Source: Robertmurraya massiliosenegalensis JC6 | Lineage (GTDB): Bacteria; Bacillota; Bacilli; Bacillales; Cytobacillaceae | DNA length: 58,022 nt | Direction: 5' to 3' | Assembly: GCF_000311725.1 (NCBI RefSeq) | Contig: NZ_HE978511.1 | Span: forward strand, 1,064,671-1,122,692 | Shown: piece after piece, positions 1-58,022 of the stretch | How the letters are laid out: every line of letters starts with the position of its first letter | How positions within the stretch are numbered: position 1 is the first letter of the stretch | Translations under genes and position numbers: made by a program | Notes under the pieces: generated by a model | The model's database searches: none | Seen by the model: the letters and a program-made list of their open reading frames with translations, nothing else | What the model was told of the DNA's origin: nothing

Positions 1-144
1 ATAGCTTTCCTCTGCCTTTTTCGACGTAAGGAGAAAATAGCTTTCCTCTGCCTTTTTCGACGTAAGGAGAAAATAGCTTTCCTCTGCCTTTTTCGACGTA
101 AGGAGAAAATAGCTTTCCTCTGCCTTTTCAATGTTAGGAGAAAA
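1..144. repeat. 36-bp tandem repeat, about four copies
   Basis: Three perfect head-to-tail copies of a 36-bp unit (1-36, 37-72, 73-108) are followed by a degenerate fourth copy at 109-144. Each unit starts ATAGCTTTCCTCTGCC and ends in AAGGAGAAA. The array runs off the left edge of the window, so its true length is unknown. It lies just downstream of the minus-strand tRNA genes. No open reading frame or convincing hairpin explains it. Confidence 0.9.
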
Positions 145-170
145 TAACTCTCCTTGAAAAAGAAAAATAA

Positions 171-259
171 GGAGGAAAGGGGATTCGAACCCCTGCGCGG
201 TTTGACCCGCCTGTCGGTTTTCAAGACCGATCCCTTCAGCCGGACTTGGGTATTCCTCC
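171..259 (-). tRNA. tRNA-Ser (anticodon TGA)
   Basis: On the minus strand the sequence folds as a class II tRNA with acceptor stem GGAGGAA pairing with TTCCTCC, a long variable arm and the T-arm GGTTCGAACCC. The anticodon loop CTTGAAA gives TGA, which reads serine UCN codons. No CCA is encoded. It is the last gene of a three-tRNA cluster transcribed right to left. Confidence 0.95.
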
Positions 260-276
260 ATAATAAAATATAAATT

Positions 277-353
277 TGGTAGCGGCGGAGGGAGTCGAAC
301 CCACGACCTTTCGGGTATGAACCGAATGCTCTAGCCAGCTGAGCTACACCGCC
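277..353 (-). tRNA. tRNA-Met (anticodon CAT, elongator type)
   Basis: On the minus strand the gene begins GGCGGTGTAGCTCAGC, has anticodon loop TTCATAC (CAT) and T-arm GGTTCGACTCC, and ends with an encoded CCA. The acceptor and D-arm resemble the elongator tRNA-Met of Bacillus rather than the initiator, which begins CGCGGGG. A lysidine-modified tRNA-Ile2 also has a CAT anticodon and cannot be excluded by eye. Confidence 0.92.
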
Positions 354-430
354 AAAATTATATGTTGAAAATAATTTTTGCTTACGCTATTTCAAGGTAC
401 ATTATTTTCGCTTTCACGAAAAAATGTATA

Positions 431-502
431 TGACCCGTACGGGATTCGAACCCGTGTTACCGCCGTGAAAGGGCGGTGTCTTAACCGCTTGACCAACGGG
501 CC
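431..502 (-). tRNA. tRNA-Glu (anticodon TTC)
   Basis: The minus strand reads GGCCCGTTGGTCAAGCGG at the 5' end, with anticodon loop CTTTCAC (TTC) and T-arm GGGTTCGAATCCC. The acceptor ends in GGGTCA with no encoded CCA. The sequence is very close to the tRNA-Glu of Bacillus. It is the first gene of the Glu-Met-Ser cluster. Confidence 0.95.
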
Positions 503-710
503 AGACTTCAAATGTTTTTCAAAACAGCTATATCAATATAACACCTCTAAAAGGAATTCGTCAATGCTTTTTTCATAAAAAATTTTATCCCTCAAAAAAC
601 ATTCTTAAATTAACTCTTATATCAATTGAAACAGACTATCTCAATGTCATATACTGTAAATAATGGAGCGGTTCCTAATTTCCTCATTATAACTTAAGGA
701 AGTGATGCAA

Positions 711-896
711 ATGAAATATGTCAAAGCTATGTACTACACAATGACAATTATGCTCTTTGTTAATCTGGCAAGTGAATATATATTTAAAAGCGAATATTCT
801 GCCATCGCTGCTTGGTTATGTACGATGCTGTTCCTACTAGGAACCATTTTCTTTGTGAATGCAAGATTCTTTTTACAAAAAAAGAAAGATTATTAA
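711..896 (+). CDS. small two-helix membrane protein, function unknown
   Basis: This encodes 61 residues with two hydrophobic segments (about residues 8-24 and 30-52) and a lysine-rich tail ending KKKDY, so it is probably an integral membrane protein with a cytoplasmic C-terminus. The ATG at 711 is preferred because AAGGAA at 696-701 sits at normal spacing; the in-frame GTG at 702 and ATG at 705 overlap or crowd that site. I do not recognise a family. It stands alone between the tRNA genes and a repeat element. Confidence 0.6.
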   Translation: MKYVKAMYYTMTIMLFVNLASEYIFKSEYSAIAAWLCTMLFLLGTIFFVNARFFLQKKKDY

Positions 897-905
897 AAGA
901 ACAAA

Positions 906-1047
906 AGCGCAAGCGCCTTGAATATCGCCGTACATAACTGGAAGGGCCTCGACTGAGATATAGGAAACCTGAATTGCGATAGCAATTCTTGGTTGACTTA
1001 TCGTAGGGAGGGGACCTGAAGTTTGTTAGGCGATAGGCGCTGAAGCT
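906..1047. repeat. 142-bp intergenic element with inverted ends
   Basis: The left end AGCGCAAGCGCCT and right end AGGCGCTGAAGCT form imperfect terminal inverted repeats, and an internal hairpin GAATTGC-GATA-GCAATTC lies at 971-988. From memory, intergenic elements beginning AGCGCAAGCGCCTTG and ending GGCGCTGAAGCTAGAC occur in many copies in Bacillaceae genomes. Only one copy is seen in this window. It could be a MITE-like or structured-RNA element; nothing in it codes convincingly. Confidence 0.55.
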
Positions 1048-1111
1048 AGACGTAGATACACTTCGTAACAAAGTTATACACAACTGCGAAATCTATACTT
1101 TCCTAAAAAAC

Positions 1112-1136
1112 AAAAAGAACTACATTTAAGTAGTTC
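1112..1136 (-). terminator. Rho-independent terminator
   Basis: Stem GAACTAC/GTAGTTC (1117-1136) with a six-base loop is followed on the minus strand by a T-run (plus-strand A run 1112-1116). It sits directly after the stop of the frameshifted small gene at 1139, so it probably ends the transcript of the 38-codon peptide gene and that downstream gene. Confidence 0.7.
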
Positions 1137-1138
1137 CT

Positions 1139-1323
1139 TCAAGCAGATTCGATAATGATGACGTCTCTAATGTTCACAAGCTGGACGTCATAAGCGAGAT
1201 TCGCATTTCGAATTTCTATCATGCCATTATTGTAATTAAAGATGACCGTGTACCTCTCTTCATTAAACATGACGTCTTTACCTAGCACTTGTTCACAACT
1301 CCATCTCTCTCAATAGATAGCAT
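1139..1323 (-). pseudogene. small protein gene, apparently frameshifted
   Basis: An ATG at 1323 opens MLSIERDGVVNKC and then stops at TAG. The reading frame that continues (GTG at 1288 to TGA at 1139) encodes VLGKDVMFNEERYTVIF onwards, 49 codons of ordinary protein-like sequence. Adding one G at the junction near 1288 would join the two into a single protein of about 61 residues. Either one base was lost, the read is wrong, or the 49-codon GTG frame is used alone (GATGGAG about ten bases upstream is a possible ribosome site). The gene starts ten bases after the peptide gene stop, which suggests an operon. The family is not recognised. Confidence 0.45.
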
Positions 1324-1333
1324 ATACATCGTA

Positions 1334-1450
1334 TTAATGCATAACTCCAGGCTCTTCCTCATTTGGGTGAATTAGAGCATCTGGGCCAGCAGTATAGCTT
1401 CCAAAGAATGCAAGTAAAACAATCAGTAGTCCGCTTAGGAATCTTTTCAT
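1334..1450 (-). CDS. 38-residue secreted propeptide, candidate signalling peptide
   Basis: The ATG at 1450 has an excellent GGAGG site (1459-1463) eight bases upstream. The product starts with basic MKR, has a hydrophobic stretch (about residues 5-19), a likely signal-peptidase region near SYTAG, and an acidic tail ending NEEEPGVMH. This layout (positive N-terminus, export segment, short hydrophilic C-terminus) is that of Phr, PapR and NprX propeptides. It is divergent from an HTH-TPR regulator of the family that senses such peptides (start 1606). The mature peptide would be drawn from the last 5-10 residues. The coding call is well supported; the signalling role is inferred from shape and context only. 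Confidence 0.6.
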   Translation of the reverse strand: MKRFLSGLLIVLLAFFGSYTAGPDALIHPNEEEPGVMH

Positions 1451-1468
1451 AATTCCCACCTCCTTTTT

Positions 1469-1486
1469 ACATGAATTTTATCATGT
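1469..1486. promoter_or_regulatory. 18-bp palindrome, candidate operator of the HTH-TPR regulator
   Basis: ACATGA-ATTTTA-TCATGT is a perfect 6-bp inverted repeat in the divergent intergenic region. It overlaps the only plausible minus-strand -10 (TAAAAT) of the peptide gene. Compared with the PlcR box TATGNANNNNTNCATA, 7 of the 10 fixed positions match. It is a natural candidate binding site for the RNPP-type regulator encoded at 1606. Confidence 0.5.
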
Positions 1487-1516
1487 TAAAAGAAAGGATG
1501 AATTTTCTGAATTTCT

Positions 1517-1525
1517 TGATATAAT
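1517..1525 (+). promoter_or_regulatory. extended -10 promoter of the HTH-TPR regulator
   Basis: TGATATAAT is a perfect extended -10 (TGnTATAAT) for SigmaA. No good -35 lies 17 bases upstream, as is common for extended -10 promoters. Transcription would start near 1532, leaving an untranslated leader of about 74 bases before the ATG at 1606. Confidence 0.5.
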
Positions 1526-1605
1526 AGGGTAAATAGAGTGTTTTCTCGCAAATTCAGACGTTTTTATGCCCCATGATAAATATAGTTATATTCGGAGTGA
1601 ATTTT

Positions 1606-2517
1606 ATGGCAAGATATTTAGGGCAACGAATTAAAGAAGCAAGGGAACGCCTTGGATTATCCCAATATGAAACAAGCAAAGATATATGCACACAGGCATA
1701 TATTAGTAAAATTGAAAATGGAAATGTATTTCCGACAGCAGATATTTTACTTAAGCTTGCCGATCGATTTAGTGTGGATATTTCGTATCTCCTAGATATA
1801 TCAAGCATCCCTAGACATGATTATGTCATTGATACATTTTCAGAAATTAGAGAAGCGATTAATAATCGCAACTATGAGTTGGTACGTAGAATTATTAAGG
1901 CAGAATCAGATAATGAGTTATTTCAGCAAAGAAAATTATCTCAATTCTTGAAGTGGCATGAAGGAATTTGTTCCTTTCAATTAGATCACGATCTTCAACA
2001 TTCCATCCAATGCTTTGATGATGCACTTAATTTAACTGCCTCAAATAAAAAACTCTATTCTGAACGGGAAATCGAAATCTTAATTAGTAAAGCAAATATC
2101 TATAGTCAATGTCAGATGCTAAATGAAGCGATAAACGTGTATAGTGAGGCAATGGAGCACCTCAATAAATTTACAGAAATCGTTAACAAACATGTTCCTG
2201 TTAGACTGAACTACAATTATGCTAGAGTCTTACGTTTAACATCTCGACATGCAGATGCCATTCAATTTTGTGAACAAGGACTAAAGCTTACTGAAAAATA
2301 TCAGCTTATGTATTTAAAAGGAGACTTATACTTCCAAAAAGCACTGAGTTACAAAGCCTTAAACGAAATTGAAAAATCCATGGAGTCGTTTAATTTAGCA
2401 GAAATGGTGTACATATTGGAGAATAATCAATCCGCACTTCAGATGGTTAAAAACCACTTAAAGCTATTAAACGAGATCATATCGATTAGTGACCGTCAGG
2501 AACCACTCTTTTTATAA
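1606..2517 (+). CDS. RNPP-type transcriptional regulator (HTH + TPR)
   Basis: This 303-residue protein has an XRE-type helix-turn-helix at about residues 5-60 (RIKEARERLGLSQYE then YISKIENG) followed by an all-helical region with tetratricopeptide character from about residue 70 to the end. That order and length match PlcR/Rgg-size members of the Rap-NprR-PlcR-PrgX group, cytoplasmic receptors whose TPR domain binds an imported short peptide. The start is placed at ATG 1606 because GGAG at 1594-1597 is correctly spaced; an ATG 33 bases upstream has no ribosome site. The divergent 38-codon peptide gene is the obvious candidate ligand source. A generic HTH-TPR regulator without a peptide partner is the alternative. 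Confidence 0.75.
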   Translation: MARYLGQRIKEARERLGLSQYETSKDICTQAYISKIENGNVFPTADILLKLADRFSVDISYLLDISSIPRHDYVIDTFSEIREAINNRNYELVRRIIKAESDNELFQQRKLSQFLKWHEGICSFQLDHDLQHSIQCFDDALNLTASNKKLYSEREIEILISKANIYSQCQMLNEAINVYSEAMEHLNKFTEIVNKHVPVRLNYNYARVLRLTSRHADAIQFCEQGLKLTEKYQLMYLKGDLYFQKALSYKALNEIEKSMESFNLAEMVYILENNQSALQMVKNHLKLLNEIISISDRQEPLFL

Positions 2518-2594
2518 GGCTTTGTTCGTAACCATTGTTAAATCTGGAATCAGCAGAAGAGCCCAGCTAAAAAATAGAATTCCCTCCACATAAT

Positions 2595-2629
2595 AGGAGA
2601 TTTTTCTCTGCATAAGTAAAAAATCTCCT
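2595..2629. terminator. hairpin after the HTH-TPR regulator gene
   Basis: AGGAGATTTTT (2595-2605) pairs with AAAAAATCTCCT (2618-2629) around a loop of about twelve bases. It lies about 80 bases past the regulator stop codon. There is no separate T-run outside the stem, so termination efficiency is uncertain. Confidence 0.4.
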
Positions 2630-2682
2630 GCTAGTTTCCCTAAACCATTACGTCTAAAATATCCTTTAAAAAACACACTTGA

Positions 2683-2708
2683 ACGGAGTATAAAAATTTA
2701 TACTCCGT
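2683..2708 (-). terminator. terminator downstream of spoVR
   Basis: A perfect 12-bp inverted repeat ACGGAGTATAAA / TTTATACTCCGT with a two-base loop sits 15 bases after the spoVR stop codon. The minus strand downstream is only moderately T-rich (a TTTTTT run about ten bases later), so it may act in both directions. Confidence 0.6.
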
Positions 2709-2722
2709 AATATGCAAAAGAC

Positions 2723-4138
2723 TTACAGATACTTTCGATGGACTCCTTTTCCATCGTACGTAAATAGCATATTTCTATCCTCGATCATCGTCTCGATATG
2801 AACGCCTCTTCCCCATAGCTGATAAATATAAGGCATCACCTTTTCTAAGTATTTCAAATCAAGTTCGATCCCTTCAAACCAATGTTTAATGTATAACTCC
2901 CCATTCTTCAAATAATCTCCATCGGTGACGGTTAAATAAGGGAAGCCTCCATTTACTCGCATATTTACAAGTTGATCTCTTACTTCCTGCCAGCCTTTAT
3001 CAACAATTTTGTAATCACGACCTTGTTTTTGAAATAAATACATGTCTTCGCGCATAACAAGGTCTTTTGTTAAGTAATTTCTTAAAAATGAAATGTCTGA
3101 CTCAATCTCACGTACTTCAAACATTTTTTCTCTACCGGAATTCTTTTTAACTCCACGCTCTTTCATTTCCTCTGTCGGATTATTATAGCGTTCCTCAATA
3201 TCTTCAAAGATTTTCAACCCTAAATAGTAAGGATTGATTCCCGTTCTGGATGGCTGCACAACTCCAGCATTAAGCTTAGCGAATTCTAATGCTTCATCAG
3301 AGGTCAGATCCATTTCTCGCAAAATTCTTTGATGCCAAAATGACGCCCAGCCCTCATTCATGATTTTCGTTTCTAGCTGTGGCCAAAAATAGAGCATTTC
3401 TTCTCTCATCATTGTGAGAATATCACGTTGCCATTCCGTTAATTCGCGGCTGTAACTCTCAATAAATAAGAGGAGGTCCTTTTCCGGTTGTGGCGGAAAT
3501 TTTCTTTTTATTTTTTTCTTTGAGCTTTGCGGTTCATTTTTTTTATCTAAATTCCATAAATCATCATAGGGACTCGCCTTAAGTTCCTCTTCTACTTCAA
3601 ACTCTACATCCGCCATGGTCCATGAGAGCTTTGGTCGCATTAAGGACGGGTCAATATGTTCTTCAATCGCAAGTACGGCATCAAGAAATTCTTCTACTTC
3701 TTGTTTCCCGTGATCAATTTCATATTGACGAATCCTTTCTGCCGTAGCAGACATGCTCTCCACCATATCTCGCTTCGTGTTTTCAAAGCGCATGTTATTT
3801 TTAAAGAAATCACAATGAGCCAATACATGGGCTACAATCAATTTATTCTGTATTAACGAATTAGAATCCAATAAAAAGGCATAACAAGGATTAGAATTAA
3901 TTACAAGCTCGTATATTTTGGAAAGTCCTAAATCATAATGAAGCTTCATTTTATGAAATTGTTTTCCAAAGCTCCAGTGAGAAAATCGTGTTGGCATTCC
4001 GTATGCGCCAAATGTATATATAATATCAGCCGGACAAATCTCATACCGCATCGGGTAAAAATCGAGACCAAATCCTGAAGCAATTTCCGTAATCTCATCA
4101 ATCGCATATTCCAGCTTTTTACGCTCTTCCTCTCTCAT
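2723..4138 (-). CDS. spoVR: SpoVR family stage V sporulation protein
   Basis: The 471-residue product matches the SpoVR family in length and in the N-terminal region with [14 protein letters not shown] and [12 protein letters not shown]. In B. subtilis SpoVR acts in the mother cell and is needed for proper spore cortex formation; its biochemical activity is unknown. In many bacteria spoVR homologues sit in an operon with prkA and yhbH homologues (yeaG-yeaH-ycgB in enterobacteria). All three genes occur in this window but about 49 kb apart. The ATG at 4138 has a strong AAGGAGGAAAA site upstream. A SigmaE-like promoter precedes it (4168-4196), which agrees with mother-cell expression. Confidence 0.95.
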
Positions 4139-4167
4139 TCATTTTCCTCCTTCTTTGTCTTATCACC

Positions 4168-4196
4168 AATGTATGAGACAAAATCAAAAATGATGA
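4168..4196 (-). promoter_or_regulatory. SigmaE-like promoter of spoVR
   Basis: On the minus strand the -10 CATACATT (4168-4175) fits the SigmaE consensus CATACANT exactly. Fourteen bases upstream is TCATCAT (4190-4196), matching 5 of 7 positions of the SigmaE -35 (KMATATT). The expected start site is near 4161, just ahead of the ribosome site. Known SigmaE control of B. subtilis spoVR supports the call. Confidence 0.65.
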
Positions 4197-4383
4197 GTTG
4201 TAGCGTAAATCGATATGAATTTTTTAGGAAGGCCCATTATAGCTGTCCACCATTTTGCTGATTTTTACACAGGTAAATGCTGAAAAACCTCTATAACCAA
4301 GATGACCAACATTTACAGAGAAATTTTATAGGCTCATGACACACACTATTAGCAACTCCTTAAAAAAGAGGAGATGAGGAAAA

Positions 4384-4632
4384 ATGGATATAGTCGATTA
4401 TGATCGCGCCCTATATTACACCCATCGTTCTGAATGGGACAATTTATTAATTTTGATGGTTAGAACACAAGACCATTTTTTATCAAAGAAAATTGAACAC
4501 TTCTTACATGCCTACAATTTCGAAAAAGACTATATGGTCATTGAAAAACACTTATATTCATTGTTAAGATACATCGACCATGCCAATAGCCACCTGGAAG
4601 ATCATGAAGAACTGACTGCGAAATGGATGTAA
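4384..4632 (+). CDS. yhdB: YhdB-like protein of unknown function
   Basis: The 82-residue product begins MDIVDYDRALYYTHRSEW and closely resembles my recollection of B. subtilis YhdB, a small uncharacterised soluble protein. No membrane segment, signal peptide or catalytic motif is visible; it is rich in His, Tyr and acidic residues. The ATG at 4384 follows GAGGAGATGAGG at good spacing. In B. subtilis yhdB also lies in the same neighbourhood as pgcA (yhxB) and spoVR, so the context is conserved. Confidence 0.8.
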   Translation: MDIVDYDRALYYTHRSEWDNLLILMVRTQDHFLSKKIEHFLHAYNFEKDYMVIEKHLYSLLRYIDHANSHLEDHEELTAKWM

Positions 4633-4646
4633 AAAGAATTCCACCA

Positions 4647-4678
4647 AAAAAGACACGGTCAAAAGGCCGTGTCTTTTA
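4647..4678. terminator. bidirectional terminator between yhdB and pgcA
   Basis: AAAAGACACGG pairs with CCGTGTCTTTT around an eight-base loop, flanked by A and T runs on both sides. It serves the convergent genes yhdB and pgcA. Confidence 0.85.
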
Positions 4679-4686
4679 AAATTTAG

Positions 4687-6408
4687 CTATTGATTCATTC
4701 TTTCCTCAACAACATTCATGAAGCTCTCTTCTAAACCCTTTAATTTCGCTTGACTCGCTTCTAATGCGTTGTCTTTAACACTGAAATAAAACTTGATCTT
4801 TGGCTCTGTCCCAGAAGGTCTTAGACATACCCATGAGTCATCTTCAAGAAAATATTTCAACACATTTGACTTAGGAAGGTCGATATTTTCCTTACCTTTT
4901 TCTGTTGTACGAATACCTTCTAAATAATCCTCTTGTTTAATGACCTTTTGTCCACCAATTTCTAATAAAGGCTCATTTCTAAACGAGGTTAACGTTTGCT
5001 GAATACGCTCTGCTCCAGATTTCCCCTTTAATGTTAAAGAACGAAGTCCTTCTTGATAATAACCATATTTTTCAAATAAAGAAAGTAATGCTTCATATAA
5101 AGACATTCCTTTCTCCTTATAAAAGGCACAAACCTCTGTCGCTAAAAGGGTAGCTTGAACGGCGTCTTTATCTCGTGCGAAATCTCCAACTAAGTATCCG
5201 TAACTTTCTTCATATCCGAATAAAAATTTGTACTCGCCACTTTCTTCAAACTGTTTAATTTTTTCAGCAATAAATTTAAAACCTGTAAGAACATCAATCG
5301 TATGGACACCAAAGGATGATGCAACCACTTTTCCTAGTTCAGATGTGACAATCGTCTTCATCATCACGCCATTTTTCGGAAGGGTGTCTTTTCTAGCCTT
5401 CTCTGTCAGTAAATAGTGAAGCAATAAAGCTCCCGTTTGATTCCCAGTTAGTACTGTATACTCGCCCTTCAAGTCCTTCACGGCAATCCCTAGGCGATCA
5501 GCGTCTGGATCGGTGGCGATTAAAAGATCTGCATTCAATTCTAGACCTTTTTCAATCGCAAGGGTGAATGCTGCATGCTCCTCTGGATTCGGGCTTTTTA
5601 CCGTAGAAAATTGTGGATCAGGTTGCTCTTGTTCCTTTACGACTGTAACATTCGTATAGTTTAATGCTTCAAGCCCTTTTCGCACAGGTGTATTCGCTGT
5701 TCCATGTAATGGCGTAAAAACAATTTTAATATCTGATTTTTTTCCTAAATCATTTTCAGATATTGTAACCAGTTTCTCTAAATAGGCCTGGTCTACCTCC
5801 TCACCGATTATTTTAATAAGTCCAGCATTCCTTAGTTCCTGTTCATCAGATACTACAATACGAAGCTCATCCTCAATTTCATTAACCTTTGCAATGACTA
5901 CATCTGCATCTTTCGGAATTAACTGTGCTCCGTCAGGTCCATACACTTTATAGCCATTATATTCAGGTGGATTGTGACTTGCTGTAATAACAATCCCTGA
6001 AAATGCATGTAAATAACGTACGGCAAATGACAGCTCTGGTGTTGGCCTTAACTCATCGAATACGTATGTTTGAATTCCTCTTGTTGCGAGAGTTTTTGCC
6101 GCTTCCATAGCAAATTCTCCCGACTTATGGCGAGAATCATAGGCAATCACGACACCTCGTTCTTTCGCTTTTGCACCATATGTATCAATAAAAGACGCTA
6201 AGCCTGCAGAAGCTTTTCGAATCGTATATAGATTCATTCGGTTTGTACCAGCTCCTATTTCTCCACGCATGCCCCCGGTCCCAAATTCTAAATTTTTATA
6301 AAAGGCATCTTCTAATTCTTGTTCATTTAAAGTAAGCAATTGAGATTTCAACTCAGCATCCAGTTCAACAAATTGGAGCCATCTCTCTGCTTGTTCTTTC
6401 CAATCCAT
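4687..6408 (-). CDS. pgcA: alpha-phosphoglucomutase (phospho-sugar mutase)
   Basis: The 573-residue product is a full-length alpha-D-phosphohexomutase. The catalytic phosphoserine loop [11 protein letters not shown] lies near residue 144, the metal-binding [10 protein letters not shown] loop near the middle, the sugar-binding GYEESYGY further on, and the phosphate-binding RPSGTEPK near the C-terminus. It interconverts glucose 6-phosphate and glucose 1-phosphate for UDP-glucose, glycolipid and wall teichoic acid synthesis. The ATG at 6408 is chosen because GGGGGGAT lies just upstream and the protein then starts [10 protein letters not shown]; an in-frame start 39 bases upstream lacks a ribosome site. 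Confidence 0.95.
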
Positions 6409-6598
6409 AATATCCCCCCAGAATTTAAAAATGGAAGCTCTATCCACTTATTATATCTCAAACCATATTTTTATGGTCATCATTTTCATAAACTCCGTGA
6501 ACAAAATGTAAATAATTACTTAATCTTAATCGTTTAATTTGAAAAACAATTGTTTACATCATAAAATAATGAGGACTAACTTTAAAGGAATTGGTGTT

Positions 6599-7033
6599 AT
6601 GAGCGAAAAAAAGGATCAAAGGGAATCATTTATATTTATTGCTTGGGCAGCATCAGTTATAGCCATGTTTGGGAGTTTATACTTTTCTGAAATACGCCAA
6701 TATGAACCATGTGAATTATGTTGGTATCAAAGGATTTTGATGTACCCATTTGTAATCATTTTAGGGATTGCCACGATAAAAAAGGATTACCGCATCTCCC
6801 TTTATACAATGGTATTATCAGTTTTTGGCGCCGGAATATCTTTGTACCATTACGGGATTCAAAAATTTTCTTTCTTAGCTGACACCGCCCCCACATGTGG
6901 TCGTATTCCTTGTACAGGAGCCTACATAAATTGGTTTGGATTTGTGACGATTCCATTCCTAGCCCTTACTGTTTTTGTCATTATCTTTGTTTGTAGCTTT
7001 ATGATATGGAAGAAAACGAAGGAGGTTTCATAA
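6599..7033 (+). CDS. bdbC: thiol-disulfide oxidoreductase of DsbB family (BdbC)
   Basis: This 144-residue protein has four predicted membrane helices, the DsbB quinone-site cysteines CELC (residues 38-41) after the first helix, and a second pair C100/C105 in the outer loop. The signature YEPCELCWYQRILMYP and the C-terminal YINWFGFVTIPFLAL match BdbC closely. It re-oxidises an extracytoplasmic thioredoxin-like partner and passes electrons to quinone. ATG 6599 has AAAGGAA at good spacing; longer starts lack one. Its stop abuts the start of a thioredoxin-like gene, so the two form an operon. Confidence 0.92.
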   Translation: MSEKKDQRESFIFIAWAASVIAMFGSLYFSEIRQYEPCELCWYQRILMYPFVIILGIATIKKDYRISLYTMVLSVFGAGISLYHYGIQKFSFLADTAPTCGRIPCTGAYINWFGFVTIPFLALTVFVIIFVCSFMIWKKTKEVS

Positions 7034-7504
7034 TTGAAAAAAGTCATTATCTTTCTTGTCATTATTATCGTACTATTCGCTGGAGTGGCCATCTTAACAA
7101 AAATGCAAAATGAGGAAAAAGTATCAGAAGATAATAAATATAAGAAAGATACTTTGCATCCTGAAACATTGGCTCAGCTAGACGACCCTAACTATCAAAA
7201 CCTGATTTTACCAGAAGATTTAAAAGCTAAATTGGACAATAAAGAAGATGTAACCGTATATTTTTACAGTCCCACTTGCTCGCACTGTCAACGAACAACT
7301 CCTGTCGTAGCTCCGCTTGCTGAAGACATGGGCATTGATTTAGTTCAGTATAACTTATTAGAGTTTGATGCTGGTTGGGATCAATACGGAGTATCCGAAA
7401 CACCAACAATCGTCCAATACCGCGAAGGCGAAGAAGTCGCTCGCATCGTTGGCTACAAGGAAAAAGAAGTTTTCGAAGATTGGTTTAATCAAAATAGTAA
7501 ATAA
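7034..7504 (+). CDS. membrane-anchored thioredoxin-like protein
   Basis: The 156-residue product has one N-terminal anchor (about residues 4-21), then a thioredoxin fold with active site CSHC (residues 82-85) and a cis-proline loop ETPT (P124). It would face outwards and exchange disulfides with the adjacent BdbC. It is shorter than BdbD and closer in layout to BdbA. The TTG start is supported by GGAGG at 7021-7025 inside the end of bdbC. The gap to bdbC is zero bases, so translation is probably coupled. Confidence 0.88.
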   Translation: MKKVIIFLVIIIVLFAGVAILTKMQNEEKVSEDNKYKKDTLHPETLAQLDDPNYQNLILPEDLKAKLDNKEDVTVYFYSPTCSHCQRTTPVVAPLAEDMGIDLVQYNLLEFDAGWDQYGVSETPTIVQYREGEEVARIVGYKEKEVFEDWFNQNSK

Positions 7505-7543
7505 AAAAACGAAAACGAATCTCATGTTCGTTTCGTTTTTTTT
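7505..7543. terminator. terminator of the bdbC operon
   Basis: ACGAAAACGAA pairs (one bulge) with TTCGTTTCGT around a seven-base loop, followed by a run of eight T on the plus strand. It ends the bdbC-thioredoxin transcript and faces the convergent YhcU-like gene. Confidence 0.75.
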
Positions 7544-7552
7544 ATTTTTAGA

Positions 7553-7954
7553 TCAGCAACTCATTGGCTGCCTTTGTATAGACACTAAAAACATCATCTT
7601 TTTTTCTTTATCTTGCTTTGCTTCAATAAATTGTTCAAAATCAAATGGGAAAAATAATCCATATTCCTTAAGAATGCCTACATTTTTTTGGAATATCCCC
7701 TTATGCTTTAGCTCTAGCGTATGCGATTCTAAAATCGAAATTAACGTTTGTAGGCTTGTAATAACTTGATAAGCCTCTTTCAAAGTACCAAAGTACTCAA
7801 AATGTCTAGTTGAGGTATGTAGCACCTGCAATCCTTCAAATTTTTTAATTTCTTTGTCAGAATAGTAAAGAGGAAATACCTTCTGATAAAACGTATTTAC
7901 AAGCTCTTTAATCATTTCTTCTTGATCTGGTGTTGATGCAAATACAACCTTCAC
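7553..7954 (-). CDS. YhcU-like protein of unknown function
   Basis: The 133-residue soluble protein begins MKVVFASTPDQEEMI and resembles B. subtilis YhcU (DUF5365 type), whose function is not known. No catalytic motif is evident. It is divergent from an RluA-type pseudouridine synthase that resembles YhcT; yhcT and yhcU are also neighbours in B. subtilis, which supports the assignment. The C-terminus ends in the short cysteine-bearing tail RQPMSC. Confidence 0.7.
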   Translation of the reverse strand: MKVVFASTPDQEEMIKELVNTFYQKVFPLYYSDKEIKKFEGLQVLHTSTRHFEYFGTLKEAYQVITSLQTLISILESHTLELKHKGIFQKNVGILKEYGLFFPFDFEQFIEAKQDKEKKMMFLVSIQRQPMSC

Positions 7955-8128
7955 TCAAAAAACCACCTTTAAAAACATGTTATCGATTTTTTATATACGA
8001 TAAGGATAACATACGTACAAAGGCTTAAATCGTGGTAATTATCGCCAAAGAAAATAGGAAATACAACTGATTCATTTTCTCAAAAATTGACTACAATGAT
8101 TGAAATCTATATATGAAAGGTGATCGAC

Positions 8129-9004
8129 ATGATTATTTCTTCAAAAAAAGGCCAATGGTTTGAACTGATCGTCCCTTCTGAATGGCAAGGACTTACAAGT
8201 GAGCAATTATTTTCAAAGATATGGCATGCACCCAAAAAGCACACTCACAGCTTACGAATGAATAAAGAAGTATGGCTTAACGGTCAGCCCGTTATTTGGA
8301 CAGAGCCATTAAATAAAGATGACCGTCTTCGAATCAAGCTTTTTTCAGATGCTGATTTCGGGATGATTCCTAGCTATATGGATATACATATTCTATATGA
8401 AGACGACCATTTATTAATTGTAGATAAGCCAGCTGGAATGAATACGCACCCAAATGTTCCTGAGCAAATGGATACTTTAGCAAACGGGGTCGCTTTTCAT
8501 TTACAAGCTAAAGGAGAGTTTCGTCAAGTTAAGCATATCCATCGCTTAGACCGGGATACATCAGGTGTTATTCTTTTTGCCAAACATCCATTTGTCGGTT
8601 CGCTCCTAGACAAAATGCTTGAAGAACGACAAATAAAACGTACCTATACGGCTCTTGTACAGGGCAAAATGCCGTTTAAAAAAGGAACGATTAATGAACC
8701 GATCGGTAGAGATCGCCATCATCCAACAAAACGAAGAGTATCTCCAAGTGGACAGACAGCCATTACCCATTATGAAGTCATCGAGAACCAAAAGGATATA
8801 TCCTTAATCCAATGTCAACTTGATACAGGTCGCACCCACCAAATTCGAGTCCATCTCAGCCATATTGGACATCCCATTATTGGCGATAGCCTATATGGGA
8901 ACACATCTGTTAAAGAGCGACTTTGTTTACATGCAACCGAACTCAATTTCGTTCACCCTCTGACTCTCGAAACTATTCAGGTAACTTCACCAGCGAACTG
9001 GTAG
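8129..9004 (+). CDS. RluA-family pseudouridine synthase (YhcT-like)
   Basis: The 291-residue enzyme carries the RluA motif II HRLDRDTSGVILFAK (residues 138-152) with catalytic Asp141, plus the C-terminal TGRTHQIRVHLSHIGHPIIGD motif. It isomerises uridine to pseudouridine in rRNA or tRNA; the target cannot be read from sequence. ATG 8129 is preferred because AAAGGTGA (8117-8123) serves it, whereas the in-frame GTG at 8120 overlaps that site. The neighbouring yhcU-like gene reproduces a B. subtilis arrangement. Confidence 0.9.
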   Translation: MIISSKKGQWFELIVPSEWQGLTSEQLFSKIWHAPKKHTHSLRMNKEVWLNGQPVIWTEPLNKDDRLRIKLFSDADFGMIPSYMDIHILYEDDHLLIVDKPAGMNTHPNVPEQMDTLANGVAFHLQAKGEFRQVKHIHRLDRDTSGVILFAKHPFVGSLLDKMLEERQIKRTYTALVQGKMPFKKGTINEPIGRDRHHPTKRRVSPSGQTAITHYEVIENQKDISLIQCQLDTGRTHQIRVHLSHIGHPIIGDSLYGNTSVKERLCLHATELNFVHPLTLETIQVTSPANW

Positions 9005-9224
9005 TAGGAGAAGATCAAAAGGACGCCCGTTTTTTGTGGACGCCCATTTATATAAACGGCAGCTAGCCGAAATTTTTACAATCTAGTAGCCATTTCATAA
9101 GGAGAACATTTACCATAGAACGTAGTACGATATGAAATCGACTTAATTCCTGCCTTATGTTGTTGTTACTCATCTCTTCCCGCGTAAAATTCGTCCTAAA
9201 CCCAATTTTAATTGTCCTCTGAGA

Positions 9225-9505
9225 TTTGGGCTTTTACTGAAATAATTTATTTTACAGGAAGATGTAAGGGGATTTTCTGGCGGCATCACGGTTAATTTTT
9301 GATAGTGAAATTAGCGGAGTTTTTCCTGTTATAGTCCCTGCTCAGGCTCATTGTCGGGGGATAACGGAAGATTTTCCGGTTATGCAGAGAAAAACCACCT
9401 ATTTTCACGTTTTTGAAGTCATTAGGCGGAGTTTTTCCTGTTATTTAAGCCTTATTTAACGATATTTGCTAATTAACCGGAATTTTTCCTGTTATTGCTT
9501 TATAT
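9225..9505. repeat. cluster of GGAA-TTTTTCC / GTTAT dispersed repeats (cluster 1)
   Basis: This stretch between convergent genes holds several units of the form GCGGAGTTTTTCCTGTTAT and its inverted form ATAACGGAAGATTTTCC, spaced roughly 60-70 bases apart. The same unit recurs near 20.1, 27.2 and 53.0 kb. No gene is visible from 9005 to 9680; the bases from 9005 to 9225 show nothing further that I can name. Confidence 0.7.
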
Positions 9506-9573
9506 TAGAAGCTGTCTTCGGAGAAATTAAGCGGCGTTTTGAGACCGTCGATTAACAACGTGATGTCATGACA

Positions 9574-9604
9574 GAAAAGACGTATGCTTACATACGTCTT
9601 TTCC
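9574..9604. terminator. strong hairpin downstream of the diheme cytochrome gene
   Basis: AAAAGACGTATG pairs perfectly with CATACGTCTTTT around CTTA. It is 77 bases past the minus-strand stop at 9681 and symmetric, so it can act in either direction for the convergent genes on both sides. Confidence 0.6.
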
Positions 9605-9680
9605 TTCTTGTGTCCATTAACTTGTATTCGCTTGAAAACGGAATTCTTTGGAATCACCCTAAAGTTCTCTTTGTAAAATC

Positions 9681-10748
9681 TTACATTGGAAGGTCAGGCT
9701 TTTCTGCCATTGGTATTTCGCCACTCATCGTTTCTAAGAAAGCAACTAGATAACTAACTTCTTCCTGTGTAAGGTTTAGTGGTCTCATCAACTCACTCTT
9801 ATTCCCATGAGTTCCACCACCAACATTGTAATAATTAATAACATCTTCTAACGTTGCAAGACTTCCATCATGCATATATGGTGCTGTATCAGCAATTCCA
9901 CGTAATCCAGCAGTTCTAAATTTACCTTTATCTCCATCATTTCCAGTTACAGCAAATCTTCCGTCGTCTCCATCCATACCAAGATTATGGTAGTTGTGAT
10001 CAGATAACATTGGACCTGCGTGACATGAAATACAGCTTGCTTTCCCTGTGAATAACTTCATTCCTTCTTTTGCTTCTTCAGAAATTGCATCATCATCACC
10101 GGCAAGATACTTGTCAAATGCAGTATCCTTTACAACGATAGTTCTTTCAAATGAAGCAATCGCTTTAGCGATATTATCTGCGGTAATTTGGTCATTAAAG
10201 ACTTTATTAAATTCATCTACATAACCTGTTTGATTTAATTCTTCAATTAACTCATCAAGATTTTGATTCATTTCGCCTTCTGCTTGAATTGGACCAAGTG
10301 CTTGTTCTTCTAGGCTACCTGCACGTCCATCCCAAAAGTTTTCCTTATAATAAGCTGAATTGATGATTGTAGGACTGTTTCGATGTCCAGCAAAACCTTC
10401 AAATCCAATAAATGTAGCTAATCCGTCACCATAGCCTGCCCCAGGAGCATGACATGAAGCACAACTTAATTTATTATTTCCAGATAGTCTTTCATCGAAA
10501 TATAACATTTGTCCAAGTGCAATTTTCTCATCTGTCATTTCATTATCCTCTGGTACAGGAACTTCAGTAAGTGGTTCAAACATTGCTTTAGCTGCTTCTA
10601 ATTCTTCATCTACTTTAGGTTCAGTTGTTGCTGGTTCTCCTCCTCCAGTTGCATCGCTTTTTTCTGGTGAATTGGCTTCATTACTACCACATGCTGCCAA
10701 CAACAATAAAGCGAAAAGAAGAGTTAAGAGTAGCTTCATCCTTTTCAT
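9681..10748 (-). CDS. diheme cytochrome c peroxidase-like lipoprotein (MauG/CcpA family)
   Basis: The 355-residue product has a lipoprotein signal with lipobox LAAC (Cys20) and an acidic linker. Two c-type heme sites follow, CASCH (residues 96-100) and CISCH (239-243), spaced as in bacterial diheme cytochrome c peroxidases and MauG. It would be anchored on the outer face of the membrane and use respiratory electrons to reduce peroxide, or carry out a related oxidation. The RNSPTIINSAYY and FWDGRAGSLEEQALGPI segments are family hallmarks. It is divergent from the DHODH-like membrane protein gene, with an Fnr/Crp-type box between them. Whether it is a peroxidase or another MauG-like oxidase cannot be decided here. 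Confidence 0.9.
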   Translation of the reverse strand: MKRMKLLLTLLFALLLLAACGSNEANSPEKSDATGGGEPATTEPKVDEELEAAKAMFEPLTEVPVPEDNEMTDEKIALGQMLYFDERLSGNNKLSCASCHAPGAGYGDGLATFIGFEGFAGHRNSPTIINSAYYKENFWDGRAGSLEEQALGPIQAEGEMNQNLDELIEELNQTGYVDEFNKVFNDQITADNIAKAIASFERTIVVKDTAFDKYLAGDDDAISEEAKEGMKLFTGKASCISCHAGPMLSDHNYHNLGMDGDDGRFAVTGNDGDKGKFRTAGLRGIADTAPYMHDGSLATLEDVINYYNVGGGTHGNKSELMRPLNLTQEEVSYLVAFLETMSGEIPMAEKPDLPM

Positions 10749-10872
10749 TGTAATACCCCCAAAATAATTTATTGGCTGAAACTATTATGTCGCGACTTTC
10801 CATTAATTCCATCCAATTACATTTATTATATAATTAGATTAATTATTATTTTCGACTTATTTTTGAATAAAA

Positions 10873-10888
10873 TGTGAAATATATCACA
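10873..10888. promoter_or_regulatory. Fnr/Crp-type binding site
   Basis: TGTGA-AATATA-TCACA is a perfect match to the TGTGA-N6-TCACA consensus used by Bacillus Fnr and related Crp-family regulators. It lies 125 bases upstream of the diheme cytochrome start and about 270 bases upstream of the divergent DHODH-like gene. The rest of the 410-bp intergenic region (10749-11161) shows no gene. Confidence 0.6.
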
Positions 10889-11161
10889 ATGCAATATAAA
10901 CACGTTATTACTGTTGTTAATACCATTAATTCGTTGTTGAAATGTCAATTTCGATCATTTTAATACAGAAAAATAGTGTATCATTTACATGAGTCCATTT
11001 CACAATGTACGAAGAGAAATTAAAAACCGGACTTTTTTATTCGAACACATCCTACGATTCTAATATTGATACTGTTTAGAGTTACATTTGTTCGTTTTTT
11101 AACTTGAGAAGCACTATTATGAAATTGTTTCACATATAAACTATTTTTGGACGGTGATGAA

Positions 11162-13009
11162 ATGCCAGATTGGTCTTATCATCCACTTTTTAAACCTTGG
11201 CTATTTCGACTTCCAGGAGAAAAGGGAAGAGAATTCATTCATAGAGGAATGAGCTTTATTTCTTCTTTACCTGGTGGTTCTGGTTTTATTGAATTTCTCG
11301 GTCATATGGCACCATCTCCACAGTTAAAAAAGGAGTTAGGTGACATTTCTATTGCGAGCCCGATCGGATTAAGCGGTAAAGTTGATCCTCTTTTAACAGG
11401 AACGAAAGCATTTTCTCATCTTGGTTTTGGTTTTATTGAAATCGGGCCTATATCAGCTTCCCAAACTAGAGAAAAGACTAGAATAAGTGCGAACAAACAA
11501 CAAATTTATTATCCTTTACCATTTGAATCACTTGGAATGGAAAACGCTATTGCTAAACTAGAAAAACGAACATCTGTCGACATTCCCTTCTTCATTCGAA
11601 TTGGAAAAACCGATGACTTTCAGCAATTACAATTCATGATCGATTCATTACTACCCTTTGCTGATGCATTTATACTTGAAGACCTATTAAATGAAGATGA
11701 ACTAATTGACATTAAACGACATTGTGCAGATACAAAAATCTTCCTATCTCTTCCCCATTTGCTTTTGAAGGATAGGGTGAACGAAATTTCTGAACTACAG
11801 AGATTAAAATTAATCGATGGACTTGTTATAGAAGAATCATTTGTAAAAGAAGAAACATATCAATATGCACCTCGAGAGCAAACTCAGCACTTGGTTTTAG
11901 CATTAAAGCAGATGAAAGAACGTTCGGCAACATTCCCCATTATCATCTCAGGAGGGGTATATGAGCCGAAAGATGCCCTTATATTACTAGAAGTTGGCGC
12001 TGACCTTGTCATGCTATCTAGTGGTTATGTCTTTGGCGGGCCAGGACTTCCAAAACGAATAAATGAAGCTTTATTGGATCAAGGTGAGTCGGAACAAATT
12101 TTCAAAGGATGGGGATGGTACTGGTTATTTGGATTCTGCATCTTTCTTGGTGGATTATTAGCACTCATCTTTAGCATGACTTCCGTAATACTTCCTTATG
12201 ATGAAGTCTTTTTACAAATGACGCGAGAGCAGTTAATGGCATTGAATCCAAGACTCATTAACTTTATGGCCCATGATCGAATGACATTGGCAGGGACAAT
12301 GATCTCGGGTGGGATTGTCTATATGTGTCTAGCACGCTTTGGTGTTCGGTATGGGCTTCATTGGGCAAGGAAGGCGATTAATCTTGCCGGTGGGATTGGT
12401 TTTCTTGGAATCTTTCTTTTCATTGGCTATGGATACTTTGATTGGCTCCATGGACTATTTTGGGCTATCCTCTCCCCCATTTTCTATTTAGGTTGGAAGA
12501 CAACAAAAGGATTTCAAGAAGTTTCACGTTCACGAAATAGAACCAATCATTCTAGTTGGGAAAAAGGAATATGGGGGCAGCTATCGTTTACGATTCTTGG
12601 ATTCTCCTTTCTATTGGGTGGACTTGTCATTTCAACCATTGGTATCACCAACGTTTTTGTTCCAACAGATATTCTCTATATTTGCATGACACCTGAGCAA
12701 TTACACAACATCACTAGTAAATTAATCCCGGTCATCGCCCATGATCGCGCTGGTTTCGGCGGAGCACTCATCAGTGTAGGGCTATTGGTTCTTACACTTT
12801 CACTCTGGGGGTTCCATCAAGGGCAAAAATGGGTTTGGTACACATTCCTCTTTGGAGGAATCCCTGCTTTTTCAGCAGGTTTAGCTACTCATTTTGTCAT
12901 TGGCTACACAACTTTTATTCACCTACTCCCAGCATACTTTGCCTTATTTTTATTTATTGTAGGTCTTCTCCTCTCAAGGGAATTTCTATTTGAAAAAGAA
13001 AGGAAATAA
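11162..13009 (+). CDS. DHODH-like domain fused to a duplicated membrane domain
   Basis: The 615-residue protein has two parts. Residues about 1-310 resemble class 2 dihydroorotate dehydrogenase: ASPIGLSGKVDPLL, LGFGFIEIGPIS, PFESLGMEN and a C-terminal FMN-phosphate region with ISGGV and LMLSSGYVFGGPGL. However, the catalytic NVSSPNT motif is replaced by FADAFILEDLLN and the usual FDKN lysine is changed, so dihydroorotate oxidation is doubtful. From about residue 315 there are roughly eight hydrophobic helices in two related halves, each with an AHDR motif (FMAHDRMTLAGTMIS and VIAHDRAGFGGALIS). ATG 11162 is chosen over an in-frame TTG 15 bases earlier; neither has a strong ribosome site. The role is unknown; a flavin or quinone-linked membrane function is a guess. 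Confidence 0.8.
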   Translation: MPDWSYHPLFKPWLFRLPGEKGREFIHRGMSFISSLPGGSGFIEFLGHMAPSPQLKKELGDISIASPIGLSGKVDPLLTGTKAFSHLGFGFIEIGPISASQTREKTRISANKQQIYYPLPFESLGMENAIAKLEKRTSVDIPFFIRIGKTDDFQQLQFMIDSLLPFADAFILEDLLNEDELIDIKRHCADTKIFLSLPHLLLKDRVNEISELQRLKLIDGLVIEESFVKEETYQYAPREQTQHLVLALKQMKERSATFPIIISGGVYEPKDALILLEVGADLVMLSSGYVFGGPGLPKRINEALLDQGESEQIFKGWGWYWLFGFCIFLGGLLALIFSMTSVILPYDEVFLQMTREQLMALNPRLINFMAHDRMTLAGTMISGGIVYMCLARFGVRYGLHWARKAINLAGGIGFLGIFLFIGYGYFDWLHGLFWAILSPIFYLGWKTTKGFQEVSRSRNRTNHSSWEKGIWGQLSFTILGFSFLLGGLVISTIGITNVFVPTDILYICMTPEQLHNITSKLIPVIAHDRAGFGGALISVGLLVLTLSLWGFHQGQKWVWYTFLFGGIPAFSAGLATHFVIGYTTFIHLLPAYFALFLFIVGLLLSREFLFEKERK

Positions 13010-13041
13010 AAGAGGAACTGCATGTTCGCAGTTCCTTTCTT
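13010..13041. terminator. bidirectional terminator
   Basis: GAGGAACTGC pairs with GCAGTTCCTTTC around ATGTTC, with A-rich and T-rich flanks. It lies between the convergent DHODH-like and RocB-like genes. Confidence 0.8.
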
Positions 13042-14696
13042 TACACTTCCCATAATGCTTTCGTTATTTTTCGAATAAGTTTTGGGAGTATGTTGAAGCT
13101 ATACGGCTTATAGACACGCTCCGTCCATTTGTGAGCACCCTTCCCATACACCCCAACATTGATCGAAGGGACATTTAATGCTTTCATCGATTTTAATGGG
13201 ATCGGAAATAGTGCTTCCATCGCTGGAAAATTTCTTTGAAGCGAATTAATCTCATCTTCCGAACCATTGAATGAGAGGAAACTACCATCGGACAAATACG
13301 GAAAATACTTTTTTAGCTTAAAAGACTCACCGGTTCTCGCGGCCTCTTTTTCAAGCACAACCTTTATTTTATTTGAAATAGCCATTCCTCTTTTATTGTT
13401 CAAATCCAAATAATTCGCTGGTAAAAATGGTGGGGCATAAAAAAGAATCACTCTCGGTTTCTTTTCAGGGTCTAGCTTTTGAAGGGCATCTACGATTAAA
13501 AACGCGATCTCTCGATCATCCTTATCCCTATTTTCGATTAACACTCGCTCCATTTCTGCCTCAACGGGAAGACCTTTTTCTATTAGTCCTTTTAGCATTC
13601 CTTCAAGTGTCATCACTTCTAGTGTCCAGTCTAAATCTCGAGATGGCAAATGATTCATATCTACAAATTTTTGATAACTTATTTTCTGACGGTCAGAGAA
13701 TGTTCGACATGTCTCCTCTGCTATTTGAAGCAATTCATCCATAATTTTCGCTGGTGATTTCTGATAAAAAAAGTAATTAAAATACATATGACAGCTTAAA
13801 GCTGTTTGCACATCATACTGCTTCTTATCATCTCGCATATACAAGCAACTTGCCGGAAGAACAAGCTCACCATCTACTTTCTCAATGAGATCAATATTTT
13901 GCCCAATCCGTATATTCAGTTCTGAAGCAATTATTGTTGGGTCAATTCCTGATAAACTCTCCCCAACATGAGCTTCCCGACCGAATATTGAAAAACAAGG
14001 GAGCAACTTTCCCGCGGTACCTGTATAAATGTATTTATGATAATCCGCTGTATATAACGGGGAAATGAGATCATCATTTATCGCCGCAATATAATCCAAT
14101 CCATGTTCCTCTTTCAGTCGGAGTAACACTTTTGCAGCTCCCCTGACCCCTGCATGCTGGCTTTCTTCGTCAGGATTAAACATGACAAGTAGATTCCCAT
14201 CTAGTTCATCTAGATTCTCTGAAAAATAAAGTAAGTTTGCCAGATGAATTGCAATCCCACTCTGCATATCAAGAGCGCCTCTGCCAAAGAGCCAGTCTCC
14301 AGATTTGGCATCCTCCATCACTTCCGGATCCTGTTCATAATTTGAAAAATAGGTAGTTAAGGCATCAGAGTTATGGGCAATGGATTGAAGTGCGCCAAAA
14401 TCCTCAGTCCCTACCGTATCGATATGTGCATAATAAATGATTGTTTTCTTCGATTGGTTCGGTGTTTTAACAAACGCAAAGATATTTTTCCTCAAAAAGC
14501 GATCTTTTTCAATCACTTCACACGAAAGAAATTGAGGATTCTTTTGAAAATAAGGAAAGTCTCTTAACAAATCCATTAACCAACTTGTTTTACGCAGCTC
14601 CCCATCCGTGCAGCTGTAACTCTCCATTTTTATGAGCTCACGGGTTAAAATTTCAACTTGTTCTTCACATGTTAGGCTATGGATTTCCTTAAACAA
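13041..14696 (-). CDS. M20 family metallopeptidase, RocB-like
   Basis: The 551-residue protein has the M20 zinc site in order: YYAHIDTVG (His91, Asp93), GRGALDMQSG (Asp143) and FNPDEESQHAG (Glu177/Glu178). Length and overall sequence resemble RocB, a B. subtilis protein encoded with arginine catabolism genes whose substrate is not firmly known. No other roc gene is nearby, so the pathway is not confirmed by context. The ATG at 14696 is preceded on the minus strand by GTAAGGAGGAT at good spacing. Confidence 0.85.
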   Translation of the reverse strand: MFKEIHSLTCEEQVEILTRELIKMESYSCTDGELRKTSWLMDLLRDFPYFQKNPQFLSCEVIEKDRFLRKNIFAFVKTPNQSKKTIIYYAHIDTVGTEDFGALQSIAHNSDALTTYFSNYEQDPEVMEDAKSGDWLFGRGALDMQSGIAIHLANLLYFSENLDELDGNLLVMFNPDEESQHAGVRGAAKVLLRLKEEHGLDYIAAINDDLISPLYTADYHKYIYTGTAGKLLPCFSIFGREAHVGESLSGIDPTIIASELNIRIGQNIDLIEKVDGELVLPASCLYMRDDKKQYDVQTALSCHMYFNYFFYQKSPAKIMDELLQIAEETCRTFSDRQKISYQKFVDMNHLPSRDLDWTLEVMTLEGMLKGLIEKGLPVEAEMERVLIENRDKDDREIAFLIVDALQKLDPEKKPRVILFYAPPFLPANYLDLNNKRGMAISNKIKVVLEKEAARTGESFKLKKYFPYLSDGSFLSFNGSEDEINSLQRNFPAMEALFPIPLKSMKALNVPSINVGVYGKGAHKWTERVYKPYSFNILPKLIRKITKALWEV

Positions 14697-14838
14697 TGTG
14701 CATCCTCCTTACGCTTTTTCAAAATAGGAAAATAAAATGAGCGATTTAATATCAAACTATCATTATAAATATGATAAAAATGTAAATTATTTCGAACATT
14801 AAGACATTGACTTAAATCAATAATATTCAATTTTAGCC

Positions 14839-14867
14839 TTGAAATCTACCCCTAAAACGAATATTAT
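14839..14867 (+). promoter_or_regulatory. SigmaA promoter of the purine permease gene
   Basis: TTGAAA (14839-14844), a 17-base spacer and TATTAT (14862-14867) make a good SigmaA promoter with a start near 14874. Two PurR-box-like sequences containing CGAACATT lie at 14788-14800 (forward) and 14885-14897 (reverse), each matching about 11 of 13 positions of AWWWCCGAACWWT. Their wide spacing is not typical, so PurR control is only suggested. Confidence 0.55.
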
Positions 14868-14908
14868 AGAGAATGTGTTTTTAAAATGTTCGTGTTTTGG
14901 AGGTCAAC

Positions 14909-16210
14909 ATGTTTAAATTAAAAGAGCATCAAACGAATGTTAAAACAGAGCTTTTAGCAGGCGTTACAACGTTTTTAACGATGGTCTATATCGTCGTCGT
15001 AAACCCAATTATTTTAGCAGATGCTGGGGTACCATTTGATCAAGTGTTCACAGCTACCATCATTTCAGCAGTAGTTGGGACATTATGGATCGGATTATTT
15101 GCTAACTATCCAATTGCCATTGCTCCTGGAATGGGGTTAAATGCCTATTTTGCCTATTCTGTCGTCGGTAGTCATGGAAATATTGATTATATAACAGCCT
15201 TTGCTGCTGTTTTTATCGCCGGGATTATTTTCATCATACTATCTTTAACGCCTCTAAGAAACATGCTTATTGAGGCGATTCCTGAAAATCTGAAGTTTGG
15301 AATTAGCGCTGGTATTGGACTATTTATAGCCTTTATCGGATTACGTCTGACCGGCATTATTACGGCCCATCCAACAAACTTGGTTGCTTTAGGGAATTTA
15401 CGTGAACCATCCGCTTATTTAACGCTAATTGGACTCGCTGTCACTTTAATTTTAATGACATTACGTGTCCATGGAGCTTTATTTTTTGGGATGATTATTA
15501 CAGGATTTATCGCTTACTTCATCGGAGAGCTTTCCTTCACAGAAGGATTTGTTGCACTTCCTAGCTTACCTGAAGGACTGATTGTCTTAAATCCAATTGA
15601 TGCACTTGGAGAAGTCTTCTCTCACAGCCTATATGCTGTAGTCTTCTCCTTCTTGCTTGTAACGATTTTTGATACTACAGGTACGATGGTTGGTGTTGCT
15701 CAACAAGCTGGACTTATGAAAGGAAACAAATTGCCACAAGCGAAAAAAGCATTGCTTGCTGATTCAATTGGTACAACGGTAGGTTCGATGTTTGGAACAA
15801 GTCCGACAACGGCTTACATTGAATCTTCAGCAGGTGTCGCTGCTGGTGGGCGGACAGGTTTAACTTCCGTAACAGTTGGGGTACTCTTCATTCTAGCTGC
15901 ATTCTTTGGTCCACTTGTAAGTGCAGTATCCGGATTATCCGCAATAACTGCACCAGCGTTAATCATTGTTGGAAGCTTAATGATGGGCTCAATCGCAAAA
16001 ATCAAATGGAATGAGCTCGATGAAGCTTTCCCAGCGTTTCTGACAATCTTAGCAATGCCGCTTACTTCAAGTATCGCAACAGGAATTGCACTAGGATTTA
16101 TCTCTTATCCTCTATTAAAAGTAGTAAAAGGACAATGGCGTGAAGTTCATCCTGTCATTTACGTATTTGCGGTGTTATTTTTCTACCAATTAGTGTATTT
16201 GCCACATTAA
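14909..16210 (+). CDS. NCS2 family purine permease (guanine/hypoxanthine type)
   Basis: The 433-residue integral membrane protein has about 13 hydrophobic helices and the AzgA/PbuG signatures IAPGMGLNAYFAY, FDTTGTMVGVAQQAG and FGTSPTTAYIESSAGVAAGGRTGL. It should import guanine, hypoxanthine or adenine with protons for purine salvage. The ATG at 14909 follows GGAGG at 14899-14903. B. subtilis has two such genes, pbuG and pbuO; I cannot tell which this matches. No purine riboswitch is visible in the leader. Confidence 0.9.
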   Translation: MFKLKEHQTNVKTELLAGVTTFLTMVYIVVVNPIILADAGVPFDQVFTATIISAVVGTLWIGLFANYPIAIAPGMGLNAYFAYSVVGSHGNIDYITAFAAVFIAGIIFIILSLTPLRNMLIEAIPENLKFGISAGIGLFIAFIGLRLTGIITAHPTNLVALGNLREPSAYLTLIGLAVTLILMTLRVHGALFFGMIITGFIAYFIGELSFTEGFVALPSLPEGLIVLNPIDALGEVFSHSLYAVVFSFLLVTIFDTTGTMVGVAQQAGLMKGNKLPQAKKALLADSIGTTVGSMFGTSPTTAYIESSAGVAAGGRTGLTSVTVGVLFILAAFFGPLVSAVSGLSAITAPALIIVGSLMMGSIAKIKWNELDEAFPAFLTILAMPLTSSIATGIALGFISYPLLKVVKGQWREVHPVIYVFAVLFFYQLVYLPH

Positions 16211-16237
16211 GAACCTTCTTTTGAAGGTTCTTTTTTT
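16211..16237 (+). terminator. Rho-independent terminator
   Basis: GAACCTTC-TTTT-GAAGGTTC followed by seven T, starting at the stop codon of the NCS2 permease gene. Confidence 0.9.
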
Positions 16238-16285
16238 ACTTCCATGATAAAATTGAGGTAGTTATACATTATGGAGGTCGAAAAT

Positions 16286-17044
16286 ATGGGATTTATTGAG
16301 ATTTCTAAAGATTGTATCGAAACCGAGCATATCTGTTGTGCTTTAGGCGCCAAGCAATATGAGGAAGCTGTACGTGAGAAAAAGAAATGGCTTACTGAAC
16401 GCATGGATGAAGGACTAGTATTTTATCGTTTAGATGAACGGGCAAAGGTATTTATTGAATACTTACCAGCCGAGAATGCATGGGCTCCAATTGATGCACC
16501 CAATTATATGTATATTAATTGTTTATGGGTATCCGGGCGACATAAAAACAACGGCTACGGAAAGCAATTGCTAGATTATTGTAAAAAAGATGCGATGAAT
16601 CGAGGAATGGACGGAATTGTACATATTGTTGGAAAGAAGAATTATCCCTTTCTAAGTGAGAAACATTTCTTCGAACATCACGGTTTTAAAATAGTAGATG
16701 AAGCAGATCCATATTTTCAATTAGTCGCATTAACATGGAATCCTGAAGCTCCTTCCCCTATATTTAAAGAGCGTAAACATGAACTTTTGGATCATAAAGG
16801 AATCGCCATCTATTACACCGCACAATGTCCATTTGCTGTAGGGACTCTAGATGAATTAAGAAAAATAGCAAATGAGCGAAGAATTTCTTTTCAAACGAAC
16901 CGAATCACAACAATGGCAGATGCACAGAACTCACCAACGATATGGACAAGCTTTGGTCTTTTTTATAATGGCAAATTTATCACGCATGAGATGATGAGTC
17001 CAGCGAAATTTGATAAGCTTCTCTCAAAACTTTCACAAAAATAA
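16286..17044 (+). CDS. yoaP: GNAT N-acetyltransferase with YoaP C-terminal domain
   Basis: The 252-residue protein has a GNAT fold at about residues 1-150 with acetyl-CoA loop segment YGKQLLDYC preceded by INCLWVSGRHKNNG. A C-terminal domain of about 90 residues like that of B. subtilis YoaP follows, with YYTAQCPFAVGT and a thioredoxin-like look. The substrate is unknown. ATG 16286 is preferred over ATG 16271 because GGAGG at 16273-16277 then sits upstream at good spacing. Confidence 0.8.
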   Translation: MGFIEISKDCIETEHICCALGAKQYEEAVREKKKWLTERMDEGLVFYRLDERAKVFIEYLPAENAWAPIDAPNYMYINCLWVSGRHKNNGYGKQLLDYCKKDAMNRGMDGIVHIVGKKNYPFLSEKHFFEHHGFKIVDEADPYFQLVALTWNPEAPSPIFKERKHELLDHKGIAIYYTAQCPFAVGTLDELRKIANERRISFQTNRITTMADAQNSPTIWTSFGLFYNGKFITHEMMSPAKFDKLLSKLSQK

Positions 17045-17081
17045 ATCGAGTATAAAATCGTCATGATTTCATACTCGATTT
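17043..17081. terminator. bidirectional terminator
   Basis: AAATCGAGTAT (17043-17053) pairs with ATACTCGATTT (17071-17081). It lies between the convergent yoaP and aldo/keto reductase genes. Confidence 0.7.
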
Positions 17082-17088
17082 AACCTTA

Positions 17089-17991
17089 CTAAGCCACATT
17101 TTCACCTGTTGATGCAATCCATATTTTAAACCATTGCTGACGAGTCATGTTGATTTGTAGGGCATCTACAGCTGATTTGATCCGTTCGATTTTACCTGAA
17201 CCAATAATGGGCATGATGTTTGCTGGATGAACAAGTAGCCACGCAAACATCAGCTTATCCAGTTCTGAAACATTCAATTCTTCTCCTACCTCTTGAAGCG
17301 CCTTTTTCAAGCGCATCGACTTTTCATCCTCATTTGAAAAAATCGAACCTCCGGCTAGTGGAGACCATGCCATAGGAGCTACCCTTTTTTGCAAGCATTG
17401 GTCAATCGTTCCGTCGAGAAATGTTTGCAAATAAGACACAGAAATTTCTACTTGGTTTGTCACCAACGGAAATGGAAGATAGCTCTCTAACATCGCAAAT
17501 TGAGATGGAGTGAAATTTGAAACCCCAAAATGCTTCACTTTTCCTTCTTCCTTTAATTGAATGAAGGCATCTGCTACTTCACTAGGATCCATGTACGGAT
17601 CTGGACGGTGAATGAGCAACACGTCAATATAATCAGTTTGTAGATTTTTCAAAGAGTTCTCTGCACTCCAAATGATATGTTTTCTGCTCGTATCATAATG
17701 TTGAATTTCATGCTCAGGACGTGCCTTTGATACAAGTTTAATCCCACATTTCGTGACGATCTCCATTTTGTCTCTAAGCGAAGGCTTTAGCGCCAACGCC
17801 TTGCCAAAAAGGGCCTCATTTTGATAACCACCGTAAATATCAGCATGATCGAATGTCGTAATTCCCAGCTCTAGGCATTGCTCTATTAATGAACGAATTT
17901 CTTCATCGCCAAGTTTCCAATCATTCAATCGCCAAAGTCCGTGAATCATTCTTGAAAAATTTAAATCATCTGTCAGTTTGACTCTCTCCAT
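17089..17991 (-). CDS. aldo/keto reductase (YcsN/YdhF-like)
   Basis: The 300-residue TIM-barrel oxidoreductase has the AKR catalytic residues in order: TFDHADIYGGYQ (Asp and Tyr), EIVTKCGIKL (Lys) and LLIHRPDPY (His), plus IIGSGKIERIKS for NADPH binding. It reduces carbonyl substrates that are not known for this subgroup; it most resembles B. subtilis YcsN. ATG 17991 is chosen because AAAGGTGAG lies just upstream. The gene is transcribed in the same direction as proC, 28 bases after it, so they may share a transcript. Confidence 0.88.
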   Translation of the reverse strand: MERVKLTDDLNFSRMIHGLWRLNDWKLGDEEIRSLIEQCLELGITTFDHADIYGGYQNEALFGKALALKPSLRDKMEIVTKCGIKLVSKARPEHEIQHYDTSRKHIIWSAENSLKNLQTDYIDVLLIHRPDPYMDPSEVADAFIQLKEEGKVKHFGVSNFTPSQFAMLESYLPFPLVTNQVEISVSYLQTFLDGTIDQCLQKRVAPMAWSPLAGGSIFSNEDEKSMRLKKALQEVGEELNVSELDKLMFAWLLVHPANIMPIIGSGKIERIKSAVDALQINMTRQQWFKIWIASTGENVA

Positions 17992-18019
17992 ATCTCTCAC
18001 CTTTTCTTATGTATTTTCG

Positions 18020-18823
18020 TTACGCTTTAAGTGCTTGCGTCTTATTTGTACATTGCTCCATTGCCTTTAAAACAGCGGCTCTGAATCCATTTTGTTCAAG
18101 TGAAGCAACAGCTTCAATCGTTGCACCACCTGGTGTGCAAACTTGATCCTTTAACTCTCCTGGATGGAGTCCCGTTTCCAAAACCATTTTCGCAGCCCCT
18201 AATACCGCTTGAGCGGCAAACTGATATGCTTGCTCTCTTGGGATGCCATTCCTCACTCCACCATCTGCCAAAGCTTCAATAAACATATACACATAGGCTG
18301 GAGAAGAGCCACTAATCGCCGGAATACTGTCCATAAGCTCTTCTTTCATCACTTCAGCTTGTCCAAATGAACGAAAAATTTCCAGTACACGATCTACTTC
18401 GTCACGATTTACTCTTGCGTTGACAGCAAGTGCACTCATGCCTTCTCCGACAAAGGATGGCGTATTCGGCATTGAACGAATCGCTTTTATCGCCTGCCCA
18501 AACTCCGCTTCCAACCATTGTAAAGTGATTCCCGCTGCAACCGTAATAATCACTAATTCTTCTTTTATAACTTGTTTAATTTCAGCAATCACTTCACTGT
18601 GTATATCTGGTTTCACAGCAAGAAAGAGAATATCGGACCAGCGAGCAACTTCTCGATTATCGATAGTCGTTTTAATTGAAAACTGATTTTTTACCGTCAT
18701 GAGGGTATTCTCTGTTTTCGCACTTACCATCATATTTTCTGTAGAAATCGTTCCTGATGATAACATTCCTTTAATCATCGCTTGAGCCATTTTTCCACAG
18801 CCAATAAATCCGATCTTCTTCAT
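18020..18823 (-). CDS. proC: pyrroline-5-carboxylate reductase
   Basis: The 267-residue enzyme has an N-terminal Rossmann motif GFIGCGKMAQAMIKGML, the AVKP and RSMPNTP segments, and the C-terminal P5C reductase signature with SGSSPAYVYMFIEAL and VCTPGGATIEAVASLE. It makes proline from pyrroline-5-carboxylate with NAD(P)H. Bacilli often carry several paralogues (proG, proH, proI), so the exact orthologue is open. A terminator-like hairpin lies about 52-80 bases upstream of the start, in the minus-strand direction, and could attenuate the gene. Confidence 0.92.
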   Translation of the reverse strand: MKKIGFIGCGKMAQAMIKGMLSSGTISTENMMVSAKTENTLMTVKNQFSIKTTIDNREVARWSDILFLAVKPDIHSEVIAEIKQVIKEELVIITVAAGITLQWLEAEFGQAIKAIRSMPNTPSFVGEGMSALAVNARVNRDEVDRVLEIFRSFGQAEVMKEELMDSIPAISGSSPAYVYMFIEALADGGVRNGIPREQAYQFAAQAVLGAAKMVLETGLHPGELKDQVCTPGGATIEAVASLEQNGFRAAVLKAMEQCTNKTQALKA

Positions 18824-18874
18824 TTTGTTAAAACTCCTTAATGTATCAACCTTATGATTCTCTTAACACTATAC

Positions 18875-18903
18875 AAAAAAGTCTCTGAAAACTCCAGAGA
18901 CTT
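18875..18903 (-). terminator. terminator-like hairpin upstream of proC
   Basis: AAGTCTCTG (18879-18887) pairs with CAGAGACTT (18895-18903); on the minus strand the stem is followed by a T-run. It lies in the proC leader rather than after a gene, since the only other minus-strand gene upstream is the LysM gene beyond DUF421. It either stops antisense read-through from there or attenuates proC. A weak minus-strand promoter (TTGCTA, 17 bases, TATTTT) just upstream of it fits the second option. Confidence 0.6.
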
Positions 18904-18968
18904 GAAATATGAGTAAAATATAAATTTAATGAAAGAATAGCAATATAAGTACTTTCTGAGGTGTTTTT

Positions 18969-19691
18969 ATGGAATTCATAGATGTATTAAAAATTTTAGG
19001 TCGCATTATTACGATTCTCCCTTTATTGTTAGTGGTTACATTAATAATGGGAAAACGTTCGATTGGAGAGCTCCCTGTCTTTGATTTTTTAGTGATTATC
19101 GTCTTAGGTTCTGTAGTGGGAGCGGATATCGCTGAACCAAAAGTCAATCACTTTTATACCGTTATTTCCGTCATTGCGATTGGACTTTTGCAAATTACCG
19201 TCTCCTTACTGAAAATTCACAATCGAAAAATAGGCAAACTACTCACTTTTGAACCGACCATCGTCATTCATAACGGCCAATTTTTAATAGAAAACATGAA
19301 AAGAATTCGATACTCCATCGACAATGTCCTCAACATGCTACGTGAACATGATGTATTCAATGTAAAGGATGTTGAGATTGCCATCATTGAGGCAAATGGA
19401 AGCCTCTCTGTCAAACTTGCGCATCCGAAGGAAACCGCCAAAATTGAAAATATCCATACAATTGTTCCAGAGCAAGGGATGGAAATACCTGTTATTATAA
19501 ATGGAATCCTCTATAAGCAAGTGCTACGGTCCTTCCATTTAGATGAGAAATGGTTGGAAAATGAATTGAAGAAAAACAATATTTACGATACAAGCTCAGT
19601 GTTTTACGCTGCAATCAATCAAGCGAAGGAACTCCATATTTCATCTAAAAAGAAGACGTCAACTGGTCAAGCACCACTCATCCTACACTAA
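18969..19691 (+). CDS. DUF421 membrane protein (YetF/YrbG family)
   Basis: The 240-residue protein has three N-terminal membrane helices (to about residue 80) with the family motif LIMGKRSIGELPVFDFLVIIVLGS, then two small cytoplasmic domains beginning with FEPTIVIHNGQFLIENM. Family members form dimers in the membrane and are variously linked to sporulation and germination; the reaction is unknown. GAGGTG at 18957-18962 serves the ATG. The stop overlaps the stop of a convergent LysM gene. Confidence 0.88.
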   Translation: MEFIDVLKILGRIITILPLLLVVTLIMGKRSIGELPVFDFLVIIVLGSVVGADIAEPKVNHFYTVISVIAIGLLQITVSLLKIHNRKIGKLLTFEPTIVIHNGQFLIENMKRIRYSIDNVLNMLREHDVFNVKDVEIAIIEANGSLSVKLAHPKETAKIENIHTIVPEQGMEIPVIINGILYKQVLRSFHLDEKWLENELKKNNIYDTSSVFYAAINQAKELHISSKKKTSTGQAPLILH

Positions 19692-19870
19692 TCTTCCATC
19701 GGAATACGAAGCGTATCTCCAATGGTCAGCTGTTTCGGGTCTCGATGCTTGTTAACCATGAAGATGGACATAATGGGGATATTCAATTCTCTGGCGATCG
19801 AACATACGGTATCACCTCGTTTAATTTTGTATACCTTTAACATGCCTTGAGAAGTTGTTTTCTTTTCCAA
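19688..19870 (-). CDS. small LysM domain protein
   Basis: About 60 residues, almost all one LysM module: VYKIKRGDTVCSIARELNIP followed by NKHRDPKQLTIGDTLRIP. LysM binds glucosamine-containing glycans such as peptidoglycan. No export signal is visible, so it may be a spore or cytoplasmic LysM protein. The TTG at 19870 is favoured because GGTGGTG lies just upstream; an ATG at 19885 is in frame but lacks a ribosome site. Its end overlaps the DUF421 gene by a few bases, tail to tail. Confidence 0.7.
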   Translation of the reverse strand: MEKKTTSQGMLKVYKIKRGDTVCSIARELNIPIMSIFMVNKHRDPKQLTIGDTLRIPMED

Positions 19871-20049
19871 AATGATCACCACCATAGCTTAAAGTTATTC
19901 AATAAATACCCCGCAATTTGGGCGTTAAACGCGGATAAGCCTAGTTTTTTTGTGACCATTTTGGAATAAAACAAAAGAGGATTTTCTAAAAGTTAGCTGT
20001 CTGGAATGGGCATGGACAAATACTTCAATGAGCTAGAGCGAGGATATAG

Positions 20050-20250
20050 AAGGATAGGGAAAATAGCAGGAAAATTTCCGCTTAATTTGCGATTCACACT
20101 ATAAATAACGATTATAAGCGGAGAAATTCCGCTTATTGGCGCTAAAATCGGAAAAACAATCGATTTTTCACTGTATAAGCGGAAAAACTTCCCTTATATT
20201 CCCCGAAACGAACTTCATTTTCCAGTTAACCGGAAAATCTCCTGTTATCT
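20050..20250. repeat. cluster of GGAA-TTTCC dispersed repeats (cluster 2)
   Basis: The 390-bp gap between the LysM gene and yknZ holds several copies of units such as ATAGCAGGAAAATTTCCGC, ATAAGCGGAGAAATTCCGC and AACCGGAAAATCTCCTGTTAT, in both orientations. These are diverged relatives of the units near 9.3, 27.2 and 53.0 kb. No gene is visible in the gap. Confidence 0.6.
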
Positions 20251-20279
20251 AAAGTTTATCAACAGACTGAATCTTAAAT

Positions 20280-21473
20280 TTATTCATATCTTAAAGCTTC
20301 AATTGGATCAAGCTTTGAGGCTTTGTTTGCTGGTAGTAGTCCAAAAATAATTCCGATCACCATCGAAAAGACGATCCCGCCAACGACCACCTGCCATGAA
20401 ATAAGTGAAGGCCATCCGGCAAAGAAAGCGACAATACTTGAAACGCCCCAACCGAGAAGAATTCCAATGATTCCACCAATTAACGTTAAAATAATCGCTT
20501 CGATTAAAAATTGTGTCAGCACTTGGTTTCTTGTTGCTCCTAGTGCCATACGTATTCCTATCTCCCGCGTCCGTTCTGTAACAGACACAAGCATAATATT
20601 CATAACCCCAATTCCACCGACAAATAAAGAAATTCCAGCAATGCTCCCAATGATGATCGTCATAATTCTTGTAATTTGCCCGATTCCTTCAGCCATTTCT
20701 TCCATATTGATGACCATATATGAATCCTCTGTATTGTGAAGCTGATTCAATTGAAACGTCGCTTTTTCCCCAACGGTCTGAATATGATCCGCTGAAATTG
20801 CTTGAAGGGTCATTTGTGTGATGTCATCTTTTCCGAAAACCATTTTCCACGTATTAAAAGGCAGATAGACATCCATTGAGCCAAAAGCAAAAAGACCAGT
20901 TGGCTTCGCAAGTACACCGATAATTTCAACCGGTTGATTATCAATTCGAATGACTTCCCCTAACGGATTTTGGCCTTCAAAAAATTTCTCTTGCAAAGAA
21001 TAGCTGATTAAAGCCGCTCTTCGTCCACTTCTAAAGTCTGATTCAGAGAATCCTTGGCCCTTCTCCATTTCTAAATTATTCAGATCCATATAAGCTTGGT
21101 TAATCCCAAAAACAGAACTATCTCCTGTTTGCTCCCGATAACGTATAGGCGAATATTCAGAACTTGATGCAACCACTTGCTCCACTTCTGGAATCGCCTC
21201 TAATATTCGAATATCTTCACTCGTAAATGCAGCGTCATAAAGCACGCTTGGGTTCGCCTGAATCTCTTCCTCACTTGGTTGGTAATATAATTCAACGGTG
21301 TTTCCTGGCCCTGTAATTTGTGATTTAAGAACAGCTTCACCACCTTGGCCGATGGCAACGACAATAATAACAGCACCAACACCGATAATGATCCCGAGCA
21401 TCGTCAAAATAGAGCGGAGCTTATGAGCCTTTAATGAGCTTAATGCCATTTTCATATTTTCCATCATACTCAT
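20280..21473 (-). CDS. yknZ: ABC transporter permease YknZ
   Basis: The 397-residue MacB/FtsX-type permease has one N-terminal helix (LRSILTMLGIIIGVGAVIIV), a large extracytoplasmic MacB-PCD-like domain (about 45-265) and three C-terminal helices. The region GVGGIGVMNIMLVSVTERTR-EIGIRMALGA is the typical coupling-helix stretch. Together with the three upstream genes it reproduces B. subtilis yknWXYZ, which protects against the SdpC cannibalism toxin. It is the last gene of the operon, six bases after yknY. Confidence 0.92.
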   Translation of the reverse strand: MSMMENMKMALSSLKAHKLRSILTMLGIIIGVGAVIIVVAIGQGGEAVLKSQITGPGNTVELYYQPSEEEIQANPSVLYDAAFTSEDIRILEAIPEVEQVVASSSEYSPIRYREQTGDSSVFGINQAYMDLNNLEMEKGQGFSESDFRSGRRAALISYSLQEKFFEGQNPLGEVIRIDNQPVEIIGVLAKPTGLFAFGSMDVYLPFNTWKMVFGKDDITQMTLQAISADHIQTVGEKATFQLNQLHNTEDSYMVINMEEMAEGIGQITRIMTIIIGSIAGISLFVGGIGVMNIMLVSVTERTREIGIRMALGATRNQVLTQFLIEAIILTLIGGIIGILLGWGVSSIVAFFAGWPSLISWQVVVGGIVFSMVIGIIFGLLPANKASKLDPIEALRYE

Positions 21474-21479
21474 AAGCTT

Positions 21480-22157
21480 TTACCTCCTCCTGTCGTTGGC
21501 AACAATTGCACCATCACGAACAGTGATCGTACGATTCGTATACTCGGCAACTTCTTGTTCATGTGTTACTAATACAACGGTGGTACCTTCCTCATTTAGC
21601 TTAACAAATTGTTCCATGATCGACACACTTGTCTTCGTATCAAGCGCTCCCGTTGGCTCGTCTGCTAAAATGATTTGCGGTTGATTAACGATCGCTCTTG
21701 CAATTGCAACACGTTGTTTTTGTCCACCTGATAAAGCGTTAGGCAAATGCTCCATCCTGTCGCTAAGACCGACTTTCCGGAGGGCCTCTGCTGCTCGTTC
21801 AAGCCTCTCTTTTTTCCCAATTCCACTATAGATCATGGGCAATTCTACATTGCGGAGAGCCGTTAACCTTGGCAATAATTGAAATTGTTGAAACACAAAA
21901 CCGATCGATTGATTTCGAACCCGTGCCAAAGCGGTATCCTCATAATCGGAGATATTTTCACCGTTTAGCAAATACTGTCCACTTGTTTGCTTATCCAGAC
22001 AACCAATGATATTCATTAAAGTCGACTTTCCGGATCCTGATGGCCCCATAATTGCTGTGAATTCGCCTTCCTCAATCGTTAGTCGGATCGATTTCAATAC
22101 ATCCATTTGTTCCTTCCCGACTGTATACGATTTTGTCACATCCCTTAACTCAATCAT
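21480..22157 (-). CDS. yknY: ABC transporter ATP-binding protein YknY
   Basis: The 225-residue ATPase has Walker A GPSGSGKST (about residues 39-47), a Q-loop FVFQQFQLLPRLTALRNVELP, signature LSGGQKQRVAIARA, Walker B IILADEP and switch His in LVTHEQEVAEY. It belongs to the MacB/LolD type that powers FtsX-like permeases. The start overlaps the end of yknX by four bases, so translation is coupled. Confidence 0.95.
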   Translation of the reverse strand: MIELRDVTKSYTVGKEQMDVLKSIRLTIEEGEFTAIMGPSGSGKSTLMNIIGCLDKQTSGQYLLNGENISDYEDTALARVRNQSIGFVFQQFQLLPRLTALRNVELPMIYSGIGKKERLERAAEALRKVGLSDRMEHLPNALSGGQKQRVAIARAIVNQPQIILADEPTGALDTKTSVSIMEQFVKLNEEGTTVVLVTHEQEVAEYTNRTITVRDGAIVANDRRR

Positions 22158-23275
22158 TCGAGCGTCACTTCCATCCCATCACTCACTTTATCTGACGGGT
22201 TCAATACAATCGTATCTTCAGCTTTAAGACCTTCTACGACTTCCATTCGTTCACCAGATGTAAGGCCAATTTCAATCTCTTGTTTATGGGCAATGCCATC
22301 ATTTACTAGATAAACAAATGATTTATCATCCTCATAGACAACCGCTTCAGAGAAAATAACCAATCCTTCTTTTTCTTCGGTTTCAATTTCCATAATCAGT
22401 TGGAAGCCTGGTTTAAGTTGTATTCCATCGTTGATCTGAACGATAATCGGAAACTGTACTGCTTGATTCTCCATCGGGTTTGCCAACCCCGTATTCTGTG
22501 GAACACTTGCCACATCTATGATTTCCCCCTGCCATTCTTCATTTGGGAGAACATCTGATTTTATCGTAACCTTTTGTCCATTGCTCACCTTTAACACATC
22601 ATACTCTGATAAAGAACCAGTGGCGATCATACTATGTAAGCTACCAACTTGGACAAGCGGCTCCTGCACTTCTGTTACAAGTTCTGTTGCATTCTCATTT
22701 ACCGCTAAAACTGTACCCTCTACCAAACTTATAAGTTCAAAATCTTTTACTCTTTCTTCAAGTGCTTCTTTTTGTAAAAGAGTTTGCTTCAAATCCAAAT
22801 TCGCTAGCCTTAATTCCATTTCATTTTGGTCATATTCGGCAGCCAATTGCTTTTCTGCTTCTTTTTTACCGATTTGTTCAGAAAGATCTTTTTTCCTACT
22901 ATCAAGATGCTCCTTTTGCTTTTGTAGTTGATTGATCCGCAAATATCCAGATTCAACAGATATTTTATTCTGTTCGATTTCGAGAACCAGTTGAGAATCA
23001 TCAAATCTGACTAGAACATCGCCTTTTTTAACCTGTTGTCCAACTTCTACGAGAATTTCTTCGACCTTGCCAAGTTCTGGAGAAGGAAATACATTTTGTT
23101 CCTCCTGAAGCTCTAAAGTCCCTGGCACCATTAAGGTGGAAGAAATTTTTTCTTGTTTCACTTCCATTACCTCGACGGCAAGTGGCTTAGCAAAAGCAGT
23201 TCGATAAGCACTTACCCCTATCATTATGATGATTAAAGCGGCAACACCTATGCCAATCCAGATTTTCTTTTTCAT
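22154..23275 (-). CDS. yknX: membrane fusion / adaptor protein YknX
   Basis: The 373-residue HlyD/MacA-like protein has an N-terminal anchor (about residues 5-25), a split lipoyl domain (EEILVEVGQQVKKGDVLVRF and the matching half after the hairpin) and a coiled-coil hairpin (about 95-160, rich in K, E, Q and L). A beta-barrel and membrane-proximal domain complete it. It links the YknYZ transporter to YknW on the cell surface. The start overlaps yknW by one base. Confidence 0.92.
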   Translation of the reverse strand: MKKKIWIGIGVAALIIIMIGVSAYRTAFAKPLAVEVMEVKQEKISSTLMVPGTLELQEEQNVFPSPELGKVEEILVEVGQQVKKGDVLVRFDDSQLVLEIEQNKISVESGYLRINQLQKQKEHLDSRKKDLSEQIGKKEAEKQLAAEYDQNEMELRLANLDLKQTLLQKEALEERVKDFELISLVEGTVLAVNENATELVTEVQEPLVQVGSLHSMIATGSLSEYDVLKVSNGQKVTIKSDVLPNEEWQGEIIDVASVPQNTGLANPMENQAVQFPIIVQINDGIQLKPGFQLIMEIETEEKEGLVIFSEAVVYEDDKSFVYLVNDGIAHKQEIEIGLTSGERMEVVEGLKAEDTIVLNPSDKVSDGMEVTLE

Positions 23276-23940
23276 TACAGTCCCGTTATCCCTTCAAGCG
23301 CCACTCCAAGTAGAGCAAAGCCCAACGAAATAGCAAAGAAGATAATGGCGATGATCCATGAAGCCGTTTTTGATAATTGACCCACTTTATACAATCCAAT
23401 AGCAGTTAAAATTAATTGCCAGATTGAAAATACTTCGAATGATGCAAGTATAGGAGAATCACTATTAAATAAACTTCCTAGACTTGTCACATAAATGCTT
23501 GGATCTCCATTAATGCTTATTTGAATAAGTGTATTCAAAAGCATTCCTACAGCTCCAATTAACGCAATATACGTATTCATAGAGAAGAGCTGTTTAAATG
23601 TCACATTTTTACCGGCGATTTTAACAATGATTAAATGAATAACAGCAGAGATAAGGATCCCTAATAAGGCGACTATAAATACGGATACAACGGTTAGCGC
23701 TTTTGTAAAACCTAAGATTTGTTCTGCATCTTCAAGTGAAATACCTGGAACAACAAGATCTTGGGCTGTGAGGTTTGTGGCCAAAATTGCTGAACCAATG
23801 ATGTAAAGAAGCGTAATAATGCCTAAAGCTCCCCAAATACGTGGATTTTCACGTATTTTCCCAAGCTGTTCACCCGGGCTCCAAAACATCCCAACTAGAG
23901 AAGGCTTTCCACCTTTACTTGAACTAATCTCTTTTTCCAT
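23275..23940 (-). CDS. yknW: Yip1-domain membrane protein YknW
   Basis: The 221-residue protein has five hydrophobic segments (starting WGALGIITLLYIIGSAILA) and the Yip1-type layout of B. subtilis YknW, which is needed for assembly of the YknXYZ complex. ATG 23940 follows AGGGGTG; a TTG two codons upstream is in frame but closer to that site. It is the first gene of the four-gene operon, so the promoter should lie between 23947 and 24016; I do not see a clear consensus there. Confidence 0.85.
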   Translation of the reverse strand: MEKEISSSKGGKPSLVGMFWSPGEQLGKIRENPRIWGALGIITLLYIIGSAILATNLTAQDLVVPGISLEDAEQILGFTKALTVVSVFIVALLGILISAVIHLIIVKIAGKNVTFKQLFSMNTYIALIGAVGMLLNTLIQISINGDPSIYVTSLGSLFNSDSPILASFEVFSIWQLILTAIGLYKVGQLSKTASWIIAIIFFAISLGFALLGVALEGITGL

Positions 23941-24016
23941 AATCAAACACCCCTATAAAAATTATTTGTTCTTAACAACTTTTACGAGGTGTTTTGGAAA
24001 AAGTTTCATATATTTA

Positions 24017-25003
24017 TTAATTTAAATCGCTAGGATAGACGACTCCCATTTGCTTTCTTGCTTCATCGAGAATTTCCATCACCAGTTGTGATGTCTCAAA
24101 CGAATTAATGCTTGATTGATATTTTCCGCTATTTAAAAGCTCAATAAATTCCTTCGTTTCATAGTACATCGGATGATTGGATTGTTCGACAGCAATATCT
24201 TCTATACGCCCATCACGATAGCGTATTTTTACATCCTCTGGTGGATTAAGCTTATCTAAAACAATGCTTCCTTCTTCTCCTTGTACTTCGGAAGGCAAAT
24301 AGGAATTCGTTATTTTAGAAAAAAGAATGACAACATCCTTATCATCGTATTGTAAAATTAAGCTTCCTTCTGCATCCACACCCGTCTCGAGTATGAGGCC
24401 ACTTGCCTTTACTTCATTCGGCTTTCCAAATAAATAAACAGCTGGGTAGAGACAATAAACTCCAATATCCACAAGAGAACCGTTTGAAAACTCTGGCTTA
24501 AATGCATTAAGGATTGTGCCTTCTTTATAGGCGTCATAGCGAGAAGAATACTGGCAATAGCTTGCAACATATCGTCTGACTGGCCCTATTTTTTGCAAAT
24601 TCTTTTTCACCTCTTGAAAATTCGGCAAGAAAGTCGTTTTTAATGCTTCCATTAACAGCACATTTTGTTTTTTCGCAGTTGCGATCATTTGTTCAAGTTC
24701 CCTAGTATTGGATGCCATTGGTTTTTCACAAAGAACATGCTTTTTGTGTTCCATCAAGTGGATCGCTTGCTCAGCATGGAAAGAATTTGGGCTTGCAATA
24801 TAGACGGCATCTAGCTCCTCACTCTTTGCCATTTCTTCAAGATTGGTAAAGATAAGGTCAACGCCATATTTCCCGGCAAACTCCCTCGCTCTTTCTGCTG
24901 TCCTTGAATATACTGCCACAAGCTTAAATTCTGGATGTTGACTTGCTGCACTTATAAATGAATCTGTAATCCAATTCGTACCTATTACTCCAAAACGGAT
25001 CAT
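24017..25003 (-). CDS. Gfo/Idh/MocA family oxidoreductase
   Basis: The 328-residue enzyme has an N-terminal dinucleotide-binding fold (FGVIGTNWITDSF), the conserved CEKPMA motif with the nicotinamide-contacting Lys (near residue 93) and a C-terminal alpha/beta domain with DIGVYCLYPA. Members oxidise or reduce sugars, inositols or biliverdin-like compounds with NAD(P); the substrate cannot be read here. ATG 25003 is chosen because AAAGGAGGA lies just upstream, giving MIRFGVIG; an upstream in-frame start adds 12 residues without a ribosome site. Confidence 0.88.
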   Translation of the reverse strand: MIRFGVIGTNWITDSFISAASQHPEFKLVAVYSRTAERAREFAGKYGVDLIFTNLEEMAKSEELDAVYIASPNSFHAEQAIHLMEHKKHVLCEKPMASNTRELEQMIATAKKQNVLLMEALKTTFLPNFQEVKKNLQKIGPVRRYVASYCQYSSRYDAYKEGTILNAFKPEFSNGSLVDIGVYCLYPAVYLFGKPNEVKASGLILETGVDAEGSLILQYDDKDVVILFSKITNSYLPSEVQGEEGSIVLDKLNPPEDVKIRYRDGRIEDIAVEQSNHPMYYETKEFIELLNSGKYQSSINSFETSQLVMEILDEARKQMGVVYPSDLN

Positions 25004-25108
25004 AAAAAAATCCTCCTTTTTTTCTCTATGTATGCCCATTTATTGTAACTGAAAAGAAGAATATGAGAAAATAATAGTATTCGGGTTCTATTTAGGAGGA
25101 GAGAAATC

Positions 25109-25942
25109 GTGGTTAAAGATCTACAAAGCACAGTTGCATTACATAATGGAGTACATATGCCTTGGTTTGGATTAGGTGTTTATAAGGTGACAGATCAATC
25201 TGAAATTGTCGAGGTCGTATCTGCTGCTTTAAAACACGGATATCGACATATCGACACCGCTTCTTTCTATCAAAATGAAGAAGGAGTTGGAAAAGGAATC
25301 CGGGACTCAGGGATTTCACGTGAAGATATTTTCGTAACCTCAAAGGTTTGGAATGATGAGCAAGGCTATGAAGAAACATTAGAAGCTTTTGACAATAGTT
25401 TAAAAAGACTTGGTATGGACTATTTAGATCTCTATCTCATCCATTGGCCAGTCGCAAGAAAATTTAAAGAGACATGGAAAGCTCTCGAGAAGCTCTATAG
25501 AGAAGGTCGTGTAAGAGCGATTGGAGTCAGTAATTTCCACGTGCATCATCTGCAAGATTTAATGAAGGACGCAGAGATTAAACCGATGGTTAATCAGATC
25601 GAATATCATCCGCATTTAACACAGGAAGAAGTGCATGCTTTTTGTAAAAAAGAAGGGATTCTATTAGAAGCTTGGTCGCCTCTTAAACGTGGAATCTTAT
25701 TAGATGAGCCTGTACTGATTGAAATTGGGCAAAAATACAGCAAAACACCTGCACAAATTATTTTACGATGGGATCTGCAAACAGAGGTGATCACGATTCC
25801 GAAATCATCCAATGTAGAACGTCTAAAAGAAAACGCCGATATTTTTGATTTTGAGCTAACTTCTGAGGAAATGAAGCAAATTAGTTCATTAAACAAAAAT
25901 GATCGAGTGGGCAAGAATCCAAATGATTTAGATCAAAAATAA
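25109..25942 (+). CDS. aldo/keto reductase (YvgN/YtbE-like, glyoxal reductase type)
   Basis: The 277-residue protein is a family 5 aldo/keto reductase. It shows LHNGVHMPWFGLGVYKV at the start, RHIDTASFYQNEEGVG (Asp, Tyr), FVTSKVWN (Lys), LYLIHWP (His) and TIPKSSNVERLKEN for NADPH binding. It closely resembles B. subtilis YvgN, which reduces methylglyoxal and glyoxal. The GTG start has AGGAGGAG at 25094-25101. Confidence 0.9.
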   Translation: MVKDLQSTVALHNGVHMPWFGLGVYKVTDQSEIVEVVSAALKHGYRHIDTASFYQNEEGVGKGIRDSGISREDIFVTSKVWNDEQGYEETLEAFDNSLKRLGMDYLDLYLIHWPVARKFKETWKALEKLYREGRVRAIGVSNFHVHHLQDLMKDAEIKPMVNQIEYHPHLTQEEVHAFCKKEGILLEAWSPLKRGILLDEPVLIEIGQKYSKTPAQIILRWDLQTEVITIPKSSNVERLKENADIFDFELTSEEMKQISSLNKNDRVGKNPNDLDQK

Positions 25943-25970
25943 ACCTTAGCGAGATTGCTAAGGTTTTCTT
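25942..25970 (+). terminator. Rho-independent terminator
   Basis: AACCTTAGC-GAGATT-GCTAAGGTT followed by a T-rich stretch, starting at the stop codon of the aldo/keto reductase gene. Confidence 0.85.
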
Positions 25971-26114
25971 TCTACTAGACTGTTTTCATACGGATTGTGG
26001 AATAATCCTAATGCCTAATATTTATGTGAGATAATTCCATGGATAAAATGAAATTCTCTTTTCTATTGCTGCCAGTACAAATAAAGATTTTCTTTTTAGA
26101 TTATAGAATCTTTA

Positions 26115-26216
26115 TTATTTCTTAACCGTCAATAATTTACGTCCACAGGCACAAATACTTGAATGCTTTAGCTGAACCATTTCTTGGTGACAAGTATCAC
26201 AAATTTTTTTGACCAC
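26115..26216 (-). CDS. 33-residue zinc-ribbon-like small protein
   Basis: A GTG at 26216 with AAAGGAG nine bases upstream opens a 33-residue frame beginning VKKICDTCHQEMVQ and containing SSICACGRKLLTV. The CxxC and CxC pairs 16 residues apart could bind one zinc ion. It is basic and soluble. No family is recognised, but the strong ribosome site and paired cysteines argue for a real gene. The remaining bases between 25970 and 26337 show nothing else. Confidence 0.55.
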   Translation of the reverse strand: MVKKICDTCHQEMVQLKHSSICACGRKLLTVKK

Positions 26217-26336
26217 AATGTTCAACTCCTTTGAACTAAAATTTTCCATGTGCTAAATTAGATTGATTTTATATCTTAATTAGAATTATACCAATCTAGA
26301 AATTAAAGTCAATATTTATTTAAAATAATTACAAAT

Positions 26337-26368
26337 AAGAGAGTAACCCATTCATCGGTTACTCTCTT
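26337..26368. terminator. terminator overlapping the NUDIX stop codon
   Basis: AAGAGAGTAACC pairs with GGTTACTCTCTT around an eight-base loop. The NUDIX stop codon (26359-26361) lies within the stem. Confidence 0.8.
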
Positions 26369-26976
26369 ATTAATGTTAAAAAATGAGATAGAATTCTAGC
26401 AGTTAATCCCCAAATGACTTTATCTTCAAAATAATAAAAGTGCTCCTCCATCCCCCGAATTTGCCACTTATATTTTTCTCCACCTACGATTTTCTCGTAA
26501 GGAAAGGATTCCTCAGGTACAGGCTTAAAATGAATGTGATAAATATCAGGTTCAACCTTTTGTAGAAAAGATAGTGGGACAGTGAATATTTCTGCAACTT
26601 CTGCTTTATTAATAGAGAATGGAGTAGCATCTTTAAGGAAGCCAACAAACGGATAAATCGTGCTACCAAAAGGATTGACCACAAAGTCTAGAGGAAAGAC
26701 TTTTTCAATACTGGTCTCTTCAATTCCTAATTCTTCTGAGGTTTCTCGAATCGCTGTATGTCTTTCTGAGGGATCACTCGGGTCCACTCTTCCGCCTGGA
26801 AAACAGATTTCTCCAGGTTGTCTTCTCATCTCATAAGAGCGGACTTCAAATAAAACATGGAGCTCATTATTTTTTTCAATGATGGGGAGTAAAACGGCAT
26901 AATTTGAATATTTGTCTCTTCCTAAAATCCCAGGCTTACGGTCTTGGAAAATATCATTAAGTTTATGTTTATCCAT
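26359..26976 (-). CDS. NUDIX hydrolase, CoA pyrophosphatase type
   Basis: The 205-residue enzyme has the NUDIX box GGRVDPSDPSERHTAIRETS-EELGI (about residues 61-85). It is preceded by the LLPII...VRSYEMRRQPGEICFPGG stretch that marks the CoA diphosphatase subfamily (E. coli NudL/YeaB type). It would cleave CoA to phosphopantetheine and 3',5'-ADP. It stands as a single gene with its own terminator. Confidence 0.88.
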   Translation of the reverse strand: MDKHKLNDIFQDRKPGILGRDKYSNYAVLLPIIEKNNELHVLFEVRSYEMRRQPGEICFPGGRVDPSDPSERHTAIRETSEELGIEETSIEKVFPLDFVVNPFGSTIYPFVGFLKDATPFSINKAEVAEIFTVPLSFLQKVEPDIYHIHFKPVPEESFPYEKIVGGEKYKWQIRGMEEHFYYFEDKVIWGLTARILSHFLTLIRE

Positions 26977-27068
26977 ATATCCCCCTTTGCATCTTTTACG
27001 ATATTATCTCTATTATAGCCTCTACGACTAACAATCATAAAGCCTGATTTACTTTAAAATTAAGAAAA

Positions 27069-27384
27069 AAGCTCCTACAATATGTAGGAAGCTTCCAGTT
27101 TGACTAATTCTTTGATCCAAAATCTCTCACCCTTAAGCGGAGTTTTTCCTGTTATCTCTTCAAAGGAGTCCCTTTTTAGGAAAATAACGGAAGATTTTCC
27201 GCTTATGGAAGGCAAAATCGTTAATTTTGGTATTTATCGAGGGAATAGCAGGAATTTTTCCTGTTATTTCGGCATTTTTTCATGATGGTTGCTCATTAAG
27301 CGGAATTTTTCCTGTTATTTTTTCATACCGTTATTCCTATTATTTATACGAACACTTTTCCACAAGTCGAGGGAATGTATAAAT
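27069..27384. repeat. about 316-bp dispersed repeat, copy A (cluster 3)
   Basis: It begins with a hairpin AGCTCCTACA/TGTAGGAAGCT, carries four GGAA-TTTTTCC units (for example AAGCGGAGTTTTTCCTGTTAT and ATAACGGAAGATTTTCCGC) and ends AAGTCGAGGGAATGTATAAAT. The whole stretch is clearly related, in the same orientation and order, to 52855-53183. It lies immediately after speD; the related copy lies immediately after yhbH. Confidence 0.8.
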
Positions 27385-28196
27385 TAATCATCGGTTATAT
27401 TGGTTCCGTAAAAAATCTCATCCATTTCTATCACGAGCTTTTCTGTGATTTGTTCCTCTTCTTCGACTGATAAGTCTGCCTTCGATTGATGAAACAGATA
27501 GTTCGCCAAATCAAATTCCTTTAGCTTACATTTTGTATGAAAGATATTATCTTGATAAACATTCACATCAATCATATGATAGAGTTTCTTCACTTCATCG
27601 GGAATGTAATTTTGAATTGAATTGATTTCATGGTCGATAAAAAGCTTATGCCCGGTAATATCTCTTGTGAAACCTCTTACTCGATAATCCATCGTCATCA
27701 CATCTGTTTCAAAAGAATGAATGAGATAATTCAACGCCTTTAACGGAGAAATCTCCCCACAGGTGGACACATCGATATCAGCGCGGAATGTGCTAATCCC
27801 CTCATCCGGATGTGACTCAGGATAAGTATGAACGGTAATATGGCTTTTATCCATTTGTGCTACTACAGAGCCAGGAATCGGACCTGGAGATTCTTCGAAC
27901 GCTTCCGTTTCAGCTTCATCAACAGGACCTTCTGAAACAAGGATCGTCACGCTCGCTCCTTGAGGAATATAATCCTGTTTCGCTACGTTTAGAATATGGG
28001 CCCCAATGATTTCAGCCACATTTGATAAGATGTTTGTCAGGCGCTCCGCATTATACACCTCGTCGATATATTCAAGATAGGCCTCTCTTTCCTCTCTCGT
28101 TTTCGTGTAACAAATATCATACATATTAAAACTCAATGATTTCGTTAAATTATTAAATCCATGTAGCTGCACAATTTGCTTCGGTGTTAGGTTCAT
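27384..28196 (-). CDS. speD: S-adenosylmethionine decarboxylase proenzyme (SpeD, E. coli type)
   Basis: The 270-residue proenzyme has the self-cleavage site [13 protein letters not shown], with Ser118 becoming the pyruvoyl group, and the catalytic [16 protein letters not shown] stretch with its Cys. The length fits the E. coli class (about 264) rather than the short SpeH of B. subtilis (about 126). The product supplies aminopropyl groups for spermidine. ATG 28196 follows AAAGGGGA; an in-frame upstream start lacks a ribosome site. No spermidine synthase gene is in the window. Confidence 0.93.
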
Positions 28197-28357
28197 GGCC
28201 AAATCCCCTTTACGTTTATGAAAAAGTTCCATGTTCTTATATTTTTTTGAAATGACAATATTATGCGTAAAAAAATAGGAAGGAAATCATTTCAATCATG
28301 ATAATTTAACCAATAACAGCGCAAAATATAACGAAAATAAATGAAAGGATGAGATTG

Positions 28358-28480
28358 ATGACCAATCGGAACGATAACCGCGAACGAAAAAATAAATATC
28401 CAAACAAGAAAAATGAGACAGAATTCTCCAAGGACATTACTATTCGTAGTGAAAAGACGAAGAAGGATTTAAAAGAATAA
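28358..28480 (+). CDS. 40-residue hydrophilic protein, function unknown
   Basis: ATG 28358 has AAAGGATGAG upstream at good spacing. The product is very rich in Lys, Asn, Arg and Glu (starts MTNRNDNRERKNKY, ends KTKKDLKE) with a central EFSKDITI segment, and has no Cys, Trp or membrane segment. A terminator follows directly. Small, charged, probably disordered proteins like this are common among spore-associated products, but I do not recognise the family. Confidence 0.6.
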   Translation: MTNRNDNRERKNKYPNKKNETEFSKDITIRSEKTKKDLKE

Positions 28481-28490
28481 CATTTCCTTA

Positions 28491-28515
28491 GGACCCTATT
28501 CTAAAGGGTCTTTTT
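28491..28515 (+). terminator. Rho-independent terminator
   Basis: GACCCT pairs with AGGGTC and is followed by TTTTT; it lies 11 bases after the stop of the 40-residue protein gene. Confidence 0.7.
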
Positions 28516-28596
28516 GATTTTCCCATGCCTTAAGAAGGAAATCAATTGCCACGTATGGAATGTATACCATTAATACGAGAAACAGGGGGAAAAGCA

Positions 28597-30252
28597 TTGA
28601 AATACGATGTGATTGTTGTTGGGGCTGGGTTGGCAGGTTTAGTTGCTACATCTGAATTAGCTGAAGCAGGAAAAAAAGTTCTCCTCCTAGATCAAGAACC
28701 AGAAAGCTCACTAGGAGGACAAGCTTGGTGGTCCTTCGGAGGACTATTCTTAGTGGATTCGCCTGAGCAAAGGAGAATGGGAATTAAGGATTCTAAGGAG
28801 TTAGCGTGGCAAGATTGGCTCGGCACTGCTGGTTTTGATCGAGAAGATGATGAAGACTATTGGGGGAAAAAATGGGCTGAAGCTTATGTTGATTTCGCTG
28901 CAGGTGAAAAAAGAGAATGGCTGCATCAAATGGGCGTTCGTTTTTTTCCAGTTGTCGGTTGGGCCGAACGTGGTGGATATTTAGCCGACGGACATGGTAA
29001 CTCAGTTCCTCGCTTTCATATTGTCTGGGGTACTGGTCCTGGAATTGTTAAGCCTTTTGAAGAAAGAGTAAGAAGAGGAATTGCTAATGGACTTATTGAT
29101 TATCGACCACGACACCGAGTAAATGATCTGATAACAGAGAATGGAGCTGTAATCGGAGTAAAAGGTGATGTTCTTACGCCGAGCGATGCAGCACGTGGAG
29201 AAGAAAGCTCCCGAGAAGTGGTGGGAGATTTCGAATTTCATGGTAAAGCTGTATTAGTTTCAAGCGGTGGAATTGGCGGCAACTTCGAGCTCATTCGGAA
29301 AAATTGGCCTTCTCGTTTAGGAGAAGCTCCGAAAAACATGATTTCCGGAGTCCCAGCCCATGTTGACGGACGAATGCTTGCCATTACCGAACAAGTTGGT
29401 GGAAGAATTGTCAATCACGACCGGATGTGGCATTACACAGAAGGAATAAAGAATTGGAATCCTGTCTGGCCAAATCATGGAATTCGTATTCTTCCAGGTC
29501 CTTCATCAATTTGGTTAGATGCAAAAGGAAATCGCTTCCCTACACCTATTTTTCCAGGATTCGATACATTAGGCACGCTCGAAGCAATACAACAGTCTGG
29601 CTATGATTATTCTTGGTTCATTTTAACCGAAAAAATTATTGAAAAAGAGTTTGCCCTTTCTGGTTCAGAACAAAATCCGGATTTGACTGGAAAAAGTATT
29701 AAGAAAGTGTTATCGCGCATTCTTCCAGGACCGACATCACCTGTTAAAGCCTTCATGGACAAAGGGGAAGATTTCGTCATCGCCCACTCGCTACCTGAAT
29801 TAGTAGAAGGAATGAATAAAATTACAGGAGAGAATTTACTTGATCTCTCATATATCGAAAGACAGCTCGTAGCACGAGACCGGGAAATGGATAATACCTT
29901 TACCAAAGATTTACAAATTACCGCTATGCGAGGAGCGCGTAATTATATTGGAGATAAGCTCATCCGCGTGGCAAAGCCCCATAAACTTTTAGACCCGAAA
30001 AATGGTCCGCTAATTGCAGTTCGCTTAAATATTGTCAGTCGGAAAACACTCGGTGGCTTGCAAACCGACCTCTCTGGACGAGTGTTAGCTGAAGATGGAA
30101 ACCCTGTTTCAGGTCTCTATGCAGCCGGAGAAGTCTCTGGATTTGGCGGCGGTGGCATCCATGGCTATCGCTCGCTAGAAGGTACGTTTGTGGGTGGCTG
30201 TCTTTTTACAGGGAGACAAGCTGGACGTGCGCTTTTGAAGGAATTAGATTAA
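28597..30252 (+). CDS. FAD-dependent dehydrogenase (KstD-like flavoprotein)
   Basis: The 551-residue protein opens with the FAD-binding motif VIVVGAGLAGLVA and an LLLDQEPESSLGGQAWWSFGG segment. It ends with TDLSGRVLAEDG and GLYAAGEVSGFGGGGIHGYRSLEGTFVGG, the layout of the FRD/SDH and 3-ketosteroid dehydrogenase-like flavoproteins. The substrate is unknown. TTG 28597 is preferred because GGGGGA sits six bases upstream and the protein then begins MKYDVIVVGAG; an in-frame TTG at 28546 would add 17 residues. A terminator at 30261-30292 ends the transcript. Confidence 0.85.
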   Translation: MKYDVIVVGAGLAGLVATSELAEAGKKVLLLDQEPESSLGGQAWWSFGGLFLVDSPEQRRMGIKDSKELAWQDWLGTAGFDREDDEDYWGKKWAEAYVDFAAGEKREWLHQMGVRFFPVVGWAERGGYLADGHGNSVPRFHIVWGTGPGIVKPFEERVRRGIANGLIDYRPRHRVNDLITENGAVIGVKGDVLTPSDAARGEESSREVVGDFEFHGKAVLVSSGGIGGNFELIRKNWPSRLGEAPKNMISGVPAHVDGRMLAITEQVGGRIVNHDRMWHYTEGIKNWNPVWPNHGIRILPGPSSIWLDAKGNRFPTPIFPGFDTLGTLEAIQQSGYDYSWFILTEKIIEKEFALSGSEQNPDLTGKSIKKVLSRILPGPTSPVKAFMDKGEDFVIAHSLPELVEGMNKITGENLLDLSYIERQLVARDREMDNTFTKDLQITAMRGARNYIGDKLIRVAKPHKLLDPKNGPLIAVRLNIVSRKTLGGLQTDLSGRVLAEDGNPVSGLYAAGEVSGFGGGGIHGYRSLEGTFVGGCLFTGRQAGRALLKELD

Positions 30253-30260
30253 TTAAACAC

Positions 30261-30292
30261 AAAATCCCTCTCACTTCATGTGAGAGGGATTT
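30261..30292. terminator. strong bidirectional terminator
   Basis: AAATCCCTCTCAC pairs perfectly with GTGAGAGGGATTT around a five-base loop. It separates the flavoprotein gene from the methyltransferase remnant. Confidence 0.9.
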
Positions 30293-30299
30293 ATTCTGA

Positions 30300-30881
30300 C
30301 TATTCTTTTTTGCAGAGAACCATCCACTCATCAATTTGATGGGATTGGACTTTACCATCGGCTATTTCGATGGAGAAGTACTCTTTAATCTCCTCAGATG
30401 CATTTAACAATAGTTTTTCTACCTCATCCCTTTGCTCCTGGCTTTTAGTAGTCACCTTAACCCATTCTGGAAATATAAATTTCTTTTTTCTTTCTCGGGA
30501 TTGAACTTCTTCTAGAGCATTGCTTTGTAAAAGTTTTTGCCACTCTGACATAGATAGACAACGGACATGACTAACATCTCTTGATTTCTCTACTTCATTC
30601 ATAAATGCACCCTTTTTCGTATCCTCTGGGGCAATATTATCTATTAGAATAAACTTTCCGTCTGGCTTAAGCATTCTACTTACCTCACGGATAAAATCAT
30701 CTGGATTCGGAAAATGATGTGGGGCAATCCGACACGTCACTATATCAAATGATTCATCCATAAAAGGAAGTGACTCCGCATCTGCCAGTACATAGAATAT
30801 ATTTGGATATTGTGTTCTTAGATGATTCGCTGTATTTTCCAACATTTCTTTTGTTAGATCCGTTGGGTCCAGGTGGTGCGA
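30300..30881 (-). pseudogene. 5'-truncated SAM-dependent methyltransferase
   Basis: The frame has an internal ATG at 30845 and upstream codons reading LDPTDLTKEMLENTANHL, the end of motif I of UbiE-like class I methyltransferases, before an in-frame stop at 30882-30884. Downstream motifs are intact: AESLPFMDESFDIVTCRIAP, HHFPNPDDFIREVSRMLKPD and GKFILIDN. About 60 N-terminal residues, including the SAM-binding glycine loop, are missing. The break lies 15-35 bases from the leader-distal end of the CRISPR array, and no ribosome site precedes ATG 30845. It lies on the same strand as the array, so array transcripts could run into it. Confidence 0.8.
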
Positions 30882-30895
30882 TTATGCGTTCTGCG

Positions 30896-33800
30896 ATTTC
30901 AATCCACGCACCTATGTAAGGTGCGACGACAAGGATTATGCGGAAACTGTTAGTGCTAAAAGCATTTCAATCCACGCACCTATGTAAGGTGCGACGTGAA
31001 AATCTTGTTTTGAATTTAATGGCTGATAATTTCAATCCACGCACCTATGTAAGGTGCGACGATAGATGAGTCTCCTTTCAAAAGGGAATACATCAATTTC
31101 AATCCACGCACCTATGTAAGGTGCGACACTATATACGCATTGAACATGCTCCACTTTGCGATTTCAATCCACGCACCTATGTAAGGTGCGACCCGTGACC
31201 GTATTGGATTTAGCAAAGTACAAACGATTTCAATCCACGCACCTATGTAAGGTGCGACATCTATTCGCTCAACAAGTATTCGGGAACGGTACTGATTTCA
31301 ATCCACGCACCTATGTAAGGTGCGACGGTCCAGAAGGGCAATTACGAGCATTTGACAGAATTTCAATCCACGCACCTATGTAAGGTGCGACACGATGATC
31401 GCTAATGTACGCCGGGTCCACGACAATATTTCAATCCACGCACCTATGTAAGGTGCGACGCGAAAATGTGGCGCGTGCTTCATAAAATATACATTTCAAT
31501 CCACTCACCTATGTAAGGTGCGACCTGCCGACCGTATACACTTCGAATCTAGCAATCATTTCAATCCACGCACCTATGTAAGGTGCGACCGCTTTTATCG
31601 TAGACGGATGTAACAACAAGTCCATTTCAATCCACGCACCTATGTAAGGTGCGACGTAGACGAACATAATACCCTTTTGGAATTAAAAGAATTTCAATCC
31701 ACGCACCTATGTAAGGTGCGACCCTAATGGGTTATTCCATGTATTATCGAAAGCAATAATTTCAATCCACGCACCTATGTAAGGTGCGACAGATAGCAAT
31801 TCCACAAAATAGCTTTCTGTGAATTTAATTTCAATCCACGCACCTATGTAAGGTGCGACTCGTAGACCGAGAGCTGACCGAAATGGAATATAGCATTTCA
31901 ATCCACGCACCTATGTAAGGTGCGACCGGAAGTAATAACATTCGCGAAGGAAAGCGCGTATTTCAATCCACGCACCTATGTAAGGTGCGACTCGCAATCA
32001 GTTGCGAGTCGAGCGGATGGATGGCATTTCAATCCACGCACCTATGTAAGGTGCGACTTAAAACTACTTAAAGGTGATCCGATTGAAGTTACTATTTCAA
32101 TCCACGCACCTATGTAAGGTGCGACTCAAGATGGCCTTAGATAAGAAAGTAAGTGGTGGTATTTCAATCCACGCACCTATGTAAGGTGCGACACGGGTTT
32201 AAGTTTTGGAGTAAGGACCAGGAGCCTAATTTCAATCCACGCACCTATGTAAGGTGCGACGATGATACAATCATCGATGAATTTGCTGGAATTGGTATTT
32301 CAATCCACGCACCTATGTAAGGTGCGACAGTATTCGCTATCTGATATTGTTGCAGTTGAAAATTTCAATCCACGCACCTATGTAAGGTGCGACGTTGCAT
32401 CCTCAAAGTACATAGTACTCATCTTTAATTTCAATCCACGCACCTATGTAAGGTGCGACCCAACTCGGTATACACATCAATATCAAACCTTCCAAATTTC
32501 AATCCACGCACCTATGTAAGGTGCGACATCCTCAATACATTTTGTTAAATAGTTTTGAAGTATTTCAATCCACGCACCTATGTAAGGTGCGACATTATTG
32601 GGGGCTATTATCTCGCAAGGGAGCAGATGATTTCAATCCACGCACCTATGTAAGGTGCGACAGCATAGCCCCATCTTCTTGCGAATCTAACCACGACCAT
32701 TTCAATCCACGCACCTATGTAAGGTGCGACGATAAAAAGTTTGATTTTGATTTTGCGGATTTAATTTCAATCCACGCACCTATGTAAGGTGCGACATAGG
32801 AGTGTCTCAAGTGATTTCGTATACAGCTAAATTTCAATCCACGCACCTATGTAAGGTGCGACGCATTTTGGCTGTCGGTTTTGCCAGACGTCCTAAAATT
32901 TCAATCCACGCACCTATGTAAGGTGCGACCTTGTGGTGGCACTAATCAAAAAGACCTTTGCATTTCAATCCACGCACCTATGTAAGGTGCGACGTGCTTG
33001 AGGATGGAACACTCAGAGCCATCGAGAGCATTTCAATCCACGCACCTATGTAAGGTGCGACGTGCTTGAGGATGGAACACTCAGAGCCATCGAGAGCATT
33101 TCAATCCACGCACCTATGTAAGGTGCGACGATTTATCCATTAATCCTGATGATTATTTTACTATTTCAATCCACGCACCTATGTAAGGTGCGACAAGCTG
33201 CAAGAGCTTCAGGTGCTTGCGTGGTCTGATTTCAATCCACGCACCTATGTAAGGTGCGACTTTGGGAACCCTGATAAGATTGAATCCAGTATTGATATTT
33301 CAATCCACGCACCTATGTAAGGTGCGACCCTTAATAGGTTTAACCGTACCTATGAACGTAATTTATTTCAATCCACGCACCTATGTAAGGTGCGACACTT
33401 CATACACTTGTTTCCTCTCATCCTTATAATCATTTCAATCCACGCACCTATGTAAGGTGCGACCGAATACTTCTTGTAATCCCCTCTCACTCGGTAAATT
33501 TCAATCCACGCACCTATGTAAGGTGCGACGTTTACATCACTCACATTCTCCTTATTACATTAGACATTTCAATCCACGCACCTATGTAAGGTGCGACATT
33601 AATGGATAATAGTATACATAGTTTTGATGTATTTCAATCCACGCACCTATGTAAGGTGCGACAGAAAAGGAAGGAGGGAACGAGGGTGAGTAAACTATTT
33701 CAATCCACGCACCTATGTAAGGTGCGACATCGTAAACCGTGAATTTTGCATGAGGATTGAGGACATTTCAATCCACGCACCTATGTAAGGTGCGACAGAT

Positions 33801-36800
33801 TGACTCTGAAATACCCATCTTTATCTTCTTATTTCAATCCACGCACCTATGTAAGGTGCGACAAAACATGCCTTCTGTAAACGAGGTGGAAAGTAGATAT
33901 TTCAATCCACGCACCTATGTAAGGTGCGACCAAAAGTTCTTGTCGCTCTACCCTACTCGTGGTAATTTCAATCCACGCACCTATGTAAGGTGCGACGAGG
34001 TTCTTTCATTATTACAAAAATCGATTGTAATTTCAATCCACGCACCTATGTAAGGTGCGACGTTGATCGAAGCTAATTATAAGCTCGGTGTTATTATTTC
34101 AATCCACGCACCTATGTAAGGTGCGACCTCTTTTTTCTTTTTCAAACGAACTGCTGTAAGAATTTCAATCCACGCACCTATGTAAGGTGCGACGGTTATG
34201 CTCAAGGATTATTCGATACCATCATGGAAATTTCAATCCACGCACCTATGTAAGGTGCGACGTTGCTCGTGTTACATACACTGCATACGAAAACGATTTC
34301 AATCCACGCACCTATGTAAGGTGCGACGATAACGGACCATATAACACTAAATAATTTTCCATTTCAATCCACGCACCTATGTAAGGTGCGACAACGATAC
34401 AGAAGATTATATTCAGTATCGAGTTGATTTCAATCCACGCACCTATGTAAGGTGCGACTTGTGACAGTCATTACATAACAACAATCCATTTATTTCAATC
34501 CACGCACCTATGTAAGGTGCGACAGACAACTTAGTACCGATTTGGAAAGTGCAGTTTATTTCAATCCACGCACCTATGTAAGGTGCGACGTTATATGGCG
34601 TTTTACATACGGATACCGCAGAAAAATTTCAATCCACGCACCTATGTAAGGTGCGACCGGTCATAAATACGGTTTGTTAACTGTATTAGAGATTTCAATC
34701 CACGCACCTATGTAAGGTGCGACCAAAAGACATGGAGAAATGTAAGAGATGCATTTGGAATTTCAATCCACGCACCTATGTAAGGTGCGACAAGTAAACA
34801 CAAGGTAGGATTTGTTGAATAGAAATTTCAATCCACGCACCTATGTAAGGTGCGACAAGCAGCCATCAAGAGTATTAGTTATAGGCAATATCATTTCAAT
34901 CCACGCACCTATGTAAGGTGCGACGTTCTTAACTTCAGCTTCAGCTAATAAGTCCTTAAGTATTTCAATCCACGCACCTATGTAAGGTGCGACTCGGAGT
35001 ATCTGCCGGACCTCTTTTTATTTTGCTATTTCAATCCACGCACCTATGTAAGGTGCGACTCCGTAGAAGATTGAAAGGGTGAGAGTATGTTTATTTCAAT
35101 CCACGCACCTATGTAAGGTGCGACTCTTCGTTTCTGCTGTTCCAGTAAGAGATTCGCTAATTTCAATCCACGCACCTATGTAAGGTGCGACTCCGTAAGA
35201 CCGTCTCTAGCCCATCCTTCAATCAAATTTCAATCCACGCACCTATGTAAGGTGCGACACTGCATTCTTCCGTTTATCTGCTTCATCTAACTCTGATTTC
35301 AATCCACGCACCTATGTAAGGTGCGACCAGCTGATCACTCGAAGTCAGTTGGCCCGAATAAATATTTCAATCCACGCACCTATGTAAGGTGCGACTTAAA
35401 GGAATTACCTGAACTTGGGTACAAAGTATTTCAATCCACGCACCTATGTAAGGTGCGACTATAAAGACCTATTAGATGCAGGTGCCATAACAATTTCAAT
35501 CCACGCACCTATGTAAGGTGCGACTTTGTTTAAAGCATTAAATATAGAATCTGACGCAAAATTTCAATCCACGCACCTATGTAAGGTGCGACGCGGTGGC
35601 GGATGTTAGTGGGTCTAAGTCTAGATTGATTTCAATCCACGCACCTATGTAAGGTGCGACGGTACTAAGGGGACATCATCAGTAGAAACAATAATAATTT
35701 CAATCCACGCACCTATGTAAGGTGCGACACTAGTGGCAATTTATGAGTTTTACATAACTAAAAATTTCAATCCACGCACCTATGTAAGGTGCGACCTATA
35801 TAATGTACAATTGATATGAGGTGATTATATATTTCAATCCACGCACCTATGTAAGGTGCGACGCTGGATACATGAAGTTGCTTACAAACCAGATTCAATT
35901 TCAATCCACGCACCTATGTAAGGTGCGACAAACACCTGCTCAATACATTCCAACGGGATTTAGTATTTCAATCCACGCACCTATGTAAGGTGCGACCGAG
36001 TTTGATAAAAACGCTATAAAGGTAATTATTATTTCAATCCACGCACCTATGTAAGGTGCGACAAAGACTTGCAAGAACAATTTTGGAGGAATGCTATTTC
36101 AATCCACGCACCTATGTAAGGTGCGACATGTTTGCTGTTAAATTATATGATTTGGGCAAAATTTCAATCCACGCACCTATGTAAGGTGCGACGGTGGTAT
36201 TGTTGATAAAAGTGTTATTAGACAAATTTCAATCCACGCACCTATGTAAGGTGCGACTACAACTCAGGTAGTCATAAAGGTGGAATGTTTATTTCAATCC
36301 ACGCACCTATGTAAGGTGCGACACTTTTCATTTTGCTAGTGGTATTGTTGTGCCTATTTCAATCCACGCACCTATGTAAGGTGCGACCTTATTCCCTTTG
36401 ACGAAATAGACAGACTTAAAGAAATTTCAATCCACGCACCTATGTAAGGTGCGACGGATATTATTCAGAAGTAAACACAAGAGTAAGTATTTCAATCCAC
36501 GCACCTATGTAAGGTGCGACAAAAATATAGGCTCGTTCACGCTCATTAGTAAGCATTTCAATCCACGCACCTATGTAAGGTGCGACCTCTTTATTTTTGT
36601 ATTGGGAGGTTGAGTAAATGGGAATTTCAATCCACGCACCTATGTAAGGTGCGACAATAAAGGATAAGAATTTATTTTATCAAAATTTATTTCAATCCAC
36701 GCACCTATGTAAGGTGCGACTAGCCCCTTCTTAGATTTCTTTTATACGAAAGGAATTTCAATCCACGCACCTATGTAAGGTGCGACTATACTTCTGGCAA

Positions 36801-39800
36801 CACTTCTTGTAAATGAGCTAAATTTCAATCCACGCACCTATGTAAGGTGCGACACGATTTGAGGTTATTCCCGACATTCCAATACCGATTTCAATCCACG
36901 CACCTATGTAAGGTGCGACGTTTAACGGATGAACAACTTGATAAATTGTATAAGATTTCAATCCACGCACCTATGTAAGGTGCGACAAGAATGCATTTTA
37001 GGTGGTGATTAAGATTGGAATTTCAATCCACGCACCTATGTAAGGTGCGACGTATATAAGATTATCGCTCGTCATACTTACATGGGATTTCAATCCACGC
37101 ACCTATGTAAGGTGCGACGGTGATATTCGTCAGCCGATGATTATAATATTCCCATTTCAATCCACGCACCTATGTAAGGTGCGACAACGTGAAGCAGACT
37201 TCATAAATGTGGTGGTATGGAATTTCAATCCACGCACCTATGTAAGGTGCGACAGCAAGCCGTACCTGAATTAGAGGGTATGAGTGATATTTCAATCCAC
37301 GCACCTATGTAAGGTGCGACACGGACTGACGATTATACGCAATGGGTCGTAGGTGATTTCAATCCACGCACCTATGTAAGGTGCGACACAAGCTTATATA
37401 GTGTTTGACCGCTTGCAGCTAATTTCAATCCACGCACCTATGTAAGGTGCGACATGATTTATTCGTAGCAGCTAGGGATGATTGAAGAATTTCAATCCAC
37501 GCACCTATGTAAGGTGCGACTAAATGAATTTAATTCTGTAAGGAATCAACTTGCTATTTCAATCCACGCACCTATGTAAGGTGCGACTAGTAGGGGGCAA
37601 GAGTTTACTGGGTTTGTTCTATTTCAATCCACGCACCTATGTAAGGTGCGACATTTTTTTGACGTATCAACAGATTATTTATTAGGTATTTCAATCCACG
37701 CACCTATGTAAGGTGCGACGGAAAAGAAATAAACTAACATCGAAACAACTCGGTATTTCAATCCACGCACCTATGTAAGGTGCGACAAGGTTTACCAGTT
37801 AAAGACTCGCATCCAGGAGATTTCAATCCACGCACCTATGTAAGGTGCGACATGGAGGTCATGGTGACAGAAAGCTTTACTGGAATTTCAATCCACGCAC
37901 CTATGTAAGGTGCGACGCTGAATTTGCTGTACTGGACGAATTGCACCAATAAAATTTCAATCCACGCACCTATGTAAGGTGCGACAAAGGAAAATCGATA
38001 AAAAGTGCTTGGTGGGTCGAATTTCAATCCACGCACCTATGTAAGGTGCGACATGATGCGTGCAGGCTTGTTGTTAAGGCTTCGACATTTCAATCCACGC
38101 ACCTATGTAAGGTGCGACGCTTTAGCGAAACATGCTGGAGCTTTAGCCGAGATTTCAATCCACGCACCTATGTAAGGTGCGACTAGTAGGGGGCAAGAGT
38201 TTACTGGGTTTGTTCTATTTCAATCCACGCACCTATGTAAGGTGCGACATTTTTTTGACGTATCAACAGATTATTTATTAGGTATTTCAATCCACGCACC
38301 TATGTAAGGTGCGACGGAAAAGAAATAAACTAACATCGAAACAACTCGGTATTTCAATCCACGCACCTATGTAAGGTGCGACAAGGTTTACCAGTTAAAG
38401 ACTCGCATCCAGGAGATTTCAATCCACGCACCTATGTAAGGTGCGACGATTGACGCCCTTTATAAAGAGCCGATTATGTGGAATTTCAATCCACGCACCT
38501 ATGTAAGGTGCGACTATATCAGGTTTACTGGAACATGTTTAATGTGTTTATTTCAATCCACGCACCTATGTAAGGTGCGACAACCTCTGCGCTTTAAGTT
38601 TCACTGCGTCTATAATTTCAATCCACGCACCTATGTAAGGTGCGACAATGGACTTTATACTGACCTTGCCCCAACTTTCCTATTTCAATCCACGCACCTA
38701 TGTAAGGTGCGACCCGCAACCGGAATATGTGCAAAGTCTTGGAAGTGAATTTCAATCCACGCACCTATGTAAGGTGCGACGGTTAGACAAGAGTGGGAAA
38801 ACAACAGAATGGTATTTCAATCCACGCACCTATGTAAGGTGCGACACGAAAAACTAGAAGAGGAACTTTACCTCACCGAAATTTCAATCCACGCACCTAT
38901 GTAAGGTGCGACTAGCTTCAAGTAAAATAACCTTTTCTTCCCTCGTATTTCAATCCACGCACCTATGTAAGGTGCGACCTCCGATCTTTGTTGATAATGC
39001 AGAGTCTGTAACATTTCAATCCACGCACCTATGTAAGGTGCGACGAACCTACATGCTGGAATGGATGACCTAACTCATATTTCAATCCACGCACCTATGT
39101 AAGGTGCGACGTGATCGTAGTTAGCGTAATTGTCCCTAAATTTTTATTTCAATCCACGCACCTATGTAAGGTGCGACACCATGGCACTCTGGACCAAACG
39201 GCATACCGTCAATTTCAATCCACGCACCTATGTAAGGTGCGACTCGATTCGAAAAATCGTACGGTGTTTAGTCCACAATTTCAATCCACGCACCTATGTA
39301 AGGTGCGACTTCAAGCAAGAATTGATCATTAATGAGTCAGTAATATTTCAATCCACGCACCTATGTAAGGTGCGACTTGTAAGCGTTCCTGAATTCTTTC
39401 CACGCTTTCATTTCAATCCACGCACCTATGTAAGGTGCGACGCTCTTTACGATACACATTTGCTAAAAGTTGTTATTTCAATCCACGCACCTATGTAAGG
39501 TGCGACGTAATTCCTCAACTCGAATCGACACGATGTTCAGAATTTCAATCCACGCACCTATGTAAGGTGCGACTACATTGGTCCGTAAAAAGAAAGAAAT
39601 AAAAGAAATTTCAATCCACGCACCTATGTAAGGTGCGACATTTTACAAAGTGAAAATCCTAAATACCCACCGAATTTCAATCCACGCACCTATGTAAGGT
39701 GCGACAATAAGACGGTAGCAACGTCAATAAATTAAAGAATTTCAATCCACGCACCTATGTAAGGTGCGACAATCGATGAGGTCTTTTAAATCTCGCTCGT

Positions 39801-42800
39801 TAAATTTCAATCCACGCACCTATGTAAGGTGCGACATAGCCGTCACAACCTAGACCGTGAGGACGAAAGAATTTCAATCCACGCACCTATGTAAGGTGCG
39901 ACCATAGCTTCATCGACACCGTTGATTCGTAAGTGGTCATTTCAATCCACGCACCTATGTAAGGTGCGACTGCAAGTTTGGCAGGATAAAGTAACGTGCC
40001 TTGCTTATTTCAATCCACGCACCTATGTAAGGTGCGACGCAATTGTTATTCTCATTCTAACTCGGTGGCATATTTCAATCCACGCACCTATGTAAGGTGC
40101 GACAAAGAACCAGACCCTGACAATCCAACCCCACAAATTTCAATCCACGCACCTATGTAAGGTGCGACATGTAGTCGCTCGATTGGTTAGAAAAGCAGAT
40201 GATTTCAATCCACGCACCTATGTAAGGTGCGACGTTAGGCTGTCGGTTACTGGTTCATTGTTTACTAAATTTCAATCCACGCACCTATGTAAGGTGCGAC
40301 TCGAAATCCCTCCCTGGTCTTAAACGTGTATCTTATTTCAATCCACGCACCTATGTAAGGTGCGACGCGACATTCATTGCTTCTGCTACGTCTTTTGATT
40401 ATTTCAATCCACGCACCTATGTAAGGTGCGACATCAATAACGAAATACTAATGCTTTTGCGAAAAATTTCAATCCACGCACCTATGTAAGGTGCGACTCT
40501 GAGCTAACAAATTAATATCTGTAGAGATAGGAATTTCAATCCACGCACCTATGTAAGGTGCGACGTGCTTTGTCTCGCTGGAATCGAACGATTCAATTAT
40601 TTCAATCCACGCACCTATGTAAGGTGCGACCTATCTGTGCAAGTTCAGTCTTTAAGGAATCCAATGATTTCAATCCACGCACCTATGTAAGGTGCGACAT
40701 TCATGATCATTCGAACAAACATAGACATCTAATTTCAATCCACGCACCTATGTAAGGTGCGACGATATTGATCTGCTTTTACAAGTTATTACTCAATTAT
40801 TTCAATCCACGCACCTATGTAAGGTGCGACTATTTCAAAGTGTTTTGAAGAATTGGATTTAAAAGATTTCAATCCACGCACCTATGTAAGGTGCGACGAT
40901 ATTGATCTGCTTTTACAAGTTATTACTCAATTATTTCAATCCACGCACCTATGTAAGGTGCGACATAATCAACATCTACAATATACTCAGGATTCAAGAT
41001 TTCAATCCACGCACCTATGTAAGGTGCGACTACTACTGTTACTGAAGTTTTAGCTATATTTACTATTTCAATCCACGCACCTATGTAAGGTGCGACGTTT
41101 CCCCTATTTTGGATCGTGTTTCACCTTGCGGTATTTCAATCCACGCACCTATGTAAGGTGCGACTTCATGAACGTACCGAACGTGACAGCTTAAATTTAT
41201 TTCAATCCACGCACCTATGTAAGGTGCGACATTAGGTATTGTTGCTTTTGTAATGTGGCTAAGCAATTTCAATCCACGCACCTATGTAAGGTGCGACACG
41301 TTCAGCAGCTGACTTAATTTATGACCAAATAATTTCAATCCACGCACCTATGTAAGGTGCGACGATAACGAGATAGTTTTACCTGAGGGCACACCAGCAA
41401 TTTCAATCCACGCACCTATGTAAGGTGCGACATGTTTATCTTTTGGACTATTCTGGTTCAGATAGATTTCAATCCACGCACCTATGTAAGGTGCGACAAA
41501 AAGCACCAACTCAAACAAAAAGAGCTAAAGCTTATTTCAATCCACGCACCTATGTAAGGTGCGACATAAGCAACGATATTTAATGTAGTTGGATAGAGAT
41601 TTCAATCCACGCACCTATGTAAGGTGCGACGATCTTCACTAGATCTATAATGCGGATCTTCGTATTTCAATCCACGCACCTATGTAAGGTGCGACGAGAA
41701 ATCCCTGTAGCTTCTACAATTTGTTTAATAATTTCAATCCACGCACCTATGTAAGGTGCGACGGATTTCCTCCCTTGCTGTCGAATTAGGACGATTATTT
41801 CAATCCACGCACCTATGTAAGGTGCGACTGGAATACGCCGCATATGCCGCTACTAACCCAAATTTCAATCCACGCACCTATGTAAGGTGCGACATCTTAC
41901 CGACTTTATTTTTCATAACCCGTGAAGGGATTTCAATCCACGCACCTATGTAAGGTGCGACGTTGCTGTTATGGTGCCGAGGTAATGACTTAAGAATTTC
42001 AATCCACGCACCTATGTAAGGTGCGACAGTATCCAACCGATACGCATACGAACTTATGAAAATATTTCAATCCACGCACCTATGTAAGGTGCGACGAAAA
42101 TGATTTTGTCTTACACAACTCCATAGACATTTCAATCCACGCACCTATGTAAGGTGCGACGCGTCAAAAATCGTTTGGTCGTCACCTTCGCCCTGAAATT
42201 TCAATCCACGCACCTATGTAAGGTGCGACATCAAAAGTTGAAGAGAATCTAGAACGTATAAAATTTCAATCCACGCACCTATGTAAGGTGCGACTTCAAT
42301 GACCTCTGCTTGATATGGACATTCCAACAATTTCAATCCACGCACCTATGTAAGGTGCGACGTGCTTCCAGCAAAAAAGGATTAAAGACTTCATGGATTT
42401 CAATCCACGCACCTATGTAAGGTGCGACGATTTACACTTTGCACCATTTACGCAAGATACGATTTCAATCCACGCACCTATGTAAGGTGCGACTAGAAGA
42501 TGCCATTAAAGCACGACAAGCAGGAATTTCAATCCACGCACCTATGTAAGGTGCGACTTTTGAATATCAAGATATGACTTTATCGGTGAAAAAATTTCAA
42601 TCCACGCACCTATGTAAGGTGCGACGGATTTTCCGGATAATCCCAAGTAGATCCTTACCATTTCAATCCACGCACCTATGTAAGGTGCGACTAGTAAGTT
42701 TTCTACCAAATGACATTCCACCGTTATTTCAATCCACGCACCTATGTAAGGTGCGACCTGTAGCTGCAGCGCTAACACCCGTTGTTGTAGCCATTTCAAT

Positions 42801-43221
42801 CCACGCACCTATGTAAGGTGCGACTTGAGCTAGAGTATTTGTAAGGGTCAGGGCAAATATTTCAATCCACGCACCTATGTAAGGTGCGACTGCTTTGTCT
42901 CCTTCTTCGATTTGGACCTTTCGATTTCAATCCACGCACCTATGTAAGGTGCGACAATGGTGTCACTTGGTAATCCATTGAGGAGAGATTATTTCAATCC
43001 ACGCACCTATGTAAGGTGCGACTACTAACACAGACGTATGAGCCAGCAATCCTAATCATTTCAATCCACGCACCTATGTAAGGTGCGACCCTAGTGCTAA
43101 CTCTTTAGGTTGGTCGATGGAAATTTCAATCCACGCACCTATGTAAGGTGCGACGAGAAGCGGTCCGAGCAAAAGGGGCAGATGCACAAATTTCAATCCA
43201 CGCACCTATGTAAGGTGCGAC
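30896..43221 (-). CRISPR. type I-C CRISPR array, 186 repeats
   Basis: Reading every repeat start gave 186 copies of a 32-bp repeat and 185 spacers of 32-37 bp (mean period 66.5). In the crRNA direction (minus) the repeat starts GTCGCACC and ends GGATTGAAAT, with stem GTCGCACC/GGTGCG typical of type I-C. Repeats are nearly invariant; the copy at 31493 has one G-to-T change in plus-strand orientation. The leader-proximal end is at 43221 next to cas2; the oldest end is at 30896. Spacer duplications: 32994 and 33062 (adjacent), a four-spacer block at 37588-37819 and 38184-38415, and 40764 and 40898. That leaves about 179 distinct spacers. Short reading frames inside it are translations of repeats. 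Confidence 0.99.
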
Positions 43222-43390
43222 AGCGATTTTTTAACAAACTAACACTATATATAGATTTTTATTAAAAAAACCACTATTTCCTTTATTAAATGAAAGGACA
43301 ATATTTATAATGATTCTAAATAAACAAAAAGTTCTAAACGAAATTAAGTGCGAATCCTCCTAGTATTTCATGTACACTTCACATTCGCAC
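43222..43390 (-). promoter_or_regulatory. CRISPR leader
   Basis: The 169-bp AT-rich gap between the cas2 stop and the first repeat holds no gene and is the expected leader: promoter for pre-crRNA and docking site for spacer integration. It contains an AT-rich TATATATAG stretch about 20-25 bases before the first repeat and a small hairpin CCTTT/AAAGG. An 8-bp inverted repeat GTGCGAAT (43348-43355) / ATTCGCAC (43383-43390) starts immediately after the cas2 stop. Confidence 0.8.
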
Positions 43391-43681
43391 TTATAGAATC
43401 ATGGTACCCTCTATATCTAGTGATTCCTTAATTCCAATATGTTGAACCTTGGTTTTATAGTTATTCCCTAATCGATAGAATCGAAGGCTATCCGTACTCT
43501 CATCAATAATACCCATCAACTCAAATTTCAAAGACTCGAATTGTGTTGAATCCAAAACACATTCAAATACTGAATTTTGAACTCGTTGACCATAGTTTTG
43601 ACATACCTTTGAAACTTTTCGTAGCCTTCTCTGTCCCCCAACACTAACTGTACTAACATCATACGTTATTAATACAAGCAA
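43391..43681 (-). CDS. cas2: CRISPR-associated endonuclease Cas2
   Basis: The 96-residue ferredoxin-fold protein starts MLVLITYDVST with the conserved Asp8 and has RRLRKVSKVCQNYGQRVQNSVFEC, the typical Cas2 core. It bridges two Cas1 dimers in the adaptation complex that adds new spacers. It is the last cas gene, eight bases after cas1 and next to the leader. Confidence 0.97.
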   Translation of the reverse strand: MLVLITYDVSTVSVGGQRRLRKVSKVCQNYGQRVQNSVFECVLDSTQFESLKFELMGIIDESTDSLRFYRLGNNYKTKVQHIGIKESLDIEGTMIL

Positions 43682-43689
43682 ATGATCAC

Positions 43690-44721
43690 CTACTTCCAGA
43701 AAAATGGCGGATATTCATCCAAATCTTCTCGCAAGTATCGAGCTAATAAAATCGCTTGTGCATGTGGAACTAATCCCCAAGAAATTTTTTCTCCTAAATA
43801 CGGATGTGTGATTTGTTCCTGTTTTCTTGCCTGCCATTCAGATAAAAATTTCTTTCTTGCTTCATCCGTCATGATCACGGCACCATTTTCCTTCTTTAAA
43901 AAATCGTCCTTGTTCATTATCTTTTTATTAACGAGCGACAACACAAATCTATCAGCAAATGCTCCTCGTAATTCTTCCATCATATCCAATGCTAAGGAAG
44001 GTCGCCCAGGTCGATCTCTATGTAAGAAGCCAACGTAAGCATCCAAACCTACCCCCTCTATAGCAGCTGCCGTATCATTGGCTAACAAGGAATACGAAAA
44101 TGATAGCATAGCATTAACATTATCAAGGGGAGGTCTTCTTGAGCGAGAATGGAAAAAGAAATCCTCTTTTTGCTGTAAAATCATTTGATCAAACAATTTA
44201 TTATAGCCAAGCGCTGCCTGTCCTTCCCAGCCCCTTAGCATTTCCAAGTCTTCACACTTTCTAACCTCTCGAATAATAGCAGATAAATACTGAGATACAG
44301 CCTTAAATTTCGTTACATCGACCCTAAGTGGATAATCTCTAGTCATCCTTTCAATTATCCACTTATTATTATAAATCTTGCTCACAATGAAATTCCTTGC
44401 TACCTTTGCTGAAAGTACTTCATTATCAGAAATACGGTACTGGATTTTCCTCAATACCACATTGCCTTTACTTTCACCCGTTACTCTTGCTAAAAATCGG
44501 CCATTCCTCGTGAAAAATGTTAATGAGATATTCTTATCTGCACAATAGCCCATAAGCGCAGGACTGGCACCAGTATATCCAAAAGTAGTAATTGCTTCTA
44601 GATTATGTAAAGGGATTCTAGCTAGTTTTTCATCTTCCTTTTGGATAACAACGTTTTCTCCATTTAAAGATAGATAGACATCAGGCTGCGTAACATAAAG
44701 AGTATTCAGTAACTTTTTCAT
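43690..44721 (-). CDS. cas1: CRISPR integrase Cas1, type I-C
   Basis: The 343-residue protein has the metal site of active Cas1: Glu166 in RGWEGQAALGYNKLF, His234 in VGFLHRDRPGRPSLALDMMEELR, and Asp246/Glu249 in the same segment. It carries out spacer integration together with Cas2. The start overlaps the end of cas4 by four bases, so the adaptation genes are translationally coupled. Confidence 0.97.
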   Translation of the reverse strand: MKKLLNTLYVTQPDVYLSLNGENVVIQKEDEKLARIPLHNLEAITTFGYTGASPALMGYCADKNISLTFFTRNGRFLARVTGESKGNVVLRKIQYRISDNEVLSAKVARNFIVSKIYNNKWIIERMTRDYPLRVDVTKFKAVSQYLSAIIREVRKCEDLEMLRGWEGQAALGYNKLFDQMILQQKEDFFFHSRSRRPPLDNVNAMLSFSYSLLANDTAAAIEGVGLDAYVGFLHRDRPGRPSLALDMMEELRGAFADRFVLSLVNKKIMNKDDFLKKENGAVIMTDEARKKFLSEWQARKQEQITHPYLGEKISWGLVPHAQAILLARYLREDLDEYPPFFWK

Positions 44722-45380
44722 TCATTCACTCTCCCCTCAATATAATTTTTCACGGATCGTTTGCTCATTATGGATGGCATACAAATATTTTGAAGGGAGC
44801 ACTGATTGCAATATGCACCAGTTTTAACTTTAGGTGTGTGTCTTCTAGTATAGTAATCTAGCATTTCAATAGCTGTATTTCTGACTATATTTTTCTTTTC
44901 CTCTGTTATTGGAATCTCTACCCTATGTTTTATCTCATTGTAATACAAATAGCCTACCTCAACTTTACATAGGAGCATTTCCTCTATGCACATCGCTTGA
45001 GCAATTAATTGTAAAACATCAGAATCGTTTGACTTTGGTTTTCCACGCTTATACTCAACTGGATAAGCCCTGTATTTACCTTCTAAACCATCAATTTCAA
45101 CACCATTTACGGAGTCCTTAACAAACTCCACAACATCACATACTCCAGTGATTTTAAGCTCATTTGATCTTATTGGCATGGCTCGAACAATCAATTTATC
45201 TCCACGTTTCTCCCTTATAAAAGGCTTGTCTGCTTTTTGGTGAAGATGTTGCCCTTGAACGGTTCGAACATTTTCTGCCCATTGTTGCTCAATATGAATC
45301 AAAGCCCACTGTCGCTTGCAAAATTGGAAATGTTGGATTCCGGAAAGCATCAAATATTGTTGTTCATCTTTATAGTCCAT
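44718..45380 (-). CDS. cas4: CRISPR-associated exonuclease Cas4
   Basis: This RecB-like nuclease of about 220 residues has the four iron-sulfur cysteines: one near residue 21 (FCKRQWAL) and three near the C-terminus (GAYCNQCSLQNICMPS). The nuclease core has VCDVVEF and YPVEYKRGKP. In type I-C it trims prespacers and selects for the PAM with Cas1-Cas2. ATG 45380 is used, so the gene overlaps the end of cas7 by about 11 bases. Confidence 0.95.
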   Translation of the reverse strand: MDYKDEQQYLMLSGIQHFQFCKRQWALIHIEQQWAENVRTVQGQHLHQKADKPFIREKRGDKLIVRAMPIRSNELKITGVCDVVEFVKDSVNGVEIDGLEGKYRAYPVEYKRGKPKSNDSDVLQLIAQAMCIEEMLLCKVEVGYLYYNEIKHRVEIPITEEKKNIVRNTAIEMLDYYTRRHTPKVKTGAYCNQCSLQNICMPSIMSKRSVKNYIEGRVNE

Positions 45381-46233
45381 CAATGCTCTCTACTTTGAGG
45401 CCCTCTAATTCATAAACTTCTAAAGAATAATCTTCAAAGGAGTTTGGTTTATCAACTTTTGATTTAATATCCAGAGAACGGTGTACTTTAGCAGCAGAAT
45501 ATTGTCCTAATTTTGAATTATGTTCCCACCAGAGCACCTTATTCACTTCCATACTCCCATCTGGTCTTGCTGAAGAAGAATCATTTTCAAATAATGTTAC
45601 TAATGCTTGTTTTATCTTATCTGCATCCTCATATGAAAAACCTGTTTTTTCAGCAAGTTGTGTATTTATACTTCCATAAAAAACATAAACCCCAAAATCA
45701 ACTCGATGCTTCATTCCCATTGTATCGGATGTTTTTTTATCAGGATCTTTAGTATTCGTTGTGGAATTTACACTTTTCGTAATTTGCATACTTGAAATAT
45801 CGATTGGTGACAAGCTAACTGCTGTATGAAGAGATACTGGTCCTCTTATACCAATTGAAATCTCTGAACCACTAAAAGCGAAAACTTGTCCAAAACTACG
45901 AACATCCATCCACGACTCACAAGCTATCTTTTCATAAAGGAAATTATCTTTTGTCTTACCCTTCGAATACTTAGTCAATTCCTCATTTGCATCAACGCGG
46001 TCCTTTATGCTTCTATATCCATCATTACGTCTTTCATCAGATTGCACTAGAATGGACTCTCCCATATCCTGAAGACGATTCCTCAGTTTTCTTTTTAAAG
46101 CAACATCAGAAATTTCCCCATAACCGTCATAATTTTGTCTTGGTCGGTTTCCATTTAAAGGGTCACCATTGGGATTGGCATTGCGCACAGTTAAAACAAC
46201 AGCAAAATCAATTTTGTGATCTAATATAGACAT
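45370..46233 (-). CDS. cas7: Cascade backbone protein Cas7 (Csd2), type I-C
   Basis: The 287-residue RAMP protein has the Cas7 opening DFAVVLTVRNANPNGDPLNGNRPRQ and the conserved SVNSTTNT and MGMKHRVDFGVYVFYGSIN segments. Multiple copies coat the crRNA in the I-C effector. It lies three bases after cas8c, and its 3' end is overlapped by cas4. Confidence 0.97.
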   Translation of the reverse strand: MSILDHKIDFAVVLTVRNANPNGDPLNGNRPRQNYDGYGEISDVALKRKLRNRLQDMGESILVQSDERRNDGYRSIKDRVDANEELTKYSKGKTKDNFLYEKIACESWMDVRSFGQVFAFSGSEISIGIRGPVSLHTAVSLSPIDISSMQITKSVNSTTNTKDPDKKTSDTMGMKHRVDFGVYVFYGSINTQLAEKTGFSYEDADKIKQALVTLFENDSSSARPDGSMEVNKVLWWEHNSKLGQYSAAKVHRSLDIKSKVDKPNSFEDYSLEVYELEGLKVESIDGL

Positions 46234-46236
46234 AGT

Positions 46237-48111
46237 TTACATCTCTCCCTTTTCTTCATCTTTTTTCTTTCCTTTGTATAGTGCATGGCGCTGGCTATAA
46301 AATCCTAGTAGGTACATTCCTGAAAGTGGTTCATCTGTAAATTCATTAGGTTTCATTTTTGAACCTACTTCATCTAATAAACTACTTAAGTAATTTAATC
46401 GTGTTCCTAACTTTGCTTGATAAGGCTGAATACTTGCTTGAATGACATTCCATGTTCTGAAAGGATGCCGAGAAAATGCATTCATATACCTTATTGCATT
46501 TGTTGAACGTTTTTCATCATTATCGAGGGCCGTTCTTTCTAATACGTCTGCAATTGCTAGCATTCTACCAAATAAATAATCACGATTATCATTGTTTTTA
46601 TCTAAAGCCACATCTATCTCCTCCTTTTCATATGTTTTTCTTATTAATGCACAAGCAATGCTAAGAGTCTTTTCCCATTCCCACTTATCCATAGAAACAG
46701 GATTAGAAGCCCTATTAAAAACACTCTTCACTATATCCAATGGTATAGCTCTTCCATCTATAATAGAAGGTAGCATTCTTTCAACTAGCCCCTTTATTAC
46801 CTTTTCATTTACCTTCAATCCATAAGCGGCAAAGGCAATGTCCTTAGTTGCTGGGGCTCCATGAAATTTGATTCCCTTTTTATATTGGTGAAGCCAATAG
46901 CAAGTTTTATGCCAATTCTCTATTCTGTTCAAGAATAGATCTTTATCCATATCACGATAATAAACCACTGACATTCGTCCTGGAGTAGCAGCGTCAATGA
47001 TCATGATTATGACGCTAGACTTATACTCAAGACTATTTCTATAGCCTGAAATTGCCAATTGCACTTGGCTTGCAAATTCCTTATGAGTTACATCCCCCAA
47101 TAGCTCCGATTCAAAATCATCATATAACCCTAGAGTTTCAGAATCTTCATAAGGAGATGGAATTTCTACATTATCTTTTCCCCATACGAGGAAAACTTTC
47201 CCATCAATTGTATAACCCTGTTTAGCGATCAACCATTTCAAGGCATTATGTGCTTTTTGTGAGACTTCATTACTAATGGAAACTGCTTCTCGAGTAGTTT
47301 TAAAACGACCAAAGTATGTTAATTTACTATTATTCTTACATATTAATTTGGCCATATCACCAGGACGACGAATCCCTGATGCATGTTTCTCTGTTGACGG
47401 TAAAATTTTCCCAGTCACATAACATAAATCCATATCTTCTAAGGAGTCTTCATAGAAACTCGTAAAAGATTTATGTATAGATGAATCTCTCCACAACCTT
47501 AATTCTGGTTCCCCTACTGTAATAACAGAAAATCGAACAAAGGCCTCACTTTGATCTGAATTTAGCACCTTAAACAATGCTGGTTTTTCTCCATATTTTT
47601 CTTTAATACTATTACTCCATTTTTCAATAAATCTATTATTCTCATCAACATAAATAATTCCTTCATTGACTAAGTCTTCAATTAACCTACTCTTCTTTAC
47701 GTAGGTATACACGCTCTTTACCTTTGGGTGGCCATATTTAGAATCACACCAACTTTTTAATTGAGTCATATAATCAGAGTGTGGGTTTCCTTTTTTTGCT
47801 ACACCACCATACTTCAAATAATCTCCTGCAACGTAAACCAACTTATCAAATAAAGGATGCGGTGCTGGCGCACTTGTCCTATTTGCTGATGCATCTGTAC
47901 ATGGAACAATTGTGCTTGCATCGCTTTTCTCTACTACCTTCGCAGAGATAAAATTACCATTAATATCTAAAACAACTTCAATCTGGGCACTTTGAGTAGT
48001 ATGAGCAACCGGAATAAGAGCATATTCTTGATCAAACTTATTTTTCTCAAATTCTCCTATAAATTTATTATTTGAATTATATGTTTCGTATAGATTTCTT
48101 AACCATGTCAT
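46237..48111 (-). CDS. cas8c: Cascade large subunit Cas8c (Csd1)
   Basis: The 624-residue protein starts MTWLRNLYETYNSN and has PLFDKLVYVAGDYLKYGG, typical of Csd1/Cas8c, which recognises the PAM and recruits Cas3. Family members have an internal start that yields a Cas11-like small subunit from the C-terminal part; a candidate region would be around residues 480-510, but I could not single out a start. The gene abuts cas5 with no gap. Confidence 0.95.
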   Translation of the reverse strand: MTWLRNLYETYNSNNKFIGEFEKNKFDQEYALIPVAHTTQSAQIEVVLDINGNFISAKVVEKSDASTIVPCTDASANRTSAPAPHPLFDKLVYVAGDYLKYGGVAKKGNPHSDYMTQLKSWCDSKYGHPKVKSVYTYVKKSRLIEDLVNEGIIYVDENNRFIEKWSNSIKEKYGEKPALFKVLNSDQSEAFVRFSVITVGEPELRLWRDSSIHKSFTSFYEDSLEDMDLCYVTGKILPSTEKHASGIRRPGDMAKLICKNNSKLTYFGRFKTTREAVSISNEVSQKAHNALKWLIAKQGYTIDGKVFLVWGKDNVEIPSPYEDSETLGLYDDFESELLGDVTHKEFASQVQLAISGYRNSLEYKSSVIIMIIDAATPGRMSVVYYRDMDKDLFLNRIENWHKTCYWLHQYKKGIKFHGAPATKDIAFAAYGLKVNEKVIKGLVERMLPSIIDGRAIPLDIVKSVFNRASNPVSMDKWEWEKTLSIACALIRKTYEKEEIDVALDKNNDNRDYLFGRMLAIADVLERTALDNDEKRSTNAIRYMNAFSRHPFRTWNVIQASIQPYQAKLGTRLNYLSSLLDEVGSKMKPNEFTDEPLSGMYLLGFYSQRHALYKGKKKDEEKGEM

Positions 48112-48837
48112 TTAATCACCCCTTTTGTGAAAAACCTCTTCATACAGTACTTCAATATCTTGTATATTAGATTCGTCAAATTTCTTTGGTGACATTTCTC
48201 CAACTTTCCGAACCATGATACATTCATCTGGACGAATGAATTTTATGACCCCAGCTTTCATACTCGCCCTCCATAGCCGTGTTTCAATATTTGTCCTACC
48301 TGTTTCATCTGGATAATTCAGACCATGAACCATTACACCAAAGTCAATTTCACCTGGATATTCATCATAAAATCCGACTCCTTCATCAAATACACATGAT
48401 TCAACATACCCTTGACATTCTCTAGAACCAAGAAAAATATCTCTTCTACCTCCGACTTCAACAGCTCTCTTAGCAATACTAAAATGTTTATTTTCATTTC
48501 GATCAAAACCCAAATCTTTTCTATGTGGATTAAATACAAAATGTGCACGGACTTGATATTTAACGTCTTTCAAATAAGTATAAAATGCCAAATCTCCCTT
48601 TTCATCTTGATATTTTTTTAATCGAATCCCTTTTGATTCTGTTTGAATTGGATTCATTACACGCACTTCATCAATTATCCACATTATTGTAGGCTTCCAG
48701 TAAATTGATTCAACAATTCCTTTCAAACTTTGATACGTAGGGATTTGATAGGACATTTTCTCTCCTCCAATTTTTGTTAATGGATCGGTGAATAATGCAT
48801 ACCTACCTGATACTTCAAATTCAATTTGGTTTCTCAA
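48112..48837 (-). CDS. cas5: Cas5d, crRNA-processing endoribonuclease of type I-C
   Basis: The 241-residue RAMP protein starts [18 protein letters not shown] and is very similar to B. halodurans Cas5d. The catalytic triad known there (Tyr46, Lys116, His117) appears as Tyr46 in ESIYWKP and Lys117/His118 in DRNENKHFS. It cuts pre-crRNA within the repeat, replacing Cas6. TTG 48837 is the start because GGAGG (48845-48849) lies seven bases upstream and the alignment begins there; a longer frame from 48858 would bury that ribosome site. Confidence 0.95.
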
Positions 48838-48959
48838 ACTTGCACCTCCAGTAATCAAAATATTTTCATATCGATACTTTAAAAAATAAGAAACATAGTT
48901 TCATTATTACTAAACTTCTATTTTCATCCCCATCTATTTTGAAAACTTTCTATTATTCA

Positions 48960-48992
48960 AGAACTCATCTTTATTAAATTGATGAGTTTTTG
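48960..48992. terminator. hairpin between cas3 and cas5
   Basis: AAGAACTCATC pairs imperfectly with GATGAGTTTTT around an eleven-base loop, directly after the cas3 stop. The T-run is on the plus strand, so it is a weak terminator for cas3 itself and could instead be a processing or attenuation point separating cas3 from the Cascade genes. Confidence 0.4.
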
Positions 48993-48994
48993 TT

Positions 48995-51406
48995 TTAATA
49001 CATTTCTAACGACCAAATTCCATTCCCTTTAGGGTCAAGACCCATCGCTTCACTGTATGCCACCTCTTTCAATGCATAGACACTTCCGTGAAATAGTAAA
49101 TCAATATTTTTTGCTTTACTTAGTTCCTCTAATTCCGGTGAATAGACATTAATGATATATTGCTGGGCTCTTTTGAGAATAGAAGATAATTCATTACTAT
49201 CTACTTCACCATTTAATTTTGAAATAATTTCTCTTGCTTCAAAATTATAAGGAACGAGCACCGACGTTGTGGGACTATCTATAACTTGAAAATACTGCTC
49301 TGCTATAGCAAATGACTGCCTACTAATCAATGGAAACTTCGCATTATTCTTATTGAAATATGCGGAAAAATAATCTTGATTGAAATTTAGTAGATCAAAG
49401 AGGTTTTTTTCTATGGTTGGGATTGGATAATCTAACTCATTTTGAATTTGATAGTAATAATATTTAAAATAAATATTGATCGCTTCTTGTGATAACAAAT
49501 CATTGCCGAACATTTCAGGGTTACCCTTAAATTCTTCAAGTACACGAGCAGTCTGTTCACTTCCAATTCTTATTTCCCTTAACTTGGTAAGGATTTCATC
49601 CGCAGACTTAATAATATAGACGTTTCGAATAACATCTTCTCCGTGTCGATTACATCGTCCTGCTGCTTGTGCAATGGAGTCTAATCCCGCTATAGATCGA
49701 ATGACACTTTGAAAACTTATGTCTACCCCTGCTTCAATTAATTGCGTACTAACACAAATAACTCTTCTTTTTTTAGAGAGAGAATCTTTTAGTCTCTGTA
49801 ATATGTTTTTACGGTGTGCAGGGCACATATTTGTACTCAAGTGAAACAATTCGTACTCTTTATGTTCTTTAAGTTCTTCAAAGAGTTTTCGAACAGCTGT
49901 TTTTGTATTTAGAATGACCAATACATTATCCACTGTCTCCATCTCAGTTAAGATGAAGTTCGTTAATTCAGGAGCATTCATTCCACTAGGAGTTGTTTTA
50001 TCTATTATATTGACACGCTTAAAACTCCTGTTTACCAGATTGATATCCTTAATCATTTCTGCATCCGTAGAAACATGAAGTTTATTCTCTACAAAATCTA
50101 GTGCCGGCTGTGTAGCTGTACACAGTACAATACTAGAATTGCAAAAACCATTTAGAAAATTAAGGGCTTCATTGAATAATGAAATACACTTAATTGGTAC
50201 AGATTGAACTTCATCGAAAATAACAATAGAATTAGCTAAATTATGCATCCTTCTAGCATTTCTTGTCCCTCTTGAGTAAAAAACGTTCAAAAATTGGACC
50301 ATAGTTGTAAAAATAATCGGACTTTCCCAATTATCTCTAGCAAGCTTAAGTTTCTTCGTCTTTAAATCATAATCTTCATTTTCATAACCTGATTCTTCTA
50401 TTACATTGGAATGATGTTCTAATATAAATTCATCATTTTTTAAAATATCTCGTACCTCTTTTGCATTTTGCTCAATTATGGTTGTATATGGCACAACATA
50501 TATTATTCTCTCCTTTTTATATTTAACTGCATGCTTCAGTGCATATCTGAGGCTAGCAAAAGTTTTTCCACCACCCGTAGGGATTGACAGTGTATAGATC
50601 CCCGATGGATGCGAAGCAAACGCTTCACATTGTTCCGACATTTCATTTCTTAATTGATTAATAGGATGACTAGCTGCTTCCGACACCTGAAACGATGTTA
50701 TCCTTTCCATTAATGAATAGTAACTCTCTTCAAAAAATACATCAGAATCAAATGCTGATTCTTCATTTTCATCTTCTTCAAACACTCTAGTATTCGTTCG
50801 ATCGGCATCAATCAAAGCACTGAATATGTATTTGACAATAAGTGAGAATGTGAACGGCTTCAGTTTATCCTCTCTAAACTTTTTCAAAAGATGAACGACC
50901 TCATTCTTAGCTTTTTCAAAATAGTCATCAAAGTTCGATTCATCTATTTGTACATTAAAAAAGGTGTCTCTTGCATTATCGAATTCCTTAATATCTTTCT
51001 CTTTAACTCTGTTTAAAAAAGGTGATGTTAGATCAGATGAAAGGAAGTCTCTTAACCCACTATGATGGGAAATGATGCACATGGCCAACCATTCTACCGT
51101 AAGTTTGACTATGGGATCTTGAGCATCATCATAAAATTTACTATAGAGTAACTTTCCACCAGCAGTAGAATGGTCAACAGAGCCCCTTGGTGGAGGATTA
51201 TCTGGATTAGCAACTGCCGCTTGAATATAATCATAAAATTCTTCTGTGCTTTTTCCTAAATCATGTAAGAGTCCGGTTAGGCCAGCCAAATGCTGTAGTC
51301 CGATTTTCCCTCCAAATTGTTCACATAACTGACGTACTTCATCCAAATGTTCCCTTACTGTTTGTATCTTCCCATCCTTTTCACGGATATGTGCAATATA
51401 CTCCAT
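48995..51406 (-). CDS. cas3: CRISPR helicase-nuclease Cas3
   Basis: The 803-residue protein has an N-terminal HD nuclease (GLLHDLGKSTEEF, His48/Asp49, later ISHHSGLRD). A DExD/H helicase follows with Walker A SIPTGGGKTFASLRYA (near 275-287), motif II IVIFDEVQ (Asp398, Glu399), motif III LCTATQPAL and motif VI QAAGRCNRHGE. Cascade recruits it to unwind and degrade target DNA. ATG 51406 follows AAGGAAGGTG. A gap of about 157 bases with a hairpin separates it from cas5, unlike the tightly packed genes after it. Confidence 0.97.
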   Translation of the reverse strand: MEYIAHIREKDGKIQTVREHLDEVRQLCEQFGGKIGLQHLAGLTGLLHDLGKSTEEFYDYIQAAVANPDNPPPRGSVDHSTAGGKLLYSKFYDDAQDPIVKLTVEWLAMCIISHHSGLRDFLSSDLTSPFLNRVKEKDIKEFDNARDTFFNVQIDESNFDDYFEKAKNEVVHLLKKFREDKLKPFTFSLIVKYIFSALIDADRTNTRVFEEDENEESAFDSDVFFEESYYSLMERITSFQVSEAASHPINQLRNEMSEQCEAFASHPSGIYTLSIPTGGGKTFASLRYALKHAVKYKKERIIYVVPYTTIIEQNAKEVRDILKNDEFILEHHSNVIEESGYENEDYDLKTKKLKLARDNWESPIIFTTMVQFLNVFYSRGTRNARRMHNLANSIVIFDEVQSVPIKCISLFNEALNFLNGFCNSSIVLCTATQPALDFVENKLHVSTDAEMIKDINLVNRSFKRVNIIDKTTPSGMNAPELTNFILTEMETVDNVLVILNTKTAVRKLFEELKEHKEYELFHLSTNMCPAHRKNILQRLKDSLSKKRRVICVSTQLIEAGVDISFQSVIRSIAGLDSIAQAAGRCNRHGEDVIRNVYIIKSADEILTKLREIRIGSEQTARVLEEFKGNPEMFGNDLLSQEAINIYFKYYYYQIQNELDYPIPTIEKNLFDLLNFNQDYFSAYFNKNNAKFPLISRQSFAIAEQYFQVIDSPTTSVLVPYNFEAREIISKLNGEVDSNELSSILKRAQQYIINVYSPELEELSKAKNIDLLFHGSVYALKEVAYSEAMGLDPKGNGIWSLEMY

Positions 51407-51497
51407 CCGTTCACCTTCCTTTTATTTCTTATTTACACTCAATAAATCAGCATTGTTGAATTTACTCAGGTCAAAATCAATACAGTACTTTACTACC

Positions 51498-51526
51498 ATT
51501 CTGGAATTCATCTGGAAAAAAGTCAA
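51498..51526 (-). promoter_or_regulatory. candidate promoter of the cas operon
   Basis: On the minus strand TTGACT (51521-51526), a 17-base spacer and CAGAAT (51498-51503) resemble a SigmaA promoter with a start near 51491, about 85 bases before cas3. The -10 matches only four of six positions. The 338-bp gap between the WYL regulator and cas3 has no gene. Confidence 0.4.
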
Positions 51527-51639
51527 TTAAATTCCAAGTTTAGACAATTTAATTTCATAATTTAAACTCAGCTAGAATTAAATTTATTTCTTGCTTATTT
51601 GCTATTCTTCTTTCCATATCAGTAATTATAAATACAGGA

Positions 51640-51656
51640 CTGACAAAAAGTGTCAG
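51640..51656. promoter_or_regulatory. palindrome upstream of cas3
   Basis: CTGACA-AAAAG-TGTCAG is a perfect 6-bp inverted repeat in the gap between the WYL regulator gene and cas3. It lies about 114 bases upstream of the candidate cas promoter. It could be an operator for the neighbouring regulator; nothing else in the sequence proves this. Confidence 0.4.
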
Positions 51657-51681
51657 GGAACAAATATTCTTTTAAAAAAAA

Positions 51682-51721
51682 GCAAAAAAATAGAGTCCCT
51701 TAAAAAATAATCAAGGCACTC
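51682..51721 (-). terminator. terminator of the WYL regulator gene
   Basis: On the minus strand GAGTGCCTT pairs (one mismatch) with AAGGGACTC and is followed by a TATTTTTTT run. It lies 24 bases after the regulator stop codon and separates that gene from cas3. Confidence 0.7.
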
Positions 51722-51744
51722 AAAATGACTGTTTTATATACTTT

Positions 51745-52719
51745 CTACTTTTGATATGTTTTTACCATTTCCTCAAATTCACGCTGCAACTCTTTACGTA
51801 TGGTCGCTGGTTCTATTACTTCTGCACTAGTTCCAAAAGAACGAATCCATCTTAAAAATTCGAGCTTACTCTTCACTTTTGTTTTAAGTAAGAGGGAGCC
51901 ATCCTCTTGCTCTTCTAATATTGTGTCTGTGTAAAAATCGTATTCATATATGTATCTACTAATCTCTTTTTGGAATTTAACGATGAATGAAATTGGCTCC
52001 ATTTCTTCTGCAAATATGGACCATCTATTTGCCAGAAAATCAGAAATTGAAAAGCTTTTTGGTATCTGATAGTGCGCTTCCGTTAATTGAATAGACCGAA
52101 CTCGGTTTAGGCGAAATACTCTTACCTCTTTTCGTAAATGACAGAAAGCTATAACGTAAAGCTGACCACCTCGTGGTATAAGATAATAAGGATCCAATTT
52201 TCTATATGACATTTCATTCCGATGCATTGAAAAATATGATACTTGTATCGAAATATTTTGCGCAATAGCTTGGACTAAAAGCGGCATAATTTCTACATGA
52301 TTTGAGTTATAATATTGATCTTGAAATAATATCCGCTCTCCAATTTGAGCACTGATTGGTTGCACACTCTTATTGTTATGTACCTTTCCTCCGATTTTTT
52401 CTAGACCGGAACGATAAGCTAAATAATGGGGATGCTTTTCTGAAGTAATGTTCCCCGAAACAAATGGGTAAAGAATGAGTGCCATCCATTCTTCAAAAGT
52501 TAAATTTTGTGGTGATTCTACAGGTTTACTAATAAGTTTATATCCTTGTCGACCTTCATTTGTATAATAGTAACCAATCTCTTCCAACACTCTCATATCT
52601 CTGTATATGCTACGAATTGATGTCTGACAATGTCTTGCCAACTCTGCTGCAGTAACGGTTTCATGATTATCTAAATAATTTACAATATAAAATAATCTTT
52701 CTGCTTTTTGAGAACGCAA
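51745..52719 (-). CDS. WYL-domain transcriptional regulator next to cas genes
   Basis: The 324-residue protein has an N-terminal winged HTH of DeoR type (ERLFYIVNYLDNHETVTAAE with RSIYRDMRVLEEIGY), a WYL domain in the middle (about 130-210, including ISYR-like MSYRKLDPYYLIPRGGQLY) and a C-terminal WCX domain. WYL regulators are often encoded with CRISPR-Cas loci, and some repress or activate them in response to nucleic-acid ligands. It is on the same strand as cas3 and has its own terminator. The TTG start follows AGGGGGGAG. Confidence 0.88.
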   Translation of the reverse strand: MRSQKAERLFYIVNYLDNHETVTAAELARHCQTSIRSIYRDMRVLEEIGYYYTNEGRQGYKLISKPVESPQNLTFEEWMALILYPFVSGNITSEKHPHYLAYRSGLEKIGGKVHNNKSVQPISAQIGERILFQDQYYNSNHVEIMPLLVQAIAQNISIQVSYFSMHRNEMSYRKLDPYYLIPRGGQLYVIAFCHLRKEVRVFRLNRVRSIQLTEAHYQIPKSFSISDFLANRWSIFAEEMEPISFIVKFQKEISRYIYEYDFYTDTILEEQEDGSLLLKTKVKSKLEFLRWIRSFGTSAEVIEPATIRKELQREFEEMVKTYQK

Positions 52720-52854
52720 GCGGTATTCTCCCCCCTTAAATAATTTCTATTTGCTTCCATTTTATCACTTAATTAGAGCTAAGTTGGATAATTTTTTCCA
52801 TAATTATCTTCCTTAAAGACAGACCTAGCAAACCACAAAAAGAAGCACACAGAA

Positions 52855-53183
52855 CAAAGCCCCTACAAAATGTAAGAATCTTCCGGTTTGTCTAATTCAA
52901 TCCAAACATCACTCACCCTTAAGCGGAATTTTTCCTGTTATCTCATCAATGGAAGCCCTTTTAGGCGAAATAACGGAAGATTTTCCGCTTATGGAGGGCA
53001 AAATCGTTTATTTTGGCATTTTTTCAGTGAATAGCAGGAATTTTTCCTGTTATGTCGGCTCTTTTTCATGATTCTTGCTTATTAAGCGGAAATTTTCCTG
53101 TTATTTTTTCATACCGATGTTTCTACTGTTTATACGAGCATTTTATCGAACACTTATCCTCAAGTCGAGGGAGTTTATAAATT
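52855..53183. repeat. about 320-bp dispersed repeat, copy B (cluster 4)
   Basis: This matches 27069-27384 from end to end in the same orientation, starting at AAGCCCCTACAAAATGTA and ending AAGTCGAGGGAGTTTATAAAT, with four GGAA-TTTTTCC/GTTAT units in the same order. By eye about three quarters or more of the positions agree. It fills most of the 509-bp gap between the WYL regulator and yhbH, which has no gene. Confidence 0.8.
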
Positions 53184-53192
53184 CCGGAACAA

Positions 53193-53220
53193 CCAAAAAG
53201 GAGTCCATTAAGAACTCCTT
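53193..53220 (-). terminator. terminator of yhbH
   Basis: AAGGAGT pairs with ACTCCTT around an eight-base loop; on the minus strand it is followed by TTTTTGG. It lies a few bases after the yhbH stop. Confidence 0.75.
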
Positions 53221-53228
53221 GTCGGAAA

Positions 53229-54401
53229 TTATGCATACATCTTATCTTCCTGCTCCTTTTTAAAGAAGCTTCGCATGGCGTGGAATACATCGGCTTTTTG
53301 CTTGAGGATGTAGTATCGGAAGTCTTCATTTTTGATGTTTTTATACGCAGACATGAGGGTTGAATGGCGGTTGTATTGGTTTACTTCTCCATATCCAAAC
53401 ATATTGGATACCTTCATAATTTGTTCTACAAGCTTGACACATCTTGCATTATCAGACGTTAAATTGTCTCCATCGGAAAAATGGAATGGATAGATATTAT
53501 ATCTGGTTGGATTATATTTCGAATCAATTAATTCTAATGCTTTTCGATAAGCTGAAGAACAAATCGTTCCTCCGCTTTCTCCCTTTGAGAAAAAGTCTTC
53601 TTCACTGACAACTTTAGCCTCTGTATGGTGAGCAATAAATTCAATTTCAACCGTTTCATATTTTGTCCGTAAAAATCGGGTCATCCAGAAAAAGAAACTG
53701 CGTGCCATATACTTTTCCCAAATCCCCATACTACCACTTGTGTCCATCATCGCTAGAACTACCGCTTTTGAATCAGGTTTTACAACCTCATTCCACGTTT
53801 TAAATTTCAAATCCTCACGATAAATAGGATGAAAGCTTGCCTTTCCCGTCATTGCGTTACGCTTAAAGGCCGTCATCATCGTTCGTTTCTTATCAATATT
53901 CCCCATTAAGCCCGTCTTTCGAATATCATTAAACTCGACATTCTCAACAACGACATCGTCTTGCTCTTTTCTTTTCAAATTCGGAAGCTCCAGCTCCTTA
54001 AATAGCGCCTCCTCAATATCCATTAACGATACTTCTGCCTCAAAATAATCTTCACCAGCTTGGTCTCCTGCACCTTGACCTTTCCCAGGTCCTTTTTGGC
54101 CACTTGAACCATCACGCGCAACCACGTCACCAACCTGACTATCCCCATCACCTTGGCCAACATGTTTGTTCTTATCATAGTTGTAGCGAATTTTATATTC
54201 ATCCAATGAACGAATCGGTATTTTAACCACTTCCCTACCATTTGACATGACAATATTTTCTTCTGTAATTAGATCCGGTAAATTATTTCGAATCGCTTCT
54301 TGGACTTTTTCCTGGTGGCGTGTTTGATCATCGTGGCCTTTGCGGTGGAGGGACCAATCTTCCTTCGAAATTACAAATTGATGATTGTTAGCATCAGTCA
54401 T
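53229..54401 (-). CDS. yhbH: sporulation protein YhbH (DUF444, vWA-like)
   Basis: The 390-residue protein has a glycine-rich disordered stretch (about residues 82-117) and a C-terminal von Willebrand A-like domain with metal site DTSGSMG (Asp220). B. subtilis YhbH is expressed in the mother cell and affects spore formation. Homologues (YeaH) are encoded next to the PrkA/YeaG kinase, as here. The ATG follows AAGGAGGGG. The 439-bp gap to prkA (54402-54840) holds the prkA terminator and no gene. Confidence 0.95.
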
Positions 54402-54797
54402 TTTAACCCCTCCTTATTTTTTTGTTCTTATAAGTTCACCTTAGAAAACCTTGACGACTCTCCCATTTGGCCTACTTTTCTTTTCTCATTCATCATGGCA
54501 TCATCATAATAATAATTAATAAGATTCACACAATTTTACTTTCTTGCATACAATATCTCGGATGTCTCAGTTATAAAGTAAATTGGTGATTACTCTATCC
54601 TATGCAGTAATTATAAATAATTTACAAATTATTTCGACAATGACTAAATAGCCTAAAAAAAATGGACAAGCTATTGGACAAAATATCCGTAACTTTTTGA
54701 CTCTCTTCACTTTAAAGTCGAGCTCATGACGAGATTATGAGGAACCTCTTCAATCTTCCCACATCATAGCCCGCTTTCAACCTTCCCAATTAGATAC

Positions 54798-54834
54798 AAA
54801 AAAACTGACAGAACACTCACGCTCTGTCAGTTTT
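54798..54834 (-). terminator. terminator of prkA
   Basis: AAAACTGACAGA pairs perfectly with TCTGTCAGTTTT, and on the minus strand is followed by TTTTTG. It shows prkA and yhbH are separate transcripts here. Confidence 0.85.
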
Positions 54835-54840
54835 CTATTT

Positions 54841-56712
54841 TTAACGATTGAGTAAACTTCCTACATATCGCAAAAGTTCGTTTGCTGAAGTGGAATTGTA
54901 TCCGTGTTCATCAATCAAACGTGCTACCACTTCATTGACTTTCTTCAGTTGTTGCTCATCTGGTGTCTTGGTGGAGGTCGTGATTTTCACAACGTCCTTC
55001 AAGTCAGCAAATAGTTTTTTCTGGATGGCTTCACGCAATCGATCATGTGAGTTATAGTCGAACCTCTTACCTTTACGGGCATAAGCGGAAATCCGAATTA
55101 AAATTTCTTCACGGAACGCTTTTTTCGCATTTTCAGAGATTCCAATTTGCTCCTCAATTGATCGCATTAGCTTTTCATCTGGATTAATTTCTTCACCTGT
55201 TAGCGGGTCACGAAGCTTAATTTTGTTGCAGTAAGCTTCCACATTATCCAAATAGTTATCCATCAAAGTCTTAGCCGATTCTTCATACGAATACACAAAT
55301 GCTTTTTGCACTTCTTTCTTCGCAATATCATCATATTCCTTACGGGCAACAGAAATGAAATTTAAATATCGCTCTTTTAATTCATCCGAAATGGAAGGAT
55401 GCTGATCAAGCCCTTCTTTTAATGACCGTAAAACATCTAATGCATTGATGGACGTCATTTCTTTTCGAATGATAGTTGAAGAAATACGATTGATGACATA
55501 ACGAGGATCAATCCCGCTCATTCCTTCATCATTGTATTCCTTTTTCAATTCTTCTAAATCAGCTGTATTAAAGCCCTCGACATTTTGACCATCATAGAGC
55601 CTCATTTTCTTAACGAGGTCGATGTCCCCTTTTTTTGGTTCCTTTAATCGGGTTAAAATCGTGAACATCGCAGCAACCTTTAATGTATGTGGCGCGATGT
55701 GTACATTTGAAACATCACTTTCTCGAATCATTTTCTCATAGATCTTCTCTTCTTGACTAACCTTTAAATTATACGGAACAGGCATGACGATAATCCTTGA
55801 ATGTAAAGCTTCGTTTTTCTTATTTGAAATAAATGAACGATACTCGGTTTCATTCGTATGAGCCACTATGAGTTCATCGGCGGAAATTAACGCAAATCGG
55901 CCCGCCTTAAAATTGCCCTCTTGTGTTAATGATAATAAGTGCCATAAAAACTTCTCATCACATTTTAACATTTCTTGAAATTCCATCATCCCTCGATTTG
56001 CTTTATTTAGTTCCCCATCAAAACGATAGGCACGAGGGTCTGATTCTGACCCATATTCAGCGATGGTTGAAAAATCAATACTTCCTGTTAAATCGGCAAT
56101 GTCTTGAGATTTTGGATCAGATGGGCTGAACGTTCCAATACCCACTCGTTTGTCTTCTGAAAAAAAGATTCTTTCGACTATTACATCTTCAATCCGTCCA
56201 CCATATTCTTTTTCCAAACGCATTGTATTTAGAGGGGAAAGATTTCCTTCGACTCGGATTCCATACTCATCAAAAAAGTCCTGGCGTAAATGATGCGGAA
56301 TTAAATGTAATGGATCTTCATGCATGGGGCAGCCTTTAATCGCATAGATAGCACCGCGATCTGACCGAGAATACGTCTCCAAACCTCGTTTCAGCATCGC
56401 AACCAACGTCGATTTACCCCCACTCACAGGACCCATTAATAATAGAATTCTTTTTCGTACGTCTAGTCGCTTTGCTGCTGGATGAAAATACTCCTCCACT
56501 AACTTCTCTAAAGATTCTTCCAATCCAAACAGCTGGTTGCTGAAAAATTGATATTGATTCTTCCCATCAACTTTTTCTACTCCTGCATCTTTTATCATAT
56601 TGTAAACGCGGGAATGTGCTGACTGGGCAACCCATGGCTGTTCTTTAATGATCTCTAAATATTCTGCAAAAGTACCTTCCCATTTTAATTTTTCTTCTTC
56701 ATGTCTTTGCAT
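54841..56712 (-). CDS. prkA: serine protein kinase PrkA (apparent frameshift at the N-terminus)
   Basis: The frame encodes 623 residues nearly identical in layout to PrkA: an AAA+ domain with Walker A GPVSGGKST (94-102), the GRFALISADELIVAHTNETE segment and a C-terminal kinase-like domain. It acts in sporulation and stationary phase, and AAA protease activity has also been reported for homologues. The natural start appears to be ATG 56735, with GGGGAGGGT upstream, reading MDILKK as in B. subtilis, but that frame is off by one. Restoring one A in the A7 tract (56718-56724) joins it to the main frame. ATG 56712, the first in-frame start, has no ribosome site. A SigmaE-like promoter lies upstream. 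Confidence 0.93.
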   Translation of the reverse strand: MQRHEEEKLKWEGTFAEYLEIIKEQPWVAQSAHSRVYNMIKDAGVEKVDGKNQYQFFSNQLFGLEESLEKLVEEYFHPAAKRLDVRKRILLLMGPVSGGKSTLVAMLKRGLETYSRSDRGAIYAIKGCPMHEDPLHLIPHHLRQDFFDEYGIRVEGNLSPLNTMRLEKEYGGRIEDVIVERIFFSEDKRVGIGTFSPSDPKSQDIADLTGSIDFSTIAEYGSESDPRAYRFDGELNKANRGMMEFQEMLKCDEKFLWHLLSLTQEGNFKAGRFALISADELIVAHTNETEYRSFISNKKNEALHSRIIVMPVPYNLKVSQEEKIYEKMIRESDVSNVHIAPHTLKVAAMFTILTRLKEPKKGDIDLVKKMRLYDGQNVEGFNTADLEELKKEYNDEGMSGIDPRYVINRISSTIIRKEMTSINALDVLRSLKEGLDQHPSISDELKERYLNFISVARKEYDDIAKKEVQKAFVYSYEESAKTLMDNYLDNVEAYCNKIKLRDPLTGEEINPDEKLMRSIEEQIGISENAKKAFREEILIRISAYARKGKRFDYNSHDRLREAIQKKLFADLKDVVKITTSTKTPDEQQLKKVNEVVARLIDEHGYNSTSANELLRYVGSLLNR

Positions 56713-56775
56713 CTCAATTTTTTTAAAATATCCATAAGGACCCTCCCCTGTAGCTTGATCAGAGACGATTAATAT

Positions 56776-56804
56776 AATCTATGCGAGCTATCATTCGAAC
56801 ATGC
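56776..56804 (-). promoter_or_regulatory. SigmaE-like promoter of prkA
   Basis: On the minus strand the -10 is CATAGATT (56776-56783), 7 of 8 to CATACANT. With a 14-base spacer the -35 is GCATGTT (56798-56804), 6 of 7 to KMATATT. The expected start is near 56769, about 34 bases before ATG 56735. It has the same architecture as the spoVR promoter at 4168-4196. Confidence 0.6.
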
Positions 56805-56989
56805 GTAAACAAGAGTGAGTTTTGATAACGCACTAGAGAAAAGTCCCTTACCTAGCAGAAAAATGACCTGTCAAAAAAAATCCATACTTAACATTCACAC
56901 TTTTAATTGAATAGGCTATAATAAACCTATATGTTATTTTTGAGAATAATTTATGATGATAAAATTTAATTTTAAGGGGGCATACATAA

Positions 56990-57082
56990 GTGAAACTAAT
57001 TCTAATTCTTGGGGTTATGGTTGCATTCCTATCAGCTATCTTCACAGCTGGCTACAACGATAAGCCAGGTGCGAATAAATAA
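56990..57082 (+). CDS. 30-residue hydrophobic peptide
   Basis: GTG 56990 follows AAGGGGG nine bases upstream. The product has an N-terminal hydrophobic helix (LILILGVMVAFLSAIF) and a short polar tail TAGYNDKPGANK, so it is either a single-pass membrane peptide or a secreted propeptide. A strong terminator follows 15 bases after the stop, making a compact one-gene unit. The family is not recognised. The layout echoes the 38-residue peptide at 1334-1450, but no receptor gene is adjacent. Confidence 0.6.
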   Translation: MKLILILGVMVAFLSAIFTAGYNDKPGANK

Positions 57083-57096
57083 TTTTTGCTACATAC

Positions 57097-57128
57097 AAAA
57101 AGCTGCTGAAGCGTTCAGCAGCTTTTTT
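57097..57128. terminator. bidirectional terminator
   Basis: AAAAAGCTGCTGAA pairs perfectly with TTCAGCAGCTTTTT around GCG. It is shared by the convergent peptide gene and nfrA. Confidence 0.9.
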
Positions 57129-57130
57129 CA

Positions 57131-57880
57131 TTACCGTAATTTCAATTTTTGTCCTTCAACAAATTCCTTCATATACATGCGGGATTGCTTTTCGAGCATC
57201 GTACCCATTTGTTCTGTCCATGTATCTTTTCTTTTGCCGCCGGTTCTTTCTTCATAATATTTTTGAATGATTTCATTATATTCTTTCAGTTCTTCTAAAT
57301 AGGTTTGTTCCTTTTCTTCATACGTATTTTCGTGATACACATGTTTGAAAGGTAATCTAGGCTTCTGTCCAGATATTTTCTCTGGGTAGCCCACTGCTAA
57401 ACCAAATAAAGGTATCACTCTTTTCGGTGTCTTTAATAGGTTCACCACTTCATCTAATTGATTGCGAATTCCTCCAATGTAACAAATGCCCAGCCCCATC
57501 GATTCAGCTGCAAGTGCTGCGTTTTGGGCTGCCAATGAAGCATCTACGAGCGCAACCATAAATTTTTCTGTACTTTCAATAGAAGGTTCAACATCCCTTC
57601 CTTCTAGATCTCCAATCAACGTATGTCGATATAGGTCTGCACAGAATACAAAGAAGTGACCATTATGCTCTACATAGGATTGCTGTCCTGCAATCTCAGA
57701 TAATCTTTTTTTCTTCTCTTTATCCGTTACGCCAATAATGGAATAGGCTTGAATAAAGCTAGAAGTTGAAGCAGCCTGAGCACTCGTGACAATTGCTTCA
57801 ATTTGCTCCTTCGTCAATGGCTTATCCTCGAACTTTCGAACCGAACGATGGTTTAAGATTGTCTCTATCACTTGATTCAT
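57131..57880 (-). CDS. nfrA: NADPH-dependent FMN nitro/flavin reductase NfrA
   Basis: The 249-residue nitroreductase-fold enzyme starts MNQVIETILNHRSVRKFEDKPL and has AQAASTSSFIQAYSIIGV, SMGLGICYIGGIRN and LFGLAVGYPEKISGQKPRLP, the FMN and NADPH contacts of the NfsA/NfrA group. It transfers electrons from NADPH to flavins, nitroaromatics or peroxide. B. subtilis has NfrA1 (YwcG) and NfrA2 (YcnD); this resembles NfrA1 in length. The ATG has GAGG eight bases upstream. The last 140 bases of the window hold no gene I can support. Confidence 0.9.
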   Translation of the reverse strand: MNQVIETILNHRSVRKFEDKPLTKEQIEAIVTSAQAASTSSFIQAYSIIGVTDKEKKKRLSEIAGQQSYVEHNGHFFVFCADLYRHTLIGDLEGRDVEPSIESTEKFMVALVDASLAAQNAALAAESMGLGICYIGGIRNQLDEVVNLLKTPKRVIPLFGLAVGYPEKISGQKPRLPFKHVYHENTYEEKEQTYLEELKEYNEIIQKYYEERTGGKRKDTWTEQMGTMLEKQSRMYMKEFVEGQKLKLR

Positions 57881-58022
57881 TCAAATCGCCTCACTTTCAA
57901 CATAATCTACTATTATTCAATCAAATATGCAGGAGAGTTACAAATATTAGAACTTTGAAAGGAATGTGTAAATACGCTTATTCTTGTCCATAAATGTAGA
58001 TAAATCATCGTTGGAGAAGAAG

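Follow-up and report, generated by a model that had tools for sequence, protein, structure and literature searches.

A 58,022-nt stretch of DNA (hereafter the window, to whose positions all coordinates refer) carries, in all likelihood, a self-contained PlcR-type (RRNPP) quorum-sensing pair, in which a regulator gene and a propeptide gene lie in divergent order and the peptide-bound regulator autoinduces the propeptide operon. This reading is supported by the conservation of the pair, by selection on the peptide tail, by the family and predicted fold of the receptor, and by an association between the tail and the peptide groove. Judging from the sequence comparisons, the 38-codon gene very probably encodes the signal of the adjoining regulator. 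The features of the locus are listed in Table 1.

Table 1. Features of the divergent receptor-propeptide locus, with positions in the window.
Feature	Position	Strand	Basis
Terminator-like stem-loop with T run, predicted end of the propeptide operon	1113..1140	-	Stem of 11 pairs followed by a T tail
49-codon gene directly behind the propeptide gene	1139..1288 (coding 1142-1288)	-	Conserved in place in 4 further congeneric genomes
Propeptide gene, 38 codons plus stop	1334..1450 (coding 1337-1450, stop 1334-1336)	-	ORF, ribosome-binding site, clade conservation
Putative pheromone, codons of EPGVMH	1337..1354	-	Codon comparisons of 5 orthologues
Ribosome-binding site of the propeptide gene, AGGAGGTG	1457..1464	-	Sequence reading; caller context AAAAGGAGGTGGGA
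Putative extended -10-like element TTGATATAAT, toward the regulator	1516..1525	+	TATAAT core identical in 6 orthologues
Candidate operator and/or regulator promoter element ATAAATATAGTTATAT	1576..1591	+	Invariant 16-column run
PlcR-type receptor/regulator gene, 303 aa	1606..2517 (coding 1606-2514, stop to 2517)	+	Pfam, phmmer, AF2, Foldseek

The regulator ORF as listed opens at ATG 1573; ATG 1606 is the preferred start because of the alignment with homologues and a GGAG site. Its product has an N-terminal HTH_3 domain (residues 9-62; 45.5 bits in Pfam, cut-off 23) and a TPR peptide-binding RNPP_C domain (residues 80-281; 60.7 bits, cut-off 26.5), and three TPR models also exceed their cut-offs. 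Its size fits that of RRNPP receptors, which a figure legend of PMC10075063 gives as about 250-500 aa with an HTH plus TPR architecture. The best solved relative by sequence was PlcR (2qfc, E 6.3e-18 in phmmer), and PlcR was again best (E 2.3e-46) with a profile built from 61 relatives. The AlphaFold (AF2) model had a mean pLDDT of 93.9 and a pTM of 0.76. In Foldseek its closest PDB chain was 3u3w_A (PlcR:PapR7:DNA; E 2.8e-12, TM 0.73), and the five top matches were all PlcR chains, with 22% identity to PlcR in the structural alignment. These results bear out the RNPP-type HTH-TPR regulator that the sequence-only reading had proposed. Residue N204 of the regulator corresponds, in an alignment with PlcR mapped by hand, to PlcR N201, which we take to be the equivalent of PlcRa N205. 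According to a docking legend of PMC3519770, PlcRa N205 is the Asn that holds the peptide main chain. This column is no family constant, as 32 of the 34 downstream-layout receptors have Gly there (the exceptions being L138 and L140).

The propeptide gene, whose translation is MKRFLSGLLIVLLAFFGSYTAGPDALIHPNEEEPGVMH, has its start codon 155 bp from that of the regulator gene. Its ATG is preceded by AAAAGGAGGTGGGA, and the ribosome site is strong, so that the earlier description of a 38-codon gene with a strong ribosome site, divergent from the regulator, holds. The product consists of a basic N-terminus, a hydrophobic segment (12-residue stretch), a linker and a putative C-terminal pheromone, and the n-region and h-region of a Sec-type signal are recognisable by eye. 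The same reading had seen an exported propeptide here, and the basic start, the hydrophobic segment and the tail were retained from it; its 'TAG cleavage region' is not conserved, the counterparts in orthologues being AGPDA, A-PDA, DTTSI and DTTSI. No conserved AXA-like signal-peptidase site was found among the five focal orthologues compared.

In codon comparisons of five same-genus orthologues, all 29 differences in the last six codons (EPGVMH) were synonymous, against 10 synonymous and 71 non-synonymous differences in the linker; the ten pairwise comparisons are non-independent and include two orthologues that are near copies. The stop codon varies between TAA and TGA and its position is kept. 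At the level of these codon comparisons, silent-only changes in the tail beside a free linker are the signature of a pheromone under selection as protein. The mature form would be EPGVMH, perhaps extended to EEPGVMH or by one or two residues.

The focal clade comprises seven regulators on a starred branch (100), six from the genus of the window and one, L020, from another. The search for the same divergent pair in relatives, which had been proposed as a check, found it kept in 7 of the 7 sampled members. Their tails were EPGVMH in five and DPGSMH in two, with seven more residues after the tail in L020. The PG core was confined to this clade, the other 70 of 77 peptides having an LP or IP core.

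Homologues of the regulator (E <= 1e-20) were present in at least 98 of 193 family genomes and in 25 of 398 genomes drawn from the class. The sample consisted of 136 distinct regulators, each of at least 250 aa. A first round of 130 ORF hits had given 111 distinct regulators, with L014 and L015 (broken or partial) excluded; L149 and two L146 fragments were left out, L149 and one of the fragments for want of a start and the second fragment because its 150 aa fell below the length limit. For the family loci, the best 30 and 60 further stretches among the matches listed were taken, not all of them. To be called, a propeptide had to have a ribosome site, an N-terminus both basic and hydrophobic, and a tail of the form (LP, IP or PG)xx[HFYN], the last motif being counted as the pheromone even with trailing residues (e.g. 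L020, L031, L136). Since this motif was picked after the first loci, tails of other types score 'none', and the weight is carried by the controls and not by the count. L057 was also scored 'none' because of masked letters within its propeptide. A Rossellomorea plasmid relative, L166, with the tail RPDGVH, surfaced only in a motif-free listing.

By this caller, 43 of the 136 regulators had a divergent propeptide gene and 34 a downstream one, in a sample which favours the divergent layout and the focal side of the family because similarity to the focal receptor was the basis for drawing it. The divergent order is one of the two main layouts among the sampled relatives, and is present in several families of Bacilli; the expectation that it would be unusual in Bacillaceae was therefore not upheld. 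The remaining 59 regulators had no propeptide by the caller, which indicates that receptor and adjacent peptide are not obligatory partners. A regulator found widely without the peptide gene had been named in advance as evidence against the pair; such cases numbered 0 of 7 in the focal clade and 59 of 136 in the wider sample. As wrong-strand controls, the caller was applied to same-strand upstream positions, where it gave hits for 2 of 136 regulators, and to convergent positions, where it gave 1 of 136; all three hits resemble real propeptides, and the one at L090 belongs to a neighbouring regulator. Shuffled divergent flanks gave 0 hits in each of 5 shuffles and shuffled flanks overall 0 or 1, dinucleotides being kept where the simple routine succeeded and single bases otherwise. 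When the tail motif was dropped, the contrast was weaker, with 55 divergent and 55 downstream calls versus 22 and 37 in the wrong-strand controls.

On the tree of 136, with the rows lacking a propeptide left out, the layout switched twice; one switch had been counted on the first tree (111 regulators), and two after six plasmid rows were added. These trees are quick, with many open forks, and being unrooted they make no call on which layout came first. The downstream group has mostly repeated tails (GIPSEH, GLPTQH, DLPSQH; up to 12 copies) and the divergent group mostly single ones (ELPTIF, ELPSVH, RLPYQH and others).

Other arrangements were also observed. At L059, L060, L062, L063, L065, L068, L076, L088, L091 and L102, two RNPP regulators lie divergently, head to head, one with a downstream multi-copy GIPSEH propeptide and the other with none by the caller. 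At L070 and L074, two RNPP regulators have a divergent ELPTIF propeptide gene between them, and a single peptide may therefore serve both. Downstream of eleven propeptide-less regulators (L037, L038, L048, L050, L051, L054, L055, L059, L064, L072 and L076), ten of which belong to a single 26-row clade, lies a gene for a secreted protein. From a motif recognised by eye, we take this protein to be LysM-like, and it is a possible target of these regulators. On plasmid pBpOF4-01 of Alkalihalophilus pseudofirmus OF4 (L164), an RNPP regulator with a divergent propeptide ending in LDLPYIHT adjoins YcaO-like and TOMM leader-binding genes and may have a peptide natural product as its target.

According to passages of PMC6568020, Lys89, Gln237 and Tyr275 of PlcR contact the glutamate at position -2 of PapR7 in the crystal. 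Their counterparts in the focal regulator, mapped by hand from alignments, are R88, D240 and A277. In a set of 77 receptor-peptide pairs with 28 distinct hexamers, column 88 ranked 1 of 217 for peptide position -2 and was also first for position -1. For position -2 it kept first place when only divergent rows were used, when each hexamer was represented by one row and when the focal clade was left out, and came 6th of 219 in the 34 downstream rows alone; for position -1 the corresponding ranks were 1, 1, 2 and 19. Receptors paired with ELPFEH, ELPYEN or ELPHEN carry Lys at 88, like PlcR with LPFEF, and those paired with ELPTIF, ELPTVY or ELPSVH have a small or hydrophobic residue. Exceptions are Trp with GIPSEH and Met with ELPSEY, as well as Arg with EPGVMH, DPGSMH and ELPLMH, yet Leu with ELPSMH. 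The association goes back to 4 independent changes, 3 of them on starred branches, too few for a sign test to reach 0.05, and the independent-pairs covariation tests (3 pairs on starred branches, significance unattainable) were set aside. The check for covariation between tail and groove, also proposed earlier, pointed in the expected direction: column 88 came first in 4 of 5 row sets, with few independent changes behind it.

For position -2, the contact columns 88, 277 and 240 had weighted ranks of 1, 6 and 35 of 217 and unweighted ranks of 1, 10 and 25; in the 34 downstream rows alone they ranked 6, 147 and 3. A rank test on the three contacts together (0.0010 of random triples) was discarded, as it ignores kinship and was chosen after the ranks had been seen. 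Asp at 240 occurs in 7 of 7 PG-core receptors and in no others among the 77, and at 277 the PG-core receptors have Ala or Ser, in contrast to the Phe or Tyr of most others. The contrast between PG and LP amounts to one clade, so that every clade-specific column fits it, and at least 13 columns besides D240, among the 14 columns listed, are equally clade-specific for the PG core. The plasmid relative L166, with its non-LP tail and an uncertain position in the tree, shares the Asp at 240.

Between the two genes, ATAAATATAGTTATAT is the longest invariant run (16 columns in 6 orthologues), and 14 of its 16 positions, counted by eye, are conserved in L021. An inverted repeat with 6-bp arms, AATATAGTTATATT, lies within and beside it. 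This AT-rich run could equally be a promoter, because its end sits 14 bases before the regulator start codon. The genome contains no exact copy other than this one, and none that differs at a single position. A genome-wide regulon via this element was considered and rejected: copies with up to 2 mismatches numbered 26 in all versus 25 in the reversed control, and since two-mismatch copies are at control level no regulon is claimed. The consensus promoter scan did not return TTGATATAAT and was itself set aside (4 sites versus a shuffled mean of 7.5).

The 49-codon gene behind the propeptide gene is probably the second gene of the propeptide operon. It is found at the same place in four other genomes of the genus, with best matches of 62-79% identity; a search at E <= 0.01 did not recover it from G180 (L021) or G077 (L020). 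Its product had no Pfam match and no NCBIfam match; distant relatives occur elsewhere in the family, with up to 4 matches per genome. Terminator-like sites in the region numbered 3, versus 1.0 expected from shuffles.

The locus lies between tRNA genes and a SpoVR-like gene. L005-L008 keep this neighbourhood, with a SpoVR gene of 92-94% identity on one flank and tRNA-Glu, tRNA-Met and tRNA-Ser on the opposite one, so the locus is chromosomal and inherited in place in these, and a mobile-element origin of the focal pair was rejected. SpoVR was not found in the short flanks of L020-L022. Distant relatives, none over 36% identity, occur in seven plasmid records at E <= 1e-20 and in a single phage record at E <= 1e-10. 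The genome of the window itself holds three further RNPP regulators; a paralogue (L002, contig C3, about 607471-608337) has a downstream propeptide with three GIPSQH copies. Elsewhere in the window, a 36-bp tandem repeat (positions 1-154, 4.3 copies) adjoins the tRNA genes, and a very large array, in which the 32-bp repeat ATTTCAATCCACGCACCTATGTAAGGTGCGAC alternates with spacers of roughly 33-36 bp, extends from about 31828 to 42955. Adjoining ORFs at 43391-51406 resemble cas2, cas1 and further cas genes by eye. These gene names and the assignment to type I-C are our assumption, and the array, of about 11 kb, is presumably a CRISPR.

In the PlcR/PapR system the peptide is exported, trimmed, re-imported by Opp and bound in the TPR groove. 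For the pair described here we infer export, processing, import and binding; the same goes for the operator, for whether control is positive or negative, and for the output. The 38-aa propeptide would be exported and its C-terminal EPGVMH, or the slightly longer form, released. The released peptide would re-enter the cell through an oligopeptide permease (Opp) and occupy the TPR groove of the divergently encoded regulator. The peptide-bound regulator would then change its grip on the shared intergenic region and control the operon of the propeptide and the 49-aa protein, and perhaps its own gene too, resulting in autoinduction. As the genome has no other copy of ATAAATATAGTTATAT with fewer than 2 mismatches, the simplest circuit would be local. 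The genome encodes nine SBP_bac_5 peptide-binding proteins, which are unspecific as support for peptide import.

This circuit might run differently at export. The receptor and short peptide genes of streptococcal Rgg/SHP systems are divergent too, and the propeptide, with 38 aa, a 12-residue hydrophobic stretch and no conserved AXA site in 5 orthologues, might be exported and trimmed in the manner of SHP, by PptAB and an Eep-like protease, and not by Sec and signal peptidase I, the circuit being otherwise the same. This is rather unlikely, given the basic n-region and Sec-like h-region of the propeptide and the AXA-like sites seen by eye in propeptides of family relatives, e.g. L035 and L039. 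Secretion of SHP by PptAB is stated in part of PMC9765709.

Two further explanations would separate the small gene from signalling to its neighbour. The regulator might answer another peptide, with the small gene encoding an unrelated secreted or membrane peptide under its control; the propeptide-less relatives and the additional RNPP regulators and GIPSQH propeptide of the same genome would fit this. It is an unlikely explanation, however, in view of the strict conservation of the tail beside a free linker, the association of the tail with groove residue 88 across the 28 hexamers, and the divergent pairing throughout the focal clade. It is very improbable that the small ORF is conserved merely as DNA, as a leader or antisense element with an inert product: it does border a regulatory intergenic region with conserved DNA elements, but all differences in its tail are silent, which points to selection on the protein, and its stop codon varies between TAA and TGA at the same place. 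The divergent, autoinducing PlcR-type pair is preferred.

A broader reading of this pair is possible, if doubtful. It holds that the divergent order is old, and perhaps ancestral in PlcR-type systems of Bacilli; that the focal lineage switched its pheromone core from LP to PG and its groove changed along with it, at the positions matching PlcR Gln237 (now Asp) and Tyr275 (now Ala/Ser), changes which rest on one clade; and that the pair is a private one-operon circuit in which the undescribed 49-aa protein is the only constant partner in the genus.

Taken together, these features make a well-supported case for a PlcR-type RRNPP pair whose layout is widespread among relatives, and not exotic, and whose pheromone core deviates. 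As far as seen, the breadth of the divergent layout, the PG-for-LP focal core and the conserved 49-aa gene appear to be new. No description of divergent PlcR-type pairs in Bacillaceae was found among the titles and abstract openings of the papers listed, and print may hold one; the data of PMC10075063 and PMC12700828, which have figure panels on gene orientation, may include divergent pairs of the PlcR cluster. According to part of a 2022 survey whose search covered both sides (PMC9765709), the pheromone lies immediately downstream in Bacillales RRNPPA systems; the present sample shows a second, divergent layout beside that one. The 77 receptor-peptide pairs also form a ready set for tests of coevolution between peptide and groove, in which the switch between PG and LP is a compact case.

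Among known systems, the pair resembles PlcR/PapR of the Bacillus cereus group in receptor architecture and fold, and in a propeptide with a signal-like N-terminus and a C-terminal pheromone. With Rgg/SHP of streptococci it shares the divergent order, and the fold is related (Rgg2, 4yv9_D, E 1.1e-5 in Foldseek). Rgg, however, belongs to another receptor subfamily, one without recognisable TPR sequences as described in part of PMC9765709. PlcR/PapR differs in gene order, papR lying about 70 bp downstream of plcR (a passage of PMC6753895) on the same strand. The peptide differs as well: PapR7 is ADLPFEF (an excerpt of PMC6568020), and its LP core is common to most of the relatives' tails found here, whereas the focal tail has PG instead; Gln237 and Tyr275 of PlcR are replaced by D240 and A277 in the hand-mapped alignment. 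In PlcRa of B. cereus, a PlcR paralogue, papRa is reported upstream of plcRa, the strand not being given in the portion of PMC3519770 consulted, and the propeptide gene is thus placed upstream of the receptor gene as here; PapRa, however, has 93 aa and an internal CSIPYEY pheromone (same source), unlike the C-terminal focal tail. TprA/PhrA of Streptococcus pneumoniae, in which TprA is called a PlcR orthologue, belongs to another host and is sugar-dependent, but could serve as a model for autoinduction in the focal pair: by the account in part of PMC6753895, TprA represses phrA and phrA activates its own expression, a combination that would suit a divergent promoter such as the one proposed here.
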